A DNA stretch of 64,000 bases, from positions 744,001 through 808,000 of the forward strand of contig NZ_JBEPOC010000001.1 in assembly GCF_040546585.1 (NCBI RefSeq). The letters are read 5' to 3'. This document shows, piece by piece, positions 1-64,000 of the stretch; the first letter of the stretch is position 1, and each line of letters opens with the position of its first letter. The notes beneath the pieces are model-generated. The model saw only the letters and a program-made list of their open reading frames with translations, was not told the DNA's origin and ran no database searches. The position numbers and the translations under genes were made by a program. The DNA is from Marmoricola sp. OAE513. GTDB taxonomy: Bacteria; Actinomycetota; Actinomycetes; Propionibacteriales; Nocardioidaceae.

Positions 1-945
1 ACCAACGGCATGGGTCGTGGCATCGTCCCCGGCGGTCATCCCTTGCTGGTGACCAAGGCGCGCGGCCAGGCCCTCGGGACCGCCGACCTGGTCGTGGTCG
101 TCGGGACCCCGCTCGACTTCCGTCTCGGCTACGGGATCTTCGGGGGCAAGGACGGAGCCCCGGTCGCGAAGGTCGTGCACCTGGCGGACTCCGCCGGCCA
201 GGTCTCGGGGCACGCGGAGCTGGCCGCGTCGGCGTACGGCGACCTGACGCTCGCCCTCGACGGCATCGCCGAGGCGTTCGGGCGGCAGGCCCGACCGGAC
301 TGGAGCCCCTGGGTGACCGCGCTCCAGGACACCTGCGCCGCGACGAACGCCCGGGACGCCGACCTACTCGGATCGACCGCCGAGCTGATCCATCCCGCAC
401 GCATCTACGGCGAGCTTCTGCCGCGCCTGGCCGACGACGCGATCGTGATCGGCGACGGTGGTGACTTCGTCTCCTTCGCCGGCAAGTTCGTGGAGCCGAA
501 GCGTCCGGGCGGTTGGCTCGACCCGGGCCCGTACGGCTGCCTCGGAGCGGGCATGGGTGGCGCGATCGCCGCCCGGCTCGCACGACCTTCGGCCCAGGTC
601 GTGCTCCTGTACGGCGACGGCGCCGCCGGCATGTCCCTGATGGACGTCGACACCCTGGTCCGGCACAAGCTGCCGGTCGTGATGATCTGCGGCAACAACT
701 CCGCCTGGGGCCTGGAGAAGGGCCCGATGCAGTTCCTCTACGGGTACGACGTGGCCGCCGACCTGGCTCCGGCCACGCGGTACGACGAGGTCGTCAAGGC
801 CCTCGGTGGCGCCGGCGAGCTGGTCACCGACCCGGCGCAGATCGGCCCCGCGATCGACCGAGCATTCGCCGCGAACGTGCCGTACCTGATCAACGTGATC
901 ACCGACGTGAACGCGGCGTACCCGCGGGCCACCTTCGGCATCTGA
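1..945 (+). CDS. ThDP-dependent enzyme, acetolactate synthase-like (C-terminal part)
   Basis: The last 314 residues of a thiamine-diphosphate-dependent enzyme of the acetolactate synthase/benzoylformate decarboxylase superfamily. The frame is open from base 1, so the N-terminal Pyr domain lies outside the window. The visible part starts in the central Rossmann-like domain (VVVVGTPLDF) and continues into the pyrophosphate-binding domain, where the family's GDG (LLYGDGAAG, near residue 205 of the visible part) is followed about 25 residues later by NN (MICGNNSAWG), the Mg2+/ThDP signature. Substrate cannot be read from this half: acetolactate, oxalyl-CoA and other 2-oxo-acid enzymes share the fold. 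It ends tail-to-tail with the thioesterase gene across an unusual repeat array. Confidence 0.85.
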   Translation, partial: TNGMGRGIVPGGHPLLVTKARGQALGTADLVVVVGTPLDFRLGYGIFGGKDGAPVAKVVHLADSAGQVSGHAELAASAYGDLTLALDGIAEAFGRQARPDWSPWVTALQDTCAATNARDADLLGSTAELIHPARIYGELLPRLADDAIVIGDGGDFVSFAGKFVEPKRPGGWLDPGPYGCLGAGMGGAIAARLARPSAQVVLLYGDGAAGMSLMDVDTLVRHKLPVVMICGNNSAWGLEKGPMQFLYGYDVAADLAPATRYDEVVKALGGAGELVTDPAQIGPAIDRAFAANVPYLINVITDVNAAYPRATFGI

Positions 946-1093
946 CGCCGACCCGGCACCGATGTGCACCTGCCCACCGGTGACCCGGCAGGGATGTGCA
1001 GGTGAACGTGCACATCCGTGCCGGGTCAGCGCACTCGCGTGCACATTGCTGCCGGGTCGGCGTCGTTACCTGCACATCGGTGCCGGGTCGGCG
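946..1093. repeat. Intergenic array of five 23-bp repeats (2 inverted, 3 direct)
   Basis: The space between two convergent genes is almost wholly made of one unit with core ACATCNGTGCC then TCGGCG. Inverted copies lie at 946-968 and 978-1000, direct copies at 1009-1031, 1040-1062 and 1071-1093. Periods are 32 (inverted) and 31 (direct), about three helical turns. The inverted and direct copies can pair into large hairpins, so bidirectional termination is a plausible role. A related array with the same layout is at 47376-47537. Confidence 0.85.
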
Positions 1094-1480
1094 CTAGAGG
1101 CGGGACAGGAAGCGCTCGGCGTCCACGATCACGCGCGTGACCTCGCCCGACCCCAGCAGCTTGCCGGAGGCGGCGTCACGGGCTTCTGCGGCGAACCGCA
1201 CCAGGCGTCCGTCGACGTAGGCGACGGTGGCGGTCACCGCGACGGTGGCGCCGACCTTTGACGCAGCCAGGTGCTCCAACGAGACCCGGGTGCCGACCGA
1301 GGTCGACGGATCGGTCAGGCCGAGCGCCTCGCAGGTGACGGCCTCGCACCAGGCGAGCAGCGCCGGGGTGCCCAGGACGGGCAGCGACCCGGAGCCCACG
1401 GCAGCCGCGGTGAACTCCGGAGAAACGACGAACTCCCGGGTCGCGGTGCGACCCAGGAGCTCGGTGTTGCTGTCTGTCAC
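1094..1480 (-). CDS. Hotdog-fold thioesterase, FlK family
   Basis: A 128-residue single hotdog-domain protein resembling fluoroacetyl-CoA thioesterase FlK and its many relatives of unknown acyl-CoA substrate. The FlK-type triad can be placed: Thr in VLGTPALLAW, Glu in AWCEAVTCEAL and His in VSLEHLAAS. The start is GTG at 1480, 14 bases after the stop of the bL37 gene, so it is probably the last cistron of the sigR-rsrA-bL37 unit. The FlK relation is seen in the sequence; the physiological acyl-CoA is unknown, and true fluoroacetate resistance is unlikely. Confidence 0.75.
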   Translation of the reverse strand: MTDSNTELLGRTATREFVVSPEFTAAAVGSGSLPVLGTPALLAWCEAVTCEALGLTDPSTSVGTRVSLEHLAASKVGATVAVTATVAYVDGRLVRFAAEARDAASGKLLGSGEVTRVIVDAERFLSRL

Positions 1481-1494
1481 GGAAAGGTCAACGC

Positions 1495-1569
1495 TCAGGC
1501 GTTGGGGCGCTTGCCGTGGTTCGCGCCCTTCTTCTTGCGAGCGCGGCGCTTGCGTCCGGTCTTACCCAT
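1495..1569 (-). CDS. Ribosomal protein bL37 (24-residue microprotein)
   Basis: A 24-codon gene: start ATG at 1569, stop TGA at 1495. The product is extremely basic (MGKTGRKRRARKKK) and ends ANHGKRPNA, the hallmark of bL37, the small actinobacterial large-subunit protein first seen in mycobacterial ribosome structures. A strong Shine-Dalgarno AAGGAGG (1575-1581) stands five bases before the ATG. The position just downstream of rsrA fits the conserved sigR/sigH neighbourhood, so its synthesis may rise with thiol stress. Confidence 0.9.
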   Translation of the reverse strand: MGKTGRKRRARKKKGANHGKRPNA

Positions 1570-1636
1570 GGGGGCCTCCTTGGAGATGTGTTCCTCCACG
1601 AGCACGCGGAGCAGGGACGATCTTCTCAGGTATCGC

Positions 1637-1655
1637 GCCGGGATGCGAACCCGGC
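1637..1655 (-). other. Hairpin between rsrA and bL37
   Basis: Six-base arms GCCGGG and CCCGGC flank a 7-base loop, starting six bases past the rsrA stop codon. No U-run follows, so it is more likely an attenuator, processing site or RNA-stabilising structure than a classical terminator. It could set the ratio of rsrA to bL37 mRNA. Confidence 0.4.
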
Positions 1656-1660
1656 TCGTC

Positions 1661-1936
1661 CTACGGACCTTCGACGCGGGCGTCGATGCTGATCTGGACC
1701 TCGCGGATCCGGAAGAGCACCTTCTCCCGCAGCGCGTCCGGGGCCTGCTCGGAGCACGACCGCGCGACGAGCGACTTCACGGTGCGCTCCAGGTCGTACT
1801 TGGCCAGGCACGGTCCGCACTCGTCGAGGTGCTTCTGGATCACCGCGCAGTCCGCCTGCGGCATCTCGTTGTCGATGAACGTGAAGATCTGGTGGATGAC
1901 CTGGGAGCAGTCGGTGTCGTGCTGGTGCTGGGTCAT
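1661..1936 (-). CDS. rsrA: Anti-sigma factor RsrA (zinc thiol switch)
   Basis: A 91-residue ZAS-family anti-sigma factor that holds SigR inactive under reducing conditions and releases it when its zinc-ligand cysteines form a disulfide. The zinc motif HxxxCxxC is present as HLDECGPC (about residues 36-43), with an upstream Cys in DTDCSQ and another in QADCAV as in other RsrA proteins. A further Cys follows in ARSCSEQ. The ATG overlaps the sigR stop by four bases (ATGA, 1933-1936), giving coupled synthesis of sigma and anti-sigma in the cytoplasm. Confidence 0.93.
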
Positions 1937-2634
1937 GACGCGTCTCCTCGGGAGCCCGAGGGGGTCAGGTCGTTGTCACGCACGTAGTCCGAGAGCATCT
2001 CGCGCAGCTGGCGCCGACCGCGGTGCAACCGCGACATCACGGTGCCGATGGGGGTGTCCATGATCTCGGCGATCTCCTTGTACGGGAAACCCTCCACATC
2101 GGCCAGGTACACGGCCAGGCGGAAGTCCTCGGGCAGCTGCTGCAGGGCGGCCTTCACGTCCGAGTCGGGAAGGTGCTCGAGCGCCTCCATCTCGGCGGAC
2201 TTCAGCCCGGTCGAGCTGTGCGACTCCGCGCGCGCGAGCTGCCAGTCCTCGACATCTTCAGCCATCGACTGCTGCGGCTCGCGCTGCTTCTTGCGATAGG
2301 TGTTGATGAACGTGTTGGTGAGGATGCGGTACAGCCACGCCTTCAGGTTCGTGCCCGGCTTGAACTGGTGGAACGCCGCGAAGGCCTTGGCAAAGGTCTC
2401 CTGGACCAGGTCCTCGGCATCCTGGGGGTTGCGGGTCATCCGCATCGCCGCGGAGTACAGCTGGTCGAGGTACGGCAGCGCATCGGTCTCGAAGCGGAGC
2501 TGGCGCTCAGCCTCGGTCTCGGTCGCCACGTCCACGACTGCCTTCTCGCTCTCCGGTGAATCGGTCATCGTGTTCAAGACTACCGACCCTTCCACGAGGG
2601 TGGCACCCGTCGGTCGCTCCAAAGTGGCCAGCAT
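1933..2634 (-). CDS. sigR: ECF sigma factor SigR (SigH-type, thiol-oxidative stress)
   Basis: A 233-residue ECF sigma factor with region 2 ([14 protein letters not shown]) and region 4 ([20 protein letters not shown]), paired with RsrA. In Streptomyces and mycobacteria this sigma directs thioredoxin, mycothiol and protease genes after disulfide stress. The long start (ATG 2634) follows an AGGAG motif. An internal ATG at 2568 (MTDSPESE) begins nearer the usual N-terminus of the family and is preceded by a TAGTCT box (2577-2582). Two isoforms, as for Streptomyces sigma-R and sigma-R', are therefore possible. Confidence 0.93.
2577..2582 (-). promoter_or_regulatory. Candidate internal -10 box for short SigR
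   Basis: TAGTCT lies eight bases before the internal ATG at 2568. This spacing would give a near-leaderless transcript for the shorter SigR form. No clear -35 was found, so this rests on the hexamer and spacing alone. Confidence 0.3.
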
Positions 2635-2699
2635 CGTCGGTCTCCTGTCCCCTCGTACGTCGTCGACGGCGCCCTGCCGTCAGAGGTGACAACAACGCC

Positions 2700-3344
2700 T
2701 CAGGCCTCGCGATTCCCCACCACGTCACGCACCAGCCACTCCAGCGTCGCCTCGGTCACGATCGCCAGCGCGTCGTCCTGGGTCAGCGGCGCACGCTTCG
2801 GGACCTTCATGCTGTGGTCGCCGAACGGCACCGTGGCGAGCTCGACGTCGCCCGGGAACTCCTCGGGCCGGCCGAACGGGTCGTTGCCTCCCTGGACCAC
2901 CAAGGTCGGCAGACCGGCACCTGCGAGCTCCTCGAGCCGTGACTTCTCCGGCCTGCCCGGTGGGTGCAGCGGGAAGGACAGGGCCAGCACCCCGACTGCG
3001 CCGGCACCCGCAGCGATCCGGCAGGCCGAGCGTGCACCCGCACTGCGACCACCCAGGACGAACGGCGTGGTCGAGCGCAGCGCGGAGAGCACGGCGAGGT
3101 AAGACTCGTCGATCACCGCGGGGCGTGGCGCGAGCTTCTTGCCCTGGACGCGCCAGGGCATCTCCACCAGCGCCACCGTGATCCTCTGCCCAGGCAGGTC
3201 GGCCGTGAGCCGGACCAGGTCGGGGGCGTCGACACCGCCTCCGGCTCCGTGCGTGAGCACCAGCCGGACCTGCGCCCTGCGGGCGGCGTACGTGACGACG
3301 CGCGCCTCTCCGACCGCTGTCGGGACGAGTCGCTCAGTGGGCAT
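2700..3344 (-). CDS. Alpha/beta hydrolase, KANL3/Tex30-like
   Basis: A 214-residue serine-hydrolase-fold protein. The N-terminal strand motif LVLTHGAGGG supplies the oxyanion region, GGRSAGARSA carries the nucleophile elbow (Ser), VVQGGNDPFG the acid, and FGDHSMKVP the His. The order and short length match the KANL3/Tex30 or dienelactone-hydrolase-like family; substrate is unknown. The start ATG at 3344 overlaps the SRAP stop by one base (TGATG), so translation is probably coupled. An open frame continues upstream through the SRAP gene but is only its shadow. Confidence 0.8.
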   Translation of the reverse strand: MPTERLVPTAVGEARVVTYAARRAQVRLVLTHGAGGGVDAPDLVRLTADLPGQRITVALVEMPWRVQGKKLAPRPAVIDESYLAVLSALRSTTPFVLGGRSAGARSACRIAAGAGAVGVLALSFPLHPPGRPEKSRLEELAGAGLPTLVVQGGNDPFGRPEEFPGDVELATVPFGDHSMKVPKRAPLTQDDALAIVTEATLEWLVRDVVGNREA

Positions 3345-4093
3345 CAGGGGCCCTCGAGAGGCAGCGGCTCGACGAGCTCGGGACCGTTGTTCCTGACGTT
3401 CGAGACCAGGGTCGAGACAGGGAACGCCTCCAGCAACCCGGGAGCAGCCGGCTGCAGCAGCTCGAGCAGCTCGGCCGGTTTGCGCGGGGACGGGTCGAGC
3501 CAGGCGTCGTACGCGTCGCGGGGCAGCATCAACGGCATCCGGTCGTGGATCCGACCGAGGTCGTCGGTGGCGGTCGTGGTGATCACCGTGCAGGTCCACT
3601 TCCAGCGCAGCGGGTCGTCGTCGGCCCGGGTCGGGTCGCGCCAGAGCTCGTAGAGACCGGCCATGGCGAGCATCGAGCCGTCCCGGGGGCGCATGAAGAA
3701 CGGCTGCTTCTTCGGCTTGCCCGCAGCGGTCAGCTCCTCGCTCGCGTACCACTCGAAGTAACCGTCGGCGGGCAGGATCGCGCGCCGCTTCTCGAACGCC
3801 TTGCGGTAAGCAGGCTTCTCCGCGACCGTCTCCATCCGCGCATTGATCATCCGGCTGCCGATCTTCGGGTCCTTGGCCCACGACGGCACCAGTCCCCAGG
3901 TCAGCACCCGCAGCTGACGCTCGGCCACCTCCTCGCCCCGCGGCGGCCGGGTGAGCACCGCGTAGACCTCCTTGGTCGGCGCGACGTTGTAGTCGGGCGC
4001 GATCCGCGGCAGGTCGGACGGCAGCGCCGAGTGCAGCTCGAACTCCTCGACGATGTCCTCGGGATCCATGCTCGAGGCGTAGCGACCACACAT
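3344..4093 (-). CDS. SRAP-domain protein (YedK/HMCES-type abasic-site shield)
   Basis: A 249-residue SOS-response-associated peptidase family protein. HMCES/YedK form a covalent thiazolidine with abasic sites in single-stranded DNA through Cys2 exposed after Met removal. Here MCGRYAS gives Cys2, MINARMETV the conserved Asn, ADGYFEWY the Glu and RIHDRMPLML the His. The ATG at 4093 has no Shine-Dalgarno but TAGCCT ends six bases upstream, indicating a leaderless mRNA. The mycobacterial homologue Rv3226c is also next to aroA, which supports the assignment. Confidence 0.92.
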   Translation of the reverse strand: MCGRYASSMDPEDIVEEFELHSALPSDLPRIAPDYNVAPTKEVYAVLTRPPRGEEVAERQLRVLTWGLVPSWAKDPKIGSRMINARMETVAEKPAYRKAFEKRRAILPADGYFEWYASEELTAAGKPKKQPFFMRPRDGSMLAMAGLYELWRDPTRADDDPLRWKWTCTVITTTATDDLGRIHDRMPLMLPRDAYDAWLDPSPRKPAELLELLQPAAPGLLEAFPVSTLVSNVRNNGPELVEPLPLEGP

Positions 4094-4099
4094 AGGAGC

Positions 4100-4105
4100 A
4101 GGCTA
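4100..4105 (-). promoter_or_regulatory. Leaderless -10 box for SRAP gene
   Basis: TAGCCT followed by six bases and the ATG at 4093. The same hexamer and spacing precede aroA, hisN, the MoxR-type gene and gpgS in this window. Confidence 0.6.
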
Positions 4106-4122
4106 GTGCGGGCCGAGGACAG

Positions 4123-4890
4123 TTACGTGCGGGCGAGCTCGTCGAGCAAGGTCGACGTCGCCGACGCGTTCGCCGGCAGGCCCTCGATCCAGACCCGCAC
4201 GACGCAGTCGGCGGGCGTCGCCTCGATCAGCAGGTCGCGCAGGGTGCTGACCCGGGTGCCGAGGAAGTCGGTCCGCTCGGCGACGACGAGCAGACGGCTC
4301 GGGCTGGCCTCGCCGATGCTTTCCTCGCCCTCGAAGACCATCCGCACCTGGCTGGCGACCTGCGCCATCACCAGGGCGCTGCCCAGGCGTGCCTCGCGGT
4401 CACCCGCGGACAGCAGCGGGACGTCGACGACGACGAGCGCGTAGCCGATGTCACCGACCACCCCGCGGGACTCGGCCCCGCGCTGGATCTCGGCGAGCCT
4501 CCCGCGGACGTGGGCCAGCGTCGCCAACCCGGTCAGCGGGTTCTCGCAGGAGACCTCGTGCAGGTAGCCGAGGGTCTCGTCGGCCCAGGCGATGCTGAGC
4601 GCGTGGGTGGACCCGAAGTCCGGATCGGACCTCGTGACCAGTGCAAAGGTGGACCGGAGGTCGTGGAGCGCCTCGTTGAGGTCGATCCCGTCCCGAGCCA
4701 GATCCCGGCCCACCACTGCACAGGCGGCGTGAGCGTCAGTTCCCGCGGACAGAGCTTCCCCCACTGCCTCGAAGCGTGCGGGCAACTTCTTCCGCAGGCG
4801 TTCGGGCATCTCCGTGCTCTTGCCGCTGGCGGTGCGGGACCTCCTCGACTTCGTCGTGAAGAGTCCCATCACCATGTCCTTCAGGCTCAC
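4123..4890 (-). CDS. Degenerate GGDEF-like protein
   Basis: A cytoplasmic protein of 255 residues from GTG 4890, which has AAGGAA just upstream; an ATG at 4956 in the same frame lacks a ribosome site. Its centre has NPLTGLATLAHVRGRL, close to the DxLTGLxN entry motif of diguanylate cyclase domains, and alternating beta strands follow (YALVVVDVPLL, SRLLVVAE). The GGDEF catalytic loop itself is absent, so cyclase activity is not expected. A helical segment precedes the domain. The role is probably regulatory or structural. It is divergent from the fused ECF sigma gene and upstream of SRAP. Confidence 0.6.
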   Translation of the reverse strand: MSLKDMVMGLFTTKSRRSRTASGKSTEMPERLRKKLPARFEAVGEALSAGTDAHAACAVVGRDLARDGIDLNEALHDLRSTFALVTRSDPDFGSTHALSIAWADETLGYLHEVSCENPLTGLATLAHVRGRLAEIQRGAESRGVVGDIGYALVVVDVPLLSAGDREARLGSALVMAQVASQVRMVFEGEESIGEASPSRLLVVAERTDFLGTRVSTLRDLLIEATPADCVVRVWIEGLPANASATSTLLDELART

Positions 4891-4978
4891 TGTTCCTTGA
4901 CGAGTTCGGTCCTCCCCGACGATCGAACTCGGAGGAGGAACGGCGCTCGGGCGCATTCATGACGCGACTTCGAGGATA

Positions 4979-5006
4979 TTTCGCAGTTCCCGGAAATTCC
5001 GCGAAA
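4979..5006. promoter_or_regulatory. Inverted repeat in divergent intergenic region
   Basis: TTTCGC (4979-4984) and GCGAAA (5001-5006) form an inverted repeat around an inner TTCCCGGAA. It lies between the GGDEF-like gene and the sigma-fusion gene and could be a regulator site. Confidence 0.35.
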
Positions 5007-5015
5007 CACCCCGTT
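4992..5015 (+). promoter_or_regulatory. Candidate ECF-type promoter
   Basis: GGAAA, 16 bases, then GTT resembles promoters read by ECF sigma factors (GGAAC, 16-17 bases, GTT/GTC). It would start transcription about 55 bases before the ATG at 5075 and so could allow autoregulation by the fused ECF sigma. Pattern match only. Confidence 0.3.
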
Positions 5016-5040
5016 CCACGGCAGCCGTGACAGGATGGCG

Positions 5041-5069
5041 TTACTAATTCCCCTCTCACCCGTTATAGA
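5041..5069 (+). promoter_or_regulatory. Housekeeping-type promoter giving a leaderless mRNA
   Basis: TTACTA (5041-5046), a 17-base spacer and TATAGA (5064-5069), only five bases before the ATG at 5075. Transcription would begin at or next to the A of the start codon. No Shine-Dalgarno is present, consistent with this. Confidence 0.55.
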
Positions 5070-5074
5070 GCCAA

Positions 5075-6727
5075 ATGACCGTTATGGACCGCGTGCCCGA
5101 GCAGGGCGAGCTGAGCGACGCCGAGCTGATCTCGAGCGTGCGCGGTGGCGACGTGTCCGCGTACGGCGACCTGTTCGCGCGGCACCGGGACGCGGCCACC
5201 CGGCTGGCGCGCCAGCTGGTCTCGGCCCCGGATGCCGACGACCTGGTCTCCGAAGCGTTCGCGAAGGTCCTCAACGTCCTGCTCGCCGGGGGCGGCCCGG
5301 ACGTCGCCTTCCGCGCGTACCTGCTCACCGCGGTCCGCCGGCTGCACGTCGACAAGGTCCGGCTCACCAACCGGGCGATGCCTACCGACGACCTGACGCC
5401 GTACGACGAGGGTGAACCCTTCAAGGACACCGTCATCGCGGGCTTCGAAGGGGGCGTCGCCGCGAAGGCGTACGCGAGCCTGCCGGAGCGTTGGCAGCTG
5501 GTGCTGTGGCACCTCGAGGTCGAGGGTCAGAAGCCGGCCGAGGTCGCACCCCTGCTCGGCATGACCCCCAACTCGGTCTCCGCGCTCGCCTACCGGGCTC
5601 GTGAGGGCCTGCGTCAGGCGTACCTGCAGATGCACTCCGCCGACATCGGCGACTCCGAGTGCCGCTGGACCCACGACAAGCTCGGCGCCTACGTCCGCAA
5701 CGGACTCTCGCGCCGCGACGCCGCCAAGGTCGAGGAGCACTTGCGCACCTGTCGCAAGTGCACCGCCCTGCTCCTGGAGCTCTCCGAGGTGAACTCCTCG
5801 ATGGCGGGCGTGATCGGACCGGTCGTCCTTGGTGAGGCCACGGAGGCCTACCTGGCCAGCATCAAGGGCAACCGCGGTCTCGGGGCCGTCCTGGGAGGTT
5901 CGTTCGAGGGCGCCGGTGCCGCGGTGGCCGCCGCCTTCGCACGGGGTTGGGAGACCATCGCCGCCCAGGGCCGGGTCGCACTCGGTGCCGGCGGTGCCGT
6001 CGCGCTCGCCGGCCTGGTCGCGTTCGCGGTGATGGTCAGCAACTCCGGGGAGACCACCTCGTTCCCGCCGCAGGTCCTGCCGCCGATCACGGTCGGACCG
6101 ACGAGCCAGCCGACGCCGACGCCGACCCCCACCCCGACCCCGGACCCGGTCGACGCCCCGAGCAGCGACGCCCCGGACGACGGCGGCAACCAGCCCGTCG
6201 CCAACACCCCGGACGGGCCGACCAGCCCCTCGAGCGACCCGTCCTCGCCGACGACGCCCACCAAGCCTCCGGTCACCCCGACGAGCCCGCCGCCGACGAC
6301 GCCCACCGCACCGGTGGTCTCCTCGGCGGACATGAGCGCACGCCTCGCCTTCCAGCCGAAGCTCGGCCTGCTCGGCGCCAGCGACGCCGGCACCATCGGC
6401 AACCTGAACGCCAGCGCGGCCGGCCTGCCCGAGGGCACCGAGGGCGTCCTCAAGGTCCAGGTCTTCGGCGGCACGCTGACCCAGATCGGCAGCGGGTGCG
6501 TCACCGCCGAGGCCGCCGCCGCCAAGAGCACCGCGGTACCCACCCCGAGCACCACGCCGCAGACCGCGGCGACGCTGCTGTGCCCGATCGGCCCGGACAC
6601 GGCGCCGATGACCTTCAAGGTCAACGGACTTCCCCTGACCGCGGCGGCGACGGTGATCGGTCCGGAGAACGTCGCCGACCCGAACGACCTGAACAACCGC
6701 GACAGCGCCCTGCTCGGCCTGCTCTGA
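5075..6727 (+). CDS. ECF sigma factor fused to zinc-finger anti-sigma, TM helix and exported domain
   Basis: A 550-residue chimera. Residues about 15-180 are an ECF sigma factor: region 2 (DADDLVSEAFAKVL) and region 4 (LPERWQLVLWHLEVEG, then MTPNSVSALAYRAREGL). A ZAS-like zinc finger with HxxxCxxC (HLRTCRKC, near 221-228) follows, then one membrane helix (about 301-322), a Thr/Pro-rich stalk with TPTPTP repeats, and a roughly 130-residue exported domain with two Cys (GSGCVT, TLLCPIG) that may form a disulfide. Such sigma/anti-sigma fusions are known among actinobacterial ECFs with C-terminal extensions. Release would presumably need proteolysis or a conformational signal from outside. The exported domain is not recognised. 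Confidence 0.88.
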   Translation: MTVMDRVPEQGELSDAELISSVRGGDVSAYGDLFARHRDAATRLARQLVSAPDADDLVSEAFAKVLNVLLAGGGPDVAFRAYLLTAVRRLHVDKVRLTNRAMPTDDLTPYDEGEPFKDTVIAGFEGGVAAKAYASLPERWQLVLWHLEVEGQKPAEVAPLLGMTPNSVSALAYRAREGLRQAYLQMHSADIGDSECRWTHDKLGAYVRNGLSRRDAAKVEEHLRTCRKCTALLLELSEVNSSMAGVIGPVVLGEATEAYLASIKGNRGLGAVLGGSFEGAGAAVAAAFARGWETIAAQGRVALGAGGAVALAGLVAFAVMVSNSGETTSFPPQVLPPITVGPTSQPTPTPTPTPTPDPVDAPSSDAPDDGGNQPVANTPDGPTSPSSDPSSPTTPTKPPVTPTSPPPTTPTAPVVSSADMSARLAFQPKLGLLGASDAGTIGNLNASAAGLPEGTEGVLKVQVFGGTLTQIGSGCVTAEAAAAKSTAVPTPSTTPQTAATLLCPIGPDTAPMTFKVNGLPLTAAATVIGPENVADPNDLNNRDSALLGLL

Positions 6728-6739
6728 TCCCGATCTCGG

Positions 6740-6745
6740 TAGCCT
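6740..6745 (+). promoter_or_regulatory. Leaderless -10 box for aroA
   Basis: TAGCCT ends six bases before the GTG at 6752. No ribosome-binding site is visible. Confidence 0.6.
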
Positions 6746-6751
6746 TCACCT

Positions 6752-8050
6752 GTGAGTGACGCCGTAGCCGACCCGTGGCCGGCTCCGCGCGCCCGGTTCC
6801 CGGTCGACCTGCGCGTCGAGCTCCCCGGTTCCAAGTCGCTCACCAACCGCGAGCTGGTGCTCGCCGCCCTGGCCGAGGGCCCCGGCGTCGTACGCCGTGC
6901 CCTGCGGTCGCGCGACACCGCGCTGATGGCGGCCGCCCTGACCAGCCTGGGATCCGCGGTGCACACCCGCGGCTCCGACTGGAGCGTTACGCCCGGCATC
7001 CTCGCGACCGCCGACCGACCAGCGAGCGTGGACTGCGGCCTGGCCGGCACGGTGATGCGGTTCGTGCCGCCGCTCGCTGCACTGCGCGGCGCCCCGACTG
7101 CCTTCGACGGCGACCCGCACGCCCGGACCCGACCGATGGGCGCGATCCTGACCGCGCTGCGCGGACTGGGCGTCGAGGTCGACGCGGCGGAGGACCGGCT
7201 GCCCTTCACGATCAACGGCTCCGGCGCGGTCGCCGGAGGCAGCGTCCGGATCGACGCGTCCGCCTCCAGCCAGTTCGTCTCGGCTCTCCTTCTCGCCGCA
7301 CCCCGGTACGACGACGGGATCGAGGTGCTGCACGTCGGCGCCCCGGTGCCCTCCCTGCCGCACATCGAGATGACGGTGGCCTGCCTGCGCGCCCGTGGCG
7401 TCGAGGTCGACGACAGCGTTCCGGACCGGTGGCGGGTGCACCCCGGACCGATCAGTGCGCTCGACGTGGCCATCGAGCCCGACCTCTCCAACGCGGCGCC
7501 GTTCCTGATGCTGGCGATGACCAGCGGCGGACGGGTTCAGGTGGCTGACTGGCCCACCGCCACCACCCAGGCCGGCGACGCCCTCCGCGAGATCCTGGCC
7601 ACGATGGGCGCCGAGGTGTCCCTGGACGGCGACGGGCTCACCGTGACCGGCACCGGCATCATCTCCGGGCTCGACATCGACCTGCACGACGTCGGCGAGC
7701 TGGCGCCGGCCGTCGCCGCGCTGGCCGCTCTGGCCGACTCCCCCTCACGGCTGCGCGGGATCGCGCACATCCGCGGGCACGAGACCGACCGGCTCGCGGC
7801 GCTGGCCGCCGAGCTGACCGCACGGGGCGCAGGGGTCGTCGAGCACGAGGACGGCCTGGAGATCACGCCCGCTCCCTTGCACGGCGGCGTCTTCCACACC
7901 TACGCCGACCACCGGATGGCCCACGCCGGTGTGGTGATCGGCTCCGCCGTCGACGGCGTGCTGGTCGAGAACGTGACCACGACCTCGAAGACCTTCCCGG
8001 GCTTCGAGCGGGTCTGGTCCGGTCTGCTGGACGGGGCTGCCCGACCGTGA
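6752..8050 (+). CDS. aroA: 3-phosphoshikimate 1-carboxyvinyltransferase (EPSP synthase)
   Basis: A 432-residue enzyme joining shikimate-3-phosphate and phosphoenolpyruvate in the sixth step of the shikimate pathway. Family motifs are present: [16 protein letters not shown] at the N-terminus (substrate-binding Lys/Ser), [14 protein letters not shown], and [13 protein letters not shown] and [10 protein letters not shown] near the C-terminus. Length matches the family. The start is GTG 6752, preceded by a leaderless-type TAGCCT box. The stop overlaps rsgA by four bases (GTGA), so the two are co-translated. Neighbourhood with SRAP and rsgA is as in mycobacteria. Confidence 0.96.
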
Positions 8051-9045
8051 GCCCGCGCTACGACGAGCACGACCCGGAGTCCTACGAGCGACCTCGGCGG
8101 CGTACCCGTCCGCGCACCAAGGACCGCCCGACGTACGACGACGCTGTCCCGGCCCGGGTGGTCACCGTCGACCGAGGCCGGCTGACCTGCCTGCTCGACG
8201 ACGGCACCGTGGTGATGGCGATGAAGGCGCGGCCGCTGGGCCGCAAGGGCGTCGTGGTCGGCGACCGGGTCCGGATCGTCGGCGACACCTCCGGGGACGA
8301 CGGCAGCCTGGCGCGGATCGTGCTGGTCGACGAGCGCGAGACGACGCTGCGACGTACCGCCGACGACACCGACCCGGTCGAGCGGGTGCTGGTCTCGAAC
8401 GCCGACCAGCTGGTCATCGTGGCGGCGCTGGCCGACCCCGAGCCCCGCCCCCGGCTCATCGACCGTGCTCTCGTCGCGGCGTACGCCTCGGGCATGGACC
8501 CGTTGCTGTGCCTCACCAAGGCCGACCTCGCCGACCCGGAGACCCTGGTGAGCATCTACCGCCCGCTGGGCGTCCCGTACGTCGTCACCGAGCGCGGGAC
8601 GGACGTGAGCAACGTGCGCGCACTGCTGACGGGGCGCACCAGCGTGCTGGTCGGGCACAGCGGCGTCGGCAAGTCGACGCTGGTCAACGCGCTGGTCCCC
8701 ACCGCGATGCGCTCCACCGGCATCGTGAACGCGGTGACCGGGCGCGGGCGGCACACCTCGACCAACGCCCTGATGCTGCCGCTGCCGTCGGAGGCCGGGC
8801 CGCCGGACGGCTGGATCATCGACACCCCGGGCATCCGTTCGTTCGGCCTCGCGCACGTGCAGCCCGACCAGCTCATCGAGGCGTTCCCGGACCTGCACGA
8901 GCTGACCGAGGTCTGCCCGCGCGGCTGCACGCACGGGTTCGGTGAGCCCGAGTGCGGCCTGGACGAAGCCGAGGGCGATCAGCGCGACCGGGTGGAGTCG
9001 TTCCGACGCCTGCTGGCGACGCGGGACGTCAAGGAAGGCGACTGA
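8047..9045 (+). CDS. rsgA: Ribosome small-subunit-dependent GTPase RsgA
   Basis: A 332-residue circularly permuted GTPase that helps late 30S maturation. An N-terminal OB-like domain (residues about 35-100) is followed by the permuted G domain: the G4 motif LTKADL near 157, G1 GHSGVGKST near 203, and G3 DTPG near 259. The C-terminal zinc knuckle has Cys-Cys-His-Cys ligands ([14 protein letters not shown]). The GTG at 8047 overlaps the aroA stop (GTGA), supporting coupled translation. Confidence 0.95.
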
Positions 9046-9085
9046 GCAGGTCGCCCTCGCCGCCGCGCCGCCGGCACCTGCTCGC

Positions 9086-9091
9086 TAGCCT
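9086..9091 (+). promoter_or_regulatory. Leaderless -10 box for hisN
   Basis: TAGCCT ends six bases before the ATG at 9098; no Shine-Dalgarno is present. Confidence 0.6.
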
Positions 9092-9097
9092 GTCCCC

Positions 9098-9967
9098 ATG
9101 GCTCTGGACTACACCGACGACCTCCGGCTCGCCCACGTCCTCGCGGACGACGCGGACGCGCTGACGATGGCGCGGTTCAAGGCGCTGGACCTGCACGTGA
9201 TGACCAAGCCGGACCTGACCCCGGTCACCGACGCGGACCAGGCCGTCGAGGAGGGAATCCGTCGCACGCTGTCCCGGGCCCGCTCCCGCGACGCCGTCCT
9301 CGGCGAGGAGCAGGGGTCGGCCGGGCACAGCCAGCGCCGCTGGGTGGTCGACCCGATCGACGGCACCAAGAACTTCGTGCGCGGCGTGCCGGTGTGGGCC
9401 ACGCTGATCGCGCTGATGGTCGACGACGAGGTCGTCGTCGGTGTCGTGTCCGCGCCCGCGCTGAACCGGCGCTGGTGGGCGATGAAGGACGGTGGCGCCT
9501 GGACCGGTACGTCGCTCCTGCGCGCTTCGGCGATCCAGGTCTCCGACGTCTCCCGCGTCGAGGACGCGTCGTTCGCCTACTCCTCGATCGGCGGCTGGGA
9601 GGAGCGCGACCAGCTCGACGACTTCCTGGCACTGTCCCGCCGCTGCTGGCGCACCCGGGCGTTCGGCGACTTCTGGTCCTACATGCTGCTCGCCGAGGGG
9701 GCCGTCGACATCGCCGCCGAACCGGAGCTGGAGCTCTACGACATGGCGGCGCTGGACGTGATCGTCCGCGAGGCCGGCGGCATCTTCACCTCGCTCGACG
9801 GCGAGCCCGGGCCGACCGGCGGCAACGCCATCGCCTCGAACGGCAAGCTGCACGACCAGGCGCTCGCGTTCCTCGGGTCGGTCGACGACGAGTCGCGGCA
9901 CGCTCAGCGCGGCGGCGGCTCGGTGCACGACCTCGCCGACTTCCGTCGGCTCACCGAGGAGGACTAG
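9098..9967 (+). CDS. hisN: Histidinol-phosphatase, inositol monophosphatase family
   Basis: A 289-residue Mg2+-dependent phosphatase of the inositol monophosphatase superfamily. Metal-site motifs are VLGEEQGS (Glu), VVDPIDGTKNFVRG (DxxDGT) and YDMAALDVIVREAGG. In actinobacteria this group supplies the histidinol-phosphate phosphatase step of histidine synthesis. The aroA-rsgA-hisN neighbourhood supports HisN rather than a generic inositol phosphatase. It is probably transcribed from its own leaderless promoter. Confidence 0.9.
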   Translation: MALDYTDDLRLAHVLADDADALTMARFKALDLHVMTKPDLTPVTDADQAVEEGIRRTLSRARSRDAVLGEEQGSAGHSQRRWVVDPIDGTKNFVRGVPVWATLIALMVDDEVVVGVVSAPALNRRWWAMKDGGAWTGTSLLRASAIQVSDVSRVEDASFAYSSIGGWEERDQLDDFLALSRRCWRTRAFGDFWSYMLLAEGAVDIAAEPELELYDMAALDVIVREAGGIFTSLDGEPGPTGGNAIASNGKLHDQALAFLGSVDDESRHAQRGGGSVHDLADFRRLTEED

Positions 9968-10005
9968 TTCTTCCGGCGTTCACCCGGGCCGTCTACCGCG
10001 CGCCC

Positions 10006-10173
10006 ATGAGCGTCTTCTGGAGCATCGTGGTGGTCGCGGCGATCGTCGGCACGATCGCGCTGACCGTGAGCCTGCGCCGGTCGATGACGAGCATCAACGA
10101 GCAGCCCGCGGACATGCGTCGCGCGGACGAGGACACCCGGCCCCCCTTCGAGGGCCGGGGCCAAGGGGTCTAG
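10006..10173 (+). CDS. Small single-pass membrane protein
   Basis: A 55-residue ORF, ATG 10006 to TAG 10173. It has one N-terminal membrane helix (SVFWSIVVVAAIVGTIALTV) followed by a short polar cytoplasmic tail rich in Arg, Asp and Glu. No Shine-Dalgarno is evident; TCTACC lies eight bases upstream, so the message may be leaderless. Family not recognised. The hydrophobic pattern and its fit between hisN and the FKBP gene favour a real gene. Confidence 0.55.
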   Translation: MSVFWSIVVVAAIVGTIALTVSLRRSMTSINEQPADMRRADEDTRPPFEGRGQGV

Positions 10174-10180
10174 CGGACGC

Positions 10181-10552
10181 TCAGTGGACCTGCAGCAGGT
10201 CGACGACGAAGATCAGCGTCTCACCGGGCTTGATCGCGCCGCCGGCGCCACGGTCGCCGTAGCCGAGGTGCGCGGGGATGACGAGTTGACGACGGCCGCC
10301 GACCTTCATGCCCTGGACGCCCTGGTCCCAGCCGGCGATGACGCGACCGCCACCGAGCGGGAACCGGAACGCCGAGCCGCGGTTGTAGGAGGCGTCGAAC
10401 TCCTCACCGGTCGAGTGCGCGACACCGACGTAGTGCACGGACACGTCGCGGCCGGCGACGGCCTCGTCGCCGTCACCCACGGTGATGTCGGTGACGACCA
10501 GGTCGGTCGGGACGGGACCTTCGTAGAACTCGACCTCGGGCTTCTCGGACAT
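10181..10552 (-). CDS. FKBP-type peptidyl-prolyl cis-trans isomerase
   Basis: A 123-residue one-domain FKBP. Core motifs are VSVHYVGVAHSTGEEFDASY, FPLGGGRVIAGWDQGVQGMKVGG and IPAHLGYGDRGAGG ending in LIFVVDLLQVH, matching the FKBP12-like fold and its hydrophobic active site (Trp in AGWDQ). There is no signal peptide, so it acts in the cytoplasm. The ATG at 10552 is chosen because AGGAG stands six bases upstream; a longer frame to 10597 would overlap bioB. Confidence 0.93.
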   Translation of the reverse strand: MSEKPEVEFYEGPVPTDLVVTDITVGDGDEAVAGRDVSVHYVGVAHSTGEEFDASYNRGSAFRFPLGGGRVIAGWDQGVQGMKVGGRRQLVIPAHLGYGDRGAGGAIKPGETLIFVVDLLQVH

Positions 10553-10593
10553 GGGTGCTCCTGGGGTGGTGAGGGACTGGAGGATGCGTCGGA

Positions 10594-11664
10594 TCATGCG
10601 TTGGCGGGCAGGTCGGTGCCGGCGCCGCGACGGCGCTTCACCGGGTCGTGCGTGGCGGTGGCGGCAGGAGCGGCGGTGTCCTCAGCGGCGCCGAGGACGA
10701 CGAAACCGTTGTCGCGGATCATCGCCAGGTCCTCCTCGGCCGCCTGGCCCTCGGAGGTCAGGTAGTCGCCGAGGAAGATCGAGTTGGCCACGTGGAGAGC
10801 CATCGCCTGCAGGCTGCGCAGGTGCATCTCGCGACCGCCGGCGATCCGGATCTCCTTGTCGGGGCAGACGAACCGGGCCATCGCGAGGATCTTCACGCAC
10901 CGGGTGGGAGCCAGCTCCCAGGTGTTCTCGTACGGCGTGCCGTCGAAGGGCATCAGGAAGTTCACCGGGATGGAGTCGGTGTCGAGGTCGCGCAGCGCGA
11001 ACAGGGCCTCGACGAGCTGCTCGTCGGACTCGCCCAGACCCGCGATCAACCCGCTGCACGGGGACAGGCCGGCCGACTTCGCCTTGCCGACGGTGTCGAC
11101 GCGGTCGGCGTAGGTGTGCGTCTGCACGATGTTGTCGTGGTGCGACTCGGCCGTGTTGATGTTGTGGTTGTAGGCATCGACGCCAGCGTCCTTGAGGCGC
11201 TCGGCCTGCCCGTCCTTGAGCAGGCCCAGGCAGGCACAGACCTCGACCTGCGGGTACTCGTCCTTGATCGCGCCCACCATGTCGGTGATCCGGTCGATGT
11301 CCTTATTCGTCGGTCCGCGGCCGCTGGAGACCATGCAGACCCGGGTGGCGCCACCCTTGAGGCCGGCCTCGGCCGCGGCGAGCGCCTCGTCGGTCTTCAG
11401 CCACTTGTACTTGAGGATGTCCGCGGTCGAGCCGACGGCCTGCGAGCAGTAGTTGCAGTTCTCGGGGCACAGGCCGGACTTCAGGTTGACCAGGTAGTTC
11501 ACCTTGACGGTGTTGCCGAAGTGCTCGCGGCGCAACCGGCTCGCAGCCGCGACGACGTCGAGCAGCTCGTCGTCGTGCGCCCGGAGGACGGCGAGGGCGT
11601 CGTCGGCCGTCGCCGGCTTCCCGTCGAGGATGCTGCTGGCGAGCTGGTCGAACATCGAAGTCAT
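10594..11664 (-). CDS. bioB: Biotin synthase
   Basis: A 356-residue radical SAM enzyme inserting sulfur into dethiobiotin. The radical SAM cluster motif CxxxCxxC is CPENCNYC with Cys66, Cys70 and Cys73. Further conserved pieces are [15 protein letters not shown] and [16 protein letters not shown]. The C-terminal Ala-rich tail beyond about residue 325 extends past the usual core. No other bio gene is nearby. A CATAAT box six bases before the ATG suggests a leaderless mRNA. Confidence 0.96.
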
Positions 11665-11670
11665 GGCCTC

Positions 11671-11676
11671 ATTATG
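11671..11676 (-). promoter_or_regulatory. -10 box for bioB
   Basis: CATAAT (close to TATAAT) ends six bases before the ATG at 11664, the leaderless spacing seen elsewhere in the window. No -35 is clear. Confidence 0.5.
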
Positions 11677-11727
11677 CCGTGACGAGGTCCGGTCCCTGCG
11701 GGGGTCTCGGGTACTGACTGGTAGCCG

Positions 11728-12159
11728 TCAGGTCTGGTGGACGTAGGAGTCCAGCTGGTCGCGCTCGAACTCGACCTGGTCGATGTGGTTCTTGACGATG
11801 TCGCCGATGCTGACGACGCCCACGAGCCGGCCGTCGTCGACCACCGGGAGGTGCCGGAAGCGACCCTCGGTCATGATCGAGCGGACCTCGTCCAGGGAGG
11901 AACCGGACTCGCAGGTGCGCACGTTGCTGGTCATGATCTCCGAGACCGCCGCGTCCAGGGCGCCGTCGTTGCCGTTCAGGCGGCGTACGACGTCGCGCTC
12001 GCTGACGATCCCGGCGACGGTGGTGCCGTCGCCGGAGACGACCGCAGCACCGATGTTGTTGGTGGCGAGCAGGGCCACCAGGTCCCGCACGCTCGCGTCG
12101 GGTTTGATCGTGATGATGTTCTGGCTGGCCTTGCCGGCAACTACTTCACTGATCTTCAT
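11728..12159 (-). CDS. Two-CBS-domain protein
   Basis: A 143-residue cytoplasmic protein made of two CBS motifs: one around IGAAVVSGDGTTVAGIVSERDV, preceded by TIKPDASVRDLVALL, and one around FRHLPVVDDGRLVGVVSIGDIV. Tandem CBS pairs bind adenine nucleotides and often sense energy state. The ATG at 12159 (MKISEVV) is chosen over one at 12195 because a complete promoter ends seven bases before it and conserved sequence begins there. Confidence 0.88.
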   Translation of the reverse strand: MKISEVVAGKASQNIITIKPDASVRDLVALLATNNIGAAVVSGDGTTVAGIVSERDVVRRLNGNDGALDAAVSEIMTSNVRTCESGSSLDEVRSIMTEGRFRHLPVVDDGRLVGVVSIGDIVKNHIDQVEFERDQLDSYVHQT

Positions 12160-12166
12160 GCTGGCG

Positions 12167-12195
12167 AATCTAGAGTTCGCGGGCGGCGATGACAA
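12167..12195 (-). promoter_or_regulatory. Promoter of CBS gene (leaderless)
   Basis: On the minus strand TTGTCA (12190-12195), 17 bases, then TAGATT (12167-12172), and seven bases to the ATG at 12159. The -35 matches TTGACA at five of six positions. The promoter lies over the end of the S4 gene. Confidence 0.6.
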
Positions 12196-12388
12196 CGGTC
12201 TGGCCGTGGACAGTCACGGTTTCTCCCACGACCAGCTGCCGACCCCGGCGGGTCTCGACCTCGCCGTTGACCTGCACCTGGCCCTGGAGCAGCAGCTCCT
12301 TGGCCTCGCTGCCGTGGTCGATGAAGTCGGCCAGCTTGAGCAGCTGCCCCAGCCGGATCGCGTCGTCGCGGATCTCGATCTCCTTCAT
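12170..12388 (-). CDS. S4-domain RNA-binding protein
   Basis: A 72-residue protein consisting of a single S4 domain (IRLGQLLKLADFIDHGSEAKELL, then GQVQVNGEVETRRGRQL), of the YbcJ/YaaA type that binds structured RNA, often rRNA. The ATG at 12388 has a strong GAGGAGG upstream. It follows the DUF445 gene closely and probably shares its transcript. RNA target unknown. Confidence 0.88.
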   Translation of the reverse strand: MKEIEIRDDAIRLGQLLKLADFIDHGSEAKELLLQGQVQVNGEVETRRGRQLVVGETVTVHGQTVVIAAREL

Positions 12389-12398
12389 GCGGGCCTCC

Positions 12399-13661
12399 TC
12401 ACCCGAGCACGGTACTGATCGCGTGGATCGCCACGCCCACCAGTCCACCGACGATGGTGCCGTTGATCCGGATGAACTGCAGGTCCCGGCCGACCTGGAG
12501 CTCGATCCGCGCGGCGGCCTCCTCGCCGTCCCACCGGGCGATCGTGTGCGTGATCACGGCGGTCAGCTCGCCGCCGTAGCGGCGTACGCCGAAGACCACC
12601 GCGTCGGCGGCCCAGGTGTCCACGCGCTGCTGCAGCCGCGCCTCGGTCTGCAGCCGGGTGCCGAACCGGACCAGCTCCGCGGTCGCCCGCGCGCGCAGCG
12701 GCCCCTGGTCGTCTGCCAGCGCATCGAGGAGCGCCTGCTTGACGGCGTCGAAGAGCGCCATCCCGCTGGCCATGAACTGCGGGTGCTCGAGCAGCCGGGT
12801 CTTGAGCCGCTCGGCACGTGCCTGGGTCTCCGGGCGGGTGAGCAGGTCCTGGGCGAGCTGGGTCAGCAGGCTGTCCAACGCCTGACGGGCGCGGTGCTGC
12901 GGATCGGCCCGGATGTCGGCGAGCCAGCGGATCGCCTCGAGGTGGATCCGCTCGGTGACGATCTCGTTGAGGCGGTCCGGTGCCCACTTCGGTGCACGCT
13001 CCCCCAGCACCGCGGTGAAGGTGTCCTGGTTGTGCACGAGCCAGTGATGGCCCTCCTCCAGCGCCAGGTCGACCAAGCCGTGGTGGGCGTCGTCCTGGAG
13101 TACCTCGGCGAGCAGGTTGCCCGCGATCGGCGAGATCGGCTCGTTGATCAGCCGGGGCAGCAGCACGTCGGCGACCACCGCTTCGACGTCGCTGTCGCGC
13201 AGCCGGTTCAGACCCAGCGTGATCAGGGAGGAGCCCTCCGCGACGACCTTGGCGGCGTGGGTCGGGTCGGCCAGCCACTCCCCGCCGCGCTCGGCGATCC
13301 GAGCCGCGGACAGGCGCTCGCGGATGATCTCCTCCTGGAGGAAGTTCTCGCTGACGAAGTCCTCGAGGCTCTTCCCGAACTCGTCCTTCTTCCGCGGGAT
13401 CAGCGCCGTGTGCGGGATCGGCAGGCCGAGCGGGTGGCGGAACAGCGCGGTCACGGCGAACCAGTCGGCCATCGCGCCCACCATGGCGGCCTCGGCCCCG
13501 GCGTTGACGTAGCCGAGGAACCCGTGGTGGTCGCGGGTGACCACGTAGACCACGGCGGCCAGGACCAGCAGGCCGAACGCCACCGACTTCATCTGCCGCA
13601 GTCGGCGGCGGCGCACGGCGTCCGGGGAGGCGCCGTCGGGGATCACCATCGGGATCGTCAT
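12399..13661 (-). CDS. DUF445 family membrane-associated protein
   Basis: A 420-residue DUF445 protein. It has an N-terminal helix (FGLLVLAAVVYVVT), the conserved GAEAAMVGAMADWFAVTALF segment followed by PLGLPIPHTALIP, a long helical middle, and a C-terminal hydrophobic helix (GTIVGGLVGVAIHAIS). DUF445 proteins are inner-membrane proteins of unknown function. The ATG at 13661 is the best start; an in-frame ATG at 13649 is possible. TAGCGT ends ten bases upstream and may be the -10. Confidence 0.9.
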   Translation of the reverse strand: MTIPMVIPDGASPDAVRRRRLRQMKSVAFGLLVLAAVVYVVTRDHHGFLGYVNAGAEAAMVGAMADWFAVTALFRHPLGLPIPHTALIPRKKDEFGKSLEDFVSENFLQEEIIRERLSAARIAERGGEWLADPTHAAKVVAEGSSLITLGLNRLRDSDVEAVVADVLLPRLINEPISPIAGNLLAEVLQDDAHHGLVDLALEEGHHWLVHNQDTFTAVLGERAPKWAPDRLNEIVTERIHLEAIRWLADIRADPQHRARQALDSLLTQLAQDLLTRPETQARAERLKTRLLEHPQFMASGMALFDAVKQALLDALADDQGPLRARATAELVRFGTRLQTEARLQQRVDTWAADAVVFGVRRYGGELTAVITHTIARWDGEEAAARIELQVGRDLQFIRINGTIVGGLVGVAIHAISTVLG

Positions 13662-13748
13662 CGTGACCCCGACGCTACCGGAGGGAGCCGCGGCCGATCG
13701 CTCGCCCCTTTCGTCCAGGTTCACTTCGGCATGCACAGGTCCCTGACC

Positions 13749-13754
13749 TAGGCT
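13749..13754 (+). promoter_or_regulatory. Leaderless -10 box for secreted metallopeptidase-like gene
   Basis: TAGGCT ends six bases before the GTG at 13761. Confidence 0.55.
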
Positions 13755-13760
13755 TCGGGG

Positions 13761-15296
13761 GTGCACACCTCTTTCAAGGCCGCCCTCGGAGCCGTCCTGA
13801 CCACGGCCGTGGTCTTCAGCGTTCCCACGTTCTCCGCGGCCGCGACCGCGACGACGGCGGGCGCGACGCCGGTCGCGGCATCGGCTGTGACGTCTGGCGG
13901 GGCATCCACGAAGGCCGAGAAGCCGCGGAAGTACACCCGCGCCGAGGCGACCGCGATCTTCCACGAGCTGCAGGCGGCACTCTCGCCGAAGGACCTGCCG
14001 AAGCGCAAGCTCGGCGACCCGCTGCCCCGCAAGGACCTGGGCCGGCTGATGCGCGAGGCCCAGCTGGCGAAGGGCTCGATGACCGCACGGCAGGCCTCGA
14101 TCATCGACGGCGGACGGCCGGTCCCGAAGTCGGCCAACTGCACGACCCCGTTCCTGTCACCCTGGAAGGTCGTGGAGAGCGCGCACTTCTGCGTGCACTA
14201 CCGCGACGGACTGTCGGCCTCGAGCGGCGGCGCGTCGCTGGCGCAGGCGCAGGAGACGCTCTACGTGATGGAGAAGGTCGTCTACGTCAAGGAGGTCGGC
14301 GTCCTCGGCTACCAGCCGCCGGTCAACGACGGCGACGGCAAGACCGACGTCTTCCTCGACCAGCTCGGCGACCAGGGCTACTACGGCTTCTGTACCACCG
14401 ACTCGGGCGCCTCCACCTCGACGGCGTGGTGCGGCCTGGACAACGACTTCGCCCGTAGCGAGTTCGGCGCCGACCCGGGCGCGTCGCTGCGGGTCACCGC
14501 CGCCCACGAGTTCTTCCACGCGATCCAGTTCGGCTACGACGCCAACGAGAGCGACTGGTTCATGGAGGGCACTGCCGTCTGGATGGAGGACTTCGTCTAC
14601 GACGGCATCAACGACTACCTGCAGTACCTGAACTACAGCCAGATCGTGAAGCCGCGCAACGCGCTCGACTACGCCGGCGGGCTCGAGCGCTACGGCGCGG
14701 TCACCTGGTGGAAGTACATGTCCGAGCGCTTCAGGAGCAACAACATCATCCGCGAGGTCTGGAACGCCGCCCGCGTCTCCGCAGGCGGACGCAACGCGAT
14801 CCAGGCGGTCGTGGCTGTGCTCAAGGCGCGCGGGTACAAGGACTTCCCTCTCGAGTTCGCCCGGTACGCCGTCTGGAACACGCTGCCCCCGGGGACCTAC
14901 TCCGAGCGCGGCGCGTACCCGTCGCCCGGCGCGTGGGCGCGCGGCACGCTGAGCCGCAAGGCGAAGGACACCGGCACGCTCGACGTCCGGGTCAACCACC
15001 TGGCCACGGCGCCCCTGGTGCTGAAGCCGAGCAAGAAGCTCCCCTCCCGTGCACAGCTGAAGCTGATCATCGACGCGCCGAACACGAACCGGGGCACCGA
15101 GATCCGGGTGCAGGTCCGCTACCGGTCCGGCAAGGTCGCCACCTACGTGATGCCGCTGAACGCCGCCGGCAACGGTAAGAAGCGGTTCCCGTTCAACCCC
15201 AAGAAGGTGCGGACCACCGTCATCACGATGACCAACGGCAGCACGGGCTACTACAACAACCAGATGTTCAAGATCCGCGCGATCGCGAAGTACTGA
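13761..15296 (+). CDS. Secreted zinc metallopeptidase-like protein (MXAN_6640-type)
   Basis: A 511-residue exported protein with a signal peptide (residues 1 to about 27, ending FSAAA). The mature part has HEFFHAIQFGYD with Glu in FMEGTAVWMED about 20 residues on, a gluzincin-like HExxH...E zinc site in which the second position is Glu and the two His are kept. A calcium-type acidic stretch NDGDGKTDVF precedes it. The C-terminal 130 residues form a beta-rich domain (IRVQVRYRSGKVATYV). The family is annotated as putative metalloprotease; activity is not proven. The GTG start is set by the TAGGCT box and the signal peptide. Confidence 0.82.
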   Translation: MHTSFKAALGAVLTTAVVFSVPTFSAAATATTAGATPVAASAVTSGGASTKAEKPRKYTRAEATAIFHELQAALSPKDLPKRKLGDPLPRKDLGRLMREAQLAKGSMTARQASIIDGGRPVPKSANCTTPFLSPWKVVESAHFCVHYRDGLSASSGGASLAQAQETLYVMEKVVYVKEVGVLGYQPPVNDGDGKTDVFLDQLGDQGYYGFCTTDSGASTSTAWCGLDNDFARSEFGADPGASLRVTAAHEFFHAIQFGYDANESDWFMEGTAVWMEDFVYDGINDYLQYLNYSQIVKPRNALDYAGGLERYGAVTWWKYMSERFRSNNIIREVWNAARVSAGGRNAIQAVVAVLKARGYKDFPLEFARYAVWNTLPPGTYSERGAYPSPGAWARGTLSRKAKDTGTLDVRVNHLATAPLVLKPSKKLPSRAQLKLIIDAPNTNRGTEIRVQVRYRSGKVATYVMPLNAAGNGKKRFPFNPKKVRTTVITMTNGSTGYYNNQMFKIRAIAKY

Positions 15297-15297
15297 G

Positions 15298-15690
15298 ATG
15301 CCCACCCCTGCCGAGATCGGCCTGCAGCGCTGGCACGACGTCGTCGAGTCCCGTGACGCCGCGGCTCTGCCCGCGATGATCACCGAGGACGCCGTCTTCC
15401 ACTCCCCCGCCGTGCACACGCCGCAGAAGGGCCGCGACACCGTGTGCGCCTACCTCGGTGCCGCCCTGGTCGTCCTCGGACCCGAGCTCCGCTACTCCGA
15501 CACCTGGAAGAACGAGAACGACGCCGTGCTCCGCTTCCACACCGTCGTGGACGGCAAGCAGGTCGAGGGGATCGACATGATCACCTGGAACGACGAGGGC
15601 CTGATCACCGACTTCACCGTCATGGTGCGCCCGTTCCAGGCGCTCGAGGTCGTGATCGCGGCGATGGGCAAGCAGCTCTTCGGCGGCTGA
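15298..15690 (+). CDS. SnoaL/NTF2-like protein
   Basis: A 130-residue cone-shaped NTF2-like fold protein of the SnoaL family: LQRWHDVVESRDAAALPAMITEDAVFHSP followed by four beta strands (AVLRFHTVVDGKQVEGIDMITWNDEG). Members are ring-opening or isomerising enzymes or ligand binders. The ATG lies one base after the preceding stop, so it is probably co-translated with the secreted protein gene although the products act in different compartments. Ligand unknown. Confidence 0.8.
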   Translation: MPTPAEIGLQRWHDVVESRDAAALPAMITEDAVFHSPAVHTPQKGRDTVCAYLGAALVVLGPELRYSDTWKNENDAVLRFHTVVDGKQVEGIDMITWNDEGLITDFTVMVRPFQALEVVIAAMGKQLFGG

Positions 15691-15693
15691 CCT

Positions 15694-15803
15694 CGGTCAT
15701 CGAGCTTGTCGAGATGTGGTGCGGCAAGCTCCGTAGGTCGCCACGTCTCGGCAGGCTCGGCGACCGGGAGGCTCGACGACCGGGGCCTCGACGACCGGGA
15801 ACG
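15694..15803. repeat. Palindromic dispersed element (family 2) between convergent genes
   Basis: GGTCATCGAGCTTGTCGAGA (from 15696) is followed by an imperfect inverted copy (from about 15738) and two short CTCGACGACCGG repeats. The whole can fold into a long hairpin and separates two convergent genes, so it may act as a bidirectional terminator. Copies of the same element occur at 52573-52640, 54230-54251 and 61079-61216. Confidence 0.7.
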
Positions 15804-17885
15804 TCAGCCGACCCAGAAGCCTCGGTTGCCGCCGTAGAAACCGGGGAACCCGCCCATCCCGAAGTCGTCGGACGACGGGCGTCCGCCTCCGCGGGACCCC
15901 AGGTAGCTCCCCACGACCGCAGCTCCTAGGTCATCGAGCTCCGGCGCGACGACCCGCCCGTCGACACGCTTCGCCATCTGGTCGATGAACCGGGCGAGAC
16001 CCGGGTCCTCCCCCAGCCGGAAGAACGTCACCTGCGCCCCCAGCCGACCGGCGTTGTCGAGCTCGCGGACGCTGTTCGCGATCGTGACCGGGTGCGGCGG
16101 GTAGGAGAAGAAGACCTGGCCGTCGGGCTCCAGGTGCGACGTCGGTTCGCCGTCGGTGACGATCAGCAGCACCGGTTGCGCGTTCGGGTGCTTGCGGAAG
16201 TGCCGGTTGGCGAGCAGCAGCCCGTGGTGCAGGTTGGTGCCCTTGGCCCACATCGAGTCGAGTGCGGTGAGCTGCTCGATCTCCATCACCTCGGCGTGCC
16301 GACCGAAGCCGATCAGCTGGAGGTGGTCGCCGCGGAACCGGCTGCTGACCAGCTGGTGCAGGGCCAGCGCCGTGCGCTTCATCGGGACCCAGCGTCCGTC
16401 CATCGCCATCGAGAACGACGTGTCGACGAGGAGCGCGACGGCGGCCTGGGTGCGGGCCTCGGTCTCGTGGACCTCGATGTCGGACATCTCGAAGAGGCGA
16501 CCTGATCTCGACTCGGCTCGATCACCGGCAGACTCCGCTCGCCGCCGTACGGCGTTGAGCACCGTCCGCGGGATGTCCCACGGCTCGGTGTCACCGAATG
16601 CCCACTCGCGCGAGGATCCGCTGCGCTCCCCCGCCGCGCCGGCCTGGCGCAGGTCGCGCTGCCCCTGACGCCCGGAGATCCGGGTCGCGACGTCCTTGAG
16701 CAGCGCCTTGCCGAGCTGGCGCATCGCCTTGGGCGAGAGTCGGAGCTGGCCGTCCGAGGTGCGCTTGAGGTAGCCCGAGTCGCGCAGCGCGCGCTCGAGG
16801 TCCTGGAGCGTGCGCGCGTCGACCGCCGCTTGGTCGCCGAGCTGACGGGCGAGCTTGTCCAGGTCGAGGTCGTCCATCCGCGCCCCGCCGTAGGACTGGG
16901 AGAGCTGGTCGGCCAGGTCGTCGAGCTCGGCAAGGTCCTGGAGCACGCCGGTGCCGTCGCCGAGTCCGAGGCCGGTGGAGCTCCCCGGCTCCCCGCTGAA
17001 CTCCGCGGAGCCGCCCCAGTCCTCCCCGGGGCGCAGTGCCTGCAGGTTCGCGTCGAGGCGGTTCAGGCTCTCCATGAGCGCGGGCGAGCCGAACGCCTGG
17101 GCGGAGAGCTCCATCAGCTCCTGCCGCTGCTCGGGGGTCATCGAGTTGAGCATCCGCTGGGCCGCGGCCGAGCGCTGGGCCAGGGCGTCCATCAGCTCGT
17201 CGATGTTCCGCGGGTTCTCCGGGAAGAAGTCGCCGTGCTTGTCCATGAAGTCTGCGAAGTCCTCAGGGGTGTCGATCCCCTGGCGGTTCTTCTCGAGCAG
17301 CTCGTTCAGGTCCTCGAGCATCTCGTTGATCGCCTGGCGGTCCTGCTCGGTCGCTCCCTCCATCGCCTGCTTCATGCCCTGGAAGCGTTGGTCGAGCAGC
17401 TCGCGCCCGAGCAGGTCCTTGATCTTCTCGTAGTTCTCGCGCGCCTCGGCGCTCTGCCAGTCGTACTGGGCCAGCTCGCTCACAGCGGCAGCGGTCGAGG
17501 ACGGCAGGCCCTCCATCTGCATCTCGCGGAAGGCCCGGTCGCCGTCGTCCATGGTGACGTCGCGGGCGAGCTGCTGCCGCTCGGCCAGGACCGCCTTGTC
17601 GAGCAGGTCGCGGACCTCCTGGAGCGTCCCGTCCAGCGAGTGCTTGCTCAGCAGCTCCTGTCGCTTGCGGGCGACCTCGCGAGCGAGCTCGTCGAGCCCC
17701 CGCCCCTCCGAACCACCACGGCGCAGGAACTCCCGCATCGCACGCTCCGGGGAGTAGCCGGCCATGACGTCGTCCCCGATGTACTCCAGCGCCTCCGCGA
17801 GGTCGACCGGCGGCGCGAGCGGGTCAGGTCCTCCCGCGTAGCGCGAGTACCGGGAGCGACGCCTGCGCGAACGGCCGTCAGCCAC
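15804..17885 (-). CDS. Von Willebrand factor A domain protein
   Basis: A 693-residue cytoplasmic protein. The first two thirds are charged and helical (for example LEDLNELLEKNRQGIDTPED); the C-terminal third is a VWA domain with a complete MIDAS: DTSFSMAMDG, KGTNLHHGL and IVTDGEPTSH. The start GTG at 17885 overlaps the ATPase gene by eight bases. The AAA+ MoxR/VWA partnership is a common chaperone-like module (MoxR, CoxE/D, chelatase ChlI/D) that remodels or inserts metal into client proteins. No client gene is adjacent. The last residues are Gly/Phe-rich. Confidence 0.88.
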   Translation of the reverse strand: MADGRSRRRRSRYSRYAGGPDPLAPPVDLAEALEYIGDDVMAGYSPERAMREFLRRGGSEGRGLDELAREVARKRQELLSKHSLDGTLQEVRDLLDKAVLAERQQLARDVTMDDGDRAFREMQMEGLPSSTAAAVSELAQYDWQSAEARENYEKIKDLLGRELLDQRFQGMKQAMEGATEQDRQAINEMLEDLNELLEKNRQGIDTPEDFADFMDKHGDFFPENPRNIDELMDALAQRSAAAQRMLNSMTPEQRQELMELSAQAFGSPALMESLNRLDANLQALRPGEDWGGSAEFSGEPGSSTGLGLGDGTGVLQDLAELDDLADQLSQSYGGARMDDLDLDKLARQLGDQAAVDARTLQDLERALRDSGYLKRTSDGQLRLSPKAMRQLGKALLKDVATRISGRQGQRDLRQAGAAGERSGSSREWAFGDTEPWDIPRTVLNAVRRRAESAGDRAESRSGRLFEMSDIEVHETEARTQAAVALLVDTSFSMAMDGRWVPMKRTALALHQLVSSRFRGDHLQLIGFGRHAEVMEIEQLTALDSMWAKGTNLHHGLLLANRHFRKHPNAQPVLLIVTDGEPTSHLEPDGQVFFSYPPHPVTIANSVRELDNAGRLGAQVTFFRLGEDPGLARFIDQMAKRVDGRVVAPELDDLGAAVVGSYLGSRGGGRPSSDDFGMGGFPGFYGGNRGFWVG

Positions 17886-19305
17886 GGTAGACCGTGCCTC
17901 CGTCTTCCTCGTCCTTGGCGACCTTGCGCGCCAGGTAGAGGCCTTCGAGGGCCAGCTCGATCGCACCCGCGCGCCGGCCGTCGTTGGTCGCACCCAGCCT
18001 GCTGGCGATCTGGTCGTAGAGGTCGGACTCGCTGGCCTCGGTGGGGGGCAGTGCCGGCAGGCTGGCCAGGAAGTCGGCGGCGGTGACCTGCTCACCGGTG
18101 GTCACCGCGACGCCGTCCTGCTCGAGGGTCTCCACCAGCAACCCGAGGTCGAGGCCGCCGAGGTGGCCGCGGACGGCCTCTGCCGTGGCGGTCCGGAGCA
18201 GGTGCGTGAGGATCTCGTCCTCGCGACCCTCCTCCCCGGACTCGAACTCGATCTTGCCGCCGAGCACGTCGACGGCCGTCTGCAGGTCGACGACCCGGGC
18301 CACGGCCTCGGGCTCGCCCTGGGCGGTCGCGCGGTGCAGTGCGGCTGCCGCGATCGTCTCGGCACCGGCGATCGCGAACCGGGCGCTCACGCCGGAGCGC
18401 TGGTCGACCGACTGGCTGCTGCGCAGTGCACGGGTGAACCGGGCGAGGATCTCGACGAGGTGGTCGGGCACGTCGGCGACGAGGTCGGCCTCCTGTCGGA
18501 TGACGGCGATCTCGTCGGCGATGTCGATCGGGTAGTGCGTCCGGATCTCCGCGCCGAAGCGGTCCTTGAGCGGGGTGATGATCCGACCGCGGTTGGTGTA
18601 GTCCTCGGGGTTGGCGCTGGCCACGACCAGGAGGTCCAGCGGGAGACGGAGCACGTAGCCGCGGATCTGGATGTCGCGCTCCTCCATCACGTTGAGCATC
18701 GCAACCTGGATCCGCTCGGCGAGGTCGGGCAGCTCGTTGATCGCGACGATGCCGCGGTGGCTGCGCGGGATCAGGCCGAAGTGGATCGTCTCCGGGTCGC
18801 CCAGCGAGCGACCCTCGGCCACCTTCATCGGGTCGACGTCGCCGATCAGGTCGGCAACGCTGGTGTCGGGGGTGGCGAGCTTCTCGGCGTACCGCTCGTC
18901 GCGGTGGCGCCAGCTGATCCGCAGGTCGTCGCCGTACTGCGCCGCGGCCGCCTTCGAGGAGAAGGTGATCGGGTCGTACGGGTGCTCGCCGAGCTCGGAC
19001 CCGGAGATCACCGGGGTCCACTCGTCCAGGAGACCCACCAGCGTGCGCAGCAACCTGGTCTTGCCCTGCCCGCGCTCACCGAGCAGGACGATGTCGTGTC
19101 CGGCGATGATGGCGCGCTCGACCTGCGGGATGACGGTGCTCTCGAAGCCGTGCAACCCGGGCCACGGGTCCCGACCGGACGCCAGCGCCGCGAGGAGGTT
19201 GCCGCGCAGCTCCTCACGCAGGGTCAGGTGGACGTGCCCGGTGGCGCGGAGCTCTCCGACGGTCGCAGCAGCCGGAGCAGGGGTGGGAGAGGAGTTCGAA
19301 GTCAC
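17878..19305 (-). CDS. AAA+ ATPase, magnesium-chelatase/MoxR type
   Basis: A 475-residue AAA+ protein resembling the ChlI/BchI subunit of magnesium chelatase and MoxR. Walker A is GERGQGKTRLL, Walker B region GIVAINELPDL, sensor-1 VVASANPEDYTNRGR, and an arginine-finger-like LKDRFGAEIRTHYP follows. It presumably forms a hexamer with the VWA protein encoded next. The GTG at 19305 follows TAGCCT by six bases, indicating leaderless transcription. Confidence 0.9.
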   Translation of the reverse strand: MTSNSSPTPAPAAATVGELRATGHVHLTLREELRGNLLAALASGRDPWPGLHGFESTVIPQVERAIIAGHDIVLLGERGQGKTRLLRTLVGLLDEWTPVISGSELGEHPYDPITFSSKAAAAQYGDDLRISWRHRDERYAEKLATPDTSVADLIGDVDPMKVAEGRSLGDPETIHFGLIPRSHRGIVAINELPDLAERIQVAMLNVMEERDIQIRGYVLRLPLDLLVVASANPEDYTNRGRIITPLKDRFGAEIRTHYPIDIADEIAVIRQEADLVADVPDHLVEILARFTRALRSSQSVDQRSGVSARFAIAGAETIAAAALHRATAQGEPEAVARVVDLQTAVDVLGGKIEFESGEEGREDEILTHLLRTATAEAVRGHLGGLDLGLLVETLEQDGVAVTTGEQVTAADFLASLPALPPTEASESDLYDQIASRLGATNDGRRAGAIELALEGLYLARKVAKDEEDGGTVYRG

Positions 19306-19311
19306 CTTTGC

Positions 19312-19317
19312 AGGCTA
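19312..19317 (-). promoter_or_regulatory. Leaderless -10 box for the AAA+ gene
   Basis: TAGCCT ends six bases before the GTG at 19305. It faces the TAACCT box of the divergent YchJ-like gene 18 bases away. Confidence 0.6.
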
Positions 19318-19334
19318 CTCACTCCCGGTGACGC

Positions 19335-19340
19335 TAACCT
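19335..19340 (+). promoter_or_regulatory. -10 box for the YchJ-like gene
   Basis: TAACCT ends seven bases before the ATG at 19348; leaderless start likely. Confidence 0.5.
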
Positions 19341-19347
19341 CCCGAAT

Positions 19348-19740
19348 ATGTCTGTGCTCGGCCCGGCCTCTGCGTGTCCGTGCGGATCGGGCCTCCCCTA
19401 CGACGCCTGCTGCGGTCCGCTGCACCGCAACGAGCGCGCTGCCGACGGGGTGGAGGAGCTGATGCGCTCGCGCTACAGCGCGTACGTCGTGGGAGCCTCC
19501 GACCACCTGTTCCGGACCTGGCACCCCCGCACCCGGCCGCTCGACCTCACCCCCGACGAGAACCTGGTGTGGACCGGCCTGGAGGTGGTCGACGTCGTGC
19601 AGGAGGACACCGACGGAGTCGTGGAGTTCCGGGCGCACTGGACCTGGAACGACCAGACCGGTGCCCTGCACGAGCGCAGCCGGTTCGAGGTACGCGGCGG
19701 TCGCTGGGTCTACGTCGAGGGCGACACCCGCGACACCTGA
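19348..19740 (+). CDS. YchJ/UPF0225 family protein (SEC-C motif)
   Basis: A 130-residue protein with an N-terminal zinc-binding SEC-C-like motif (CPCGSGLPYDACCGPLH) followed by an NTF2-like domain with the typical ELMRSRYSAYVVG. YchJ-family function is unknown; the SEC-C zinc motif is shared with SecA. Length and motif order match the family. No close functional partner is seen. Confidence 0.92.
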   Translation: MSVLGPASACPCGSGLPYDACCGPLHRNERAADGVEELMRSRYSAYVVGASDHLFRTWHPRTRPLDLTPDENLVWTGLEVVDVVQEDTDGVVEFRAHWTWNDQTGALHERSRFEVRGGRWVYVEGDTRDT

Positions 19741-19909
19741 GCCGACCCGACGGGGTCCAGAACCCGAGCCCCTCATCGACTTTTGAGCCTGCGAGGTCCA
19801 CAACCCGCGTTGCCAGTCCTGGTTCTGAACCGCCGAGGCTCAAACTGAGGAATCGACCCCGGGATGTGAGCGTCCGGGGTGCATGTCCACCGGAACGGTC
19901 GCCCGGGGA
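19741..19909. terminator. Long imperfect inverted repeat between convergent genes
   Basis: TTTGAGCCT (about 19782-19790) and AGGCTCAAA (about 19838-19846) are the outer arms of an imperfect inverted repeat that also pairs CACAACC-like and GGTTCTG-like segments. It lies where two genes converge and can form a bidirectional terminator. Its sequence is different from the other two repeat families. Confidence 0.45.
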
Positions 19910-20581
19910 TCAGCAGGTCTTGCGGGCGTAGGCGACCAGCGCCTTGTAGTGGCTGCGCTCGGCGTCGTTCATCGTGCGGGTGGCCTCGGCGAAGTCGTCG
20001 GCGTCCTTCGAGGCGTTCATCCGGTCGATCAGCTCGATGGTGGCCAGCCGGGCACCGGCGGGGATGTCGTTCGGCGTCCCGACCTGCATCAGCGACGCCA
20101 CCGTCGTCCTGGCCGCCTCGTAGGTCGCCTTGTTCAGCGCCGGGATGTCCTTGCCCGGCGCGCAGAAGGCGCTGCGCGACGCGGTCGCCGGCAGCCGGTC
20201 GCTGCAGGTGCCCTGGATGTAGGTGTCGAGCGCGAGCAGGTGCTTGCGCTCGTCGTCGGTCATCGTCCGGGTACGCCGGATGAAGTCCGCAGCGTCGTCG
20301 GAGTCGTTCATCCGGTCGATCAGCTCGGTGAACCCGTCCCGGGCGGAGTCGTCGATGTCCTTCGGGGTCCCGATGTCAGCCAGCCGGTCCACGGCCTTCT
20401 GACCTTCGGAGAACGGCACCTTCTGGAGCGCCGAGAACTTCTCACCAGCCGTGCAGAAGTCCTCCTTGGTGGCGTCCTTCGGGACTCGCGAGCAGCTGGT
20501 GAGGACGACCGCGCCGAGCAGCAGAACAAGCACCAGCACCGCGGACCGCGCCCGTCGGGACACGCGGGGACCGAGCAGCAC
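19910..20581 (-). CDS. Lipoprotein with duplicated helical domain
   Basis: A 223-residue lipoprotein: signal peptide with lipobox LTSC (Cys30), then two tandem copies of an about 80-residue helical unit. Copy one starts DFCTAGEKF and ends YIQGTC; copy two starts AFCAPGKDI and ends YARKTC. Both contain IGTPKDI or VGTPNDI, TELIDRMN or IELIDRMN, and RTMTDDER or RTMNDAER. Each copy has one Cys at each end, so an internal disulfide per unit is likely. Function not recognised; it is extracytoplasmic. Confidence 0.78.
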   Translation of the reverse strand: MLLGPRVSRRARSAVLVLVLLLGAVVLTSCSRVPKDATKEDFCTAGEKFSALQKVPFSEGQKAVDRLADIGTPKDIDDSARDGFTELIDRMNDSDDAADFIRRTRTMTDDERKHLLALDTYIQGTCSDRLPATASRSAFCAPGKDIPALNKATYEAARTTVASLMQVGTPNDIPAGARLATIELIDRMNASKDADDFAEATRTMNDAERSHYKALVAYARKTC

Positions 20582-20626
20582 CGTCCGCCTCCCCGCACGT
20601 GTTGGGCTCGTCGAGCCGTTCGGGCG

Positions 20627-22147
20627 TCACCGTACCGGAAGCACCGGGTTCAGCAGCGCGATGACCCCGCCCAGGAGAGCGCTGACCGTGTTGATCAGGC
20701 CCTTGCCACCGCCGTTCGGGCCACCGATCGGCCCCGGCTCGACGGGAGCCCAGGTGCTCACCACGGACTCCGGGACGTAGCCGTGCCGGACCCGCTGCGG
20801 GTGGTCGCCCACGGGCAGGAACGCAAGCTCCTCGCCGGTTGCGAAGTCGATGACCGCGACCGCGTCCGAGTCCGACAGCGAGACCCAGCAGGTGTCCTCC
20901 AGACCCTCGGTCGTCCAGTACGGCTTGAGGTAGTCGTGACCGGTGGTCGCCTTGTCGAAGATCCGGTGGGTCCCGGTCGCGCGGTCGACGAAGGCGACGT
21001 AGTCGTCCATCGTGCCCGCCGCGCACAGGGTCGTGCCCGCGCCGTTGATCGCGAGACCGTGGTGGGCGGAGTCGTTCACGTACTCCTCCAGCGGCATCTT
21101 CGGCACGCGGTTGGGCAGGTCGATCAGCCGGGTGACGGCGCCCGTGCGCGGCTCGGGGATCGTGCCCGCCTTGTAGGTGACCTTGCCGTCCAGGTCGGCC
21201 GCCTGGGTGTCGAACTCGACGATGCCGTGGAAGTAGGAGACCTGGAAGTAGATGAACCGTCCTCCCGGTGCGACCGCCATCGGACGGACGGCCGAGCTCA
21301 TCCCCGGGTGGCCGGCCTCCTCGAGCTCCTTGCCCATGTCCCAGCGGTGCTTGATGGAGAAGTCGGTGTTGTCGACGATCTCGTACCAGCGGTCGCCCTT
21401 GATGGCGTCGTGGAGCGGACCGATCTTGACCGGGCCCAGCGAGTGCTGGTCGCCCGGCAGGTACACCTTGCCGATCGAGGCGTGGTAGATCAGCGAGCCG
21501 TCGGGTGAGAAGTTGTTCTCGTGCGGGGTCTCCCCGGACTCGAAGCTGCGGAGCCGGTCGCCCATCTTGATGGTCTTGCCACCGACGACCTCGTCGACCA
21601 TCGAGTACTCGATCACCTGGTTCTCGGTGGAGTCGCTGACCAGCAGCCGCCGGCCGTCCGGGGAAACCCCCATGTGGTCGGTCCGGTAGCCGTCCATCTG
21701 CTGCTCGCGGACGATGCTGCTGACGCTGCCTGCCGGGCCCGCGGCTGCCGCCTTGGCCAGGTCGATCCAGACCACGTCCGCGAAGCTGGGGCGCGAGACC
21801 GCGACGTACTTCCCGTCGTTGGTGGTGAACATGTCGTCGACGTACTGGTCGTGGCCCTCGCCGGGACCCTGCTGGATCAGGTAGTAGAACGCGAGCTGGT
21901 CGGGCTTCTTCCGGATGTCGGCGATCTCCTGGGAGGCGTCCGGGACGAAGTTGATCCCCGTCTTGAGGAGCTTGTGGGTCCGGGCGTCGACGACGGTCGC
22001 CGTGCCGGCCCAGTTGTTGCCGACGAGCATGACGTCGCGCAGGGGCACCGCTCCCGCGGCCGAGGCCTTGCGCGGCCCGGCCTCGACGTCGGCGACGAGG
22101 GCGGCAGCCAGGAAGGCGAACAGGGTGAGGGCAGCAGTACGACGCAT
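20627..22147 (-). CDS. Secreted beta-propeller (YncE-like) protein
   Basis: A 506-residue exported protein with a signal peptide (ending near VEAGPRKA). The body shows repeated propeller strands of the YVTN/YncE type (VMLVGNNWAGTATVVDARTH, HMGVSPDGRRLLVSD, GTMDDYVAFVDRATG, DSDAVAVIDFATG). The C-terminus has a short hydrophobic helix (LINTVSALLGGVIALLNPVL) that may act as an anchor. Such propellers bind ligands or act as enzymes; the ligand is unknown. It is followed by the duplicated-domain lipoprotein, perhaps in one unit. Confidence 0.75.
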   Translation of the reverse strand: MRRTAALTLFAFLAAALVADVEAGPRKASAAGAVPLRDVMLVGNNWAGTATVVDARTHKLLKTGINFVPDASQEIADIRKKPDQLAFYYLIQQGPGEGHDQYVDDMFTTNDGKYVAVSRPSFADVVWIDLAKAAAAGPAGSVSSIVREQQMDGYRTDHMGVSPDGRRLLVSDSTENQVIEYSMVDEVVGGKTIKMGDRLRSFESGETPHENNFSPDGSLIYHASIGKVYLPGDQHSLGPVKIGPLHDAIKGDRWYEIVDNTDFSIKHRWDMGKELEEAGHPGMSSAVRPMAVAPGGRFIYFQVSYFHGIVEFDTQAADLDGKVTYKAGTIPEPRTGAVTRLIDLPNRVPKMPLEEYVNDSAHHGLAINGAGTTLCAAGTMDDYVAFVDRATGTHRIFDKATTGHDYLKPYWTTEGLEDTCWVSLSDSDAVAVIDFATGEELAFLPVGDHPQRVRHGYVPESVVSTWAPVEPGPIGGPNGGGKGLINTVSALLGGVIALLNPVLPVR

Positions 22148-22177
22148 ACCTGCATCAACGAGCAGCGCGCGGTGCGG

Positions 22178-22702
22178 TCACGCCGACCGGCGTCGCACCT
22201 GGACCACCCGGGCAGCCCCACCCGCGACGACGATCGCGAGCAGTGCGCCGACCACGATCACCCAGGTCCTGGAGCCGTCGGCGTCGGTCTTCTCCGCGAC
22301 CGCGTCCGCTGCACCAGCGGTCCCCGGGGAGCCGTCGACGTCCTCCTCCGAGCCGGTGACGGGCGTGCCGGAGGACGTCGGTGTCCCCGACGGTGCTCCC
22401 GGTGTGACCGAGGCCGTCCGGTTCTTCTCGATGTCCTCCTGGATCTGCTTCTCGACGTCGTCGGGGTCGCTGGTCGCCGGCAGGCCCGTGCCCGGGCTCG
22501 CCCCCGGAGTCAGGATGTAGACCGGCCCCGGCGGGATGCTCTGGCCACCGAACGGGTCGCCGGGCGACCCGTGCCCCGACGGACCGTCGTCGGCGTACGC
22601 CGCGGTCAGGCCGAGGCCGCCCAGAACGAGGCAGAGCGCGAGACCCAGCGCGGGGCCCAAGACGGGGCCCAGCGCGCGGGCGGGAGTACCTGTACGTCGC
22701 AC
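22178..22702 (-). CDS. Exported protein with C-terminal membrane anchor
   Basis: A 174-residue protein with an N-terminal signal segment (LALCLVLGGLGLTAAYA), a low-complexity Pro/Gly/Ser/Thr exported middle, and a C-terminal membrane helix (WVIVVGALLAIVVAGGAA) followed by VQVRRRS. The layout predicts a cell-surface stalk. The GTG at 22702 is the longest start. Family not recognised. It lies 30 bases upstream of the propeller gene on the same strand, so the two may be expressed together. Confidence 0.6.
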   Translation of the reverse strand: MRRTGTPARALGPVLGPALGLALCLVLGGLGLTAAYADDGPSGHGSPGDPFGGQSIPPGPVYILTPGASPGTGLPATSDPDDVEKQIQEDIEKNRTASVTPGAPSGTPTSSGTPVTGSEEDVDGSPGTAGAADAVAEKTDADGSRTWVIVVGALLAIVVAGGAARVVQVRRRSA

Positions 22703-22739
22703 AGCAGGTCCAACGACCCGAACGCCCGAATCGTCACGC

Positions 22740-23942
22740 TCAGCGCGCGACGATCACCGACGAGCCGTGACCGAACAGACCCTGGTTGGCGGTGATCCCG
22801 ACGCGGGCTCCCTCGACCTGACGGCCCTCGGCCTGGCCGCGCAGCTGCCAGGTGAGCTCGCAGACCTGGGCCAGCGCCTGCGCGGGGACGGCCTCACCGA
22901 AGCACGCCAGACCGCCTGAGGGGTTGACCGGGATCCGACCACCGATGGTGGTGTCCCCGGCCCGGAGCAGCTGCTCGGCCTCGCCGCGCTTGCACAGCGA
23001 GAGGTCCTCGATCCAGTCCAGCTCGAGCGCGGTGGACAGGTCGTAGACCTCTGCCACGTCGACGTCCTCGGGCGAGATGCCCGCCTCCTCGTACGCCGCG
23101 TCGCCGATCGACTCCTTGAAGGTCCGCTCCGGCACCCCGGCCACGGCCGAGGAGTCGGTGGACATCAGCGGCATGTCGATGACGGTGTTCGGGAAGGTCG
23201 GGGTGACCGTGCTGATCGCCTTGATCTTCACGAGGTCACCGGACCCGCGCTGCTGCGCGAGCTTCTGGGCGTACTCCACCGAGCACACGACGACCGCCGC
23301 CGCGCCGTCGGAGGTCGCGCAGATGTCGAGCAGGTGAAGCGGGTCCGACACGATCGCGCTGGCCAGGACGTCTGCCGCAGCGACCTCCTTGCGGTAGCGC
23401 GCGTTCGGGTTGCTCAGGCCGTGCCGGGAGTTCTTGACCTTCACCTGCGCGAAGTCCTCGCTGGTCGCGCCGTACAGGTCCATCCGGCGCCGTGCGTAGA
23501 GCGCGAAGTACCCCGGGTTGGTCATGCCCATGAGGCGGAAGCGCAGCCAGTCCGGGTCGTCCCAGCGCTCGCCCGCGTTCGGGGCCAGGAACCCCTTCGG
23601 GGTGGTGTCGGCCCCGACGACCAGCGCGACCTCCGACAGGCCGGCCAGGATCCGGGCACGAGCGGTGTCCAGCGCCTGAGCGCCGGTGGCGCAGGCGGCG
23701 TACGACGTGGCGACGCGGGCGCCGTTCCAGCCGAGAGCCTGGGCGAACGTTGCTCCCGCGACGTAGCCGCCGTACCCGTTGCGCACGGTCTCGCCGCCGA
23801 CGACCAGGTCGACGTCGGTCCACGGGATGCCGGCGTCGGCGAGGGCCGCGCGGGCGGCGACGACGCCGTACTCGACGAAGTTCTTGCCCCACTTGCCCCA
23901 GGGGTGCATACCCACCCCGGCGATGGCGATGTCGTTGCTCAT
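22740..23942 (-). CDS. Lipid-transfer-protein/thiolase family (Ltp-like)
   Basis: A 400-residue thiolase-fold protein of the lipid-transfer group: MSNDIAIAGVGMHPWGKWG, ATSYAACATGAQALDTA (the nucleophilic-loop region), and NPSGGLACFGEAVPAQAL near the C-terminus in place of the classical His-containing GHPxG. In steroid degraders, Ltp2/3/4 enzymes with a DUF35 partner act as retro-aldolases or thiolases on side-chain CoA esters. The ATG overlaps the DUF35 stop (ATGA), and a KstR-like site precedes the pair. An aldolase role is therefore more likely than a classical thiolase, but this is inference. Confidence 0.85.
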   Translation of the reverse strand: MSNDIAIAGVGMHPWGKWGKNFVEYGVVAARAALADAGIPWTDVDLVVGGETVRNGYGGYVAGATFAQALGWNGARVATSYAACATGAQALDTARARILAGLSEVALVVGADTTPKGFLAPNAGERWDDPDWLRFRLMGMTNPGYFALYARRRMDLYGATSEDFAQVKVKNSRHGLSNPNARYRKEVAAADVLASAIVSDPLHLLDICATSDGAAAVVVCSVEYAQKLAQQRGSGDLVKIKAISTVTPTFPNTVIDMPLMSTDSSAVAGVPERTFKESIGDAAYEEAGISPEDVDVAEVYDLSTALELDWIEDLSLCKRGEAEQLLRAGDTTIGGRIPVNPSGGLACFGEAVPAQALAQVCELTWQLRGQAEGRQVEGARVGITANQGLFGHGSSVIVAR

Positions 23943-24370
23943 GCGTCCACTCCCGTCGGGCGCCAGCGCCACGTCGTACGCTCCCCGGTCTCGTCGGTGT
24001 ACAGCGTCTCGACGACGAGCTCGACCTCGTCACCGACCTTGATGTCCTTCACGCCGAAGCCGTCGGCGACCTGGCCGAGGATCACGAGGCCCTCGGGGAG
24101 CTCGACCGCGGCCAGCGCGAACGGCACGTACGGGTCGCTGGCGGGGATGTACGGCGGCGGCGGCTGGTACTGCGCGTCGGTGTAGGACCAGATCCGACCC
24201 GTCCGGGAGAGCTCGGTGTCCGCGAACTCCTCGCCGTCGCAGGCGGGGTTCTTGCAGTAACCGGAGGTCTTCGGGAAGAACACCGTCGAGCAGGTCGTGC
24301 ACTTCGAGCCGAGCAGTGCAGGCTCGGCCCCGTCGGTGAACCAGCCCTCGATGGCCGGGGTGGCGGTCAT
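23939..24370 (-). CDS. DUF35 zinc-ribbon/OB-fold protein
   Basis: A 143-residue partner of acyl-CoA aldolases and thiolases. The N-terminal zinc ribbon has two Cys pairs (GSKCTTCSTVF and SGYCKNPACDG); the C-terminal OB fold includes VILGQVADGFGVKDIKVGDEVEL. In mycobacteria such proteins bind Ltp thiolases and hydratases of cholesterol side-chain breakdown. The ATG at 24370 is preceded by GGGAGG at the right distance. Upstream lies a palindrome like the KstR operator. Confidence 0.88.
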   Translation of the reverse strand: MTATPAIEGWFTDGAEPALLGSKCTTCSTVFFPKTSGYCKNPACDGEEFADTELSRTGRIWSYTDAQYQPPPPYIPASDPYVPFALAAVELPEGLVILGQVADGFGVKDIKVGDEVELVVETLYTDETGERTTWRWRPTGVDA

Positions 24371-24384
24371 GGGTCCTCCCAAAC

Positions 24385-24398
24385 TAGAACAGGTTCTC
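24385..24398. promoter_or_regulatory. KstR-like operator
   Basis: TAGAACAGGTTCTC matches the KstR consensus TNNAACNNGTTNNA at every fixed base except the last. The inner AGAAC/GTTCT arms are a perfect inverted repeat. It lies 15-28 bases before the DUF35 ATG, where a repressor would block transcription. Confidence 0.55.
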
Positions 24399-24449
24399 AC
24401 TATCTCACGCGGTAACCCGGGCGTCATCCGCGTGTGCCAGAGTTCACGC

Positions 24450-25277
24450 GTGGAGGCGACGACACTGGTCTGGATCCTGGGGGCCGCCCTGGTGGTCGTG
24501 ACCGGCGCGCTCGCCGCGGCCGTGATGGCTTGGCGCCGGACCTCCGCCGAGCTCGCCGAGGCCAACCTGCGGGTCCCACCCCCGCCCCCGGAGAACCCCA
24601 CCCAGCGGGCCGTGCTCACCGCCGGCACCGCCGTCCGCTCGGTCTTCGAGGCGGTCAGCCGGGTCCGGGAGCAGGGTGTCGGCGGGATGCTGGTCAGCAC
24701 GTTGGAGGACTTCAACCGCTGGGCCGCCGACCAGCGCACCGCGATCGGTCGGATCGCGGACGAGGACGGCACCGTCACGATCTTCTTCTCCGACATCGAG
24801 AACTCCACGGCGCTCAACAACCAGCTGGGCGACTCCCGCTGGCTCAAGGTCCTCACCGCGCACGACCGCCTCGTCGAGACCTACGTCGAGAAGTACCGCG
24901 GCCTGATCGTGAAGTCGTTCGGCGACGGGCACATGGTCGTCTTCACGACACCCGAGCTGGCGATCGCGGCCGCTCTGGACATCCAGCGGGCACTCAACGC
25001 CAGCTGGAACCGGAGCCGCGAGCTGCGGCGTACGCCGATCAGGATCCGGATCGGGATGCACACCGGGACCGCCATCGAGCGCGGCGGCGACTACTTCGGC
25101 CAGAACGTGGCCCTGGCGGCACGGGTCGCCGGCCAGGCCCAGGGCGGCGAGATCCTGGTCACCGGCGACATCGTCAGCTCCACCGAGGACGTCTTCGGGT
25201 TCACCCCGGCCGAGGCCGTGGAGCTCAAGGGCTTCGACGGCGAGCACGAGCTGTTCCACGTGGACGGCCGACGATGA
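24450..25277 (+). CDS. Class III adenylate/guanylate cyclase, membrane-anchored
   Basis: A 275-residue cyclase with one N-terminal membrane helix (VWILGAALVVVTGALAAAVMAW), a linker, and a C-terminal catalytic domain. Metal-binding Asp residues are in TIFFSDIENST and in VKSFGDGHMVVF; the transition-state region is YFGQNVALAARV. The single domain would work as a homodimer making cAMP (or cGMP). The GTG at 24450 is chosen because it starts just before the helix; CAGAGT ends six bases upstream. Confidence 0.85.
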   Translation: MEATTLVWILGAALVVVTGALAAAVMAWRRTSAELAEANLRVPPPPPENPTQRAVLTAGTAVRSVFEAVSRVREQGVGGMLVSTLEDFNRWAADQRTAIGRIADEDGTVTIFFSDIENSTALNNQLGDSRWLKVLTAHDRLVETYVEKYRGLIVKSFGDGHMVVFTTPELAIAAALDIQRALNASWNRSRELRRTPIRIRIGMHTGTAIERGGDYFGQNVALAARVAGQAQGGEILVTGDIVSSTEDVFGFTPAEAVELKGFDGEHELFHVDGRR

Positions 25278-25287
25278 GGACAGCACC

Positions 25288-26217
25288 GTGAGGTTGAAGC
25301 CCGGACGCCCGGACATCACGGCGTACGCCGACCGGTTCGACGTCCCCGCGGCCGAGGGCGACCTGTCCGTGACCTTCCTCGGCGTCAGCACGCTGCTCCT
25401 CGACGACGGTGAGTCCGCGGTGCTGACCGACGGCTTCTTCAGCCGTCCGCCGATGCTCGAGGTGCTGCTGAGCAAGATGCGTCCCGACGTCGGTCGGATC
25501 GACGCCTGCCTGCACCGGGCGCTGGGCGGTCGTCCGGTCGAGGCCGTCGTGCCGGTGCACAGCCACTTCGACCACGCCATGGACTCCGGCGTCGTCGCCC
25601 ACCGCACCGGGGCCCGGCTGATCGGCGGGTCCTCGACCGCGAACGTCGGCCGGGGCGCCCGGCTGCCCGCCGACCGGATCACGGTGGCGCAGCCCGGGGA
25701 GCCGATCGAGCTCGGCGCCTGGACCCTGACCCTGGTCGAGTCCCACCACTGCCCGCCCGACCGCTACCCCGGTGAGATCACGACGCCGGTGGTACCGCCG
25801 GTGCGCGCGGGCGCCTACCGCTGCGGGGAAGCCTGGTCGATCCTGGTCGGGCACCGCAGCGGGCCGAGTGCGCTGGTCCAGGGCAGCGCCGGCTTCGTCG
25901 AGGGTGCGTTGACCGGGCGCAGCGCGGAGGTCGCGTACCTCGGCGTCGGCCAACTCGGCCTCCAGAGCGAGACCTACATCGAGACCTACTGGGACCAGAC
26001 CGTGCGCACCGTCGGTGCCCGCCGCGCCGTCCTGACGCACTGGGACGACTTCTTCCGGCCGTTGCCGATGCACCCCGGCGACAAGCAGCTGCGCGCCCTC
26101 CCGTACGCCGGTGACGACCTGGACGTGACGATGCGGGTGCTCACCCGGCTGGCGACGCGTGACGGCGTCGCCCTCTCGTTCCCGACGGTGTGGGAACGCG
26201 AGAACCCCTGGGCCTGA
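25288..26217 (+). CDS. Metallo-beta-lactamase-fold hydrolase
   Basis: A 309-residue MBL-fold protein. The zinc motif HxHxDH is VHSHFDHAMD, further candidate ligands are His in VESHHCPP and in LTHWDDFF. The family hydrolyses phosphoesters, lactones or thioesters; this group (UlaG-like length and order) is undefined. The GTG at 25288 lies ten bases after the cyclase stop, so they are likely co-transcribed, raising the possibility of a linked signalling role. This link is inference. Confidence 0.8.
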   Translation: MRLKPGRPDITAYADRFDVPAAEGDLSVTFLGVSTLLLDDGESAVLTDGFFSRPPMLEVLLSKMRPDVGRIDACLHRALGGRPVEAVVPVHSHFDHAMDSGVVAHRTGARLIGGSSTANVGRGARLPADRITVAQPGEPIELGAWTLTLVESHHCPPDRYPGEITTPVVPPVRAGAYRCGEAWSILVGHRSGPSALVQGSAGFVEGALTGRSAEVAYLGVGQLGLQSETYIETYWDQTVRTVGARRAVLTHWDDFFRPLPMHPGDKQLRALPYAGDDLDVTMRVLTRLATRDGVALSFPTVWERENPWA

Positions 26218-26221
26218 ACCC

Positions 26222-26935
26222 TCAGCGCACCTCGGCGCGCACCTCGACCGGGCGGTGCGCCCGTTCGTGGGTGACCTCCACCCAGGGACTCCACTCGAAC
26301 CAGGTCGGCAGCGCCCGGGCCAGGCGCGGCAGCCCGTCGACGACGATCCGGCCCTCCTTGACCGCCTCGTCCCAGTGCCGGTACCCCTGGAACACGTCAG
26401 CGAGCTCCGCCGTCGTGGCGGTGACCCGCAGGTCGACCTCGTAGCCGGGGTGCTGGATGCAGACCGACGCCTCGCCGCGCTCCAGGACCAGCCAGATGAC
26501 CTCCTGCTCGGCGCCGACGTGCCGGAACTCCAGGACGGTCCGGACCGGGGGCAACCGGTCCGCAGCGATCCGGCGGTGCATCCACCAGGTCAGCGTGACC
26601 GGGTCGACGTCGTGCGGGCGGAGCTCGTCGAAGAGCCACTCGATCGCCCAGCGACCGAAGCTGTCGATGACCCGCTCGAGGTCCTTGCCGGCCGGCGTCA
26701 GGTGGTACTCGCTGCCCTTCCCGGTCGGGGACGGGTAGGTCGCGATCACGCCGTTCTTCTCCAGGTGCCGGAGCCGGGCGACCAGGAGCGACCGGGAGAT
26801 CCCCGGCATACCGCGAGCGATGTCGTTGAAGCGGGTGTTCCCGAGGATGAGCTCCCGGAGGATCAAGGGGGTCCACCGGTCCGCGATGACCTCGCTGGCC
26901 AGGGCGACCGGGCAGTAGCGTCCGTATTCGGGCAT
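26222..26935 (-). CDS. HxlR-type transcriptional regulator
   Basis: A 237-residue regulator. The N-terminal winged helix is of the HxlR type: CPVALASEVIADRWTPLIL, ELILGNTRFNDIARGMPGIS, LLVARLRHLEKNGVIATYP. The C-terminal half is an SCP2-like ligand pocket domain (VTLTWWMHRRIAAD, ASVCIQHPGYEVDLRVTA). The ATG at 26935 has GGGAG upstream. It diverges from the acyl-CoA dehydrogenase-like gene and probably controls it. Confidence 0.88.
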   Translation of the reverse strand: MPEYGRYCPVALASEVIADRWTPLILRELILGNTRFNDIARGMPGISRSLLVARLRHLEKNGVIATYPSPTGKGSEYHLTPAGKDLERVIDSFGRWAIEWLFDELRPHDVDPVTLTWWMHRRIAADRLPPVRTVLEFRHVGAEQEVIWLVLERGEASVCIQHPGYEVDLRVTATTAELADVFQGYRHWDEAVKEGRIVVDGLPRLARALPTWFEWSPWVEVTHERAHRPVEVRAEVR

Positions 26936-27041
26936 GACTGATGCTCCCACCGACCCCACCCGACCGGAAGTCCCGAATCTGGACCGGCCAGGTCGTTTTC
27001 TTGGACTATCCGGGGCCTGGTCGCAGGAGCAGCCTCGGTAC
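26936..27041. promoter_or_regulatory. Divergent promoter region HxlR / flavoprotein
   Basis: A 106-base control region. CCAGG (about 26988) and CCTGG (about 27016) flank an AT-richer core TTTTCTTGGACTATCC, a plausible operator for the divergent HxlR protein. Clear -35/-10 pairs were not found. Confidence 0.35.
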
Positions 27042-28208
27042 ATGACCACGATGACCGAGATCCCCCCGAGCGCGTCCACCAGCGAGAGCACCGCCGACAC
27101 CCTTGTCCAGCGGGCTCGCGCCCTGGCGCCGACCCTGACCGAGCACGCCGTCCGCCACGACGCCGACGGCACCTTCGTGACCGAGTCGCACGCAGCCCTG
27201 CGTGAGGCCGGCCTGCTCCGTGCCGCCGTACCGACCGAGCTCGGCGGGGACGGCGCCACCATCGCGGACCTCGCCGCGCTGCAGCGCGAGCTGGCCCACC
27301 ACTGCGGTTCCACCGCGCTGGCCAGCTCGATGCACCAGCACGTGGTGGCGTTCACCGCGTGGCGGTACCGCCGCGGTCTGCCCGGCGCGGAGGCCACCCT
27401 GCGCCGCGTCGCCGAGGAGGGCATCGTGCTCGTCTCGACCGGCGGCGGCGACTACACCCAGCCGCGGGGCGAGGCCGTCAAGGTCGACGGCGGCTACCGG
27501 GTCTCCGGCACCAAGCGGTTCGCCAGCCAGTCCGAGGTCGGCACGGTGATGTCGACGATGTTCACCTACGACGACCCCGAGCGCGGCCGGCGGGTGCTGA
27601 ACATGGCCGTGCCGATCGCCGCCGAGGGCATCACCGTGGCGGACAACTGGAACACCCTGGGCATGCGCGGCACCGCCAGCAACGACCTCCAGGTCACCGA
27701 CGTCTTCGTGCCCGAGGACAAGGTGCTCGCCGACCGCCCGTACGGCGTCATCGACGCGCCGCTGCAGGTGATCTCCAGCGTTGCCTTCCCGATCGTCTCG
27801 GCGGTCTACCTCGGGGTCGCCGAGTCGGCGTACCAGGCATCGCTGGCCTTCGCCGGCCACCGCGGCGAGGACCCCCTGGTCCAGCGGCAGGTCGGCCTGA
27901 TGGCGAACCGCCTGCAGGTGGCCGGCTGGGCCCTGGAAGGGGCACTGCGCGCCGTCGGGGACGACCCGGCACCGTCGCTGGAGACGGTGGCAGCGGTGAT
28001 GACGGCCAAGCGCGAGATCGCGCTGGCGGGGGTCGAGGTCTGCGACCTGGCGATGGAGGTCGCGGGCGGTCCGGCGTTCTTCAAGGGTTCGCCGATCGAG
28101 CGCGCCTACCGCGACATCCGCGCAGCCAAGTTCCACCCGCTGAGCCCGGAGGACACCCTCGTCCACGCGGGCCGGCTGGCGCTCGGTCTGCCCGCCGACA
28201 CCGTCTGA
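27042..28208 (+). CDS. Acyl-CoA dehydrogenase-fold flavoprotein
   Basis: A 388-residue protein of the acyl-CoA dehydrogenase superfamily: N-terminal helices (LREAGLLRAAVPTELGGDGA), the flavin-contact strand region (YRVSGTKRFASQSEVGT), and WNTLGMRGTASNDLQVTDVFVP. The usual catalytic Glu of the YEGT loop is not seen; the C-terminus reads RDIRAAKFHPLSPEDTL, as in the related flavin monooxygenases (HsaA/DszC type). Substrate and even reaction type are therefore open. The ATG at 27042 has AGGAG 13 bases upstream. Confidence 0.82.
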   Translation: MTTMTEIPPSASTSESTADTLVQRARALAPTLTEHAVRHDADGTFVTESHAALREAGLLRAAVPTELGGDGATIADLAALQRELAHHCGSTALASSMHQHVVAFTAWRYRRGLPGAEATLRRVAEEGIVLVSTGGGDYTQPRGEAVKVDGGYRVSGTKRFASQSEVGTVMSTMFTYDDPERGRRVLNMAVPIAAEGITVADNWNTLGMRGTASNDLQVTDVFVPEDKVLADRPYGVIDAPLQVISSVAFPIVSAVYLGVAESAYQASLAFAGHRGEDPLVQRQVGLMANRLQVAGWALEGALRAVGDDPAPSLETVAAVMTAKREIALAGVEVCDLAMEVAGGPAFFKGSPIERAYRDIRAAKFHPLSPEDTLVHAGRLALGLPADTV

Positions 28209-28211
28209 GCC

Positions 28212-29876
28212 TCAGCCACCGATCCGGAGCTCCCCCGGCGCGCCGACCGGAACGACCGGACGGCGCGGCGGGACCGGGTCCAGCCGGACGTACGGCTCCC
28301 CGACCGTCGGTCTAGGGTCCGGTTCGCCCTTGTTCGGCCACAGCGCCACCGCGCGCTCGGACTGGGCGGTGATGGTCAGCGACGGGTTGACCCCGAGGTT
28401 GGCCGAGACCGCCGACCCGTCGACGACGTGCAGGCCCGGGTGCCCGAAGACGCGCTGGTAGGGATCGATCACCCCGTCGGCCGGAGTCAGGCCGATGACC
28501 GCCCCGCCGAGGTAGTGCGCGGTCACCGGCTGGTTGAAGGGATCAGCCATCGAGCCGCGCGGCTCACCGTCCATCTTCGCCGCGAACGACCGGGTGATCC
28601 GGTGCGCGATCGGGATCCAGTCCGGGTTCGGCTCGCCGATCCCCTGCCGGGTTCGGAACCTCCACCCGAACCGACCCCGCTCGAGGTAGGAGGTGACGGA
28701 GTTGTTCAACGACTGCATCACCAGGATGAACGCCGAGCCCTCGGCCTTCTGCTTCATCGTCATCAGCCGCAGTTGGGTCAGCGGGTGCCGCAGCAGCTGG
28801 CCGAGCAGCCGCAGCGGACGCCGCGGGCCGCCGTCGATCAGCGGCGCGCTGCTGGACAGCAGGGCGTCCTGCCCGGGGCCGTAGCGGCAGATCTCGACGT
28901 GCGTGTGCGGCTCGGGATGGATCGACGCGCTGATCGCGACACCGTCGGCCATGTCCCTCCGGGTCCGGCTCATCGCCATCAGACCGGCCTCGGAGTTCGT
29001 CCGGGACAGCTCGCCCAAGCGGTCCGACAGGTGCGGCAGGGCGCCCGTCTGCTTCAGCCGGTGCAGCAGCTTCTGGGTGCCGAGGGCAGCTGCCGAGAAG
29101 ATCACCTGGTCGGCGGTGAAGGTGCGGCGTCCCCGCCGCAACCAGCCGTCGGACCGCGACGCGGTGACCTCGTACCCGCCGTCCGGCAACGGCCGGACGT
29201 CAGTGACGGTGGTGAGCTCGTGCACCTGAGCACCGGCCGACTCGGCCAGGTACAGGTAGTTGGTGAGCAGGGTGTTCTTGGCGTTGACCGGGCAGCCCGA
29301 GAAGCACCGGGCGCAGAAGGTGCAGCCGGTGCGGTCCGGACCGGCACCGCCGAAGAACGGGTCCGGCACGGTCCGGCCGGGCTCACCGAAGAAGACGCCG
29401 ACCTGGGTGCGGTGGAAGGTGTCGGCCACCCCGAGGTCGCGCGCGACGTCGAGGAGCAGGTCGTCGGCAGCGCTGGTCCGCGGGTTCTGCTCCGCGCCCA
29501 GCATGCGCTTGGCCTGGTCGTAGTACGGCGCCAGCTCGGCCTTCCAGTCGGTGATGTGCGCCCACTGGGGATCGGTCCAGAACTCCTCGAGCGGCTCGTA
29601 GAGGGTGTTGCCGTAGATGATCGAGCCACCTCCGACGGCCGCGGCGCTGACCACGGTGCAGGTGCCGATCGGACTGATCCGCATCGTCCCGGTCATCTTC
29701 AGCCGCGGCAGCCAGACGAGCTGGCGCGGGTCCTTGCTGGTGTCCGGGAAGTCCTCGGGGTCCCAGCGCCGACCGGCCTCGAGAACCCCGACCGTGTACC
29801 CCTTCTCGCTCAACCGGAGCGCACTGACACTGCCACCGAACCCGGACCCGATGACGAGGACGTCGTAGTGCGTCAT
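28212..29876 (-). CDS. GMC oxidoreductase, ChoD-like
   Basis: A 554-residue FAD enzyme closely resembling mycobacterial ChoD (Rv3409c) in order and motifs: GSGFGGSVSALRLSEKGY (FAD fold), SAAAVGGGSIIYGNTLY, a Cys-rich GCTFCARCFSGCPVNAKNT, and the C-terminal VVDGSAVSANLGVNPSLTI. ChoD is annotated as cholesterol oxidase, though its steroid activity is disputed. The protein lacks a signal peptide. It overlaps the RibD-like gene by four bases and is the last gene of a five-gene operon. Confidence 0.88.
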   Translation of the reverse strand: MTHYDVLVIGSGFGGSVSALRLSEKGYTVGVLEAGRRWDPEDFPDTSKDPRQLVWLPRLKMTGTMRISPIGTCTVVSAAAVGGGSIIYGNTLYEPLEEFWTDPQWAHITDWKAELAPYYDQAKRMLGAEQNPRTSAADDLLLDVARDLGVADTFHRTQVGVFFGEPGRTVPDPFFGGAGPDRTGCTFCARCFSGCPVNAKNTLLTNYLYLAESAGAQVHELTTVTDVRPLPDGGYEVTASRSDGWLRRGRRTFTADQVIFSAAALGTQKLLHRLKQTGALPHLSDRLGELSRTNSEAGLMAMSRTRRDMADGVAISASIHPEPHTHVEICRYGPGQDALLSSSAPLIDGGPRRPLRLLGQLLRHPLTQLRLMTMKQKAEGSAFILVMQSLNNSVTSYLERGRFGWRFRTRQGIGEPNPDWIPIAHRITRSFAAKMDGEPRGSMADPFNQPVTAHYLGGAVIGLTPADGVIDPYQRVFGHPGLHVVDGSAVSANLGVNPSLTITAQSERAVALWPNKGEPDPRPTVGEPYVRLDPVPPRRPVVPVGAPGELRIGG

Positions 29877-30541
29877 GCCACGAACCAGCGAGCGAGCAGG
29901 GTGCCGTCGTCCTCCAGCAGGAGCGCGAGCTCGAGGTCGGCACCGACCGGGTCGCCCCCGAGGATCCGCGGGTGGGAGCCCCCGATCAGGCGAGGCACCG
30001 TCGTCAGGCAGAGCTCGTCGGCAGCCCCGGAGGCGACGAGGTCGCGGAGCAGGTGCGGCCCGCCCTCGCTGAGCAGGTTGAGGTGACCGCGGTCGACCAG
30101 AGCGGCCTTGAGCGCGGCGAGGTCGACCTCCGTCTCCCCCACCACGACGACCTGGTCGTCACCGAGCAGCTCGCGGGCGTGCGCGAGCCCGGACGACGAC
30201 GCGCAGGTCGCCACCAGGACCTTGCCCGCCGGAGCCTCGAGCAGCTGCTCGGGCACCTGGGCGGAGCGCGAGACCAGCACCAGCGGGACGTCGGCGACCC
30301 GGTAGTTCTCGGTCCGTGCCGTGCCGGCCCCGACGATGATCGCGTCCGCCTGGGCGCGCAAGGCGTCGAAGACCGCCTTGTCGGCCTGGTTGTTGATCGA
30401 GCCGCTCTGGCCGGACTCGCCGGTGGCGGCGCCGTCGAGCGTCGAGACCATGTTGACCCGCAGCCACGGCAACCGCGGCGGCCGGTAGAGCTCGGCGAGC
30501 TCCTCGCTCGAGGAGGACAAGGCGTCTAGGAGGACTCGCAC
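29873..30541 (-). CDS. RibD C-terminal-like pyrimidine reductase
   Basis: A 222-residue protein of the dihydrofolate-reductase-like RibD C-terminal family: LRVNMVSTLDGAATG, DALRAQADAIIVGAGTARTENY, and LLSEGGPHLLRDLVASG. It has the NADPH fold but not the N-terminal deaminase domain, so it is a stand-alone reductase of unknown substrate. The GTG at 30541 overlaps the upstream gene by 16 bases; its stop overlaps the ChoD-like start (ATGA). The context with folP suggests pterin or flavin chemistry, which is inference. Confidence 0.85.
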   Translation of the reverse strand: MRVLLDALSSSSEELAELYRPPRLPWLRVNMVSTLDGAATGESGQSGSINNQADKAVFDALRAQADAIIVGAGTARTENYRVADVPLVLVSRSAQVPEQLLEAPAGKVLVATCASSSGLAHARELLGDDQVVVVGETEVDLAALKAALVDRGHLNLLSEGGPHLLRDLVASGAADELCLTTVPRLIGGSHPRILGGDPVGADLELALLLEDDGTLLARWFVA

Positions 30542-31038
30542 TGCCACCTCACCACCCAGTACTGGACGCCGTACGGCGCGTCGTCGTAGTCGACGCTCAC
30601 CCCGGTGACACGGACTCCCTGGCTGACCAACCGCCTCCCGAGCGACACCAGCGCCACCGCGTCCGGGGCCCACAGCTCGCCGGCCAGCTCGAGGTCGATC
30701 GCACCGAGAGCCTCCAGGTCGCCGGCCGCCAGGGCCGCGCCGATCGCGGCGTCGAAAGCCTCGGCCCGCTCGTCGAGGTGACCGGGGGCCTTCTCGGTAC
30801 GGGTGGCCGACCCGTTCGCCACCAGGAGCAGCCCGGGCACCGTGTGCGCGGCCGGCGCGACCAGGTGGTCGGCGACCTTCTGGGCCGACGGGGTCGCGGC
30901 GACGGCGGCCACCGGCCCGTCCTCGACCAGCCACGCGACGGCGTCGCCGACGGCCGCCCGGAGGTCGGCGATCGGGTCCTCGGTGCTGGCGTACCGCGGC
31001 AGCAGGGCCAGGGTCGAGGGCACCACGACGACTCTCAC
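30526..31038 (-). CDS. Class III extradiol dioxygenase subunit B-like protein
   Basis: A 170-residue protein related to the B subunit-like domain of class III (LigB-type) extradiol dioxygenases, a common actinobacterial family: MRVVVVPSTLALLPRY, VAWLVEDGPVAAVAA, VPGLLLVANGSATRTEKAPGHLDERA. The metal ligands of real LigB enzymes are not all evident. The GTG at 31038 overlaps the folP stop (GTGA). Role in this operon is unknown. Confidence 0.7.
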   Translation of the reverse strand: MRVVVVPSTLALLPRYASTEDPIADLRAAVGDAVAWLVEDGPVAAVAATPSAQKVADHLVAPAAHTVPGLLLVANGSATRTEKAPGHLDERAEAFDAAIGAALAAGDLEALGAIDLELAGELWAPDAVALVSLGRRLVSQGVRVTGVSVDYDDAPYGVQYWVVRWQCESS

Positions 31039-31898
31039 GCGAGCCCCCGGATCGCGCGCTGCGGCGGTCGCCGTCCCGCGATCGTGTTGACCATGTCGAC
31101 CACCTGGCGGGTCTCGACCACCTCGTGCACCCGGTAGATCCGGGCACCGGCGAGCGCGCTGATCGCCGTGGCGGCCAGGGTGCCGTTGAGTCGCTCGCCC
31201 ACCGGGAGGTCGAGGCTCTCGCCCACGAAGTCCTTGTTCGACAGCGAGACCAGCACCGGCCACCCGGTGGCCACCATCTCGCCCAGCCGGCGGGTCAGCT
31301 CGAGGGAGTGGAAGGTGTTCTTGCCGAAGTCGTGCGCCGGGTCGATCACGATGCTCTCCCGGGCGACGCCGGCCGCCAGCGCACGACCCGCGTAGGAGAT
31401 CGTGTCGCCGATCGCGGAGGCGACGACGTCGTCGTACTCCACCCGGAACGGACGGGTGCGCGGGGTGGCTCCCCCGGTGTGGGTGCAGATGATCGCGGCG
31501 TCGAACTCGGCGGCGACGTCGACCAGCCCCGGGTCGGCACCTCCCCAGGCGTCGTTGAGCACGTCCGCGCCGGCCTCGCAGACCGCGCGACCGACACTGG
31601 CCCGCCAGGTGTCGACCGAGATCACCAGGTCCGGGAACGCCTCCCGCACCCGGGCGACGAAGCCGACGACGCGGTCCTTCTCCTCGACCTCGTCGATGAA
31701 GACGCCCGGAGCGGCCTTGATGCCGCCGATGTCGACGATCTCCGCACCCTCCCCCACGACCTGGACGACCCGGTCGAAGGCCTTGTCCTCGGCCCAGGTC
31801 GCGCCCTTGTCGTAGAACGAGTCCGGCGTGCGGTTCACGATGGCCATCACCAGCGTGGTGTCGTCGGTGAAGGACTGCCGTCCGAGCTTCAGGGTCAC
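31035..31898 (-). CDS. folP: Dihydropteroate synthase family protein (FolP2-like)
   Basis: A 287-residue TIM-barrel protein of the dihydropteroate synthase family: VMAIVNRTPDSFYDKG (loop 1), EIVDIGGIKAAPG, VISVDTWRA, and DPAHDFGKNTFHSLEL. It sits beside gpgS exactly as folP2 (Rv1207) sits beside gpgS (Rv1208) in Mycobacterium tuberculosis, where FolP2 is thought not to be the main synthase. The loop GGIKAAPG differs from the classical GGESTRPG, which supports a paralogous role. The GTG at 31898 overlaps gpgS (GTGA). Confidence 0.85.
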   Translation of the reverse strand: MTLKLGRQSFTDDTTLVMAIVNRTPDSFYDKGATWAEDKAFDRVVQVVGEGAEIVDIGGIKAAPGVFIDEVEEKDRVVGFVARVREAFPDLVISVDTWRASVGRAVCEAGADVLNDAWGGADPGLVDVAAEFDAAIICTHTGGATPRTRPFRVEYDDVVASAIGDTISYAGRALAAGVARESIVIDPAHDFGKNTFHSLELTRRLGEMVATGWPVLVSLSNKDFVGESLDLPVGERLNGTLAATAISALAGARIYRVHEVVETRQVVDMVNTIAGRRPPQRAIRGLA

Positions 31899-32860
31899 GA
31901 CAGGTACTTCGCAGCCGGGGGACGTTCGGCCCGGGGGACGAACCTGTCCGCGGCGGTGGCCACGCCGTCGACCGGCAGGAACTGGCGCAGCACGGTGCCC
32001 TCCCCGGAGACGGACCCGGAGCCCGTCTCGAGCCCGGCCCGCTCGAGCGCCGCCACCAGGATCTGGGTGGCCATCCCCCCGAGGTCGCGCAGGGACTGGT
32101 GCCGGTGCGCGCGGGTGCCGAGGTCGACCTGGGCGATCGCGTCGACGCCGCGCAACCGCAGCGTGTCGATGAGCGCCGCCGTCTCGACGGCGTACCCGGT
32201 CGGCACACGCAGGTTCTCGAAGAGGTTGCGGCGCACGGCCCACTCGCCCGCGAGCGGCTGGACCAGGCCGGCGAGCTCGGGGAACAGCAGGTTGAGCAGC
32301 GGCCTCGCGACGAGCTCGGTGACGCGACCGCCCTCGTAGGCTCCCCCCTCGTTCAACCGGCCGGCCTCCGACCCGTCTGCCAGGGGGCGTTCGTAGAACC
32401 CCTTCACCAGCGCGATCTCCGGCCGGGTCAGCAGCGGGCCGAGCAGACCGGGCACGAAGTGCGTGTCCCAGTCCAGGAGATCCGCGTCCATGAACACCAG
32501 CACGTCGCCGGTGGTGACGAACTGGGCCTTCCACATCGCCTCGCCCTTGCCGGGGAACGAACCCAGGTCGGGCCGGATCTCGGCCGAGCGGTAAACCTTC
32601 GCACCGGCGTCCTCGGCGACCGCGTAGGTGTCGTCGGTGGAGTCGGAGTCGATGACGACCACCTCGTCGAGCAGGTCGTTGGTCTCGGTCAGTGCCGTGC
32701 GCACCCGGGAGACCACGTCGCCAACCGTGGCGGCCTCGTTGCGCGCCGGGACGACCAGGCTGACCGTGAGCCCACGGGCGGACTTCGCTTCCAGCAGCTC
32801 GGCGAGGGTCCGGTCGCACCAGGAGCTGGTGTTCGCGGCGAACCAGGCGTCGAGGGTCAC
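31895..32860 (-). CDS. gpgS: Glucosyl-3-phosphoglycerate synthase
   Basis: A 321-residue GT81 glycosyltransferase making glucosyl-3-phosphoglycerate from NDP-glucose and 3-phosphoglycerate, the first step to glucosylglycerate and, in mycobacteria, methylglucose lipopolysaccharide. Motifs: SLVVPARNEAATVGDVV, VVVIDSDSTDDTYAVAEDAG, the metal-binding VFMDADLLDWD, and GEWAVRRNLFENLRVP. Length and order fit GpgS. The GTG at 32860 follows TAGCCT by six bases. It heads a five-gene overlapping operon. Confidence 0.9.
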   Translation of the reverse strand: MTLDAWFAANTSSWCDRTLAELLEAKSARGLTVSLVVPARNEAATVGDVVSRVRTALTETNDLLDEVVVIDSDSTDDTYAVAEDAGAKVYRSAEIRPDLGSFPGKGEAMWKAQFVTTGDVLVFMDADLLDWDTHFVPGLLGPLLTRPEIALVKGFYERPLADGSEAGRLNEGGAYEGGRVTELVARPLLNLLFPELAGLVQPLAGEWAVRRNLFENLRVPTGYAVETAALIDTLRLRGVDAIAQVDLGTRAHRHQSLRDLGGMATQILVAALERAGLETGSGSVSGEGTVLRQFLPVDGVATAADRFVPRAERPPAAKYLS

Positions 32861-32866
32861 ACCCCG

Positions 32867-32872
32867 AGGCTA
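32867..32872 (-). promoter_or_regulatory. Leaderless -10 box for gpgS
   Basis: TAGCCT ends six bases before the GTG at 32860 and lies just beyond the stop of the upstream hydrolase gene. Confidence 0.6.
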
Positions 32873-32876
32873 GCGG

Positions 32877-33917
32877 TCAGGCGTCCAGCGCCCAGACCTG
32901 GTCCGGAATGACCTCGTCGACGAACGCGGCGATCTCCTCGACGGCCTGCGCCGCCTCGGGGACGATCGCGGCAGCGGCCTGGAAGACGTGCACCTGGTGG
33001 TCCCACACCTGCAGCTCGACGTCCACCCCGGCGCTGATCAGCGCCGCGGTCATCGCCTCGGCGTCCGGGAAGACCATCTCCGAGGAGCTGGCCTGGATCA
33101 GCGACGGGGGCAGACCGTGCAGCGCGGCGCGGCTGGGGCTGTCGGGCAGGCCGTGCGCCTCGCCGGCGCGGTGCGCGGCACGCAGGACGACCTGGCCGAG
33201 CGCGTCGAAGCAGCTCAGCGGGAACAGCGCGCAGGTCCCGGCCGACGCGGCGCTCACCTTGGCGGTCCCGTCGAAGTCGATGAGCGGCGACATCGCCACC
33301 AGTCCCGCCGGCATCGGCAGGCCGGCCGCTTGTGCGGCCAGCGCGACCTGGAAGGTCAGGTAGCCGCCCGCGGAGTCCCCCATGATGACGACCTGCGACG
33401 CGGGGACCCCGGAGTCCAGGACGTAGCGGTAGGCGTCCAGCCCGTCGGCGATGGACGCGCTCACCGGGTGCTTGGGGAGCTGTCGGTAGTTCACCGCGAT
33501 CACGCTGGAGCGGGTGTCCTCGGCGATCCGCGACATCAGCTGTCGGTGCAGGTAGCGGCCGCCGACCACGAACGCACCGCCGTGCAGGTAGACGATCACC
33601 CGGTCCTCGACCGACGGCGTGCGCAGCACCTCGGCGGTGCAGTGCGGGAGTCGCATCGGCTCGAAGGTGGTGCCGGGAACGGTCCTGAGCGCCAGGCCGA
33701 CGTAGTCGGCGAGGAAGTAGGGCCAGGGCGCGAGCGGCACGCGCGACCACAACCCGATGAACGGCTTGACGGTGCGCGAGAGGGCGGCGGAGAGCATCGA
33801 GGAGCGGACCGAACCGCCACCGAACTCGGTGCGTGCGACCCGGGTCGGAAGGACCTCGGCGACCTCGAGGTCGGAGACCAGACGTAGTGCCGTCGTTGCC
33901 TGCGAGCGTGCGCCCAT
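32877..33917 (-). CDS. Alpha/beta hydrolase, hormone-sensitive-lipase family
   Basis: A 346-residue esterase. The oxyanion motif VYLHGGAFVVGG and nucleophile GDSAGGYLTF mark family IV (hormone-sensitive lipase-like); the catalytic Asp and His fall in the MVFPDAEAM and WDHQVHVFQ regions. An N-terminal cap of about 70 residues precedes the core. No signal peptide. The ATG at 33917 is chosen on the basis of spacing and family length. Substrate unknown; lipid or steroid esters are plausible given the neighbours. Confidence 0.85.
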   Translation of the reverse strand: MGARSQATTALRLVSDLEVAEVLPTRVARTEFGGGSVRSSMLSAALSRTVKPFIGLWSRVPLAPWPYFLADYVGLALRTVPGTTFEPMRLPHCTAEVLRTPSVEDRVIVYLHGGAFVVGGRYLHRQLMSRIAEDTRSSVIAVNYRQLPKHPVSASIADGLDAYRYVLDSGVPASQVVIMGDSAGGYLTFQVALAAQAAGLPMPAGLVAMSPLIDFDGTAKVSAASAGTCALFPLSCFDALGQVVLRAAHRAGEAHGLPDSPSRAALHGLPPSLIQASSSEMVFPDAEAMTAALISAGVDVELQVWDHQVHVFQAAAAIVPEAAQAVEEIAAFVDEVIPDQVWALDA

Positions 33918-34028
33918 CGAAACAACCCCCTCAGTCGGACCGGTCACCGCAACGTACCGGCACGATGAGCAAGGATTCGGCAGATTCGTCCCCCGCACAA
34001 GAGTTTCGCCGCAGCGAATTCCCGGGGG

Positions 34029-34814
34029 TCAGACCGTCGAACGGCGCTTCCCGGCACTGGAGCGGCCACGCCACTCCTCGATCCGCCAGGACAGCACCAG
34101 AGCCAGCGCCTCCCGGGCGATCGATCCGGACATCTTCGACTGCCCGGTGGTGCGGTCGGTGAAGGTGATCGGGACCTCGGTGACCCGCAGTCCGCGGCGC
34201 GTCGCGCGCCAGGTGTTCTCGATCTGGAAGGAGTAGCCGTTGGACTCCGAGTCGAGCACGTCGATCGCCTCGAGCGCCTCGCGGTTGAAGGCCTTGAAGC
34301 CGGCCGTCGTGTCGCGCACCGTGGTGCCGAGCAGCAGCCGGACGTAGAGGTTGCCGCCGCGCGAGATCAGCTGCCGGTGCCAGCCCCAGTGCTTCACGCC
34401 GCCGCCCTTGACGTAGCGCGAGCCGACCGCGATGTCGGCCCCTGCGACCTGATCAGTGGCGAGCGCCGCGAACAGGGCCGGCAGCCGGTCCGGCGGGTGC
34501 GAGAGGTCGGCGTCCATCTGGGCGATCTGGTCGTACCCGGCGTCCAGGGCCCACGCGAAGCCGGCCCGGTAGGCACCTCCCAGGCCGCTGCGGCCGGGAC
34601 GGGTCAGCAGGTGCACCGTGTCGCCGTACGCCGGGTGCCCGGCCACCAGCGGACCGGTGCCGTCGGGGCTGTTGTCGTCGACGACCAGGACGTGGCACTC
34701 CGGCGCCGCCTGGCGCACGGCATCGACCGCGCGGAGCACGTTGCCGGCCTCGTTGTAGGTCGGAATGACGACGATCCGGCGCGGGTGCACCGGTTCATTC
34801 CGCCCAGAAGTCAT
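34029..34814 (-). CDS. Polyprenol-phosphate mannosyltransferase (Dpm1/Ppm1-like)
   Basis: A 261-residue family-2 glycosyltransferase that would transfer mannose from GDP-mannose to polyprenyl phosphate on the inner membrane face. Motifs: VIPTYNEAGNVLRAVDAV, VVDDNSPDGTG, QMDADLSHPPDRLP (DxD), and NGYSFQIENTWRATRRG. The single catalytic domain has no C-terminal membrane region, as in fungal/actinobacterial Dpm1. The product supplies lipomannan and protein mannosylation. The ATG at 34814 follows TAGACT by six bases. Confidence 0.92.
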   Translation of the reverse strand: MTSGRNEPVHPRRIVVIPTYNEAGNVLRAVDAVRQAAPECHVLVVDDNSPDGTGPLVAGHPAYGDTVHLLTRPGRSGLGGAYRAGFAWALDAGYDQIAQMDADLSHPPDRLPALFAALATDQVAGADIAVGSRYVKGGGVKHWGWHRQLISRGGNLYVRLLLGTTVRDTTAGFKAFNREALEAIDVLDSESNGYSFQIENTWRATRRGLRVTEVPITFTDRTTGQSKMSGSIAREALALVLSWRIEEWRGRSSAGKRRSTV

Positions 34815-34820
34815 TGGAGG

Positions 34821-34826
34821 AGTCTA
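34821..34826 (-). promoter_or_regulatory. Leaderless -10 box for Dpm1-like gene
   Basis: TAGACT ends six bases before the ATG at 34814. Confidence 0.55.
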
Positions 34827-34846
34827 GGCGCTGCCACGATGGACCC

Positions 34847-35719
34847 ATGAACCAGATCCGGATCGACCTCCCCGAGGTCACCCTGGCCGCCCTCACCTGG
34901 GGACCGACGGACGGGCCGCTCGCGATCCTGCTGCACGGATTCCCCGACACCGCGCACACCTGGCGGCACCTCGGGCCGGCGCTGGGCGGGGCCGGTTACC
35001 GGGTGGTGGCCCCGTTCCTGCGCGGCTACGCCCCCTCCGAGGTCCCGGCCGACGGAGCCGGTGACGTGGCCGCCCTGGTCTCCGACGTCCTCGGCATCCA
35101 CCGCGAGCTCGGCGGCGGTCCGGACGCCGTGCTCGTCGGCCACGACTGGGGTGCCATCACGGCCAACGCCCTGGCCGCGCACGAGGACAACCCGTTCGCC
35201 GCGGTCGTCGTGCTCTCGGTGCCGCCGTTCACCGCCATCAAGGGGGCGAAGGTGCTGCGAGCGCTGCCCCGGCAGCTCCGCAACTCCTGGTACATCCTGT
35301 TCAACCAGCTGCCGCGCCTGCCCGAGCGCTTCCACGCGCGCCTGGTCCGGCGCCTGTGGAAGGACTGGTCGCCGGGCTTCGACGCGAGCGAGGACCTGCC
35401 GCACGTGCTGACCGCGATGGCCGGCCCGGCGAACCGGCGCACCGTGATCGGCTACTACCGGGCGCTGGCCAGCCCTTTCGGTCCGCCGGCGGCGTACCGG
35501 CGCTGGAAGGGCGCCGAGCTGCGCGACCCGCTGGTCCCGCTGCTCTACCTGCACGGCGCCGACGACGGCTGCCTGGACCCGCGCCTGGTCGCGACCGCCG
35601 AACCGAACCTGCCGGCGGGCAGCTCGGTCGCGATGGTGCCGGGCGCGGGGCACTTCCTCCAGCTCGAGCAGCCCGAGCTGGTCAACCAGCTGGTCCTGGA
35701 GTACCTGGCGTCGGTCTAG
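34847..35719 (+). CDS. Alpha/beta hydrolase (epoxide hydrolase-like)
   Basis: A 290-residue alpha/beta hydrolase. The oxyanion strand is LLHGFPDTAHTWRHL, the nucleophile elbow VGHDWGAITAN places an Asp, as in epoxide hydrolases and haloalkane dehalogenases, acid Asp is in GADDGC, and the His is in VPGAGHFLQLEQP. The Asp nucleophile separates it from esterases. The stop overlaps the stop of a small convergent membrane protein gene. Substrate unknown. Confidence 0.85.
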   Translation: MNQIRIDLPEVTLAALTWGPTDGPLAILLHGFPDTAHTWRHLGPALGGAGYRVVAPFLRGYAPSEVPADGAGDVAALVSDVLGIHRELGGGPDAVLVGHDWGAITANALAAHEDNPFAAVVVLSVPPFTAIKGAKVLRALPRQLRNSWYILFNQLPRLPERFHARLVRRLWKDWSPGFDASEDLPHVLTAMAGPANRRTVIGYYRALASPFGPPAAYRRWKGAELRDPLVPLLYLHGADDGCLDPRLVATAEPNLPAGSSVAMVPGAGHFLQLEQPELVNQLVLEYLASV

Positions 35720-35874
35720 AGCCAGGGCAGCCGGGGGTCGACCGCCGGCCCCGCGAACCGGGACGCATCGGCGACGACGCGCAGCGCGCGTCGTCGGTCG
35801 GCGACCTCCGCAGCCACCAGGGCGACGACGAACGCCATCGCCACCAGACTTCCGACCACGAACATGGGAACCAT
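35716..35874 (-). CDS. Small single-pass membrane protein
   Basis: A 52-residue ORF, ATG 35874 to TAG 35716, with GAGGTGG upstream. The N-terminal helix (FVVGSLVAMAFVVALVA) is followed by a basic stretch (DRRRALRVV) and a tail ending DPRLPWL. It converges with the epoxide hydrolase-like gene (stops overlap by two bases) and diverges from a TetR gene across a palindrome. Family not recognised; the good ribosome site and hydrophobic profile support it. Confidence 0.6.
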   Translation of the reverse strand: MVPMFVVGSLVAMAFVVALVAAEVADRRRALRVVADASRFAGPAVDPRLPWL

Positions 35875-35894
35875 CGCGCACCACCTCGGTCAAG

Positions 35895-35914
35895 GTCGAC
35901 GACCGACCGTCGAC
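35895..35914. promoter_or_regulatory. Palindrome between small membrane protein and TetR genes
   Basis: GTCGACG (35895-35901), six bases, CGTCGAC (35908-35914): a perfect 7-base inverted repeat of TetR-operator shape, placed 21-40 bases before the small gene's ATG and about 80 bases before the TetR start. Confidence 0.45.
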
Positions 35915-35982
35915 ACCTGGTATTCGCGGCCGACGGCGCTGCGGATGTGACCTGGGTCGCACCCGGCCCGAAAGCGGTGCAC

Positions 35983-35988
35983 TAACGT
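35983..35988 (+). promoter_or_regulatory. Leaderless -10 box for the frameshifted TetR gene
   Basis: TAACGT ends six bases before GTG 35995, marking that GTG as the natural start although it is out of frame with the TetR domain. Confidence 0.45.
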
Positions 35989-35994
35989 CGGTGC

Positions 35995-36613
35995 GTGCCC
36001 ACCCGCGGAGTCCTCGCGCCGCACCCAGGCGGAGCGGCGTGCCGACAGCGAGCAGCGCCTGATCCAGGCGTCCGTGGAGCTCATCGTCGAGCAGGGGTTG
36101 GCGAACACCTCGCTGGCCGACATCGGCCGTCGTGCCGGCGCCAGCCACGCGCTGGTGAACCACCGCTTCGGCTCCAAGGACGAGCTCGTCGACCGGATCA
36201 TCGAGGTGGCCACCGCCCACTACGCCGAGGTCGCGGCGGAGCGGATCGGCCGGCTCACCGGCCTGGACGCTGTCCTGGTGGTCGGCGACCTCTACCTCGA
36301 CCTGGTGGTGGGGGCCGACCCGCTGGGCCGGGTGCACGTCGTGCTGTGGAGCGAGGCGATCGCGAACACCGCCACCCGGCGTACCGCGCAGACCGAGTGG
36401 GACCGGCAGTTCCGCGACTTCCTGTCCCAGCTCATCGAGGACGGCATCGCGGCGGGCACGATCCGGCCGGACCTGGTCGTCGCCGAGACGGCGCTGACCA
36501 TCGTCGGGGTGCTGCGCGGCATCGCGATGCAGCTGATGCTCGACGAGGGCGTCAGCCTGCCGGATTCCAAGTCGCTCGTACGGTCGCTGGTGCTGGCGGA
36601 GCTGCGGGCCTGA
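35995..36613 (+). pseudogene. TetR-family regulator, apparent 5' frameshift
   Basis: The TetR frame runs from 36002 to 36613 (203 codons): SSRRTQAERRADSEQRL then the helix-turn-helix SLADIGRRAGASHALVNHRF. It strongly resembles the neighbouring TetR at 36552-37256, including the N-terminal RRTQAERRA segment. In this frame there is no ATG, GTG or TTG between the upstream stop (35948) and GTG 36074, which lies inside helix 1. The promoter-matched GTG at 35995 is in another frame, so one indel between about 35998 and 36010 would restore an intact gene. Sequencing error, true mutation or a rare start (CTG 36056) are the options. Confidence 0.7.
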
Positions 36614-37256
36614 GCACCCGGTCGAAGTGGTTCAGCACCACCTCGGTCACGGCCGCCGCCGACCCGGCCCCGGGATCCAGCAGCAGCTGGAGGGCGACAC
36701 CGCGGAGCAGACCGACGATGATCACCGCGGCAGCCTCCGGGTCGATGCTCGGCCGGATGCTGCCGTCGGCGATCCCGGCCTCGATGATCGAGACCAGGGA
36801 CGAGCGGAACAGCCGGTCCCAGGCCGCCCGGTAGGGACGCTTGCCTACGCCCGTGGCGATCGCCTCGCTCCACACCAGCAGGTGCACCCGGGCGACAGGG
36901 TCGGGGCCGAGGACCAGGCGCAGGTAGGTCTCGCCGACGATGCGGAGCGCGTCGGCGCCGTGGGTGTCCCCCACCCGGCCGACCGTCGTGGTGGTGAACA
37001 TCCGGACGGCTTCGGCGTTGAGCCGCTCGATGAGCGCGTCCTTGGAACCGAAGCGGGCGTGCACCAGCCCGTGGCTGTAGCCAGCGCGCCGTCCGATCTC
37101 GGCCAGGGACGTCCCCTCGATGCCGCGCTCCACGACGAGCTCGGCAGTCGCCTCCAGCAACCGCCGGTCGCTCTCGGCGCGACGTTCGGCCTGGGTACGC
37201 CGAGGCCGGCTTCCCGGGCCCGGCTGAGCCGGGACGGGAGTCCGAACCTCCGTCAT
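36552..37256 (-). CDS. TetR-family regulator
   Basis: A 234-residue TetR regulator: helix-turn-helix GIEGTSLAEIGRRAGYSHGLVHARF followed by a ligand domain (GPDPVARVHLLVWSEAIATG). The ATG at 37256 lies one base after the membrane protein gene stop, so it is the last gene of the liv-like operon and may be its regulator. Its 3' end overlaps the convergent TetR gene by 62 bases. The two TetR proteins are similar through most of their length, suggesting duplication. Confidence 0.88.
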   Translation of the reverse strand: MTEVRTPVPAQPGPGSRPRRTQAERRAESDRRLLEATAELVVERGIEGTSLAEIGRRAGYSHGLVHARFGSKDALIERLNAEAVRMFTTTTVGRVGDTHGADALRIVGETYLRLVLGPDPVARVHLLVWSEAIATGVGKRPYRAAWDRLFRSSLVSIIEAGIADGSIRPSIDPEAAAVIIVGLLRGVALQLLLDPGAGSAAAVTEVVLNHFDRVLRPAAPPAPATVRATWNPAG

Positions 37257-37257
37257 G

Positions 37258-37896
37258 TCAGGACGACTGGCAGAGCCTGCACGGCGTCAGGTCGGAGACG
37301 TCGCTGCCGGCAGGACGCAGGTCCTCACGCCCGGCGATCAGGTCGCAGTCCGCACGGTGCACCGTCTTGCCGCGACCGGCGACCACCAGCTCGGCGCCGT
37401 CGACCTTGCTCTTCGCGCGCGCCGGGGTCGCCGCCGTACGAGCAGCAGCCGGGGCGGCGGAGGCAGCGGCGGCCGACTCGACCGCCGTGGCCAGCGCGGC
37501 CTGGTCCGAGGCGTGCCGGTCCGAGATCGCCTCGGCGAGCACCAGGATGGTGTCGGACAGGCTCTGCGCCGACTCCTTCTGCTCGGCGGCGATCCGGGCG
37601 AGCCAGGAACCGAAGTACAGGAAGCCACCCACGAAGGTGATGCCCAGGCCCAGGATGCCGCCCGAGATCAGGTAGGAGGTCTGGTCGTACTCGTACGGCG
37701 TGTGCGCCGCGCCGTACCAGCCGAGCCCGATCACGATCAGGCCGCCGGGCAGCAGGACCGCACCCGCGATGAACAGGATGAAGTGCAGCTGCTGGATGGG
37801 GTTGCCCTTCAGCGGGGCCACCCCTTCCTTGGCCTTCGCCTTCGGCATCTTCTGGGCCGGGGCGGCGGCTGCTCCGGGAACTTCGATGGTGGTCAT
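37258..37896 (-). CDS. Two-helix membrane protein with Cys/His-rich C-terminal tail
   Basis: A 212-residue protein: a short Ala/Pro/Lys-rich N-terminus, two membrane helices (about 35-60, FILFIAGAVLLPGG and 75-100, ISGGILGLGITFVGGFLYFG), a helical Ala-rich region and a C-terminal mini-domain with HRADCDLI and LTPCRLCQ. The last resembles Ada-type or MNT-type zinc fingers (His/Cys, then CxxC). The ATG at 37896 has GGAAGG upstream, one base after the preceding stop. Family not recognised; its place between the secreted protein and TetR gene suggests a role with the transporter. Confidence 0.65.
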   Translation of the reverse strand: MTTIEVPGAAAAPAQKMPKAKAKEGVAPLKGNPIQQLHFILFIAGAVLLPGGLIVIGLGWYGAAHTPYEYDQTSYLISGGILGLGITFVGGFLYFGSWLARIAAEQKESAQSLSDTILVLAEAISDRHASDQAALATAVESAAAASAAPAAARTAATPARAKSKVDGAELVVAGRGKTVHRADCDLIAGREDLRPAGSDVSDLTPCRLCQSS

Positions 37897-37897
37897 C

Positions 37898-39526
37898 TCA
37901 TACCTTCCTGAGGTCGGGGATGCCGGCCTTGAGGCCGTGTGCACAGGTTGCGGATCCCCCGAACATGATCAAGCCGGCACGTCGGATGTACCAGCCCAGG
38001 CCTGCAGCGAGCATCAGACCTCCGAGCAGAAGCGCCATCGGGATGCTCCCGAGCGGCGGAAGACCCGAAACCTTCTGCGGCACGAACGGGTCGGTCGGCG
38101 CGTTGCCCGGCGGGGTCTCCGCAGGCGCACCCGGATCCGTGATCGGCACGTCGCCGACGGGGACGTCCGCGACCGGGGTGTCGGTGACCGGGGTGTCGAC
38201 CACCGGCGGCGTCACCACGGCGTCCGGGTCGATGCCCTTGACCGTCTGCGCGTCCGCCCGGCTCTGCCCCAGGACCAGCGCGACCTTCGGGTGCGCGTCG
38301 CCGAGCGCGACGATGAGGCCCTTGAGGATCGCGGCCTGGCCCGGCAGGTCCGGGAGCTGGCCGACGAGCTCGTCGAGCGGCAGCTTGGGCAGCAGGCTGA
38401 GCAGCGGCTGGGTGTCGATCTCGATCCGCAGGCCCTCGGCGGACACGGAGCCGACCGGCCCCTCCTTGGTCACCTTGGACTCGCCGATCTCGAACTTCAC
38501 GCCGAGCTTGGCCAGCGCCTTGATCGCGTCGTCGGGCAGGCCCGGGAGCGGGTTCTCCTTGCCCATCGCCTCGAAGCCCTTGCCGGTGTACCCGAACTTG
38601 TTGCCCAGGATGCTCATCGAGCCGATGTCGATCTTCTTCGTGGTGACCGCGCCCTGGGCGATGTTGCTGACCGTCTTGGTGACGACCTCGACGCCGTTGA
38701 GCTTGATGAGACCACCGAGCAGGCCAACGGTGCCGAGCCGTGCCGTTGCGCTCGCCGTGACCGTGTCGGACTCCGGGTCGTAGGACGTCGAGGAGATGCT
38801 GTCCATGCCCGCGACGTTGACCAGGGCGCTGAGCGCACCGAGCGGGCTGCCCGACGGGGTGGACCCACCGTCCTTGTCGGTCTTGGTACCGAGCAGGATG
38901 CCGGTCAGCCCGGTGGGGTCCTTGAGCAGGTCGAGCAGGTTCGGCGGCGGGGTGGACCCGGTGTCGCCGTCGGCGACGTCGCCGGCGGTGCCGTAGCCGA
39001 CCTTGGCGGTCGCCTTCTTGTCCGTCGTGCTGACACGACCCACGCTGCCGGGCAGGAACTCCTGGCTGGCGGACTGGGTGTCGCCCGGGTTCTGGGCGTT
39101 GACCTGCACCGGGTAACCACCGTCGGTGAGCGGTCCGGGCAGACCGAGCTGCTCGCCGAAGGTCTTGAGACCCTCACCGACCGCGTCGCCGGGCCACATC
39201 GCCGAGGCACGGGCCGACCCGATCGGGCCGGAGGCACCCTGCACCTTGGTGTAGGAGAAGTTGAACTCCAGCTGCGGGGAGGACGGCACCGGGATGGCCG
39301 GCTCGTAGATCTCCACGCGCAGCGGGGTCGCCAGCGCGAAGGTGGTGAAACCGGTGAAGTCCGGGGCAGCGTTGGCCGGGCTCATCGACGACGCGCTGGC
39401 CCCCGCCAGCAGGCCGAGCGCCAGCACCGACGCCGCCGTGCGCTTCGACCGGCGGCTCGCCGTCCGGACGCGGCGCGCGATCGTTTTGTCGTACAGAGTC
39501 TTCTCATTGCATTGCACGCAGGTCAT
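37898..39526 (-). CDS. Large secreted, C-terminally anchored protein of the liv-like operon
   Basis: A 542-residue exported protein. A long basic N-region precedes the signal helix (ASVLALGLLAGASASS, cleavage near ANAAPDF). The mature part is beta-rich and repetitive with Gly/Ser/Thr-rich loops. A spacer of VDTPVTDTPVADVPVGDVP-type repeats precedes a C-terminal membrane helix (PMALLLGGLMLAAGLGWYI). The ATG overlaps the livF stop (ATGA, 39523-39526), so it is tightly coupled to the ABC transporter. Family not recognised; a surface receptor or scaffold for the transporter's substrate is a reasonable guess. Confidence 0.7.
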   Translation of the reverse strand: MTCVQCNEKTLYDKTIARRVRTASRRSKRTAASVLALGLLAGASASSMSPANAAPDFTGFTTFALATPLRVEIYEPAIPVPSSPQLEFNFSYTKVQGASGPIGSARASAMWPGDAVGEGLKTFGEQLGLPGPLTDGGYPVQVNAQNPGDTQSASQEFLPGSVGRVSTTDKKATAKVGYGTAGDVADGDTGSTPPPNLLDLLKDPTGLTGILLGTKTDKDGGSTPSGSPLGALSALVNVAGMDSISSTSYDPESDTVTASATARLGTVGLLGGLIKLNGVEVVTKTVSNIAQGAVTTKKIDIGSMSILGNKFGYTGKGFEAMGKENPLPGLPDDAIKALAKLGVKFEIGESKVTKEGPVGSVSAEGLRIEIDTQPLLSLLPKLPLDELVGQLPDLPGQAAILKGLIVALGDAHPKVALVLGQSRADAQTVKGIDPDAVVTPPVVDTPVTDTPVADVPVGDVPITDPGAPAETPPGNAPTDPFVPQKVSGLPPLGSIPMALLLGGLMLAAGLGWYIRRAGLIMFGGSATCAHGLKAGIPDLRKV

Positions 39527-40230
39527 GCGGCACCCCCAAGAATCACATCGGCCATGATGTCGCTGATCTCGTCGGGCTCGCCCGTGGCGACGACCCGACC
39601 ACCCGTCATGACGGCAGCGTAATCGGAGACACGGAGTGCCGTCCGGGCAAACTGCTCGACAACCAGGATCGAAACACCCGTCTGCGCGATCTGCGCGACC
39701 GTCTCGTAGAGCTCGTCCACGATCAGCGGCGCCAGGCCCATCGACAGCTCGTCGAGGAGCAGGAGCGCCGGGTCGGAAGCCAGAGCGCGCGCCATTGCGA
39801 GCATCTGCTGTTCTCCACCGGACATGGTTCCGGCAAGCTGGTAGCGGCGCTCGTGCAGCCGCGGGAAATAGGTGTAGGCGGTGTCGAACACGGCGTCGGC
39901 AGCGACCCCGGCGTACGACATCAGCAGCAGGTTCTCCTCGACCGTCAGGTTCGGGAAGACACTGCGGCCCTCGGGGATCGTGGTCAGACCGAGCCGGGCC
40001 AGGTCGTCGGACTTCGCGCCGGTGACGTGCACGCCCGCCAGGTGGATGTCACCCGAGGTCTGCTCCATCTGTCCCGAGATCACCTTCAGCAGCGTGGACT
40101 TGCCGGCACCGTTGGGTCCCAGCAGCGCGACGACGGCTCCCTTGGGCACCGTCAGGTTCACGCCGCGGAGGACCTCGATACGGCCGTACGCCGCGTGCAG
40201 GTCGATCACGTCCAGAATGGGGACACTCAT
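39523..40230 (-). CDS. livF: ABC transporter ATPase, LivF type
   Basis: A 235-residue ABC ATPase of the branched-chain amino-acid (HAAT) class: Walker A GPNGAGKSTLLK, Q-loop region, signature MSGGEQQMLAMARAL, Walker B ALLLLDELSMGLAP. It works with LivG, the fused permease and the lipoprotein. The stop overlaps the next gene (ATGA) and the ATG overlaps livG. Many actinobacterial members of this class move substrates other than amino acids. Confidence 0.92.
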   Translation of the reverse strand: MSVPILDVIDLHAAYGRIEVLRGVNLTVPKGAVVALLGPNGAGKSTLLKVISGQMEQTSGDIHLAGVHVTGAKSDDLARLGLTTIPEGRSVFPNLTVEENLLLMSYAGVAADAVFDTAYTYFPRLHERRYQLAGTMSGGEQQMLAMARALASDPALLLLDELSMGLAPLIVDELYETVAQIAQTGVSILVVEQFARTALRVSDYAAVMTGGRVVATGEPDEISDIMADVILGGAA

Positions 40231-41012
40231 GCCTGTGCTCCTTCGCCCACCAGCGGGATGATCGCGGTGTCGTCGTTCGCGGGGCCCTCGTCGGAGTAGC
40301 CGAGGTAGGCCTTCTGGACGACCGGGTCCACGCGGATCTCGGCGGGCGTGCCGTGCGCGATGATCGTGCCGAAGTCGAGGACGTGGATGTCGTCGCAGAC
40401 GCTCATCACCAGGTCCATGTCGTGCTCGACCATGAGGATGGTCTTGCCCTCGGAAGCCAGCTGCTTGAGCAGGTCACCGAACGCCTCGGTCTCGTCCTCG
40501 TCCAGACCCGAGGAGGGCTCGTCGAGGAGCAGGAGCCGCGGGTTGCAGGCGAGCGCACGGGCGAGCTCGAGCAGCCGCGCCGTGCCGGTCGGGATCGAGT
40601 CGGCACGGTCCGAGGCGTAGGAGGCGATGCCCACCAGCTCGAGCAGGTCGTCGACGTCGTTGTCGGCCGAGCGGAACATCCCGCTGAAGCCGTCGTTGAT
40701 GTCGAGCGCGACCCGGACGTTGTCGGCCACGGTCAGCGACCCGAACGCCTCGAGGCGCTGGAAGGTGCGACCGATCCCCCGCTTCGCGCGGCGGTTGACC
40801 GGGAGGCGGTTGATGTTCTTGCCGTCGAAGACCACCCGGCCCGACGTCGGCGTCTGCAGGCCGGTGACCACGTTGAACGTGGTGGTCTTGCCGGCACCGT
40901 TGGGGCCGATCAGCCCGGTGATGGTGCCTTCCTCGACCTCGAAGTTGGCGTGGTTGACAGCGGTCACGCCGCCGAACTGGACGACGACGTCGTCAACGTG
41001 AAGCAGCGGCAT
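40227..41012 (-). CDS. livG: ABC transporter ATPase, LivG type, with degenerate signature
   Basis: A 261-residue ABC ATPase. Walker A is GPNGAGKTTTFN, Walker B RLLLLDEPSSGLDEDE, H-loop VEHDMDLVM. The usual LSYGQQ signature reads IPTGTARLLELARAL, an unusual degenerate form, so hydrolysis at one site may be reduced. The ATG at 41012 is preferred over 41018 because GAGGAGG is nine bases upstream. It overlaps the permease gene end by 20 bases. Confidence 0.88.
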   Translation of the reverse strand: MPLLHVDDVVVQFGGVTAVNHANFEVEEGTITGLIGPNGAGKTTTFNVVTGLQTPTSGRVVFDGKNINRLPVNRRAKRGIGRTFQRLEAFGSLTVADNVRVALDINDGFSGMFRSADNDVDDLLELVGIASYASDRADSIPTGTARLLELARALACNPRLLLLDEPSSGLDEDETEAFGDLLKQLASEGKTILMVEHDMDLVMSVCDDIHVLDFGTIIAHGTPAEIRVDPVVQKAYLGYSDEGPANDDTAIIPLVGEGAQA

Positions 41013-42987
41013 CCGCATCCACCTCCTCGAGCTCGTTGACAGGTTCGGTCAGGTCGTCGTGGCCCGGATCGGCGAGACCCGGTTCCTTCGGGCGCAGGGC
41101 CATGCCGGGGTACCGCTCGACGAGCGCCGGGTAGACCGTGTTCTGGATCCAGCCCGGGAACTGGAACAGCTTGTTGGCCAGACCGTTCGGGTCGCGACCG
41201 ATGACGACCGCGCCGATGCCGAGCAGGACGAACAGCAACCCGCCGATCTCGGGGTGGTCGCCCTGGGCGACGGGCAGGTACATCATCGAGAAGCCGCCGA
41301 AGACCGTGCCGGTGACCGAGGTGACGCCCCAGACGACGGCGAACAGGAGCAGCAGCAGGCTCTGGAAGTAGATGAAGTCCGCCGAGCCGACGGTCCCGCG
41401 GAGACCGGCGAACAGCGCGCCACCGAGACCCGCGATACCGGCCGAGGCGGCGAACAGGCCGACCCGGAACCAGCGCTGGTCCAGTCCGAGGGTTCCGCAC
41501 GCGGCCTGGCTGTCACGCATCGCGATGAGGATCCGACCGAGGCGTCCGCGGCGGATCGCGAGGACGCCGACCGCGGTGACCACGAAGAAGATCACCATGA
41601 GGACGACGTACGACTTGTAGCTGTCGAACTCGAACCCGGCGATCGAGAGCCGCTTGGCCGACAGCAGGTTCGAGAACTCGAACGCGAAGCTCTGCTGGAA
41701 GATCAGCTTCTCCATCAGCTGCGCGAACGCGAGCGTCGCGAGAGCCAGGTAGAGACCGGTCAGCCGCAGCACCGGGAAGGCCACCAGGGCACCGACCGCA
41801 GCGGTGATGAGGATGACCAGCGCGAGGCCGAACAGGTTCGGCTGGTCGAGCTTGCAGTACGCGATCGCACCCACGCCGGCGAAGGTGAACTGACCCAGCG
41901 ACACGATGCCGCCGTAGCCGGTGAGCAGCACCAGCGAGAGCATCACGATCGAGAACGTCGCGGCGGTGCCCATCAGGATCAGGTTGGCGTCACTGAGCGT
42001 GCCGGCCAGGACGATCGAGACGACGATGAACGCGCCTCCCCAGCCGAGGCTCTTGGTCAGGCTCGGGACCGGTGCGGCGACCAGGCCCTTGACCTGACCG
42101 ATGCGCAGCGGAGCCTGCGGCAGGATCACCAGGATGGCGAACAGGAACAGCGCCGGGACGACGGCGGGAAGCCCACCGAGCTTCTCGCTGAAGGGCAGCT
42201 TGTCGAGGTAGCCGACCAGGTAGGACTGGGCGAGGCCCAGGGCCAGCGCGCCGACGTAGGTCAGCGGCAGGCTGGTCAGCTTGCCGAGCATCGCCGCGGC
42301 GTACGCCGAGATGACGAGCAGCGTGAGCTGGTAGTACTCCAACCCGATCTCGGGTGCCAGCAGGATGCCCGACAGCGCACCGAGCGAGGTGCCCACCGCC
42401 CACGACAGCGCGGCCACCGACTTGGGACGTCCGCCGTACAGCTCGAGCAGGTCGGGGTTGTCGACGCTGGCCCGCATCGCCGTACCGACCCGGGTGCGGG
42501 TCAGCAGCACGTAGAGGCCGGCCGCGACCAGCGCGGACAGCACGATCGTCAGCACGCGGTGGTAGCTGATGTTGACCTCGCTGCCGATGCTCAGCGACTG
42601 GTCCGGGAAGAACTGCGGGATCACCCGCGCCTCGTCGGCCTTCCAGATCTGGGTGGCCACACCGATGAGTGCGACCAGGATGCCGACCGTGACGACCAGG
42701 GACACGCCGATGGGCGCGGACCCCAGCCCCCGGGTGAGCACCCGCTGGAAGAAGACACCGAGGAGCGGAGCGATGACCAGCAGCACCAGGATCAACGAGA
42801 TCCAGACCGGGATCCCCTGCTTGACCGAGAAGTCCCAGTACATGTAGCCGAAGAGCATGCCGACGGCACCGTGGGCGATGTTGAACACCCGGGTGGTGCT
42901 GTAGGTGAGCACCAGGCCGCTGGCGGCGATCGCGAAAGCCGCGCCGGTGAACAGACCCTGGAGGGTGTAGGAGATGAACGCGCTCAT
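40993..42987 (-). CDS. Fused LivH-LivM ABC permease
   Basis: A 664-residue permease joining the two membrane subunits of the LIV class. The first half (about 1-300) is LivH-like (ISYTLQGLFTGAAFAIAASG, VFNIAHGAVGMLFGY); the second (about 345-600) is LivM-like (GYGGIVSLGQFTFAGVGA and LYLALATLAFAQLMEK). A charged tail follows. The fusion fixes the two half-permeases in one chain. It starts at ATG 42987, four bases after the lipoprotein stop. Substrate not determinable from sequence. Confidence 0.9.
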   Translation of the reverse strand: MSAFISYTLQGLFTGAAFAIAASGLVLTYSTTRVFNIAHGAVGMLFGYMYWDFSVKQGIPVWISLILVLLVIAPLLGVFFQRVLTRGLGSAPIGVSLVVTVGILVALIGVATQIWKADEARVIPQFFPDQSLSIGSEVNISYHRVLTIVLSALVAAGLYVLLTRTRVGTAMRASVDNPDLLELYGGRPKSVAALSWAVGTSLGALSGILLAPEIGLEYYQLTLLVISAYAAAMLGKLTSLPLTYVGALALGLAQSYLVGYLDKLPFSEKLGGLPAVVPALFLFAILVILPQAPLRIGQVKGLVAAPVPSLTKSLGWGGAFIVVSIVLAGTLSDANLILMGTAATFSIVMLSLVLLTGYGGIVSLGQFTFAGVGAIAYCKLDQPNLFGLALVILITAAVGALVAFPVLRLTGLYLALATLAFAQLMEKLIFQQSFAFEFSNLLSAKRLSIAGFEFDSYKSYVVLMVIFFVVTAVGVLAIRRGRLGRILIAMRDSQAACGTLGLDQRWFRVGLFAASAGIAGLGGALFAGLRGTVGSADFIYFQSLLLLLFAVVWGVTSVTGTVFGGFSMMYLPVAQGDHPEIGGLLFVLLGIGAVVIGRDPNGLANKLFQFPGWIQNTVYPALVERYPGMALRPKEPGLADPGHDDLTEPVNELEEVDADAAASR

Positions 42988-42991
42988 GCGG

Positions 42992-44488
42992 TCACCGCCC
43001 GACACTGCTTCCGCGGCATGTGTACTCCTTCGAGCCGAGGGGGACGAACTTGCCGCCCTTGACCTGCATGAAACGGATGCAGGACGGCGAGTGCTTGCCA
43101 CCAACATCCATCGGACCGTGCATCCCGCCGCCGGTCCACTTGTGCTGGGACTTGAGGGCCGCCACCAGGGATGCTCGGCTGAGTTTGCCACCCAATTTGA
43201 TCGACTGCTCGACAAACAGCTTGGAGGCCGACCAGGCGAACTCGCCGAAGAACGTCGGGTCGGCGCCGGGCGCGACCTGCTGGAGCCACTTCTTGTAGAG
43301 GTTCAGCTCGGGCTGGCTCTCCTCCAGCGGCGTGAAGTTGATGAACATGAACACGCCCTCGACGGCGCTTCCGCCGGTCTTGAGGAAGTTCTTGTCGTAG
43401 ACCGACGGGTCGTACAGACGGACCTGCGGCTTGAAGTTCGCCTGCTGGATCGCCTGGGCCAGACGGACCGACTGCTGGTACGCGCCGATGAACTGCACGA
43501 ACTCCACGCCCTTGCTCTTCATCTGCTGGACGTAGGGCCCGTAGTTGAAGTCGGCGACGTCAATTCCCGCGCTGTACAGGAACTTCATGCCCCTCTGCTC
43601 CTCCACCTTCTGCTGGTACTTCGCGTTCTCCGCGGCCGCACCGGCGTTCAGGTAGAGGAAGGCAGCCTTCTGGCTGGCGGCCTTGTAGTTCTTCACGATG
43701 TAGTCCGGAACGGCGTTCGAGAACTCGCGCGGACCGACTGCCTGGGCACCGAAGCAGGTCTTGCACTCGTTGCGCGTCGCGGTCACCGCGGCGGTCCGCA
43801 TGTCGGGGAGTCCGCAGCCCTGCGCGACACCGGCACCACCGGAGTCGAAGGCCGACATGGAACCGACCGAGGCGAACACGTTGTCGCACAATTTCTGGTA
43901 CGCCTGCTGGTCTGCACCAGCATCGGTCCGCGAGTCGTAGGTCGTGAGCTTGAGCTTGCGTCCGCAGATGCTGGACGTCGAGTTGAAGTAGGCGACGTAC
44001 GCCTTGGTCGCCTGCTGGGCGGCCGTGAAGAGACCGGGCACCGGACCCGAGATGTCGGAGGAGTTCCCGATCTCGATCGTGCTCGCGGTGATGCCCTTCT
44101 GGTTCTTGAACCCTGCGCAGGAACCGGCGGCCACCGCCGGCGGCTTGCTGCCACCGGTGCTGGTCCCCGTGCCCGTGCCGGTACCCGTCCCCGTGCCGGT
44201 CCCCGTCCCGGTCCCGGTTCCCGTGCCGGTCCCGGTGCCGGTCCCCGTACCCGTGCCGGTTCCCGTCCCGGTGCCGGTCCCCGTGCCCGTGCCGGTGCCC
44301 GGGTCCCCGACGCCGCCGTTGCCGGTCGCGCCCGTGATGCCGTTCACCTTGTCGTTGGCGGACTTCACCTTCTCCGGACTGAGGGCCGAGCCCCCGCACG
44401 CCGTGGGAACGGCGAGCACAAGTGCGAGTGCCCCGATCCCCAGCAGTCGACGAATCCGGGTGGATTCCACAACGCTCTGCACAGCCAT
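42992..44488 (-). CDS. ABC substrate-binding lipoprotein with Gly-Thr linker
   Basis: A 498-residue LivJ/LivK-like lipoprotein. The lipobox is VPTAC (Cys about 31). After a short segment, 23 Gly-Thr pairs (44162-44299) form a long flexible linker, then a type-I periplasmic-binding fold (ASTIEIGNSSDISG, TKAYVAYFNS, PDMRTAAVTATRNECKTCFG). Of the two start codons, ATG 44488 lies one base from AGGAG while GTG 44482 has better spacing. It captures the operon's unknown substrate outside the membrane. The intergenic region upstream is rich in palindromes. Confidence 0.88.
   Translation of the reverse strand: MAVQSVVESTRIRRLLGIGALALVLAVPTACGGSALSPEKVKSANDKVNGITGATGNGGVGDPGTGTGTGTGTGTGTGTGTGTGTGTGTGTGTGTGTGTGTGTGTGTGTSTGGSKPPAVAAGSCAGFKNQKGITASTIEIGNSSDISGPVPGLFTAAQQATKAYVAYFNSTSSICGRKLKLTTYDSRTDAGADQQAYQKLCDNVFASVGSMSAFDSGGAGVAQGCGLPDMRTAAVTATRNECKTCFGAQAVGPREFSNAVPDYIVKNYKAASQKAAFLYLNAGAAAENAKYQQKVEEQRGMKFLYSAGIDVADFNYGPYVQQMKSKGVEFVQFIGAYQQSVRLAQAIQQANFKPQVRLYDPSVYDKNFLKTGGSAVEGVFMFINFTPLEESQPELNLYKKWLQQVAPGADPTFFGEFAWSASKLFVEQSIKLGGKLSRASLVAALKSQHKWTGGGMHGPMDVGGKHSPSCIRFMQVKGGKFVPLGSKEYTCRGSSVGR
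44162..44299 (-). repeat. Hexanucleotide array encoding 23 Gly-Thr pairs
   Basis: The 138 bases are a 6-bp tandem array (GGNACN read on the minus strand) whose third codon positions vary, keeping the Gly-Thr code. Variable third positions suggest selection for the peptide rather than recent slippage, though copy number may vary between strains. Confidence 0.85.
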
Positions 44489-44533
44489 ACTCCTGACGCC
44501 AGTTCTTCCAGGTGAGGACGAACCAGAAAGTAG

Positions 44534-44589
44534 ATGTGCATCACATAACTGCGAAGCGGGCAGAAAGTTACTTTCTGGAACGTGTTCTA
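44534..44589. promoter_or_regulatory. Operator cluster upstream of the liv-like operon
   Basis: Three palindromes: ATGTG-CAT-CACAT (44534-44546), CAGAAAGT-T-ACTTTCTG (44561-44577, perfect 8-base arms) and TGGAACGTGTTCTA (44576-44589), which matches the KstR consensus TNNAACNNGTTNNA at all fixed bases. CAGAAAGT is also repeated at 44524-44531. They lie 46-101 bases upstream of the lipoprotein start. Confidence 0.55.
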
Positions 44590-44652
44590 TTTGGGGAGTA
44601 TGCCGGGTCAGCGGACCGGTTGAAACCCCTCCCACCGAATTGGTCACCGCCG

Positions 44653-44658
44653 TAGGGT
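44653..44658 (+). promoter_or_regulatory. Leaderless -10 box for exported LPATG protein gene
   Basis: TAGGGT ends six bases before the ATG at 44665. Confidence 0.5.
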
Positions 44659-44664
44659 CGGCCC

Positions 44665-45507
44665 ATGCCCGCTCCCGCCCCGTCCCTGCGCCTGGGCCCC
44701 CGCCTGGGCACTGTCACAGTTCTGGTACTCGGCGCGCTCGCCTGGACCGGGCCCACCCGGGCCGACGTCCCGGTCGGCGTGGAGGCGGTCGTGGGGTCGG
44801 TGACCTGCGACGCCGAGGACGGTTCAGTGCCCGTCACGCTCACCGCCGGAGCCGCCGCGACCGACTTCGAGCTGTACCTCGACGGTGAGCCGTACGGCGA
44901 CGAGGCCGTCGCCGTCCCTGGGGGCACCAGCACCACGATCACGGTGGCGGGACTGGCTGACGGCGGCCACGCCTTCGACGTCGTCCTCCCCGGCGACCCG
45001 GGGGCGGACCCAGGATCGGACCCAGGATCGGACCCGGAGTCGGACCCCGAGAACCTGGTCAGCACCACCCGCGAGGTCGCGTGCGACGCTGCCCCGGTCG
45101 GCGCCTACACCAACCCGAAGGGGTCGGTGGAGGTCTTCTGCGGCAACGAGGCCGTGGTCACCGCCACCAACGAGCCGATCGGCGGGAACACCGCGGACCT
45201 GCAGCCGGTCACCTTCACCCTGTCGTTCCAGCCGTGGGCCACCGACGCAGACGGCGTCGGCCTGCCCCTCGACGTGCCGCCGACCCCGATCGACACCTTC
45301 ACCCTGGATTCCTCCACGCCGGCGTACGAGCGGGTCCTGGGCGAGACCGAGATGGGCGAGCTCGCCGCACTCAGCCCGACGGGCATGATCAACCTGCTCG
45401 TCGGCGACGAGGTGGTGAGCCAGTCGGGTCTGGGCGGCACCTGCGTCGTCGAGGCCGCCACCCCTGACGCCACCTCCGGCGTCGCCCTTCCGGCGACCGG
45501 GGCCTGA
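44665..45507 (+). CDS. Exported protein ending in an LPATG motif
   Basis: A 280-residue secreted protein: signal peptide (VTVLVLGALAWTGPTRA), a beta-rich body of two Ig-like segments joined by an acidic DPGSDP-type repeat spacer, and the extreme C-terminus LPATGA followed by the stop. LPXTG is the sortase site, but the usual hydrophobic helix and basic tail are missing, so it may be released rather than anchored, or be truncated. The stop is followed by non-coding sequence, without an obvious lost continuation. Function unknown. Confidence 0.68.
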   Translation: MPAPAPSLRLGPRLGTVTVLVLGALAWTGPTRADVPVGVEAVVGSVTCDAEDGSVPVTLTAGAAATDFELYLDGEPYGDEAVAVPGGTSTTITVAGLADGGHAFDVVLPGDPGADPGSDPGSDPESDPENLVSTTREVACDAAPVGAYTNPKGSVEVFCGNEAVVTATNEPIGGNTADLQPVTFTLSFQPWATDADGVGLPLDVPPTPIDTFTLDSSTPAYERVLGETEMGELAALSPTGMINLLVGDEVVSQSGLGGTCVVEAATPDATSGVALPATGA

Positions 45508-45541
45508 ACCGCACCGCACTTGTTGTTACGGTCGTCGACCG

Positions 45542-45997
45542 ATGAGCACCATCACCTCGATCCACGTCGCCCCCGGCCGCCGGCTCCCGATGAAGTCCGT
45601 CGACGCCGTGCTCGCCGAGGCCGGACGCGGCCTGGTCGGCGACCGGTACCACGGCGCGAAGCACCGCCACGTGACCCTGCAGTCCGCCGAGGCGCTCGCG
45701 CTCGCGGGCGAGGACCTCGGCCGTGCGGTCCCGCCGGAGGGAACACGGCGCAACGTGACCGTCGACGTCGGCGAGGTGCCGACCGCACCGGGCACGCGGG
45801 TGCGCATCGGGGACTGCCTGCTGGAGGTCGTCCGGGTGGCCGCGCCCTGCCGTCTGCTCGACGACAACCTCGGACCGGGAGCAGCGGCCGCGCTGCGCCG
45901 CCGCGCGGGAACTGTCTTCCGGGTCCTCGAATCCGGGACACTGCACGTCGGGGACCAGGTCGACTGGTCGCCCACCGACCAGGAGGACGCACGATGA
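45542..45997 (+). CDS. MOSC-domain protein
   Basis: A 151-residue single MOSC domain: GLVGDRYHGAKHRHVTLQSAEAL, RRNVTVDVGEVPTA, VVRVAAPCRLLDD with the conserved Cys that can carry sulfur or molybdopterin-bound ligand. MOSC proteins deal with sulfur transfer or molybdenum cofactor reductases (YiiM group). The stop overlaps the glycosyltransferase start (ATGA), which implies coupled translation though the functions seem unrelated. Confidence 0.88.
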   Translation: MSTITSIHVAPGRRLPMKSVDAVLAEAGRGLVGDRYHGAKHRHVTLQSAEALALAGEDLGRAVPPEGTRRNVTVDVGEVPTAPGTRVRIGDCLLEVVRVAAPCRLLDDNLGPGAAAALRRRAGTVFRVLESGTLHVGDQVDWSPTDQEDAR

Positions 45998-46956
45998 CCG
46001 GCACCGGACGACGGACGATCGCCTACGTGCTCCCGGTGTTCAACGAGGAGGAGGCCATCGGCGCGTTCCACGACGCGCTGGCCGCCGCGACCGCGACCCG
46101 GCCCGACCTGGACTTCGAGTTCCTCTACGTCGACGACGGCAGCAAGGACGCCTCCCTGGAGAAGCTTCTCGAGGTGCGCGCGCAGGACCCGCGGGCGACC
46201 GTGCTCAGCCTGTCGCGCAACTGCGGCCACCAGATCGCCGTCACCGCCGGCCTGGACGCCGCCGGCGACGCCGACGCGGTCGTCGTCATGGACACCGACC
46301 TCCAGGACCCCCCTGCCGTCAGCATGGAGATGATCACGATGTGGGAGGGCGGCGTCGACGTCGTCTACGCCCAACGGCGCACCCGCAAGGACGGCGTCTT
46401 CAAGCGTTCGACGGCGTACGCGTTCTACTGGGTCCTGGACCGGCTGGCGTCGATCGACATCCCGCGCAACGTCGGCGACTTCCGGCTGATGGACCGCCGG
46501 GTCGTCACGGAGGTCAACCGGTACCGCGAGCAGGACCGTTTCCTGCGTGGCATCGTCGCGCACGTCGGCTTCCGCCAGGAGGCACTGCTCTTTGACCGCG
46601 ACGCCCGGTTCGCCGGCGAGACCGGGTATCCGCTGCGCAAGCTCTTCAGCTTCGCCGCGACCGGCATCATCGGCTTCTCGACCACCCCGCTCAAGCTGAT
46701 CTCGCGGCTCGGGTTCGCCATCTCCGGGATCTCGGTGCTGCTGGCGGCGTACGTGCTCTTCGTGCGTCTGTTCCGGCCGGAGGACTCCGTACCCGGGTGG
46801 GCCTTCCTCGGCGTGGGCATGTTCCTGCTGAGCGGGCTGCAGCTGATCATGATGGGCGTCATCGGCAGCTACCTCGGCCGGGTCTACGTCGAGACCCAGG
46901 ACCGTCCGCTGTACGCCCTGGCGCTGGTCGCGCGCGGGAAACCGGACGACTCGTGA
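45994..46956 (+). CDS. Family-2 glycosyltransferase, GtrB/DPM-like
   Basis: A 320-residue bactoprenol-glycosyltransferase-like protein. The catalytic domain has LPVFNEEEAIGAFHDAL, FLYVDDGSKD, VVMDTDLQDPP (DxD) and RFLRGIVAHVGFRQEAL. Two C-terminal membrane helices (FAISGISVLLAAYVLFV, FLLSGLQLIMMGVIGSYLGRVY) anchor it. The GtrA flippase follows with a GTGA overlap, forming a GtrA-GtrB pair that would build and flip polyprenyl-phosphate-sugar. AGGAGG precedes the ATG. Confidence 0.92.
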   Translation: MTGTGRRTIAYVLPVFNEEEAIGAFHDALAAATATRPDLDFEFLYVDDGSKDASLEKLLEVRAQDPRATVLSLSRNCGHQIAVTAGLDAAGDADAVVVMDTDLQDPPAVSMEMITMWEGGVDVVYAQRRTRKDGVFKRSTAYAFYWVLDRLASIDIPRNVGDFRLMDRRVVTEVNRYREQDRFLRGIVAHVGFRQEALLFDRDARFAGETGYPLRKLFSFAATGIIGFSTTPLKLISRLGFAISGISVLLAAYVLFVRLFRPEDSVPGWAFLGVGMFLLSGLQLIMMGVIGSYLGRVYVETQDRPLYALALVARGKPDDS

Positions 46957-47375
46957 CCGCGCTCGAGCACGGTCTGCGCCGGACCGCCGGAACCTTCGCC
47001 GTCGTCGGCGTCATCAACACGATCATCGACTTCGGGTTGTTCGCCCTGCTGCACGACCCGCTCGGGATCACCCTGGGGAACCTGCTCTCGACGGCGGCGG
47101 GCATGACCTTCAGCTTCGTGGTCAACGGGCTGGTGACCTTCAAGGCCGAGCGCCTCACGCTGCGGCACGCGCTCACCTTCATCGGCACCACCGGGACCGT
47201 GCTGTGGGTGGTGCAGCCGATCGCGATCCACCTGCTCCTCGGCGTGCTCCCCCACGACCTGCCCGTCGACCGGGTGCTGGTCGCGAAGGCCTGCACGATC
47301 GGGATCAGCTTCGTGCTGAACTTCGCGGCGTACAGGTGGGTCGTGTGGCCGTTGGAGAAGAAGACCTCCCCCTGA
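46953..47375 (+). CDS. GtrA-family flippase
   Basis: A 140-residue four-helix membrane protein of the GtrA family: GTFAVVGVINTIIDFGLFALL, NLLSTAAGMTFSFVVNGLVTFK, LTFIGTTGTVLWVVQPIAIHLLL, ACTIGISFVLNFAAYRWVVW. GtrA moves polyprenyl-phosphate-linked glucose across the membrane for use by outer glycosyltransferases. The GTG at 46953 overlaps the GtrB-like stop. Confidence 0.9.
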   Translation: MTALEHGLRRTAGTFAVVGVINTIIDFGLFALLHDPLGITLGNLLSTAAGMTFSFVVNGLVTFKAERLTLRHALTFIGTTGTVLWVVQPIAIHLLLGVLPHDLPVDRVLVAKACTIGISFVLNFAAYRWVVWPLEKKTSP

Positions 47376-47537
47376 CGCCGACCGGGCTCAGATGTCCCAC
47401 CCACACGCGCCGACCGGTCTGAGATGTCCCGGATCTCGGCAGCGAGATCTGGGACATCTGTGCCCTCTCGACGTCGCCACGCGGGACATCTGTGCCCTCT
47501 CGGCGTCGCCACGCGGGACATCTGTGCCCTCTCGGCG
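47376..47537. repeat. Second intergenic array of five units (2 inverted, 3 direct)
   Basis: Inverted copies at 47376-47398 and 47408-47430, direct copies at 47451-47473, 47483-47505 and 47515-47537, all with a 32-base period. The direct units are GGGACATCTGTGCCCTCTCG followed by (A/G)CG. The layout is identical to the array at 946-1093 and about 17 of 23 positions agree with it. The array fills the space between two convergent genes and its last unit abuts the TAA of the Ddn-like gene. Confidence 0.85.
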
Positions 47538-48020
47538 TTACCGGGGACTGAGGATGACCACCGGGATCTCGCGCTCGGTCCAGGACTGGTAGTTCTCGAA
47601 GTCGGCGTACAGGTCGACCAGCTTCGGCCACACCGCAGCGCGTTCCTCGGCGTTCGCCGTGCGGGCGTGCACGGCGCGGACCTCGCCCTTGATCTGCACC
47701 CGGGTGTCCGGGGTCGCCATCAGGTTCGCGTACCACTGCGGGTTCTTCGGCAACCCGCCCTGGGACGCGACGATCACGACGTCGGGGCCGTCGACCAGGT
47801 ACAGCAGCGGCGTGGTGAACGCCTTGCCGGACTTGCGGCCCACGTGGTCGAGCAGCAGTGTCGGGACCGGCTTCTTCCAGCCCGCACCGATCCGCCACTT
47901 GCCGCCGATGCGTCCCTTCGTCAACCGGTAGACCCGGACGTGCGCCTTGCCGGCGTACTTCATCACGTTCGGCACGATCGGGGAGTCGAGTCCCTCGGGC
48001 TTCTTCTTCAGCTCGGCCAC
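47538..48020 (-). CDS. F420-dependent nitroreductase-family protein (Ddn-like)
   Basis: A 160-residue deazaflavin-dependent oxidoreductase: KWRIGAGWKKPVPTLLLDH, VGRKSGKAFTTPLLYL, VIVASQGGLPKNPQWYANL, DTRVQIKGEVRAVHAR. Ddn-type enzymes use F420H2 to reduce quinones or other acceptors and are membrane associated. The GTG at 48020 has AGGTGAG upstream and lies four bases after the upstream SDR stop, forming an SDR-SDR-Ddn unit that diverges from the monooxygenase operon. Confidence 0.9.
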   Translation of the reverse strand: MAELKKKPEGLDSPIVPNVMKYAGKAHVRVYRLTKGRIGGKWRIGAGWKKPVPTLLLDHVGRKSGKAFTTPLLYLVDGPDVVIVASQGGLPKNPQWYANLMATPDTRVQIKGEVRAVHARTANAEERAAVWPKLVDLYADFENYQSWTEREIPVVILSPR

Positions 48021-48024
48021 GAGC

Positions 48025-48837
48025 TCACCTCTTCTTCCGCGCAGCGCGCTTGCGCTGCTTGTCGACGAACTTGACGGACGCTCGGCGGGTGAAACCGGGC
48101 GCGAGACGTTGCAACCGGTAGGCCATCCGGGCCTGGACCGGCTCGATGACCATCGCCTCACCTGCCGCTACGGCCTCGAGCACCTTGCCGGCCAGGACGG
48201 CGGGATCGACCGGGTTCCGGACGCCTTGGCCCTTCAGGTAGTAGTCCCGGCCGGAGATTCTGCCGATCTCTCCCTGGTCGAGGATCGGGGTGTCGACCGC
48301 CGCCGGGCAGACCACCGTCACCCCCACGCCGTACGCCGCCGCCTCCGAGCGCAGCGCGGCCGAGAGACCGACGACCGCGTGCTTGGTGGTCACGTAGGAG
48401 GTGATCAAGCCGGCCGCCATCAACCCGCCCATCGACGCCGTGTTCACGATGGTGCCCGAGCCCTGCTTGATCATCTGCGGGTACGCCGCCGCGACGCCGT
48501 GGACGACGCCCCGGATGTTGACGTCGATGATCTTGTTCCACTGCGCCAGCGTGATGTCCTGGGTCTCGCCGATGAAGGTGATGCCGGCGTTGTTGAACAG
48601 CAGGTCCAGACGGCCGTGCTCGGCGACGACGTCGTCGACCAGCGCCTGAACAGCCTCCGCGTCGGTGACGTCCAGCGCGCGACCCTCTGCCCCTGGCTCC
48701 AGGTCGGCGACGACCGCGATGGCCCCGGCCTGCCGCAGTGCCGTCACCAGCGCGGCGCCGATGCCCGAGCCACCGCCGGTGACGATCGCGGTCTTGCCGA
48801 CGTACCAGTCAGGAGGCACGGTGGCCCGGCGGCTCAC
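48025..48837 (-). CDS. Short-chain dehydrogenase/reductase
   Basis: A 270-residue SDR: cofactor site VTGGGSGIGAAL, NNAG in LLFNNAGITF, catalytic Ser and YxxxK in NTASMGG and SYVTTKHAV. The C-terminus is rich in Arg/Lys (KQRKRAARKKR). The GTG at 48837 overlaps the preceding SDR stop (GTGA). A long open frame through the adjacent genes is a shadow. The likely role is oxidising or reducing an alcohol/ketone of the same pathway as the divergent monooxygenase. Confidence 0.9.
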   Translation of the reverse strand: MSRRATVPPDWYVGKTAIVTGGGSGIGAALVTALRQAGAIAVVADLEPGAEGRALDVTDAEAVQALVDDVVAEHGRLDLLFNNAGITFIGETQDITLAQWNKIIDVNIRGVVHGVAAAYPQMIKQGSGTIVNTASMGGLMAAGLITSYVTTKHAVVGLSAALRSEAAAYGVGVTVVCPAAVDTPILDQGEIGRISGRDYYLKGQGVRNPVDPAVLAGKVLEAVAAGEAMVIEPVQARMAYRLQRLAPGFTRRASVKFVDKQRKRAARKKR

Positions 48838-49565
48838 CCGAACGCCTTCATCACGTGCGCCTGCAGGTCCGGGTAGCGCTTGAGGTGCGCGCCGCCGTTG
48901 ATGTCCAGGCTCTCCCCGGTGATCCAGCGGGAGTCGTCGGACAGCAGGAACCGGAGCGCCGCCGCGATCTCGGACGGCTCGCCGCTGCGACCCAGCGGGG
49001 TGTTCTCCAGGTAGTCGTCCTCGATCCCGGGAATGTCCATCGCCGGGGCGGTCAGCGGCGTCACGACCAGACCCGGAGCGACCGAGTTGACCCGGATGCC
49101 GCGGTGCGCGAGCTCGAGCGCCGCGACCTCGGTCAGCATGTTCACCCCGGCCTTGGCAGAGCAGTACGCGACCAGGCCGCCACCGGGCTGCCGTCCGTTG
49201 AGCGACGAGAGCGTCACCAGCGATCCCCCGTCGGCGACCCGGCGACCCGCGTGCTTGAGCACCAGGAAGGCGCCCGTCAGGCAGACGTCGACGACCCGTC
49301 GGAACTCGGCCGCGTCGTGGTCGATCACCGCACCCAGCGTGCTCACGCCGGCGCAGTTGACCACGCCGGTGAACGACCCGTGCTCGGCCAGCACCCGGTC
49401 GAACAGCGCGGCCACCGAGTCCTCGTCCGCGACGTCGACGGCGATGACGTCGTCCCCCGGGGTGATGTCCGCGACGACGACGGTGTGGCCGTGCGCACGA
49501 AGGTCCTCGACGGTCGCCCGACCGATTCCGGACGCTCCGCCGATGACGACGGTGGTGAGGCTCAT
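48834..49565 (-). CDS. Short-chain dehydrogenase/reductase
   Basis: A 243-residue SDR: VIGGASGIGRATV, VNCAGVST, YCSAKAGVNML (YxxxK), and PGLVVTPLTAP, with WITGESLDINGGAH at the C-terminus typical of NAD(P)-dependent alcohol dehydrogenases. The ATG at 49565 has AGGAG upstream. One paired operator lies directly upstream, between it and the monooxygenase gene. Together with the next SDR it may supply the ketone used by the monooxygenase. Confidence 0.9.
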   Translation of the reverse strand: MSLTTVVIGGASGIGRATVEDLRAHGHTVVVADITPGDDVIAVDVADEDSVAALFDRVLAEHGSFTGVVNCAGVSTLGAVIDHDAAEFRRVVDVCLTGAFLVLKHAGRRVADGGSLVTLSSLNGRQPGGGLVAYCSAKAGVNMLTEVAALELAHRGIRVNSVAPGLVVTPLTAPAMDIPGIEDDYLENTPLGRSGEPSEIAAALRFLLSDDSRWITGESLDINGGAHLKRYPDLQAHVMKAFG

Positions 49566-49575
49566 CTGCTCTCCT

Positions 49576-49585
49576 GACAGGTGTC
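49576..49585. promoter_or_regulatory. Operator site 1, GACAGGTGTC
   Basis: An imperfect inverted repeat (GACA..TGTC) at 49576-49585, centred 20 bases from the perfect palindrome at 49594-49607. It covers the region where the SDR promoter -10 would lie. Confidence 0.5.
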
Positions 49586-49593
49586 TGGGTTGA

Positions 49594-49607
49594 TTGACAC
49601 GTGTCAA
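49594..49607. promoter_or_regulatory. Operator site 2, perfect palindrome TTGACACGTGTCAA
   Basis: A perfect 14-base palindrome. Its first six bases are TTGACA, the -35 of the divergent monooxygenase promoter, and its last six read TTGACA on the other strand. Binding would block both directions. The EthR-like TetR encoded at 51018 is the best candidate ligand-responsive repressor. Confidence 0.65.
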
Positions 49608-49622
49608 CATAGCGCCTAACGT
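49594..49622 (+). promoter_or_regulatory. Monooxygenase operon promoter
   Basis: TTGACA (49594-49599), 17 bases, TAACGT (49617-49622). Transcription would start near 49629, leaving a leader of about 43 bases before GTG 49672 with GGAGG four bases before the start. Confidence 0.6.
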
Positions 49623-49671
49623 GACGCCCGTCACCCCCTCGCTCCGCGCAGCCCAGCCCTTCGGAGGACCC

Positions 49672-51021
49672 GTGCCCAGCACCAGCAAGAACGTCGCGAT
49701 CATCGGCGCCGGCATCAGCGGCCTGACGACCTCGAAGATGCTCACCGACTACGGCGTGCAGCACACCGTCTTCGAGTCCTCCGACCGGGTCGGCGGCAAC
49801 TGGGCTTTCGGCAACCCGAACGGGCACAGCAGCGCCTACCGCTCGCTGCACATCGACACCTCGAAGGAGCGGCTCTCCTTCCGGGACTTCCCGATGCCGC
49901 CGGAGTACCCGGACTTCCCGCACCACACCCAGATCAAGGCCTACCTCGACTCCTACGCCGACGCGTTCAGCCTGCGCGAGAACATCGAGTTCGAGAACGG
50001 CGTCGAGCACGCCACCCACCTGGGAAACGGTCTCGGCTGGGAGATCCTCGACCAGGCCGGGGCGACCCGGCACTTCGACCACCTCGTCGTCGCCAACGGC
50101 CACCACTGGGACCCCCGCTTCGCCGAGTTCCCCGGCGAGTTCTCCGGCGTCTCGATCCACAGCCACCACTACATCGACCCGAAGGCGCCGCTGGACTTCT
50201 TCGGTCAGCGCATCCTCGTGGTGGGCCTGGGCAACAGCGCCGCCGACATCGCGGTCGAGCTGTCCAGCAAGTCGCTGCAGACCGAGGTCTCGCTCTCGAC
50301 CCGGTCCGGGGCCTGGATCGTGCCGAAGTACGTCTACGGCAAGCCCGCCGACACGATGTACCGGACCACGCCGTACCTGCCGCTGTCGTGGCAGCGGAAG
50401 ATCATGCAGCTGGCCCAGCCGATGAACGGCTCGAACGGCGCGCTGTACGGGCTCAAGGAGCCGAACCACAAGTTCTTCGAGGCCCACCCCACCCAGTCGG
50501 TCGAGCTGCCGCTGCGGCTCGGTTCGGGTGACGTGATCCCCAAGCCGAACATCTCCCGCCTCGACGGCAGCACGGTCCACTTCGAGGACGGCACCAGCGG
50601 CGAGTTCGACGTGATCGTCTACGCCACCGGCTACAACATCACCTTCCCGTTCTTCGACCGCGACTTCCTCTCGGCGCCCGAGAACCACCTGCCGCTGTAC
50701 AAGCGGATGTTCAAGCCGGGCCAGGAGGACCTGACCTTCATCGGGTTCGCCCAGTCGACCCCGACGCTGTTCCCGTTCGTCGAGAGCCAGTCGCGGCTCG
50801 CGGCCGCGCACCTGATCGGCGAGTACGCACTGCCGGACGAGGCGACCATGGAGCGGGTGATCGCCGAGGACGAGGAGAAGTACATCGGCCACGTGCTCAA
50901 GACGGCCCGGCACACCCAGCAGGTCGATTACTTCATCTACGAGCACGACATCCGCGCCAAGGAGATCCCGGCCGGCAGGGCGCGCGCGAAGGCTCAGCAG
51001 TCGACCCTGGCCGCCCGGTGA
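49672..51021 (+). CDS. Flavin-containing monooxygenase (Baeyer-Villiger type candidate)
   Basis: A 449-residue FAD/NADPH class B monooxygenase. The N-terminal FAD fold is GAGISGLTTSKML; the FMO/BVMO fingerprint FxGxxxHxxxY appears as FSGVSIHSHHY; the NADPH fold is VVGLGNSAADIAV. Class members oxidise ketones to esters or N/S atoms. GTG 49672 is chosen because GGAGG is four bases upstream; an earlier TTG at 49594 lies inside the operator. The stop overlaps the TetR start (GTGA), recalling the EthA-EthR pair of mycobacteria. Confidence 0.9.
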   Translation: MPSTSKNVAIIGAGISGLTTSKMLTDYGVQHTVFESSDRVGGNWAFGNPNGHSSAYRSLHIDTSKERLSFRDFPMPPEYPDFPHHTQIKAYLDSYADAFSLRENIEFENGVEHATHLGNGLGWEILDQAGATRHFDHLVVANGHHWDPRFAEFPGEFSGVSIHSHHYIDPKAPLDFFGQRILVVGLGNSAADIAVELSSKSLQTEVSLSTRSGAWIVPKYVYGKPADTMYRTTPYLPLSWQRKIMQLAQPMNGSNGALYGLKEPNHKFFEAHPTQSVELPLRLGSGDVIPKPNISRLDGSTVHFEDGTSGEFDVIVYATGYNITFPFFDRDFLSAPENHLPLYKRMFKPGQEDLTFIGFAQSTPTLFPFVESQSRLAAAHLIGEYALPDEATMERVIAEDEEKYIGHVLKTARHTQQVDYFIYEHDIRAKEIPAGRARAKAQQSTLAAR

Positions 51022-51671
51022 GCGAGGCCATCTCCGAGGCGGCTCCCGAGCCCGGAGCCTGGAACCGCCTCGTCGACCGGCGCAGCGGCAACCGCGGCGA
51101 CGTCCGCCGCGACGCGCTGCTCACCGCGCTCGACGAGCTGCTCCAGGAGAAGACGCTGGAGGAGGTCAACGTCGCGGAGATCTCCGGACGCGCCGGCGTG
51201 ACCCGCTCGGCCTTCTACTTCTACTTCGAGTCCAAGGCCATGGCCGTGATGGCGCTGATGAGCGACTTGTACGACGCCGCTGCCGCCGCCAACGAGCTCC
51301 TGGTCGCGGCCGAGGGCGACGCCGAGGACCGGGTGCGCACGGCGATCACCGGCCTCTTCGACTCCGTCGACAGCAGCCCGCACACCTACCGGGCGCTCCT
51401 GGAGGCGCGGGCGTCCAGCGCGGGCGTGCGCGCGATGTGGGACGCCGGTCGCGCCGAATTCGCGAGCGTGATCGCCGGGATGATCGCCACCGAGCGCTCC
51501 GCCGGACGCGCGACCTCCGGACCGGACGCCGAGGTGCTGGCCTCGGTCCTGCTCGACCTCAACGACCACGCCGTCGAGCGGCACTCGCTCGGCTCCGGCC
51601 CACCGCGGGACCAGCACATCGCGACCCTGACCTTCACCTGGCTGCGCACCATCTACGGAGAGAACCGATGA
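51018..51671 (+). CDS. TetR regulator, EthR-like
   Basis: A 217-residue TetR protein with helix-turn-helix EISGRAGVTRSAFYFYFESK and an EthR-type ligand domain ending IYGENR, the same terminus as mycobacterial EthR. EthR represses the ethA monooxygenase; here the TetR gene directly follows an FMO gene and likely binds the two palindromes between the FMO and SDR genes. The GTG overlaps the FMO stop. Ligand unknown. Confidence 0.9.
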   Translation: MSEAISEAAPEPGAWNRLVDRRSGNRGDVRRDALLTALDELLQEKTLEEVNVAEISGRAGVTRSAFYFYFESKAMAVMALMSDLYDAAAAANELLVAAEGDAEDRVRTAITGLFDSVDSSPHTYRALLEARASSAGVRAMWDAGRAEFASVIAGMIATERSAGRATSGPDAEVLASVLLDLNDHAVERHSLGSGPPRDQHIATLTFTWLRTIYGENR

Positions 51672-52666
51672 CCCCAGAGAACCTCACCTTCAGCTCGCAG
51701 GGCACGACCTGCGCGGCCTGGCACTTCCCCGCCACCGACGACGGGTTGACGACGGCCACTGGTCGCCCGGTCGTCGTGATGGCGCACGGCCTCGGTGGCA
51801 CCAAGGACTCCGGGCTCGCCCCGTTCGCCGAGGCGTTCGCCGCGGCCGGCCTGGACGCGTTCGTCTTCGACTACCGCGGCTTCGGTGAGAGCGAGGGGGC
51901 GCCGCGACAGACGGTCTCGCTCCCGGGTCAGCTCGAGGACTGGCGCGCCGCGATCGCCGCCGCAGGCAGGTTGCCCGGGGTGGACCCCCAGCGGATCGTG
52001 CTGTGGGGCGAGTCCCTGGCCGGCGGCCACGTGCTCAGCGCCGCGGCCGACCGCACCGACATCGCCGCGGTGGTCTCGGTGGTCCCGATGGTCGACGGCA
52101 TCGCCGCCGGGCTGCACGCGACGAAGTCGCACAGCGCCCGCGAGCTGCTCAAGGCCACCGGCCTCGGCATCGCCAGCAAGATCTCCGAGGCCCGCGGACG
52201 CGGCGCCTCGATGATCCCGATCGTCGCCCGCCCCGGCGAGGTCGGCGCGCTCACGGTCGCCGGCGCCCTGGAGGACATGCTCAGCATCGCCGGACCGACC
52301 TGGCGCAACGAGATCGCCGCCCACGTGACCCTCGAGCTCGGCACGCGTGCCCCCGCCAAGGCAGCCTCGCGGATCAAAGCCCCCGTGCTCGTGCAGATCT
52401 GCGACTTCGACCAGAGCTCTCCCCCGCACGCCGCGGCCAAGGCCGCCTTCGCCGCCCAGGCGGAGGTACGGCACTACCCGGGCGACCACTTCGACACCTT
52501 CCCCGGCAAGCCGTTCCACGAGCCGGCCGTGAAGCACGCGGTCAGCTTCCTGACCCGGAAGCTGGGTGCTGAGGTCACCACGTCTCGGCAAGCTCGACGA
52601 CCGGAGGGCTCGGCCGTCGAGCTCGTCGAGACGTCCGCACCGACGCAGGGAGCGCACCGTGGCTGA
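51668..52666 (+). CDS. Alpha/beta hydrolase
   Basis: A 332-residue serine hydrolase: MAHGLGGTKDSGLAPFAE (oxyanion), VFDYRGFGESEGAP, nucleophile WGESLAGGHVL (GxSxxG), and HYPGDHFDTF with His near the C-terminus. After a Baeyer-Villiger step, a hydrolase of this kind would open the ester or lactone. The last about 30 residues (VTTSRQARRPEGSAVELVET) are encoded by a dispersed palindromic repeat, so the natural C-terminus of the ancestor was probably shorter. The ATG overlaps the TetR stop. Confidence 0.85.
   Translation: MTPENLTFSSQGTTCAAWHFPATDDGLTTATGRPVVVMAHGLGGTKDSGLAPFAEAFAAAGLDAFVFDYRGFGESEGAPRQTVSLPGQLEDWRAAIAAAGRLPGVDPQRIVLWGESLAGGHVLSAAADRTDIAAVVSVVPMVDGIAAGLHATKSHSARELLKATGLGIASKISEARGRGASMIPIVARPGEVGALTVAGALEDMLSIAGPTWRNEIAAHVTLELGTRAPAKAASRIKAPVLVQICDFDQSSPPHAAAKAAFAAQAEVRHYPGDHFDTFPGKPFHEPAVKHAVSFLTRKLGAEVTTSRQARRPEGSAVELVETSAPTQGAHRG
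52573..52640. repeat. Dispersed palindromic element (family 2) inside a gene end
   Basis: ACGTCTCG-GCA-AGCTCGAC (52580-52598) pairs with GTCGAGCT-CGT-CGAGACGT (52616-52634): sixteen matched bases per arm with a 3-base mismatch. It is the same family as 15694-15803 and 61079-61216 and lies within the hydrolase coding end, just before the FadD-like start. Confidence 0.7.
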
Positions 52667-54260
52667 GACCGTGCAGCAGCTCGTCCGCGCCCTCGCCGAC
52701 TCCGACTCCCCCGGCCTCGCCTTCGGCGAGGACTCCTGGTCCTGGCGCGAGACCGTCGGGGACGCCGCCGCCCGGGCGCACGTGCTGCGCGGCTGGGCAG
52801 CACCGGACCGACCCCTGCACGTGGGTGTCCTCCTCGAGAACACCCCCGAGATGATCCGTGCCCTGCTGGCCGGAGCGATCGGCGCGCACGTCACCGCCGG
52901 CATCAACGCCACCCGCCGTGGCGAGTCGCTCGCGGCCGACGTACGCCGCGCCGACTGCCAGGTGCTGCTCACCGACACCGAGCACCTCCCGCTGCTCGAC
53001 GGTCTGGACCTGGGCGGCGCACGGGTGGTGAACACCGACGGCGAGGAGTGGGCTTCCCTGGTCGGCGCGGCCGACCGGAGCACCGACGGCTTCGAGGAGG
53101 TCGGTGCGATGGACACCTTCATGCTGATCTTCACCTCGGGCACCAGCGGTGAGCCCAAGGCCGTCCAGGTCAGCAACTTCATGGTCGTGATGTCCGGCAG
53201 CGTCCTGTCGGACAAGTACGGGCTGACCCCCGCGGACGTCTGCTACTGCGCGATGCCGCTGTTCCACTCCAACGCGATCATGGCCTCGTTCGCCCCGGCG
53301 CTCTGCGGCGGTTCGACGATCGCGCTGGCCCGGAAGTTCAGCGCCACCAGCTTCCTGAGCGACATCCGCTCCTACGGCGCGACGTACATGAACTACGTCG
53401 GGAAGCCGCTCGCGTACGTGCTGGCCACCCCGGAGCTGCCCGACGACGCCGACAACCCGCTGCGAACCGCGTTCGGCAACGAGGCCTCGGACCGGGACAT
53501 CGCCGAGTTCGGCCGCCGCTTCGGCTGCACCGTCTGGGACGGTTTCGGTTCGACCGAGACCGCGGTGATCATCACCCGCACCGACGACACGCCGCTCGGC
53601 TCGATCGGCCAGCCGTTCGACGGCGTCGCGGTCTACGACAAGGAGACCCGCACCGAGTGCCCGCGGGCCGTCTTCGACGCCTCCGGTGCGGTGACCAACC
53701 TCGACGAGGCCGTCGGCGAGCTGGTGAACACCCAGGGCGCCGGATTCTTCTCGGGCTACTACAACGACGAGAAGGCGACCAACGACCGCCTCGACGGTGG
53801 CATGTACTGGTCCGGGGACCTCGGCTACCGCGACGAGGCCGGGTTCATCTACCTGGCCGGCCGCACCGACGACTGGCTGCGGGTCGACGGCGAGAACCTC
53901 GCTGCCGCCCCGATCGAGGCCCTCCTGCTGCGTCACCCCGCCATCAGCCAGGCTGCCGTGTACGCCGTCCCGGACGCCAACGTGGGCGACCAGCTGATGG
54001 TCACCCTGGTGCTGCGCGACGGCACGAGCCTCGAGCCCGCCGCGTTCGAGGCGTTCCTCGCCGAGCAGCCCGACCTCTCCCCCAAGGGCTGGCCCCGCTA
54101 CGTGCGGATCGCCGAGGAGGTCCCCACGACGGCGACCAACAAGGTGCTCAAGCGGGCGCTGCGCACCGAAGGCACGAACACCACCGACCCGCTGTGGGAG
54201 CGCGAGGAGCGCGGCCGCGCGTACCGTCCGGTCGTCGAGCCTGTCGAGACGCCGTCGTGA
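52659..54260 (+). CDS. Acyl-CoA synthetase, FadD17-like
   Basis: A 533-residue AMP-forming acyl-CoA ligase: P-loop IFTSGTSGEPKAV, GFGSTETAVI, WSGDLGYRD, the Arg-containing GRTDDWLRVDGENL and the catalytic Lys region TNKVLKRALR. It best resembles mycobacterial FadD17, part of the KstR/cholesterol gene set. It would activate a carboxylic acid made upstream. GTG 52659 has GGGAG upstream and overlaps the hydrolase by eight bases. The C-terminus RPVVEPVETPS is encoded by a half copy of the dispersed repeat. Confidence 0.9.
   Translation: MAETVQQLVRALADSDSPGLAFGEDSWSWRETVGDAAARAHVLRGWAAPDRPLHVGVLLENTPEMIRALLAGAIGAHVTAGINATRRGESLAADVRRADCQVLLTDTEHLPLLDGLDLGGARVVNTDGEEWASLVGAADRSTDGFEEVGAMDTFMLIFTSGTSGEPKAVQVSNFMVVMSGSVLSDKYGLTPADVCYCAMPLFHSNAIMASFAPALCGGSTIALARKFSATSFLSDIRSYGATYMNYVGKPLAYVLATPELPDDADNPLRTAFGNEASDRDIAEFGRRFGCTVWDGFGSTETAVIITRTDDTPLGSIGQPFDGVAVYDKETRTECPRAVFDASGAVTNLDEAVGELVNTQGAGFFSGYYNDEKATNDRLDGGMYWSGDLGYRDEAGFIYLAGRTDDWLRVDGENLAAAPIEALLLRHPAISQAAVYAVPDANVGDQLMVTLVLRDGTSLEPAAFEAFLAEQPDLSPKGWPRYVRIAEEVPTTATNKVLKRALRTEGTNTTDPLWEREERGRAYRPVVEPVETPS
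54230..54251 (+). repeat. Half copy of dispersed element (family 2)
   Basis: GGTCGTCGAGCCTGTCGAGA is the left arm of the family-2 element without its partner. It codes for VVEPVET at the end of the FadD17-like protein. Confidence 0.6.
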
Positions 54261-55228
54261 GGGTCGCCGTCACCGGCGCCGCCGGCTTCCTCGGGCTCAA
54301 CGTCGTGAACGCCCTGCTCGCCGAGGGCCACGACGTGCTCGCGATCGACCGGGTCTCGCTGGACGACCCGCGAGTCACCTCCCAGATCGTCGACGTCCTC
54401 GACGAGGAGGCGATGACCGCGGCCCTCCAGGGCATCGAGGTCGTCTACCACCTGGTGGCCGTGATCAGCCTGCGCCAGGAGGATCCGCTCGCCGAGCGGG
54501 TCAACGTCCACGGCGTCGGTGCGGTGGCTCGCGCCGCCCTGCGCGCCGGCGTACGGCGGATGGTGAACTGCGGCTCGCTGGCCTCCTTCGACTACGAGCG
54601 GAACGGCACCGTCCACGAGGGCTCGCGCCGCTCCACCGACCCGCGCCTGCCGGTCTACCACCGGTCGAAGTACTACGGCGAGGTCGAGCTGCTCAAGGTC
54701 GTCCACGAAGGTCTCGACGCGCTGACCTGCAACCCGACCGGCATCTACGGGCCGGTCGACCACCCGGACCGGCTCTCCCGGATGAACGTCAGCCTCCTCG
54801 ACGCCGCCTGCGGCAGGCTCCCGGCCAGCGTGCCGGGCCTGTTCGACATGGTCGACGTCCGCGACGTCGCCCAAGGTTTCCTGCTCGCCGCCGAGAAGGG
54901 TCGGACCGGTCACAACTACCTGCTCGGTGGCCACCGGTTCGACCTGTTCGACGCGCAGGTGCTCGCCGCGACGTACGCCGGCCAGCAGGGTCCCCGCATC
55001 AGGATCCCGATGCGGCTGCTGCAGACGGTCGCACCGCTCGTCGACCCGATCGCCCGACGGTTCGGGTCGGAGTCGTTCGCGCCCGCGGCCCTGGAGAACA
55101 TCTCGATGAGCCCGGTGGTCGACCGCTCCAAGGCGGGCGCCGAGCTGGGCTACGAACCGAGGTCGACCCAGGACACGGTCCGCGACCTGGTCGACTTCTT
55201 CGCCGCGAATGGAATGCTGCAGCGATGA
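54257..55228 (+). CDS. NAD-dependent epimerase/dehydratase family protein
   Basis: A 323-residue extended SDR: GAAGFLGLNVVNALL cofactor motif, catalytic Tyr and Lys in VYHRSKYYGEVELL, and PTGIYGPVDHPDRL. It resembles 3-beta-hydroxysteroid dehydrogenases and dihydroflavonol reductases. In this operon it could oxidise a hydroxyl of a CoA intermediate or ring alcohol. The GTG overlaps the ligase stop. Confidence 0.85.
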   Translation: MRVAVTGAAGFLGLNVVNALLAEGHDVLAIDRVSLDDPRVTSQIVDVLDEEAMTAALQGIEVVYHLVAVISLRQEDPLAERVNVHGVGAVARAALRAGVRRMVNCGSLASFDYERNGTVHEGSRRSTDPRLPVYHRSKYYGEVELLKVVHEGLDALTCNPTGIYGPVDHPDRLSRMNVSLLDAACGRLPASVPGLFDMVDVRDVAQGFLLAAEKGRTGHNYLLGGHRFDLFDAQVLAATYAGQQGPRIRIPMRLLQTVAPLVDPIARRFGSESFAPAALENISMSPVVDRSKAGAELGYEPRSTQDTVRDLVDFFAANGMLQR

Positions 55229-55914
55229 GCGACCTGACCCCCGCGCCGTCCGAGCCCGTCGACCCGCCGACCCCGACGGGCCAGAGCACCCGCCTGGTCC
55301 TCGTCGGAGTGGCCGTCCTGGCCGCGATCGGCCTCGCCGTCGGTGGCGTCCTGATCGCGACCAAGGACAGCGATGACGACGGCACCACCGGCGCCACCCC
55401 GGCACCGTGCGGCAGCGTGATCTCCCGGGAGACCGACAAGACCCAGCAGCACACCGACGACGAGGACGTCGACTACGCCGACGCTCCCCCGTCCTTCGGC
55501 GAGCACTTCCCCCGGTGGGAGCCGTTCGGCCGCGCGTTCTACGGCGACGACCGCCCGCCGGTCTCGCACCTGGTGCACAACCTGGAGCACGGCTACACGA
55601 TCGCCTGGTACGACGAGGCCATCGCGAAGGACGAGGATGCGATGGACGACCTCGCCGACATCGCCCAGGACTACCAGGACGAGCAGGAGCGGTTCATCGC
55701 CGTGCCGTGGAAGTCCTCGGACGGCGACGACTTCCCAGACGACATGCACGTCGCACTGACCCGCTGGTCGGCCGACCCCGACGACCCGGCCGACCTGGAC
55801 GCCCAGCGCGGCAACTGGCTCTACTGCGGCGGCGTCGAGGCCGACGCGATCGACGACTTCGTCGAGGCGTTCCCCAACGAGCGCTCCCCCGAACCCGGGA
55901 TCCCGCTCGAATGA
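55225..55914 (+). CDS. DUF3105 membrane protein
   Basis: A 229-residue protein with one N-terminal membrane helix (LVLVGVAVLAAIGLAVGGVLI), an acidic linker and the DUF3105 domain containing VSHLVHNLEHGYTIAWYDE. The His-rich motif suggests metal binding. Its domain lies outside the membrane. DUF3105 is of unknown function. It sits between two oxidoreductase genes with ATGA overlaps on both sides, so it belongs to the operon, but its part is unclear. Confidence 0.85.
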   Translation: MSDLTPAPSEPVDPPTPTGQSTRLVLVGVAVLAAIGLAVGGVLIATKDSDDDGTTGATPAPCGSVISRETDKTQQHTDDEDVDYADAPPSFGEHFPRWEPFGRAFYGDDRPPVSHLVHNLEHGYTIAWYDEAIAKDEDAMDDLADIAQDYQDEQERFIAVPWKSSDGDDFPDDMHVALTRWSADPDDPADLDAQRGNWLYCGGVEADAIDDFVEAFPNERSPEPGIPLE

Positions 55915-57026
55915 GCGCCTCGGTCCAGCGCTTCCCCGAGCTCGGCTGCTACGGCCTGGCCGGGCACTCCGCCAGCCCGAAGGACCTGATCGACGAAGCC
56001 CGACTGGCCGAGCAGCTCGGCCTCGGCTCGATCTTCCTGTCCGAGCGGTTCAACACCAAGGACGCCGGCGTGATGGCCGGTGCCGCGATCGCCGCGACCA
56101 GCACGCTGGGCATCGGCACCGCGGCCACCAACCACAACACCCGGCACCCGCTGGTCACCGCGACGATGGCGACCACGGCGCACCGGCTCTCCGAGGGGCG
56201 GTACGCGCTCGGGCTGGGCCGCGGCTTCGGGCTGCTCTTCGACCTGATGGGGGTGCCGAAGGTGACCAGCGCCCAGCTCGAGGACGCCGTCGGGATCTAC
56301 CGGAAGCTCTGGCACGGCGAGGCCGTCGCCGGGCACGACGGTCCGGCGGGCCAGTACGCCTACCTCAACCAGGACGCCTCCTTCGACGAGGACATCCCGG
56401 TCCTGATGATGGCCATCGGCGACAACACGCTCGACCTGGCCGGCCGCATCGCCGACGGCGTCGTGCTGCACACCTTCTTCAGCGACGAGACCCTGGCGCG
56501 CGCGGTCACCCGGATCCGGGACGCCGCCGAGCGGGCCGGGCGCGACCCGTCCTCGGTACGGATCTGGTCGGTGCTCGCCACGGTCGAGGACTCGCTGCCC
56601 GAGGAGCTGAGGCTGCGCAAGCTGGTCGGTCGGCTGGCCACCTACCTGCAGGGGTACGGCGCCGCGCTCGTCACCGCGAACGGGTGGGACCCTGCCGATC
56701 TGGAAGCCTTCCGCAACCACCCGCTGGTGCAGGGCTACCCCGGCGCGTTCGACGCGATCGGCACGACCGAGGAGCTGACCCGGTTGCGCGAGGAAGCCCT
56801 GCCGGAGCACTGGCTCGCCGCCTCGGCGACGGGCACGGCCGAGCGGTGCGCCCAGCGCGTGCTCGACCAGTTCGACGCCGGGGCGGACAGCGTGATCCTG
56901 CACGGTGCGACCCCGACCGAGCTCGCGCCGGTGCTCACCGCGTGGGAGAAGATCCGACCTGCCGACCGGTTCGCCGGCCTGCCCGACAACCCCGGCCTCA
57001 CCGCCGCAGGAGTGTTCCGCCCATGA
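55911..57026 (+). CDS. LLM-class F420-dependent oxidoreductase
   Basis: A 371-residue luciferase-like TIM barrel of the F420 group: IDEARLAEQLGLGSIFLSER, RHPLVTATMATTAHRLSEGRYALGLG, and IADGVVLHTFFSD. It resembles mycobacterial Rv3520c, found in the cholesterol gene region. It likely uses F420 or F420H2 on a substrate of the operon. Both ends overlap their neighbours (ATGA). Confidence 0.88.
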   Translation: MSASVQRFPELGCYGLAGHSASPKDLIDEARLAEQLGLGSIFLSERFNTKDAGVMAGAAIAATSTLGIGTAATNHNTRHPLVTATMATTAHRLSEGRYALGLGRGFGLLFDLMGVPKVTSAQLEDAVGIYRKLWHGEAVAGHDGPAGQYAYLNQDASFDEDIPVLMMAIGDNTLDLAGRIADGVVLHTFFSDETLARAVTRIRDAAERAGRDPSSVRIWSVLATVEDSLPEELRLRKLVGRLATYLQGYGAALVTANGWDPADLEAFRNHPLVQGYPGAFDAIGTTEELTRLREEALPEHWLAASATGTAERCAQRVLDQFDAGADSVILHGATPTELAPVLTAWEKIRPADRFAGLPDNPGLTAAGVFRP

Positions 57027-58114
57027 CGCGATCGTCGCTCGGCTCCCCTCCCGTCGACCTGCCCGTGCTCGGCTCCCTCGACGAGCTCAGCACGACCTGG
57101 CTCAGCACCGCGCTCGGCGCCGAGGTCGAGGGCTTCACGTTGTCGCCCGTCGGCACGGGACAGATGGGGTCCTGCTACCGGATCACCCTGACCGGTGACA
57201 CCGCCCTGCCCGGCACGGCTCTGCTCAAGCTGCCGTCAGCGGACGAAGGCACCCGCGCGATGGTGGCAGGCGCGTACCGCACCGAGGTGCGGTTCTACAC
57301 CGAGGTGCTGCCGACCGTCGGCATCCACACCCCGCGCCGCTACGCGACCAGCACGGTCGGCGACGACGGTCTGTTCGCGATGCTGCTCGAGGACATGGCA
57401 CCCGCGCAGCAAGGGGACCAGATAGCCGGTTGCACCCCGGACCAGGCCCGCGACGCCGCGGTGAACCTGGCCGGCCTGCACGGACCGCGCTGGTCCGACC
57501 CCACGCTGCACGACGTCGAGGGCCTCACCCTGAGCGGACCGGACGACGCAGCCCTGCTCGCCGAGGTCTACGGACCGGCCACCGACACCTTCCTCGAGCA
57601 GCTGGGCGACGCGCTGACCCCGGAGACGCAGGAGACCCTGCGCCGGTGCGTCGGCGCCGCCGAGCAGTGGTCGCTGGCCCGCCAGTCCGAGCGCTTCGGG
57701 CTGGTGCACGGCGACTACCGCCTCGACAACCTGCTCTTCCTCGCCGACCCTGGCGCGGACGCGCTGCCGGTGAGCGCGGTCGACTGGCAGACGCTCAGCC
57801 TCGGGCTCCCTGCCCGCGACCTCGCCTACCTGCTCGGCACCGGCCTCTCGGTCGAGGACCGCCGTGAGCACGAACGCGCGATCGTCGAGGAGTACCACGC
57901 CGACCTGCTGGTCTACGGGGTCACGGACTACACCGCCGAGCAGGCCTTCGACGACTACCGGTTCGCGATGCTGCAGGGGCCGCTCGTCAGCGTCTTCGGT
58001 TGCGCGTACGGCGCGCGCACCGAGCGCGGCGACGCGATGTTCGCGGCGATGGTGAACCGGTCCTGCACGGCGATGCGCGATCTCGGGACCCTGGACCTGG
58101 TGGGGGCGTCGTGA
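57023..58114 (+). CDS. Aminoglycoside phosphotransferase-fold kinase-like protein
   Basis: A 363-residue small-molecule kinase-fold protein: VGTGQMGSCYRITL (nucleotide loop), FAMLLEDMAPAQQGDQ (hinge), catalytic HGDYRLDNLLF and Mg-binding VDWQTLSLGLPARDLAYLL. Related proteins in catabolic operons of actinobacteria phosphorylate alcohols or CoA intermediates and are often called phosphotransferase. Antibiotic resistance is unlikely in this context. Both ends overlap the LLM genes. Confidence 0.85.
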   Translation: MTRSSLGSPPVDLPVLGSLDELSTTWLSTALGAEVEGFTLSPVGTGQMGSCYRITLTGDTALPGTALLKLPSADEGTRAMVAGAYRTEVRFYTEVLPTVGIHTPRRYATSTVGDDGLFAMLLEDMAPAQQGDQIAGCTPDQARDAAVNLAGLHGPRWSDPTLHDVEGLTLSGPDDAALLAEVYGPATDTFLEQLGDALTPETQETLRRCVGAAEQWSLARQSERFGLVHGDYRLDNLLFLADPGADALPVSAVDWQTLSLGLPARDLAYLLGTGLSVEDRREHERAIVEEYHADLLVYGVTDYTAEQAFDDYRFAMLQGPLVSVFGCAYGARTERGDAMFAAMVNRSCTAMRDLGTLDLVGAS

Positions 58115-59118
58115 AGCTCGACCTGCAGCTCGACGGCCGTCCCGACGAGGCGGCCCAGCGTGCTCGCGAGCTGATCGACGCCGGCGTCGACGGCCTGTTC
58201 ACCTTCGAGGGACCGCACGACGTCTTCCTGCCGCTGATCGTCGCCGCCGGCTCGTCCGACGTACCGCCGACCGACCTGATGACCAACGTCGCGATCGCGA
58301 TCCCGCGCAGCCCGATGCACCTGGCGAACATGGCCTACGACCTGCAGCTGCTCTCCGGCGGCCGGTTCCGGCTCGGGCTCGGTTCCCAGATCAAGCCGCA
58401 CATCGAGAACCGGTACGGCGCCGAGTGGAGCCGACCGGCCGCGCGGATGCGCGAGACGGTGCTCGCCGTGAAGGCGATCCTGAACGCGTGGCAGGACGGC
58501 ACCCGCCTCGACTTCCGCGGCGAGTTCACCAAGCACACGTTGATGCCGCCGACCTTCGTCCCCGGCCCCAACCCGTACGGCGTCCCGCCGGTCCTGCTCG
58601 GAGCCCTCGGCCCTGTGATGACGCGGACCGCGGCCGAGGTCGCCGACGGCCTGCTGGTGATGCCGTTCCACAGCCACCGGCACTTCCGCGAGCGCACGTT
58701 GACGGCCGTCGCCGAGGGTCTCGAGCTCGCCGGACGCGACCGCATCGACATCTACCCGCAGGCAATCGTCGCGATGGGCGAGACCCCCGACGAGATCACC
58801 GCAGCGAGCTTCGGGGTGAAGGGCCTGCTCGCGTTCTACGGCTCGACGCCGGCGTACAAGTCGGTCCTCGACATCGAGGGCTGGGGCGACCTGCAGCCCG
58901 AGCTGAACGCGCTGTCGAAGACCGGCGACATCATGAAGATGATCGACCTGATCGACGACGACGTGATGCGCACGCTGGCGGTCGTCGGCACGCCCGCCGA
59001 GTGCGCCGCCGAGATCAAGACCCGGTTCGGCGACGTGGCCGAGCGCATCTGCGCCTACTTCCCCGGGAGCACCCACCCGGCGGCGACGATCAGCGCGCTG
59101 GCGGAGGCGTTGAAGTAG
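58111..59118 (+). CDS. LLM-class F420-dependent oxidoreductase
   Basis: A 335-residue luciferase-like protein: LDLQLDGRPDEAAQRAREL, RSPMHLANMAYDLQLLSGGRFRLGLGSQIKPHI, and VADGLLVMPFHSHRHFRER. It belongs to an F420-associated LLM group distinct from the previous one. It is the last gene of the nine-gene chain. The GTG overlaps the kinase-like stop (GTGA). Confidence 0.88.
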   Translation: MKLDLQLDGRPDEAAQRARELIDAGVDGLFTFEGPHDVFLPLIVAAGSSDVPPTDLMTNVAIAIPRSPMHLANMAYDLQLLSGGRFRLGLGSQIKPHIENRYGAEWSRPAARMRETVLAVKAILNAWQDGTRLDFRGEFTKHTLMPPTFVPGPNPYGVPPVLLGALGPVMTRTAAEVADGLLVMPFHSHRHFRERTLTAVAEGLELAGRDRIDIYPQAIVAMGETPDEITAASFGVKGLLAFYGSTPAYKSVLDIEGWGDLQPELNALSKTGDIMKMIDLIDDDVMRTLAVVGTPAECAAEIKTRFGDVAERICAYFPGSTHPAATISALAEALK

Positions 59119-59130
59119 GCGGGTTCTGGA

Positions 59131-59296
59131 CTAGGGCCCACCGACGAGGCCGTACAACCAGGACTCGTCTCCTCGGCTGACGTAGATGACGACCGGCGTT
59201 GCCGTCATGGGAGGTCGTGCGGCAGTCCGTGGCGTCGGACGGCACCTTCTTGGTGGCGACCACCACGGCAATCGCCATCCGTCTGCTCATCGCCAT
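59131..59296 (-). pseudogene. Possible decayed gene fragment
   Basis: Two adjacent minus-strand frames with coding-like composition meet around 59210-59200. Joined, they would give about 50 residues with a beta-like VVVA and IYVS pattern. No family recognised, no ribosome site, so this is a weak call and may be chance. Confidence 0.2.
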
Positions 59297-59325
59297 GCCG
59301 AGAGAGTGGCGGCGAGGAGCCGGTC

Positions 59326-59337
59326 GACAGTTCTGTC
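59326..59337. promoter_or_regulatory. Palindrome upstream of the WS/DGAT unit
   Basis: GACAG-TT-CTGTC, a perfect 5-base inverted repeat with a 2-base centre, about 57-68 bases before the predicted transcription start at 59394. Possible regulator site. Confidence 0.35.
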
Positions 59338-59381
59338 TAGACCAACCGTTCTCAGGGGCAAGGGTCCGCGCCGCCCTCCCC

Positions 59382-59387
59382 TACCTT
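59382..59387 (+). promoter_or_regulatory. Leaderless -10 box for the short upstream ORF
   Basis: TACCTT ends six bases before ATG 59394, the first codon of a 9-residue ORF coupled to the WS/DGAT gene. Confidence 0.5.
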
Positions 59388-59393
59388 TCCTGC

Positions 59394-59423
59394 ATGCAAC
59401 GAACTCGGGACGTTGAAGCATGA
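59394..59423 (+). CDS. Leaderless 9-residue upstream ORF
   Basis: The ORF reads MQRTRDVEA and then TGA. The ATG stands six bases after TACCTT, the leaderless spacing, and the stop overlaps the WS/DGAT start by four bases (ATGA). The WS/DGAT gene itself has no clear Shine-Dalgarno, so ribosomes finishing the short ORF probably restart there. It may act as a leader peptide that senses translation. Function is inferred from layout only. Confidence 0.5.
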   Translation: MQRTRDVEA

Positions 59424-60766
59424 GCAGGCCAGGCACCACACGCATGGAGTACGGCGACGCATTCATGCTCCAGTTCGAGAGCCGCGACGTCACGTTCCAC
59501 TACATCAACGGGTGGTACCTCGACACCGCCGCGCGCGGGCGCCCGGTCTCCCTGGACGAGATCATCGCCGTCGGCCCGGCCCACCTCGGACTCACTCCGC
59601 GCCTGACCCAGCGCGTGGAGAAGCGCCGACGTCAGTGGCACTGGGTCGACGACGACACCTTCGACATCACCCAGCACGTCGACGAGCGGACGGTCGACGG
59701 CGAGGACGGGCTGGCCGCCCTTATCGGCGAGCTCGGTGGCACCCACCTCGACCGCTCCCGTCCCTTGTGGAAGGTGACGTTGGTTCACGGCCTCCCCGAC
59801 GGACGCCAGGCCGTGCTGGCCCGGATCCACCACTCGATGATGGACGGTCTGGCGGCGGCGAACCTGTTCCGCGAGCTGAGCACCGACACCTACGGCGCCG
59901 CTCCGGTGATCGTCGACCGGTCTGCTCCGACCCCGGCGCCCCGCGCCCCGCTGCCGAAACGGTGGGCGCACGTCGCTCGGCTGCTGCGCAAGCAGCGTGC
60001 CCGGACGAAGGAGTTCGGTCCCGGTGCGAGCATCCCCCGCAAGTTCCTGCCCCGGACCAAGGTGAACCCCAAGGTCGGGCAGCCGGAACGTGTCTGGGCG
60101 GGCTCGACGATCGCGACAGAAGACCTCCAGGAGCTCGGCGGCCTGCTCGACATGAACGTGATGGGTGCCCTGCACGCCGCCATCGCGCAAGCGGTGCGGA
60201 CCTACCTGCGGGAGAACGACGCCCTGCCCCAGCACAGGATGGTCGCGAACTTCGGCACCGTCGAGAACGTCCGCGACCCTCGCTGCGACGGCAACATCGT
60301 CGCGACCGCCAGGGTGTGGATGCCGATCGACGTCGAGGACCCGTTGGAGCTGGCCCGCCTCACGGCGGAGAGCTGTCGCGATGCGCTGGCACTGCGTCGT
60401 CATCGCGGCATGGATCTGCAGCTTGCCGCCGTCGAGTTCGGCTGGATCATCCCGATCCTGCACAAGCTCTTCGGCAACGTCTCCCCCGTCACGCCGGTGC
60501 ACCTGCACACCGCGTTCATCGTCGACCCGTCCGAGCCCCGGTACTTCTACGACGTGGAGGCTGTCGGCTGGATCTCCAGCGCCGTCCCGGTGCCGCCGGC
60601 AGCGCTCAGCATCTCGGTGCACCGGTTCGCGGGCCGGATGTGGGTGGGAGCGGTGGCCACGCCGTCCGCGATGCCGGACATCGCGCACTTCCTGGACCTG
60701 GTCGGGCAGTCGCTCGAGCACCTGCTGGAGCTGGCACGCAGCCGGCACTCGAGCGAGGCCGGCTAG
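59420..60766 (+). CDS. Wax ester synthase/diacylglycerol acyltransferase (WS/DGAT)
   Basis: A 448-residue acyltransferase using acyl-CoA to esterify diacylglycerol or fatty alcohol for storage lipid. The catalytic HHxxxDG is HHSMMDGLAAANL (around residue 138); ARIHHSMMD is preceded by LWKVTLVHGLPDGRQA, and NFGTVENVRDP is in the C-terminal DUF1298 half. Length matches the family (about 450). Membrane-associated. It ends four bases into the convergent lipoprotein gene. Confidence 0.92.
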   Translation: MSRPGTTRMEYGDAFMLQFESRDVTFHYINGWYLDTAARGRPVSLDEIIAVGPAHLGLTPRLTQRVEKRRRQWHWVDDDTFDITQHVDERTVDGEDGLAALIGELGGTHLDRSRPLWKVTLVHGLPDGRQAVLARIHHSMMDGLAAANLFRELSTDTYGAAPVIVDRSAPTPAPRAPLPKRWAHVARLLRKQRARTKEFGPGASIPRKFLPRTKVNPKVGQPERVWAGSTIATEDLQELGGLLDMNVMGALHAAIAQAVRTYLRENDALPQHRMVANFGTVENVRDPRCDGNIVATARVWMPIDVEDPLELARLTAESCRDALALRRHRGMDLQLAAVEFGWIIPILHKLFGNVSPVTPVHLHTAFIVDPSEPRYFYDVEAVGWISSAVPVPPAALSISVHRFAGRMWVGAVATPSAMPDIAHFLDLVGQSLEHLLELARSRHSSEAG

Positions 60767-61032
60767 CGTTCCACCGGCACGGGGTCCGGGTCCTTGGTCG
60801 TGTCGTCGACGATGCAGTCCTCGCGGCCACTCGGTTCGGCCTTCCGCAGGATCCGCCCGTCCGGGCACTCCGGGTCGTCGGCGGCGAGCTTCTTGCACTC
60901 AGCGCCGCCTTCGGCGTACTCGACGGTGTACTCGCCGTCGGAACAGATGTGCTCGACCCAGCTGCAGCCGGTGAGTCCGGCAGAGGCGAGGGTGAGCGCG
61001 AGCAGGGCCTGGAGTGCACGGTGTCGGTTCAT
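60763..61032 (-). CDS. Small Cys-rich lipoprotein (SCO0607-like)
   Basis: An 89-residue lipoprotein: signal helix (LQALLALTLASAGLTGC) with lipobox LTGC, then CSDGEYTVEYAEGGAEC and further Cys in DDPECPDG and REDCIVDD. Four non-lipid Cys probably form disulfides outside the cell. It resembles the SCO0607 lipoprotein family of unknown function. The ATG at 61032 is chosen because the signal peptide begins there; GAGGCT ends six bases upstream. Confidence 0.72.
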   Translation of the reverse strand: MNRHRALQALLALTLASAGLTGCSWVEHICSDGEYTVEYAEGGAECKKLAADDPECPDGRILRKAEPSGREDCIVDDTTKDPDPVPVER

Positions 61033-61078
61033 GGATCCAGCCTCTGCGGACGCGGGAGCGTGCACATCGGTACGCGTA

Positions 61079-61216
61079 CTCAGGTCACCACATCTCGGCA
61101 AGCTCGATGACCGGGCAGGCTCGGTGACCGGGCAGGCTCGGTGACCGGGCAGGCTCGGTGACCGGGCAGGCTCGATGACCGGGCGCGCTCGATGACCGGG
61201 CGCGCTCGATGACCGA
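61079..61216. repeat. Family-2 element plus 17-bp tandem repeats
   Basis: GGTCACCACATCTCGGCAAG begins a dispersed element; from 61103 the CTCGRTGACCGGGCAGG unit recurs seven times with an exact 17-base period (61103, 61120, 61137, 61154, 61171, 61188, 61205). The last copies change to GCGCG and run into the stop codon of the cyclase gene at 61217. Confidence 0.8.
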
Positions 61217-62737
61217 CTAGAGCGGGACCGCGAGCGTGGTCTCCTCCAACCGCCCGCGCAGCAGGATCGGCTCGAGCAACCGCCACCGCCGCTGCTCGCC
61301 GTACCCGGCCCGGTCGATGATCCGTTCGGAAGCCACCACCCGTTCGGGCCGGTCCTTGGCCTGCTCGGTCAACCGGGCGGCCTCGTTCACGGCGTCACCG
61401 ATGACGGTGTACTCCAACCGCTCGGTCGACCCGATGTTGCCCGCGATCACCAGGCCGTGCGAGACGCCGATCCCGGCGTCGAGGTCGGGGACCTCCGCGC
61501 GCAGCCGCTGCGCCATGGTGCGCGCCGCGGCCAGGGCGGACGCCGCCGGGTCGTGCAGCTCCAGCGGGGCACCGAAGATGCAGAGCGCGGCGTCACCCTC
61601 GAACTTGTTGACCAGGCCGCCGAACTCGGAGACCACCGCGACGACGACCTCGAAGAACCGGTTCAGCGCGGCGACCACCTCGGCGGCGGAGTGCGTCGCG
61701 GCGAAGGTGGTCGAGCCGATCACGTCGACGAACAGCGCCGCCGCCTCGCGCTCCTCGCCCCCGAGGTCGACGCCGCGCGAGAGCGCCAGCCGGGCGACGT
61801 CCTCACCGACGTGCCGGCCGAACAGGTCGCGCAGCTGCTCACGCTCCTTGAGCGCGTAGACCATGTTGTTGAGGCCGGACTGCAGCTGGCCGATCTCCCC
61901 CGCGTCGTTGACCGGGACCTCCACCGAGAGGTCACCTTCTTCGATCGCGGCCAACGCCTCGGTGAGGTCCCCGAGCGGTTCGCCCACCGACTTGGCGAAC
62001 AGCACGGTCGCGACGAACCCCGTCGCGAGTGCACCCAGGCCGACGACCAGACCGCTGACGGCGACCTGTCGCAGCGACACCCCGGTCTCGCCGGCGAAGG
62101 CCACCAGCCCGATCAGGCCGAGCACCGGGACCCCGGTGGTCAGGCTCCAGATGAAGATCGCCTTCTGCGCCACCCCTGCGGACGTGCCGGCCTTCGGCGG
62201 TGAGAGCGCCAGCACCCGGGTGATCGCGGACTTGAACAGCCGCATGCAGAGCAGGTACGACGTCGCCGCCGTCGCCAGGCCGCTGATGATCGTGGCCGTC
62301 GAGAGCTGCAGCGCGTACATGGCGCTGACGTCGAGGTTGGCGTAGAAGAACACCACGCAGGAGAACGCCCAGAGGGCGACCTGCATCCAGAACAGCCACC
62401 ACGGCAGGTTCAGGGTGAGCTCGCGCTCCTCGGCGTTCGGCGGCGTACCGCGGACCGTCCAGCCGAGCGCACGGCGCGCGCGAGGAGCACCGACCACGCC
62501 GAGCACCAGCCAGCTGAACCCGACCAGCGCGAACCCGAGGAAGACGTTGCCGCGCACGACCTCCGGCGTGGAGACGTCGTCGGGGAACGGCAGCACCACC
62601 AGGTAGTCGACGATGAGGATCGCCGCGCCGATCACGTTGGCCGCCCAGACCAGTCCGATCACCTCGAACGGGCGCACCCCGCGGAGGTCCGGGCCGTGCA
62701 GCCCGTGCAGGTCGTAGAGGCGGCGCATGCTCCGCAT
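61217..62737 (-). CDS. Membrane adenylate cyclase with HAMP domain
   Basis: A 506-residue class III cyclase of the mycobacterial Rv1318c-Rv1320c type. Six hydrophobic helices (for example FEVIGLVWAANVIGAAILIV, FLGFALVGFSWLVLGVV) are followed by a HAMP linker (LTEALAAIEEGDLSVEVPVNDAGEIGQL) and the catalytic domain with Asp in AALFVDVIGSTTF and NKFEGDAALCIFG and a C-terminal ATP-site TVIGDAVNEAARL. It signals by cAMP in response to membrane or environmental cues. Start ATG 62737; 62728 is an alternative. Confidence 0.9.
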   Translation of the reverse strand: MRSMRRLYDLHGLHGPDLRGVRPFEVIGLVWAANVIGAAILIVDYLVVLPFPDDVSTPEVVRGNVFLGFALVGFSWLVLGVVGAPRARRALGWTVRGTPPNAEERELTLNLPWWLFWMQVALWAFSCVVFFYANLDVSAMYALQLSTATIISGLATAATSYLLCMRLFKSAITRVLALSPPKAGTSAGVAQKAIFIWSLTTGVPVLGLIGLVAFAGETGVSLRQVAVSGLVVGLGALATGFVATVLFAKSVGEPLGDLTEALAAIEEGDLSVEVPVNDAGEIGQLQSGLNNMVYALKEREQLRDLFGRHVGEDVARLALSRGVDLGGEEREAAALFVDVIGSTTFAATHSAAEVVAALNRFFEVVVAVVSEFGGLVNKFEGDAALCIFGAPLELHDPAASALAAARTMAQRLRAEVPDLDAGIGVSHGLVIAGNIGSTERLEYTVIGDAVNEAARLTEQAKDRPERVVASERIIDRAGYGEQRRWRLLEPILLRGRLEETTLAVPL

Positions 62738-62758
62738 CGTGGCGGCTGTGCCGGGTCT

Positions 62759-62787
62759 TGGCAATGACTCAGCTGGCAATGACTCAG
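62759..62787. repeat. Two 14-base direct repeats before the cyclase gene
   Basis: TGGCAATGACTCAG occurs at 62759-62772 and 62774-62787. Each contains TGACTCA, itself nearly palindromic. The pair lies 22-50 bases before the cyclase start and includes the stop of the SHOCT protein gene. It could be a tandem regulator site. Confidence 0.55.
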
Positions 62788-63557
62788 AGCGTGCCGAGGA
62801 TCCTCGCCCGCTGCTCGGCGTACTCGGTCTCGGTCACCCTGCCGTCCGTGCGGAGCCGGTCGAGCGCCTCGAGCCGCGCCGTCACGTCCCCGGCCGGCGC
62901 CCCGGAACCGGCCACCGGCTGGTCCCAGTGGATCTCCATCGCGGTGGGGTTCTCCGCCCCGACGACCAGGGCCCGGAACCCGTCGCCGACCCGCAGCCCG
63001 GACATCGCGGTGAACGGGACGGTCGCCTTCTTCGTCACCTGGTACGACGCCAGTCCGGTCCCCGCATCAGGCTCGACCCGCAGCTCGAACTCCATCCGCG
63101 GACGCTCGTTGATGTAGGTGCCGGTCTCGGTGACCTTCTCGATCCAGATGGTCGCAGCGGACTCGGGGACGCCGATCTTGTCGGCGTACGCCTGGGCGGC
63201 GTTGCCCATCGAGTAGAGCAGCAGCGCGACACCGCCGATCGCGGCTGCCAGCCCACCGACCGCGATCGGCAACCAGCGCCAGGCCTCGTGGTCCGCGTCG
63301 ATGCCGAGCAGCAGGATGCCGACGATGAGTGACGGGACGGCGAGGAGAGCCCACAGCAGGGTGCCGTAGAGGAACGTGCCCAGGTCCGCCGGAGGCTTGC
63401 CGTCGGGCGATTCCTTCTGCCGCTCGGTGAGGCTCTTGCCGTGCTGGCGCATCACCGGTCCGAGGAGGATCCACCAGATCCCGATCCCGATCAGCCCGGG
63501 GAGCCCGAGTCCGATACCGAGCGCCACCGTGATCACACCGAGAGAGGCCAGCTTCAT
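62784..63557 (-). CDS. Membrane protein with SHOCT domain
   Basis: A 257-residue protein: N-terminal helix (VITVALGIGLGLPGLIGIGIWWILL), two further helices around residues 65-115 (TLLWALLAVPSLIVGILLLG, LPIAVGGLAAAIGGVALLLY), a soluble beta-rich part, and a C-terminal SHOCT-type helix pair (RLEALDRLRTDGRVTETEYA). SHOCT motifs often close membrane proteins of unknown function. The ATG overlaps the upstream Nudix stop. Confidence 0.82.
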   Translation of the reverse strand: MKLASLGVITVALGIGLGLPGLIGIGIWWILLGPVMRQHGKSLTERQKESPDGKPPADLGTFLYGTLLWALLAVPSLIVGILLLGIDADHEAWRWLPIAVGGLAAAIGGVALLLYSMGNAAQAYADKIGVPESAATIWIEKVTETGTYINERPRMEFELRVEPDAGTGLASYQVTKKATVPFTAMSGLRVGDGFRALVVGAENPTAMEIHWDQPVAGSGAPAGDVTARLEALDRLRTDGRVTETEYAEQRARILGTL

Positions 63558-64000
63558 GCCCGGAGGCTACCGACCCTGCGCAGGAAGTCGTGCAGGATCC
63601 GTGCGGTCGCTCCCCAGATCAGGTGCTCGCCCATCCGAAATGTCGAGGTACGCACCGGAACGCCCTTGCTCCAGAGCCGCTCGAGCTGGTGGGCGGCCGC
63701 CAGGTCGCTGAGCCGGAACTCGAGCACCTGGGCGACCTCGCGTTCCGACAGCCTCCACGCGCGTGCGGCCGGGCCGGTTGTCGGGGACAGGGCGCCGACG
63801 TACGGGTAGATGGAGAAGTTGCTGACGAAGGTGCCCAGCGGCGGCAGTGCCCCGAGCACCCGGACGTCGTCCGGGTCGAGGCCGATCTCCTCGTGCGCCT
63901 CGCGCAGGGCCGTGTGCTGGAGGACCTCGGCCGGGTCCTGACGACCGCCCGGGAACGAGATCTCGCCCGCGTGCTTGCGCAGGTCCGCGTGCCGCTCGGT
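63554..64000 (-). CDS. Nudix hydrolase, CoA pyrophosphatase-like (partial)
   Basis: The C-terminal 148 residues of a Nudix enzyme; the gene continues past the right edge. The Nudix box is complete: GGRQDPAEVLQHTALREAHEEIG. The later segment FSIYPYVGAL and VPVRTSTFRMGEHLIWGATARI match the CoA-diphosphatase (NudL/YeaB) group, which splits CoA to phosphopantetheine and 3',5'-ADP. It overlaps the SHOCT gene (ATGA) downstream. Confidence 0.9.
   Translation of the reverse strand, partial: TERHADLRKHAGEISFPGGRQDPAEVLQHTALREAHEEIGLDPDDVRVLGALPPLGTFVSNFSIYPYVGALSPTTGPAARAWRLSEREVAQVLEFRLSDLAAAHQLERLWSKGVPVRTSTFRMGEHLIWGATARILHDFLRRVGSLRA

Follow-up and report, generated by a model that had tools for sequence, protein, structure and literature searches.

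A divergent gene unit around an Asp62 flavin monooxygenase in Marmoricola sp. OAE513 that may serve ketone catabolism

Introduction

In the 64,000-nucleotide stretch of Marmoricola sp. OAE513 DNA analysed here (the window), nine genes at 49672..59118 form a chain in which every gene overlaps the next. Do these genes belong to one regulated unit, and which reactions could such a unit carry out? The original prediction proposed oxidation of an alcohol to a ketone by divergent SDRs, followed by oxygen insertion, ester cleavage, CoA activation and F420-linked redox steps.

Results

The overlapping chain

All nine reading frames were open from start to stop. The eight junctions comprise seven overlaps of 4 bases and one of 8, in the order GTGA, ATGA, GTGGCTGA (8 bases), GTGA, ATGA, ATGA, ATGA and GTGA, exactly as first described (Table 1). 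Gene families also agreed with the earlier labels, apart from the ligase, which scores above the cut-off of FadD1 but below that of FadD17.

Table 1. Features of the chain, the divergent arm and the region between them.
Feature	Position	Strand	Basis or remark
Ddn-like F420H2-dependent reductase family gene	47538..48020	-	NCBIfam TIGR00026, 119 bits (cut-off 46)
SDRa, short-chain dehydrogenase	48025..48837	-	motifs TGGGSGIG, NNAG, YVTTK
SDRb, short-chain dehydrogenase	48834..49565	-	motifs GGASGIG, NCAG, YCSAK
Second, imperfect operator-like site CTGACAGGTGTCTG	49573..49586		before SDRb, read by eye
Palindrome TTGACACGTGTCAA, 14 bp, candidate operator	49594..49607		between SDRb and FMO
Possible promoter TTGACA-N17-TAACGT	49594..49622	+	overlaps palindrome, read by eye
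FMO, class B flavin monooxygenase with Asp62	49672..51021	+	PF00743, 257 bits
TetR, EthR-type regulator	51018..51671	+	EthR_C (PF21313), 77 bits
hyd, alpha/beta hydrolase	51668..52666	+	motifs GESLAG, GDHFD
fadD, acyl-CoA ligase, FadD1/FadD17/CasI clade	52659..54260	+	NF009927 (FadD1), 815 bits (cut-off 800)
epi, extended SDR, 3beta-HSD/HpnA/SdmB-like	54257..55228	+	PF01370, PF01073
DUF3105 protein, N-terminal hydrophobic stretch	55225..55914	+	PF11303, 64.5 bits
LLM1, TIGR03857 F420-dependent family	55911..57026	+	376 bits (cut-off 218)
kin, EcKL/APH-like small-molecule kinase	57023..58114	+	PF02958, PF01636; HGDYRLDN, DWQ
LLM2, TIGR03617 F420-dependent family	58111..59118	+	429 bits (cut-off 278)

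As a background, 20 stretches of 20 kb were sampled from the same genome: of their 257 same-strand neighbour pairs, 82 overlapped, and the overlap was of 4 bases in 52 cases. Genes were called here, as in the relatives, with a home-made caller that was trained on eight cluster genes and is hence rough. The longest run of overlaps in these stretches was 7, and a run of at least eight appeared in about 1% of simulated genomes, independence being assumed. Thus, a single overlap is commonplace, but a run this long is unusual. The window as a whole, with the cluster counted, has 46 same-strand pairs, of which 21 overlap.

The junctions recur in relatives (all counts including the window). The hyd/fadD overlap was 8 bases in all 11 loci, FMO/TetR overlapped by 4 in 16 of 17, TetR/hyd in 16 of 17 (13 by 4 bases, 3 by 1) and fadD/epi in 8 of 8 (7 by 4, 1 by 10); overlap was also found for LLM1/kin (4/5), DUF3105/LLM1 (1/2) and kin/LLM2 (2/2). 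The chain is followed, after 325 bp, by a WS/DGAT gene.

The divergent arm and its control region

The unit reaches further left, to two SDR genes and a Ddn-like gene on the opposite strand (47538-49565) that share a control region with the chain. SDRa and SDRb overlap each other by 4 bases. An orthologue of the Ddn-like gene was present in all 7 same-genus loci, SDRa in 5 of these 7 and in 16 of the 80 loci with the best FMO matches, and SDRb in 3 of 7 and 46 of 80.

Between the two arms lies the palindrome TTGACACGTGTCAA, the sole such site in the 3.89 Mb genome with up to 2 mismatches allowed. Among the 80 loci of relatives, it was present in 33 of 34 with an in-operon EthR-type TetR gene and in none of the 46 without. 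Sites of the form TGAC-N4-GTC, resembling CTGACAGGTGTCTG, were seen by eye, without statistics, in several of 12 relatives. A consensus promoter scan found no promoter at the place of the possible promoter that overlaps the palindrome. The in-operon regulator belongs to the EthR family by both its C-terminal domain and its sequence relation to EthR chains of solved structures (E 1e-21). In the EthA-EthR system of mycobacteria, a regulator of this family likewise adjoins a class B flavin monooxygenase; here, in contrast, the regulator gene follows the FMO gene within one operon, the Baeyer-Villiger fingerprint is missing from the FMO, and the candidate operator is a 14-bp palindrome. Because the chain is unbroken with conserved junctions, and because the unique palindrome is linked to the TetR gene, the chain and the opposite-strand genes probably constitute one co-regulated catabolic unit.

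The flavin monooxygenase

Baeyer-Villiger enzymes carry Asp at flavin position 62, while FMOs mostly carry Asn, the usual state in clades I-III (PMC10682829). The FMO has the Baeyer-Villiger residue Asp62, conserved in 79 of 79 readable copies, and not the Asn62 usual for FMO class B3; its closest solved relatives, the mammalian-type AncFMO2 and AncFMO5, have Asn at the aligned position. The type I Baeyer-Villiger fingerprint FxGxxxHxxxW(P/D) is absent, the FMO reading FSGVSIHSHHY with no W form, and the class B3 motif FxGxxxHxxx(Y/F)(K/R) is matched up to Y and followed by Ile rather than Lys/Arg. Partly conserved fingerprints are admitted as possible (PMC10682829). Since the type I fingerprint is missing, we infer, rather than read from a motif, that oxygen would be inserted into a ketone.

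An unlikely alternative, though the best placed of those considered, is that the FMO oxygenates N or S and that the unit degrades or detoxifies an N- or S-containing natural product or xenobiotic, with side chains as the targets of the hydrolase and ligase. The FMO-type FxGxxxHxxxY motif and the solved FMO relatives agree with this, heteroatom oxygenation being predominant in mammalian-type FMOs (PMC10682829), as does the best NCBIfam match, trimethylamine monooxygenase, at 108 bits far below its cut-off of 675; actinobacterial F420H2-dependent reductases, moreover, reduce diverse compounds, according to the accessible part of PMC5449967. Against it stand the invariant Asp62, the constant company of an ester-hydrolase-like gene and often of a CoA ligase, and the Pfam and NCBIfam profile searches, in which none of the other eight genes matched an amine- or sulfur-specific family.

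Hydrolase, ligase and the conserved core

In the hydrolase, S116 and H274 were invariant among 22 sequences, and the model (pLDDT 88.5) matched esterase, thioesterase and lipase structures; the enzyme probably cleaves an ester or lactone. The ligase scored 629 bits against FadD17 (NCBIfam NF005897, cut-off 850) and 571 against the steroid-22-oyl-CoA synthetase CasI (NF052587, cut-off 900), so that its assignment to FadD17 was rejected in favour of FadD1. In the fadD tree, the FMO-linked copies were not united and have no single origin. In 98 genomes searched at an E-value limit set by hand, matches to the extended SDR reached 66-85% in same-genus genomes only, the match in one of these genomes falling into two partial pieces, and 31-35% elsewhere.

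In 76 of the 80 loci, FMO is immediately followed by the hydrolase gene; the 80 are best FMO matches from few genera, with at least 5 assemblies met twice among the genomes compared. To this widespread core, SDRb, FadD, kinase and LLM genes are added in varying order: under fixed identity thresholds set by hand, 56 of the 80 loci carry at least one of fadD, kin, LLM1, LLM2, SDRa, SDRb, epi and Ddn, as against no match among 383 called proteins in 20 stretches of the own genome, which alone served as control. On a Pseudonocardia plasmid, FMO, TetR, hydrolase, phosphotransferase and TIGR03857 LLM genes stand in a row, adjoined by AMP-binding, SDR, CaiB and MaoC genes. The co-conservation on which the original prediction depended is therefore partial: core parts recur together, but within the genus DUF3105 (2 of 7 loci), LLM1 (3 of 7) and the kinase (2 of 7) come and go, and SDRb too varies.

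In only 5 of the 80 loci are LLM2 and FMO less than 10 kb apart. With E-value limits set by hand, FMO, fadD and LLM2 occurred together in all 13 FMO-bearing genomes, own included, among the 98 relatives, to which this comparison was confined; in 6 of the 13, FMO and LLM2 were on different contigs or more than 200 kb apart, and 2 of 15 LLM2-bearing genomes had no FMO.

A simpler methyl-ketone pathway, like that of the operons for acetone and methyl ethyl ketone, would convert a 2-alkanone to an alkyl acetate, followed by an esterase, alcohol oxidation and FadD activation. It would suit the FMO-hydrolase pair as the widest core, often accompanied by an SDR and few others of the set, but it leaves the extra F420-family enzymes, the extended SDR and the kinase without a role, and the ligase clade includes steroid side-chain acid ligases; we regard it as quite improbable. 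A cell-envelope lipid or wax operon is more doubtful still. The mymA operon (FMO, LipR, SadH, FadD13) has a similar enzyme mix, and the downstream WS/DGAT gene would fit, yet this gene is absent from the 7 same-genus loci, in the 80 loci it has a single weak match, of 36% and some 9 kb away from FMO, and none at threshold, and the plasmid-borne core set adjoins CoA-transferase and MaoC genes. Least credible of all is accretion of unrelated redox genes by genome streamlining, with meaningless overlaps: overlaps are frequent genome-wide, several members are optional and the linked ligases lack a single origin, but the conserved junctions, the co-occurrence even of unlinked genes and the dedicated palindrome speak against it.

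F420-family proteins and the kinase

Use of F420 by LLM1 and LLM2 is putative, from their membership in curated families; the F420 biosynthesis gene cofD scored above its cut-off. LLM1 was found in 14 of the 80 loci and the kinase in 20, the kinase accompanying LLM1 in 13 of 14 LLM1-bearing loci and standing alone in 7. Fisher values for such associations take no account of relatedness among the loci.

The kinase has the catalytic residues of the LvaA/ACAD11 type (HGDYRLDN, DWQ, K69, E88), and K69, E88, H229, D231, N236 and D254 were invariant in 17 sequences. The best solved matches by sequence were 3dxp (2e-10) and ACAD11 (1e-8), over about 50-60 positions; choline kinases headed the fold ranking of the model (pLDDT 93). 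No acyl-CoA dehydrogenase partner was found among the cluster genes. On a Sphingobium plasmid, an acyl-CoA dehydrogenase gene adjoins a 35% relative of the kinase.

Discussion

From gene content, overlaps, the palindrome with its regulator and co-conservation, we infer reactions and their order, repressor binding and a substrate class, and on balance we lean towards one divergent, locally regulated ketone-catabolism unit of a soil-type actinobacterium of the Nocardioides/Marmoricola kind. The EthR-type repressor encoded within the operon would bind the palindrome between SDRb and FMO, keeping both arms silent until the substrate or its CoA ester appears. A secondary alcohol would then be oxidized by the SDRs, and the Asp62 FMO would turn the ketone so formed into an ester or lactone by oxygen insertion. 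This product would be opened by the hydrolase of the overlapping gene, and the FadD1-like ligase would form a hydroxyacyl-CoA. The extended SDR and F420-family enzymes, with LLM2 taking part regularly, partnered by LLM1 and the Ddn-like protein, may process the hydroxyl group or double bond towards beta-oxidation, joined at this step, where present, by the ACAD11/LvaA-like kinase. Acyl-CoA dehydrogenase, hydratase and thiolase were not found among the cluster genes, and beta-oxidation would thus be supplied from elsewhere. Candidate substrates are methyl ketones and ketones that are alicyclic or derived from terpenoids or sterols; the terpenoid or steroid rings favoured by the original prediction are only candidates among these.

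Oxygen insertion and ester cleavage are proposed because of Asp62, the ester-hydrolase fold and precedents of a like step order. The order first suggested is in keeping with the gene families (SDR, oxygenase, ester hydrolase, CoA ligase, F420), but the FMO lacks the Baeyer-Villiger fingerprint. The original statement that no such pathway was described needs narrowing: the step order has been described (PMC4097962) or proposed (PMC5395668), while no description of this gene set turned up in the literature searched. As far as the available text of PMC4097962 goes, limonene and carvone degradation in Rhodococcus erythropolis DCL14 likewise employs an alcohol dehydrogenase, a reductase, a monocyclic monoterpene ketone monooxygenase and a lactone hydrolase, followed by oxidation, CoA activation and beta-oxidation, but names neither a kinase nor F420. 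The SAR202 alicyclic scheme, as given in part of PMC5395668, shares the formation of a ketone by an SDR, the insertion of oxygen, a ring opening that yields a carboxylic acid, and many LLM-type enzymes. In that scheme the Baeyer-Villiger role is proposed for the LLM-type enzymes, whereas here a class B FMO is present and the LLMs fall in families named F420-dependent.

For the kinase, the lva system with LvaA, and ACAD10/ACAD11, likewise combine an APH-like kinase gene with one for an acyl-CoA synthetase (PMC12440821, in the part available), and the HGDxxLDN-type loop aligns with that of ACAD11; unlike these systems, the chain has no acyl-CoA dehydrogenase partner, and the usual neighbour of the kinase is an F420-family LLM gene. 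The 25-hydroxysteroid kinase of Sterolibacterium, which acts in steroid side-chain breakdown (9fsg; PMC8449060, accessible portion), also has an APH fold, but the profile match is weak (E 0.005) and the structure ranks 25th in Foldseek (E 2.6e-6, TM 0.47). A bolder proposal, which we hold to be improbable, is an undescribed, widespread actinobacterial ketone cleavage in which an Asp62 FMO-clade enzyme replaces the classical Baeyer-Villiger enzyme and, in addition, the kinase and an F420-dependent LLM clear the hydroxyacyl-CoA in place of the lva/ACAD11 kinase and acyl-CoA dehydrogenase.

No paper naming TIGR03857 or TIGR03617 was found in the literature searched. If the ketone-catabolism reading is true, it would give a testable function to both of these families, to a bacterial FMO branch and to a small-molecule kinase family, and would provide a compact regulator-operator pair usable to find the inducing substrate.

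Gene organization

The genome is a single contig of 3.89 Mb, of which the window covers positions 744001-808000. The nine genes of the chain, from FMO to LLM2, and their eight overlaps were exactly as originally predicted in frame and extent. The ligase gene (fadD), described there as FadD17-like, scored below the FadD17 cut-off and passed that of FadD1 instead. On the opposite strand, SDRb is followed by SDRa and a Ddn-like gene of the deazaflavin family, the start codons of SDRb and FMO being 106 bases apart. A WS/DGAT gene lies downstream of the chain after a gap of 325 bp, as measured from its called start.

Features of the chain, the divergent arm and the neighbouring repeats
Feature	Position	Strand	Assignment
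Chain	49672-59118	+	nine genes, eight overlaps
FMO		+	PF00743 (Pfam)
TetR regulator		+	EthR C-terminal domain (Pfam/NCBIfam)
hyd		+	alpha/beta hydrolase (Pfam/NCBIfam)
fadD		+	acyl-CoA ligase, over FadD1 cut-off, under FadD17 and CasI cut-offs (NCBIfam)
epi		+	extended SDR, 3beta-HSD/HpnA/SdmB kind (Pfam/NCBIfam)
DUF3105 gene		+	Pfam/NCBIfam
LLM1		+	TIGR03857
Kinase		+	EcKL/APH (Pfam/NCBIfam)
LLM2		+	TIGR03617
Divergent arm	47538-49565	-	SDRb, SDRa, Ddn-like gene
TTGACACGTGTCAA	49594-49607		perfect palindrome, SDRb-FMO intergenic region
GGTCGTCGAGCCTGTCGAGACG copy	52581-52608		in frame, hyd tail VELVETS
GGTCGTCGAGCCTGTCGAGACG copy	54224-54251		in frame, fadD tail VVEPVETPS
Repeat with GGGACATCTGTGCCCTCTCG	47434-47538		unit of about 32 bases in three copies, beside Ddn-like gene
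Tandem array of GGCAGGCTCGGTGACCG	61080-61232		17-base unit; array starts within a copy that resembles the GGTCGTCGAGCCTGTCGAGACG family

Overlapping junctions

Within 20 sampled stretches of the same genome (400 kb), 82 of 257 same-strand neighbours overlapped, 52 of them by four bases, and the longest run of overlaps was seven. When the sampled overlap rate and the observed strand-run lengths were used for simulation, with a rough gene caller, a run of eight was reached in about 1% of simulated genomes. Conservation of the junctions is stronger evidence than this run-length statistic that the chain exceeds chance. With the window counted, the hyd/fadD overlap was exactly eight bases in all 11 loci, FMO/TetR overlapped by four bases in 16/17 and TetR/hyd by four or one in 16/17, while fadD and epi overlapped by four bases in 7/8 loci and by ten in the remaining one. 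The DUF3105, LLM1 and kinase junctions were present in few loci and variable. The REP-like repeat GGTCGTCGAGCCTGTCGAGACG is found genome-wide: with up to 3 mismatches allowed, 111 copies were counted in forward and 99 in reverse orientation (control, 0). Copies or remnants lie in frame in the hyd and fadD tails just upstream of the overlaps, in the window as well as in some relatives, and the overlaps are nonetheless kept.

Conservation among relatives

In a set of 98 genomes (the own genome and 97 relatives), FMO was present in 13, the own genome among them (E <=1e-150), and all 13 carried both LLM2 and fadD, which were found in 15 (E <=1e-100) and 18 genomes overall, respectively. Since FMO and LLM2 lie on separate contigs or more than 200 kb apart in six of the 13 (G006, G016, G028, G035, G050 and G056, some of them drafts), linkage alone does not explain their co-occurrence. 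Seven same-genus loci were chosen by a match to epi, which is thus present by construction. Co-conservation does not extend to the whole chain: fadD and LLM2, as well as Ddn, were retained in 7/7, FMO, TetR and hyd each in 6/7 and SDRa in 5/7, while LLM1 and SDRb were found in 3/7 and the kinase and DUF3105 genes in 2/7.

A wider set comprised the best 80 of at least 576 FMO matches in GTDB species of Nocardioides, Nocardia, Gordonia, Williamsia, Mycolicibacterium, Mycolicibacter and other genera; it is not independent of the earlier genomes, at least L116, L117, L130, L164 and L184 being common to both. A hydrolase gene stands immediately 3' of FMO in 76 of the 80, and one of the other four stops at a contig end. 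By hand-set thresholds, these loci contained hyd (71), SDRb (46), TetR (34), fadD (20), kinase (20), SDRa (16), LLM1 (14), Ddn (5), LLM2 (5), epi (4) and DUF3105 (1), and WS/DGAT in none; applied to the 20 sampled stretches of the own genome, the same thresholds matched none of 383 called proteins. The kinase accompanies LLM1 in 13 of the 14 LLM1 loci, and occurs without it in seven. On a mobilizable Pseudonocardia plasmid, FMO, TetR, hydrolase, phosphotransferase and TIGR03857 LLM genes are consecutive, adjoined by AMP-binding, SDR, CaiB and MaoC genes. From these counts and the plasmid row, therefore, FMO-hydrolase is the core, with SDRs, ligase, LLMs and kinase as recurrent partners in shifting order. 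The fadD tree did not show a single origin of the FMO-linked copies.

In Nocardioides marmorisolisilvae (L117; G019), a second extended SDR, 64-66% to that of the window, lies between kinase and LLM2 (L058, same contig, 11498-12502). Beta-oxidation genes (SDRs, thiolase and acyl-CoA dehydrogenases) are found near FMO in Mycolicibacterium/Mycobacterium loci (L139, L143, L186 and others), and MaoC and CoA-transferase III in some.

Control region

The palindrome TTGACACGTGTCAA is the sole site genome-wide at up to 2 mismatches (control pattern, 4 forward and 4 reverse matches). At the same limit it was detected upstream of FMO in 33 of the 34 named loci with an in-operon EthR-type TetR, the exception L147 having four mismatches, and in none of the 46 without; the positive loci are nearly all Nocardioides or close kin, so that the 80 are not independent cases. 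A candidate promoter, TTGACA-N17-TAACGT, was read by eye and not picked up by a consensus promoter scan; its TTGACA lies within the palindrome. An imperfect second copy of the palindrome precedes SDRb. Read most simply, the region would serve a dedicated local repressor, predicted to control both arms.

A different TetR family (cluster 0) was present in 28 of the 80 loci, divergent beside FMO in all seven of these drawn. It takes the position held in Nocardioides by the in-operon EthR-type TetR in L132, L159, L160, L172, L177, L185 and L191 (Nocardia, Williamsia, Aldersonia and Mycolicibacter).

Enzymes and predicted pathway

The nearest solved relatives of FMO are ancestral mammalian FMOs (E 7e-69). 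Passages of PMC10682829 give fingerprint motifs for FMOs and Baeyer-Villiger enzymes; the window FMO has FxGxxxHxxxY and lacks both the K/R completing the FMO motif and the W(P/D) found in Baeyer-Villiger enzymes. Position 62, by the same passages, is mostly Asn in FMOs of clades I-III and Asp in Baeyer-Villiger enzymes. Asp was found in all 79 readable copies (the window and 78 of the 80 loci, L131 and L180 being left out because the anchor motif is absent), in Pseudonocardia and Mesorhizobium plasmid homologues and in a 46-47% own-genome paralogue; a 32% paralogue carries Ile. Because of this Asp, oxygen insertion into a ketone is plausible, not proven.

In the hydrolase, Ser116 and His274 are invariant, candidate acids are present, and the model is similar to the thioesterase DcsB as well as to esterases and lipases. 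For the kinase, a confident model (pLDDT 93) has the catalytic residues in place and a general choline-kinase/APH fold; the best solved relatives of the kinase by profile, over a short stretch only, are 3dxp, an ACAD-linked APH protein (2e-10), and ACAD11 (1e-8). The substrate of ACAD10/11 and LvaA is 4-hydroxyacyl-CoA (excerpt of PMC12440821), and an APH-fold steroid kinase acts in anaerobic cholesterol breakdown (excerpt of PMC8449060). On a Sphingobium plasmid (L216), a 35% kinase relative has a P450-rubredoxin pair on one side and an acyl-CoA dehydrogenase on the other, with flanking IS21 elements. F420 is likely made by the host, because its cofD exceeds the cut-off.

A regulated catabolic pathway is the best account of the gene set. 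An alcohol would be oxidized to a ketone, followed by oxygen insertion, cleavage of the ester or lactone, CoA activation and F420-linked redox steps, with phosphorylation where the kinase is present. The original prediction knew no described pathway of such composition; the same succession of steps is known from carvone breakdown in Rhodococcus (passages of PMC4097962) and has been proposed for SAR202 (passages of PMC5395668). Among the papers listed in literature searches, judged by titles, abstract beginnings and some passages, none was recognised as a description of the gene set, and the searched library gave no paper for the labels TIGR03857, TIGR03617, MSMEG_2249 and MSMEG_2256.

Two features point weakly to isoprenoid or steroid-like acids as candidate substrates: steroid side-chain ligases are closely related to the fadD clade, and epi is 3beta-HSD-like. 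Elsewhere (L197; G000:C1:15001-35000), a second ligase of this clade, 60-62% identical, adjoins two acyl-CoA dehydrogenases, a layout resembling fadE26-fadE27-fadD17, listed among sterol side-chain genes in PMC7807495. The host may be able to break down sterol side chains.
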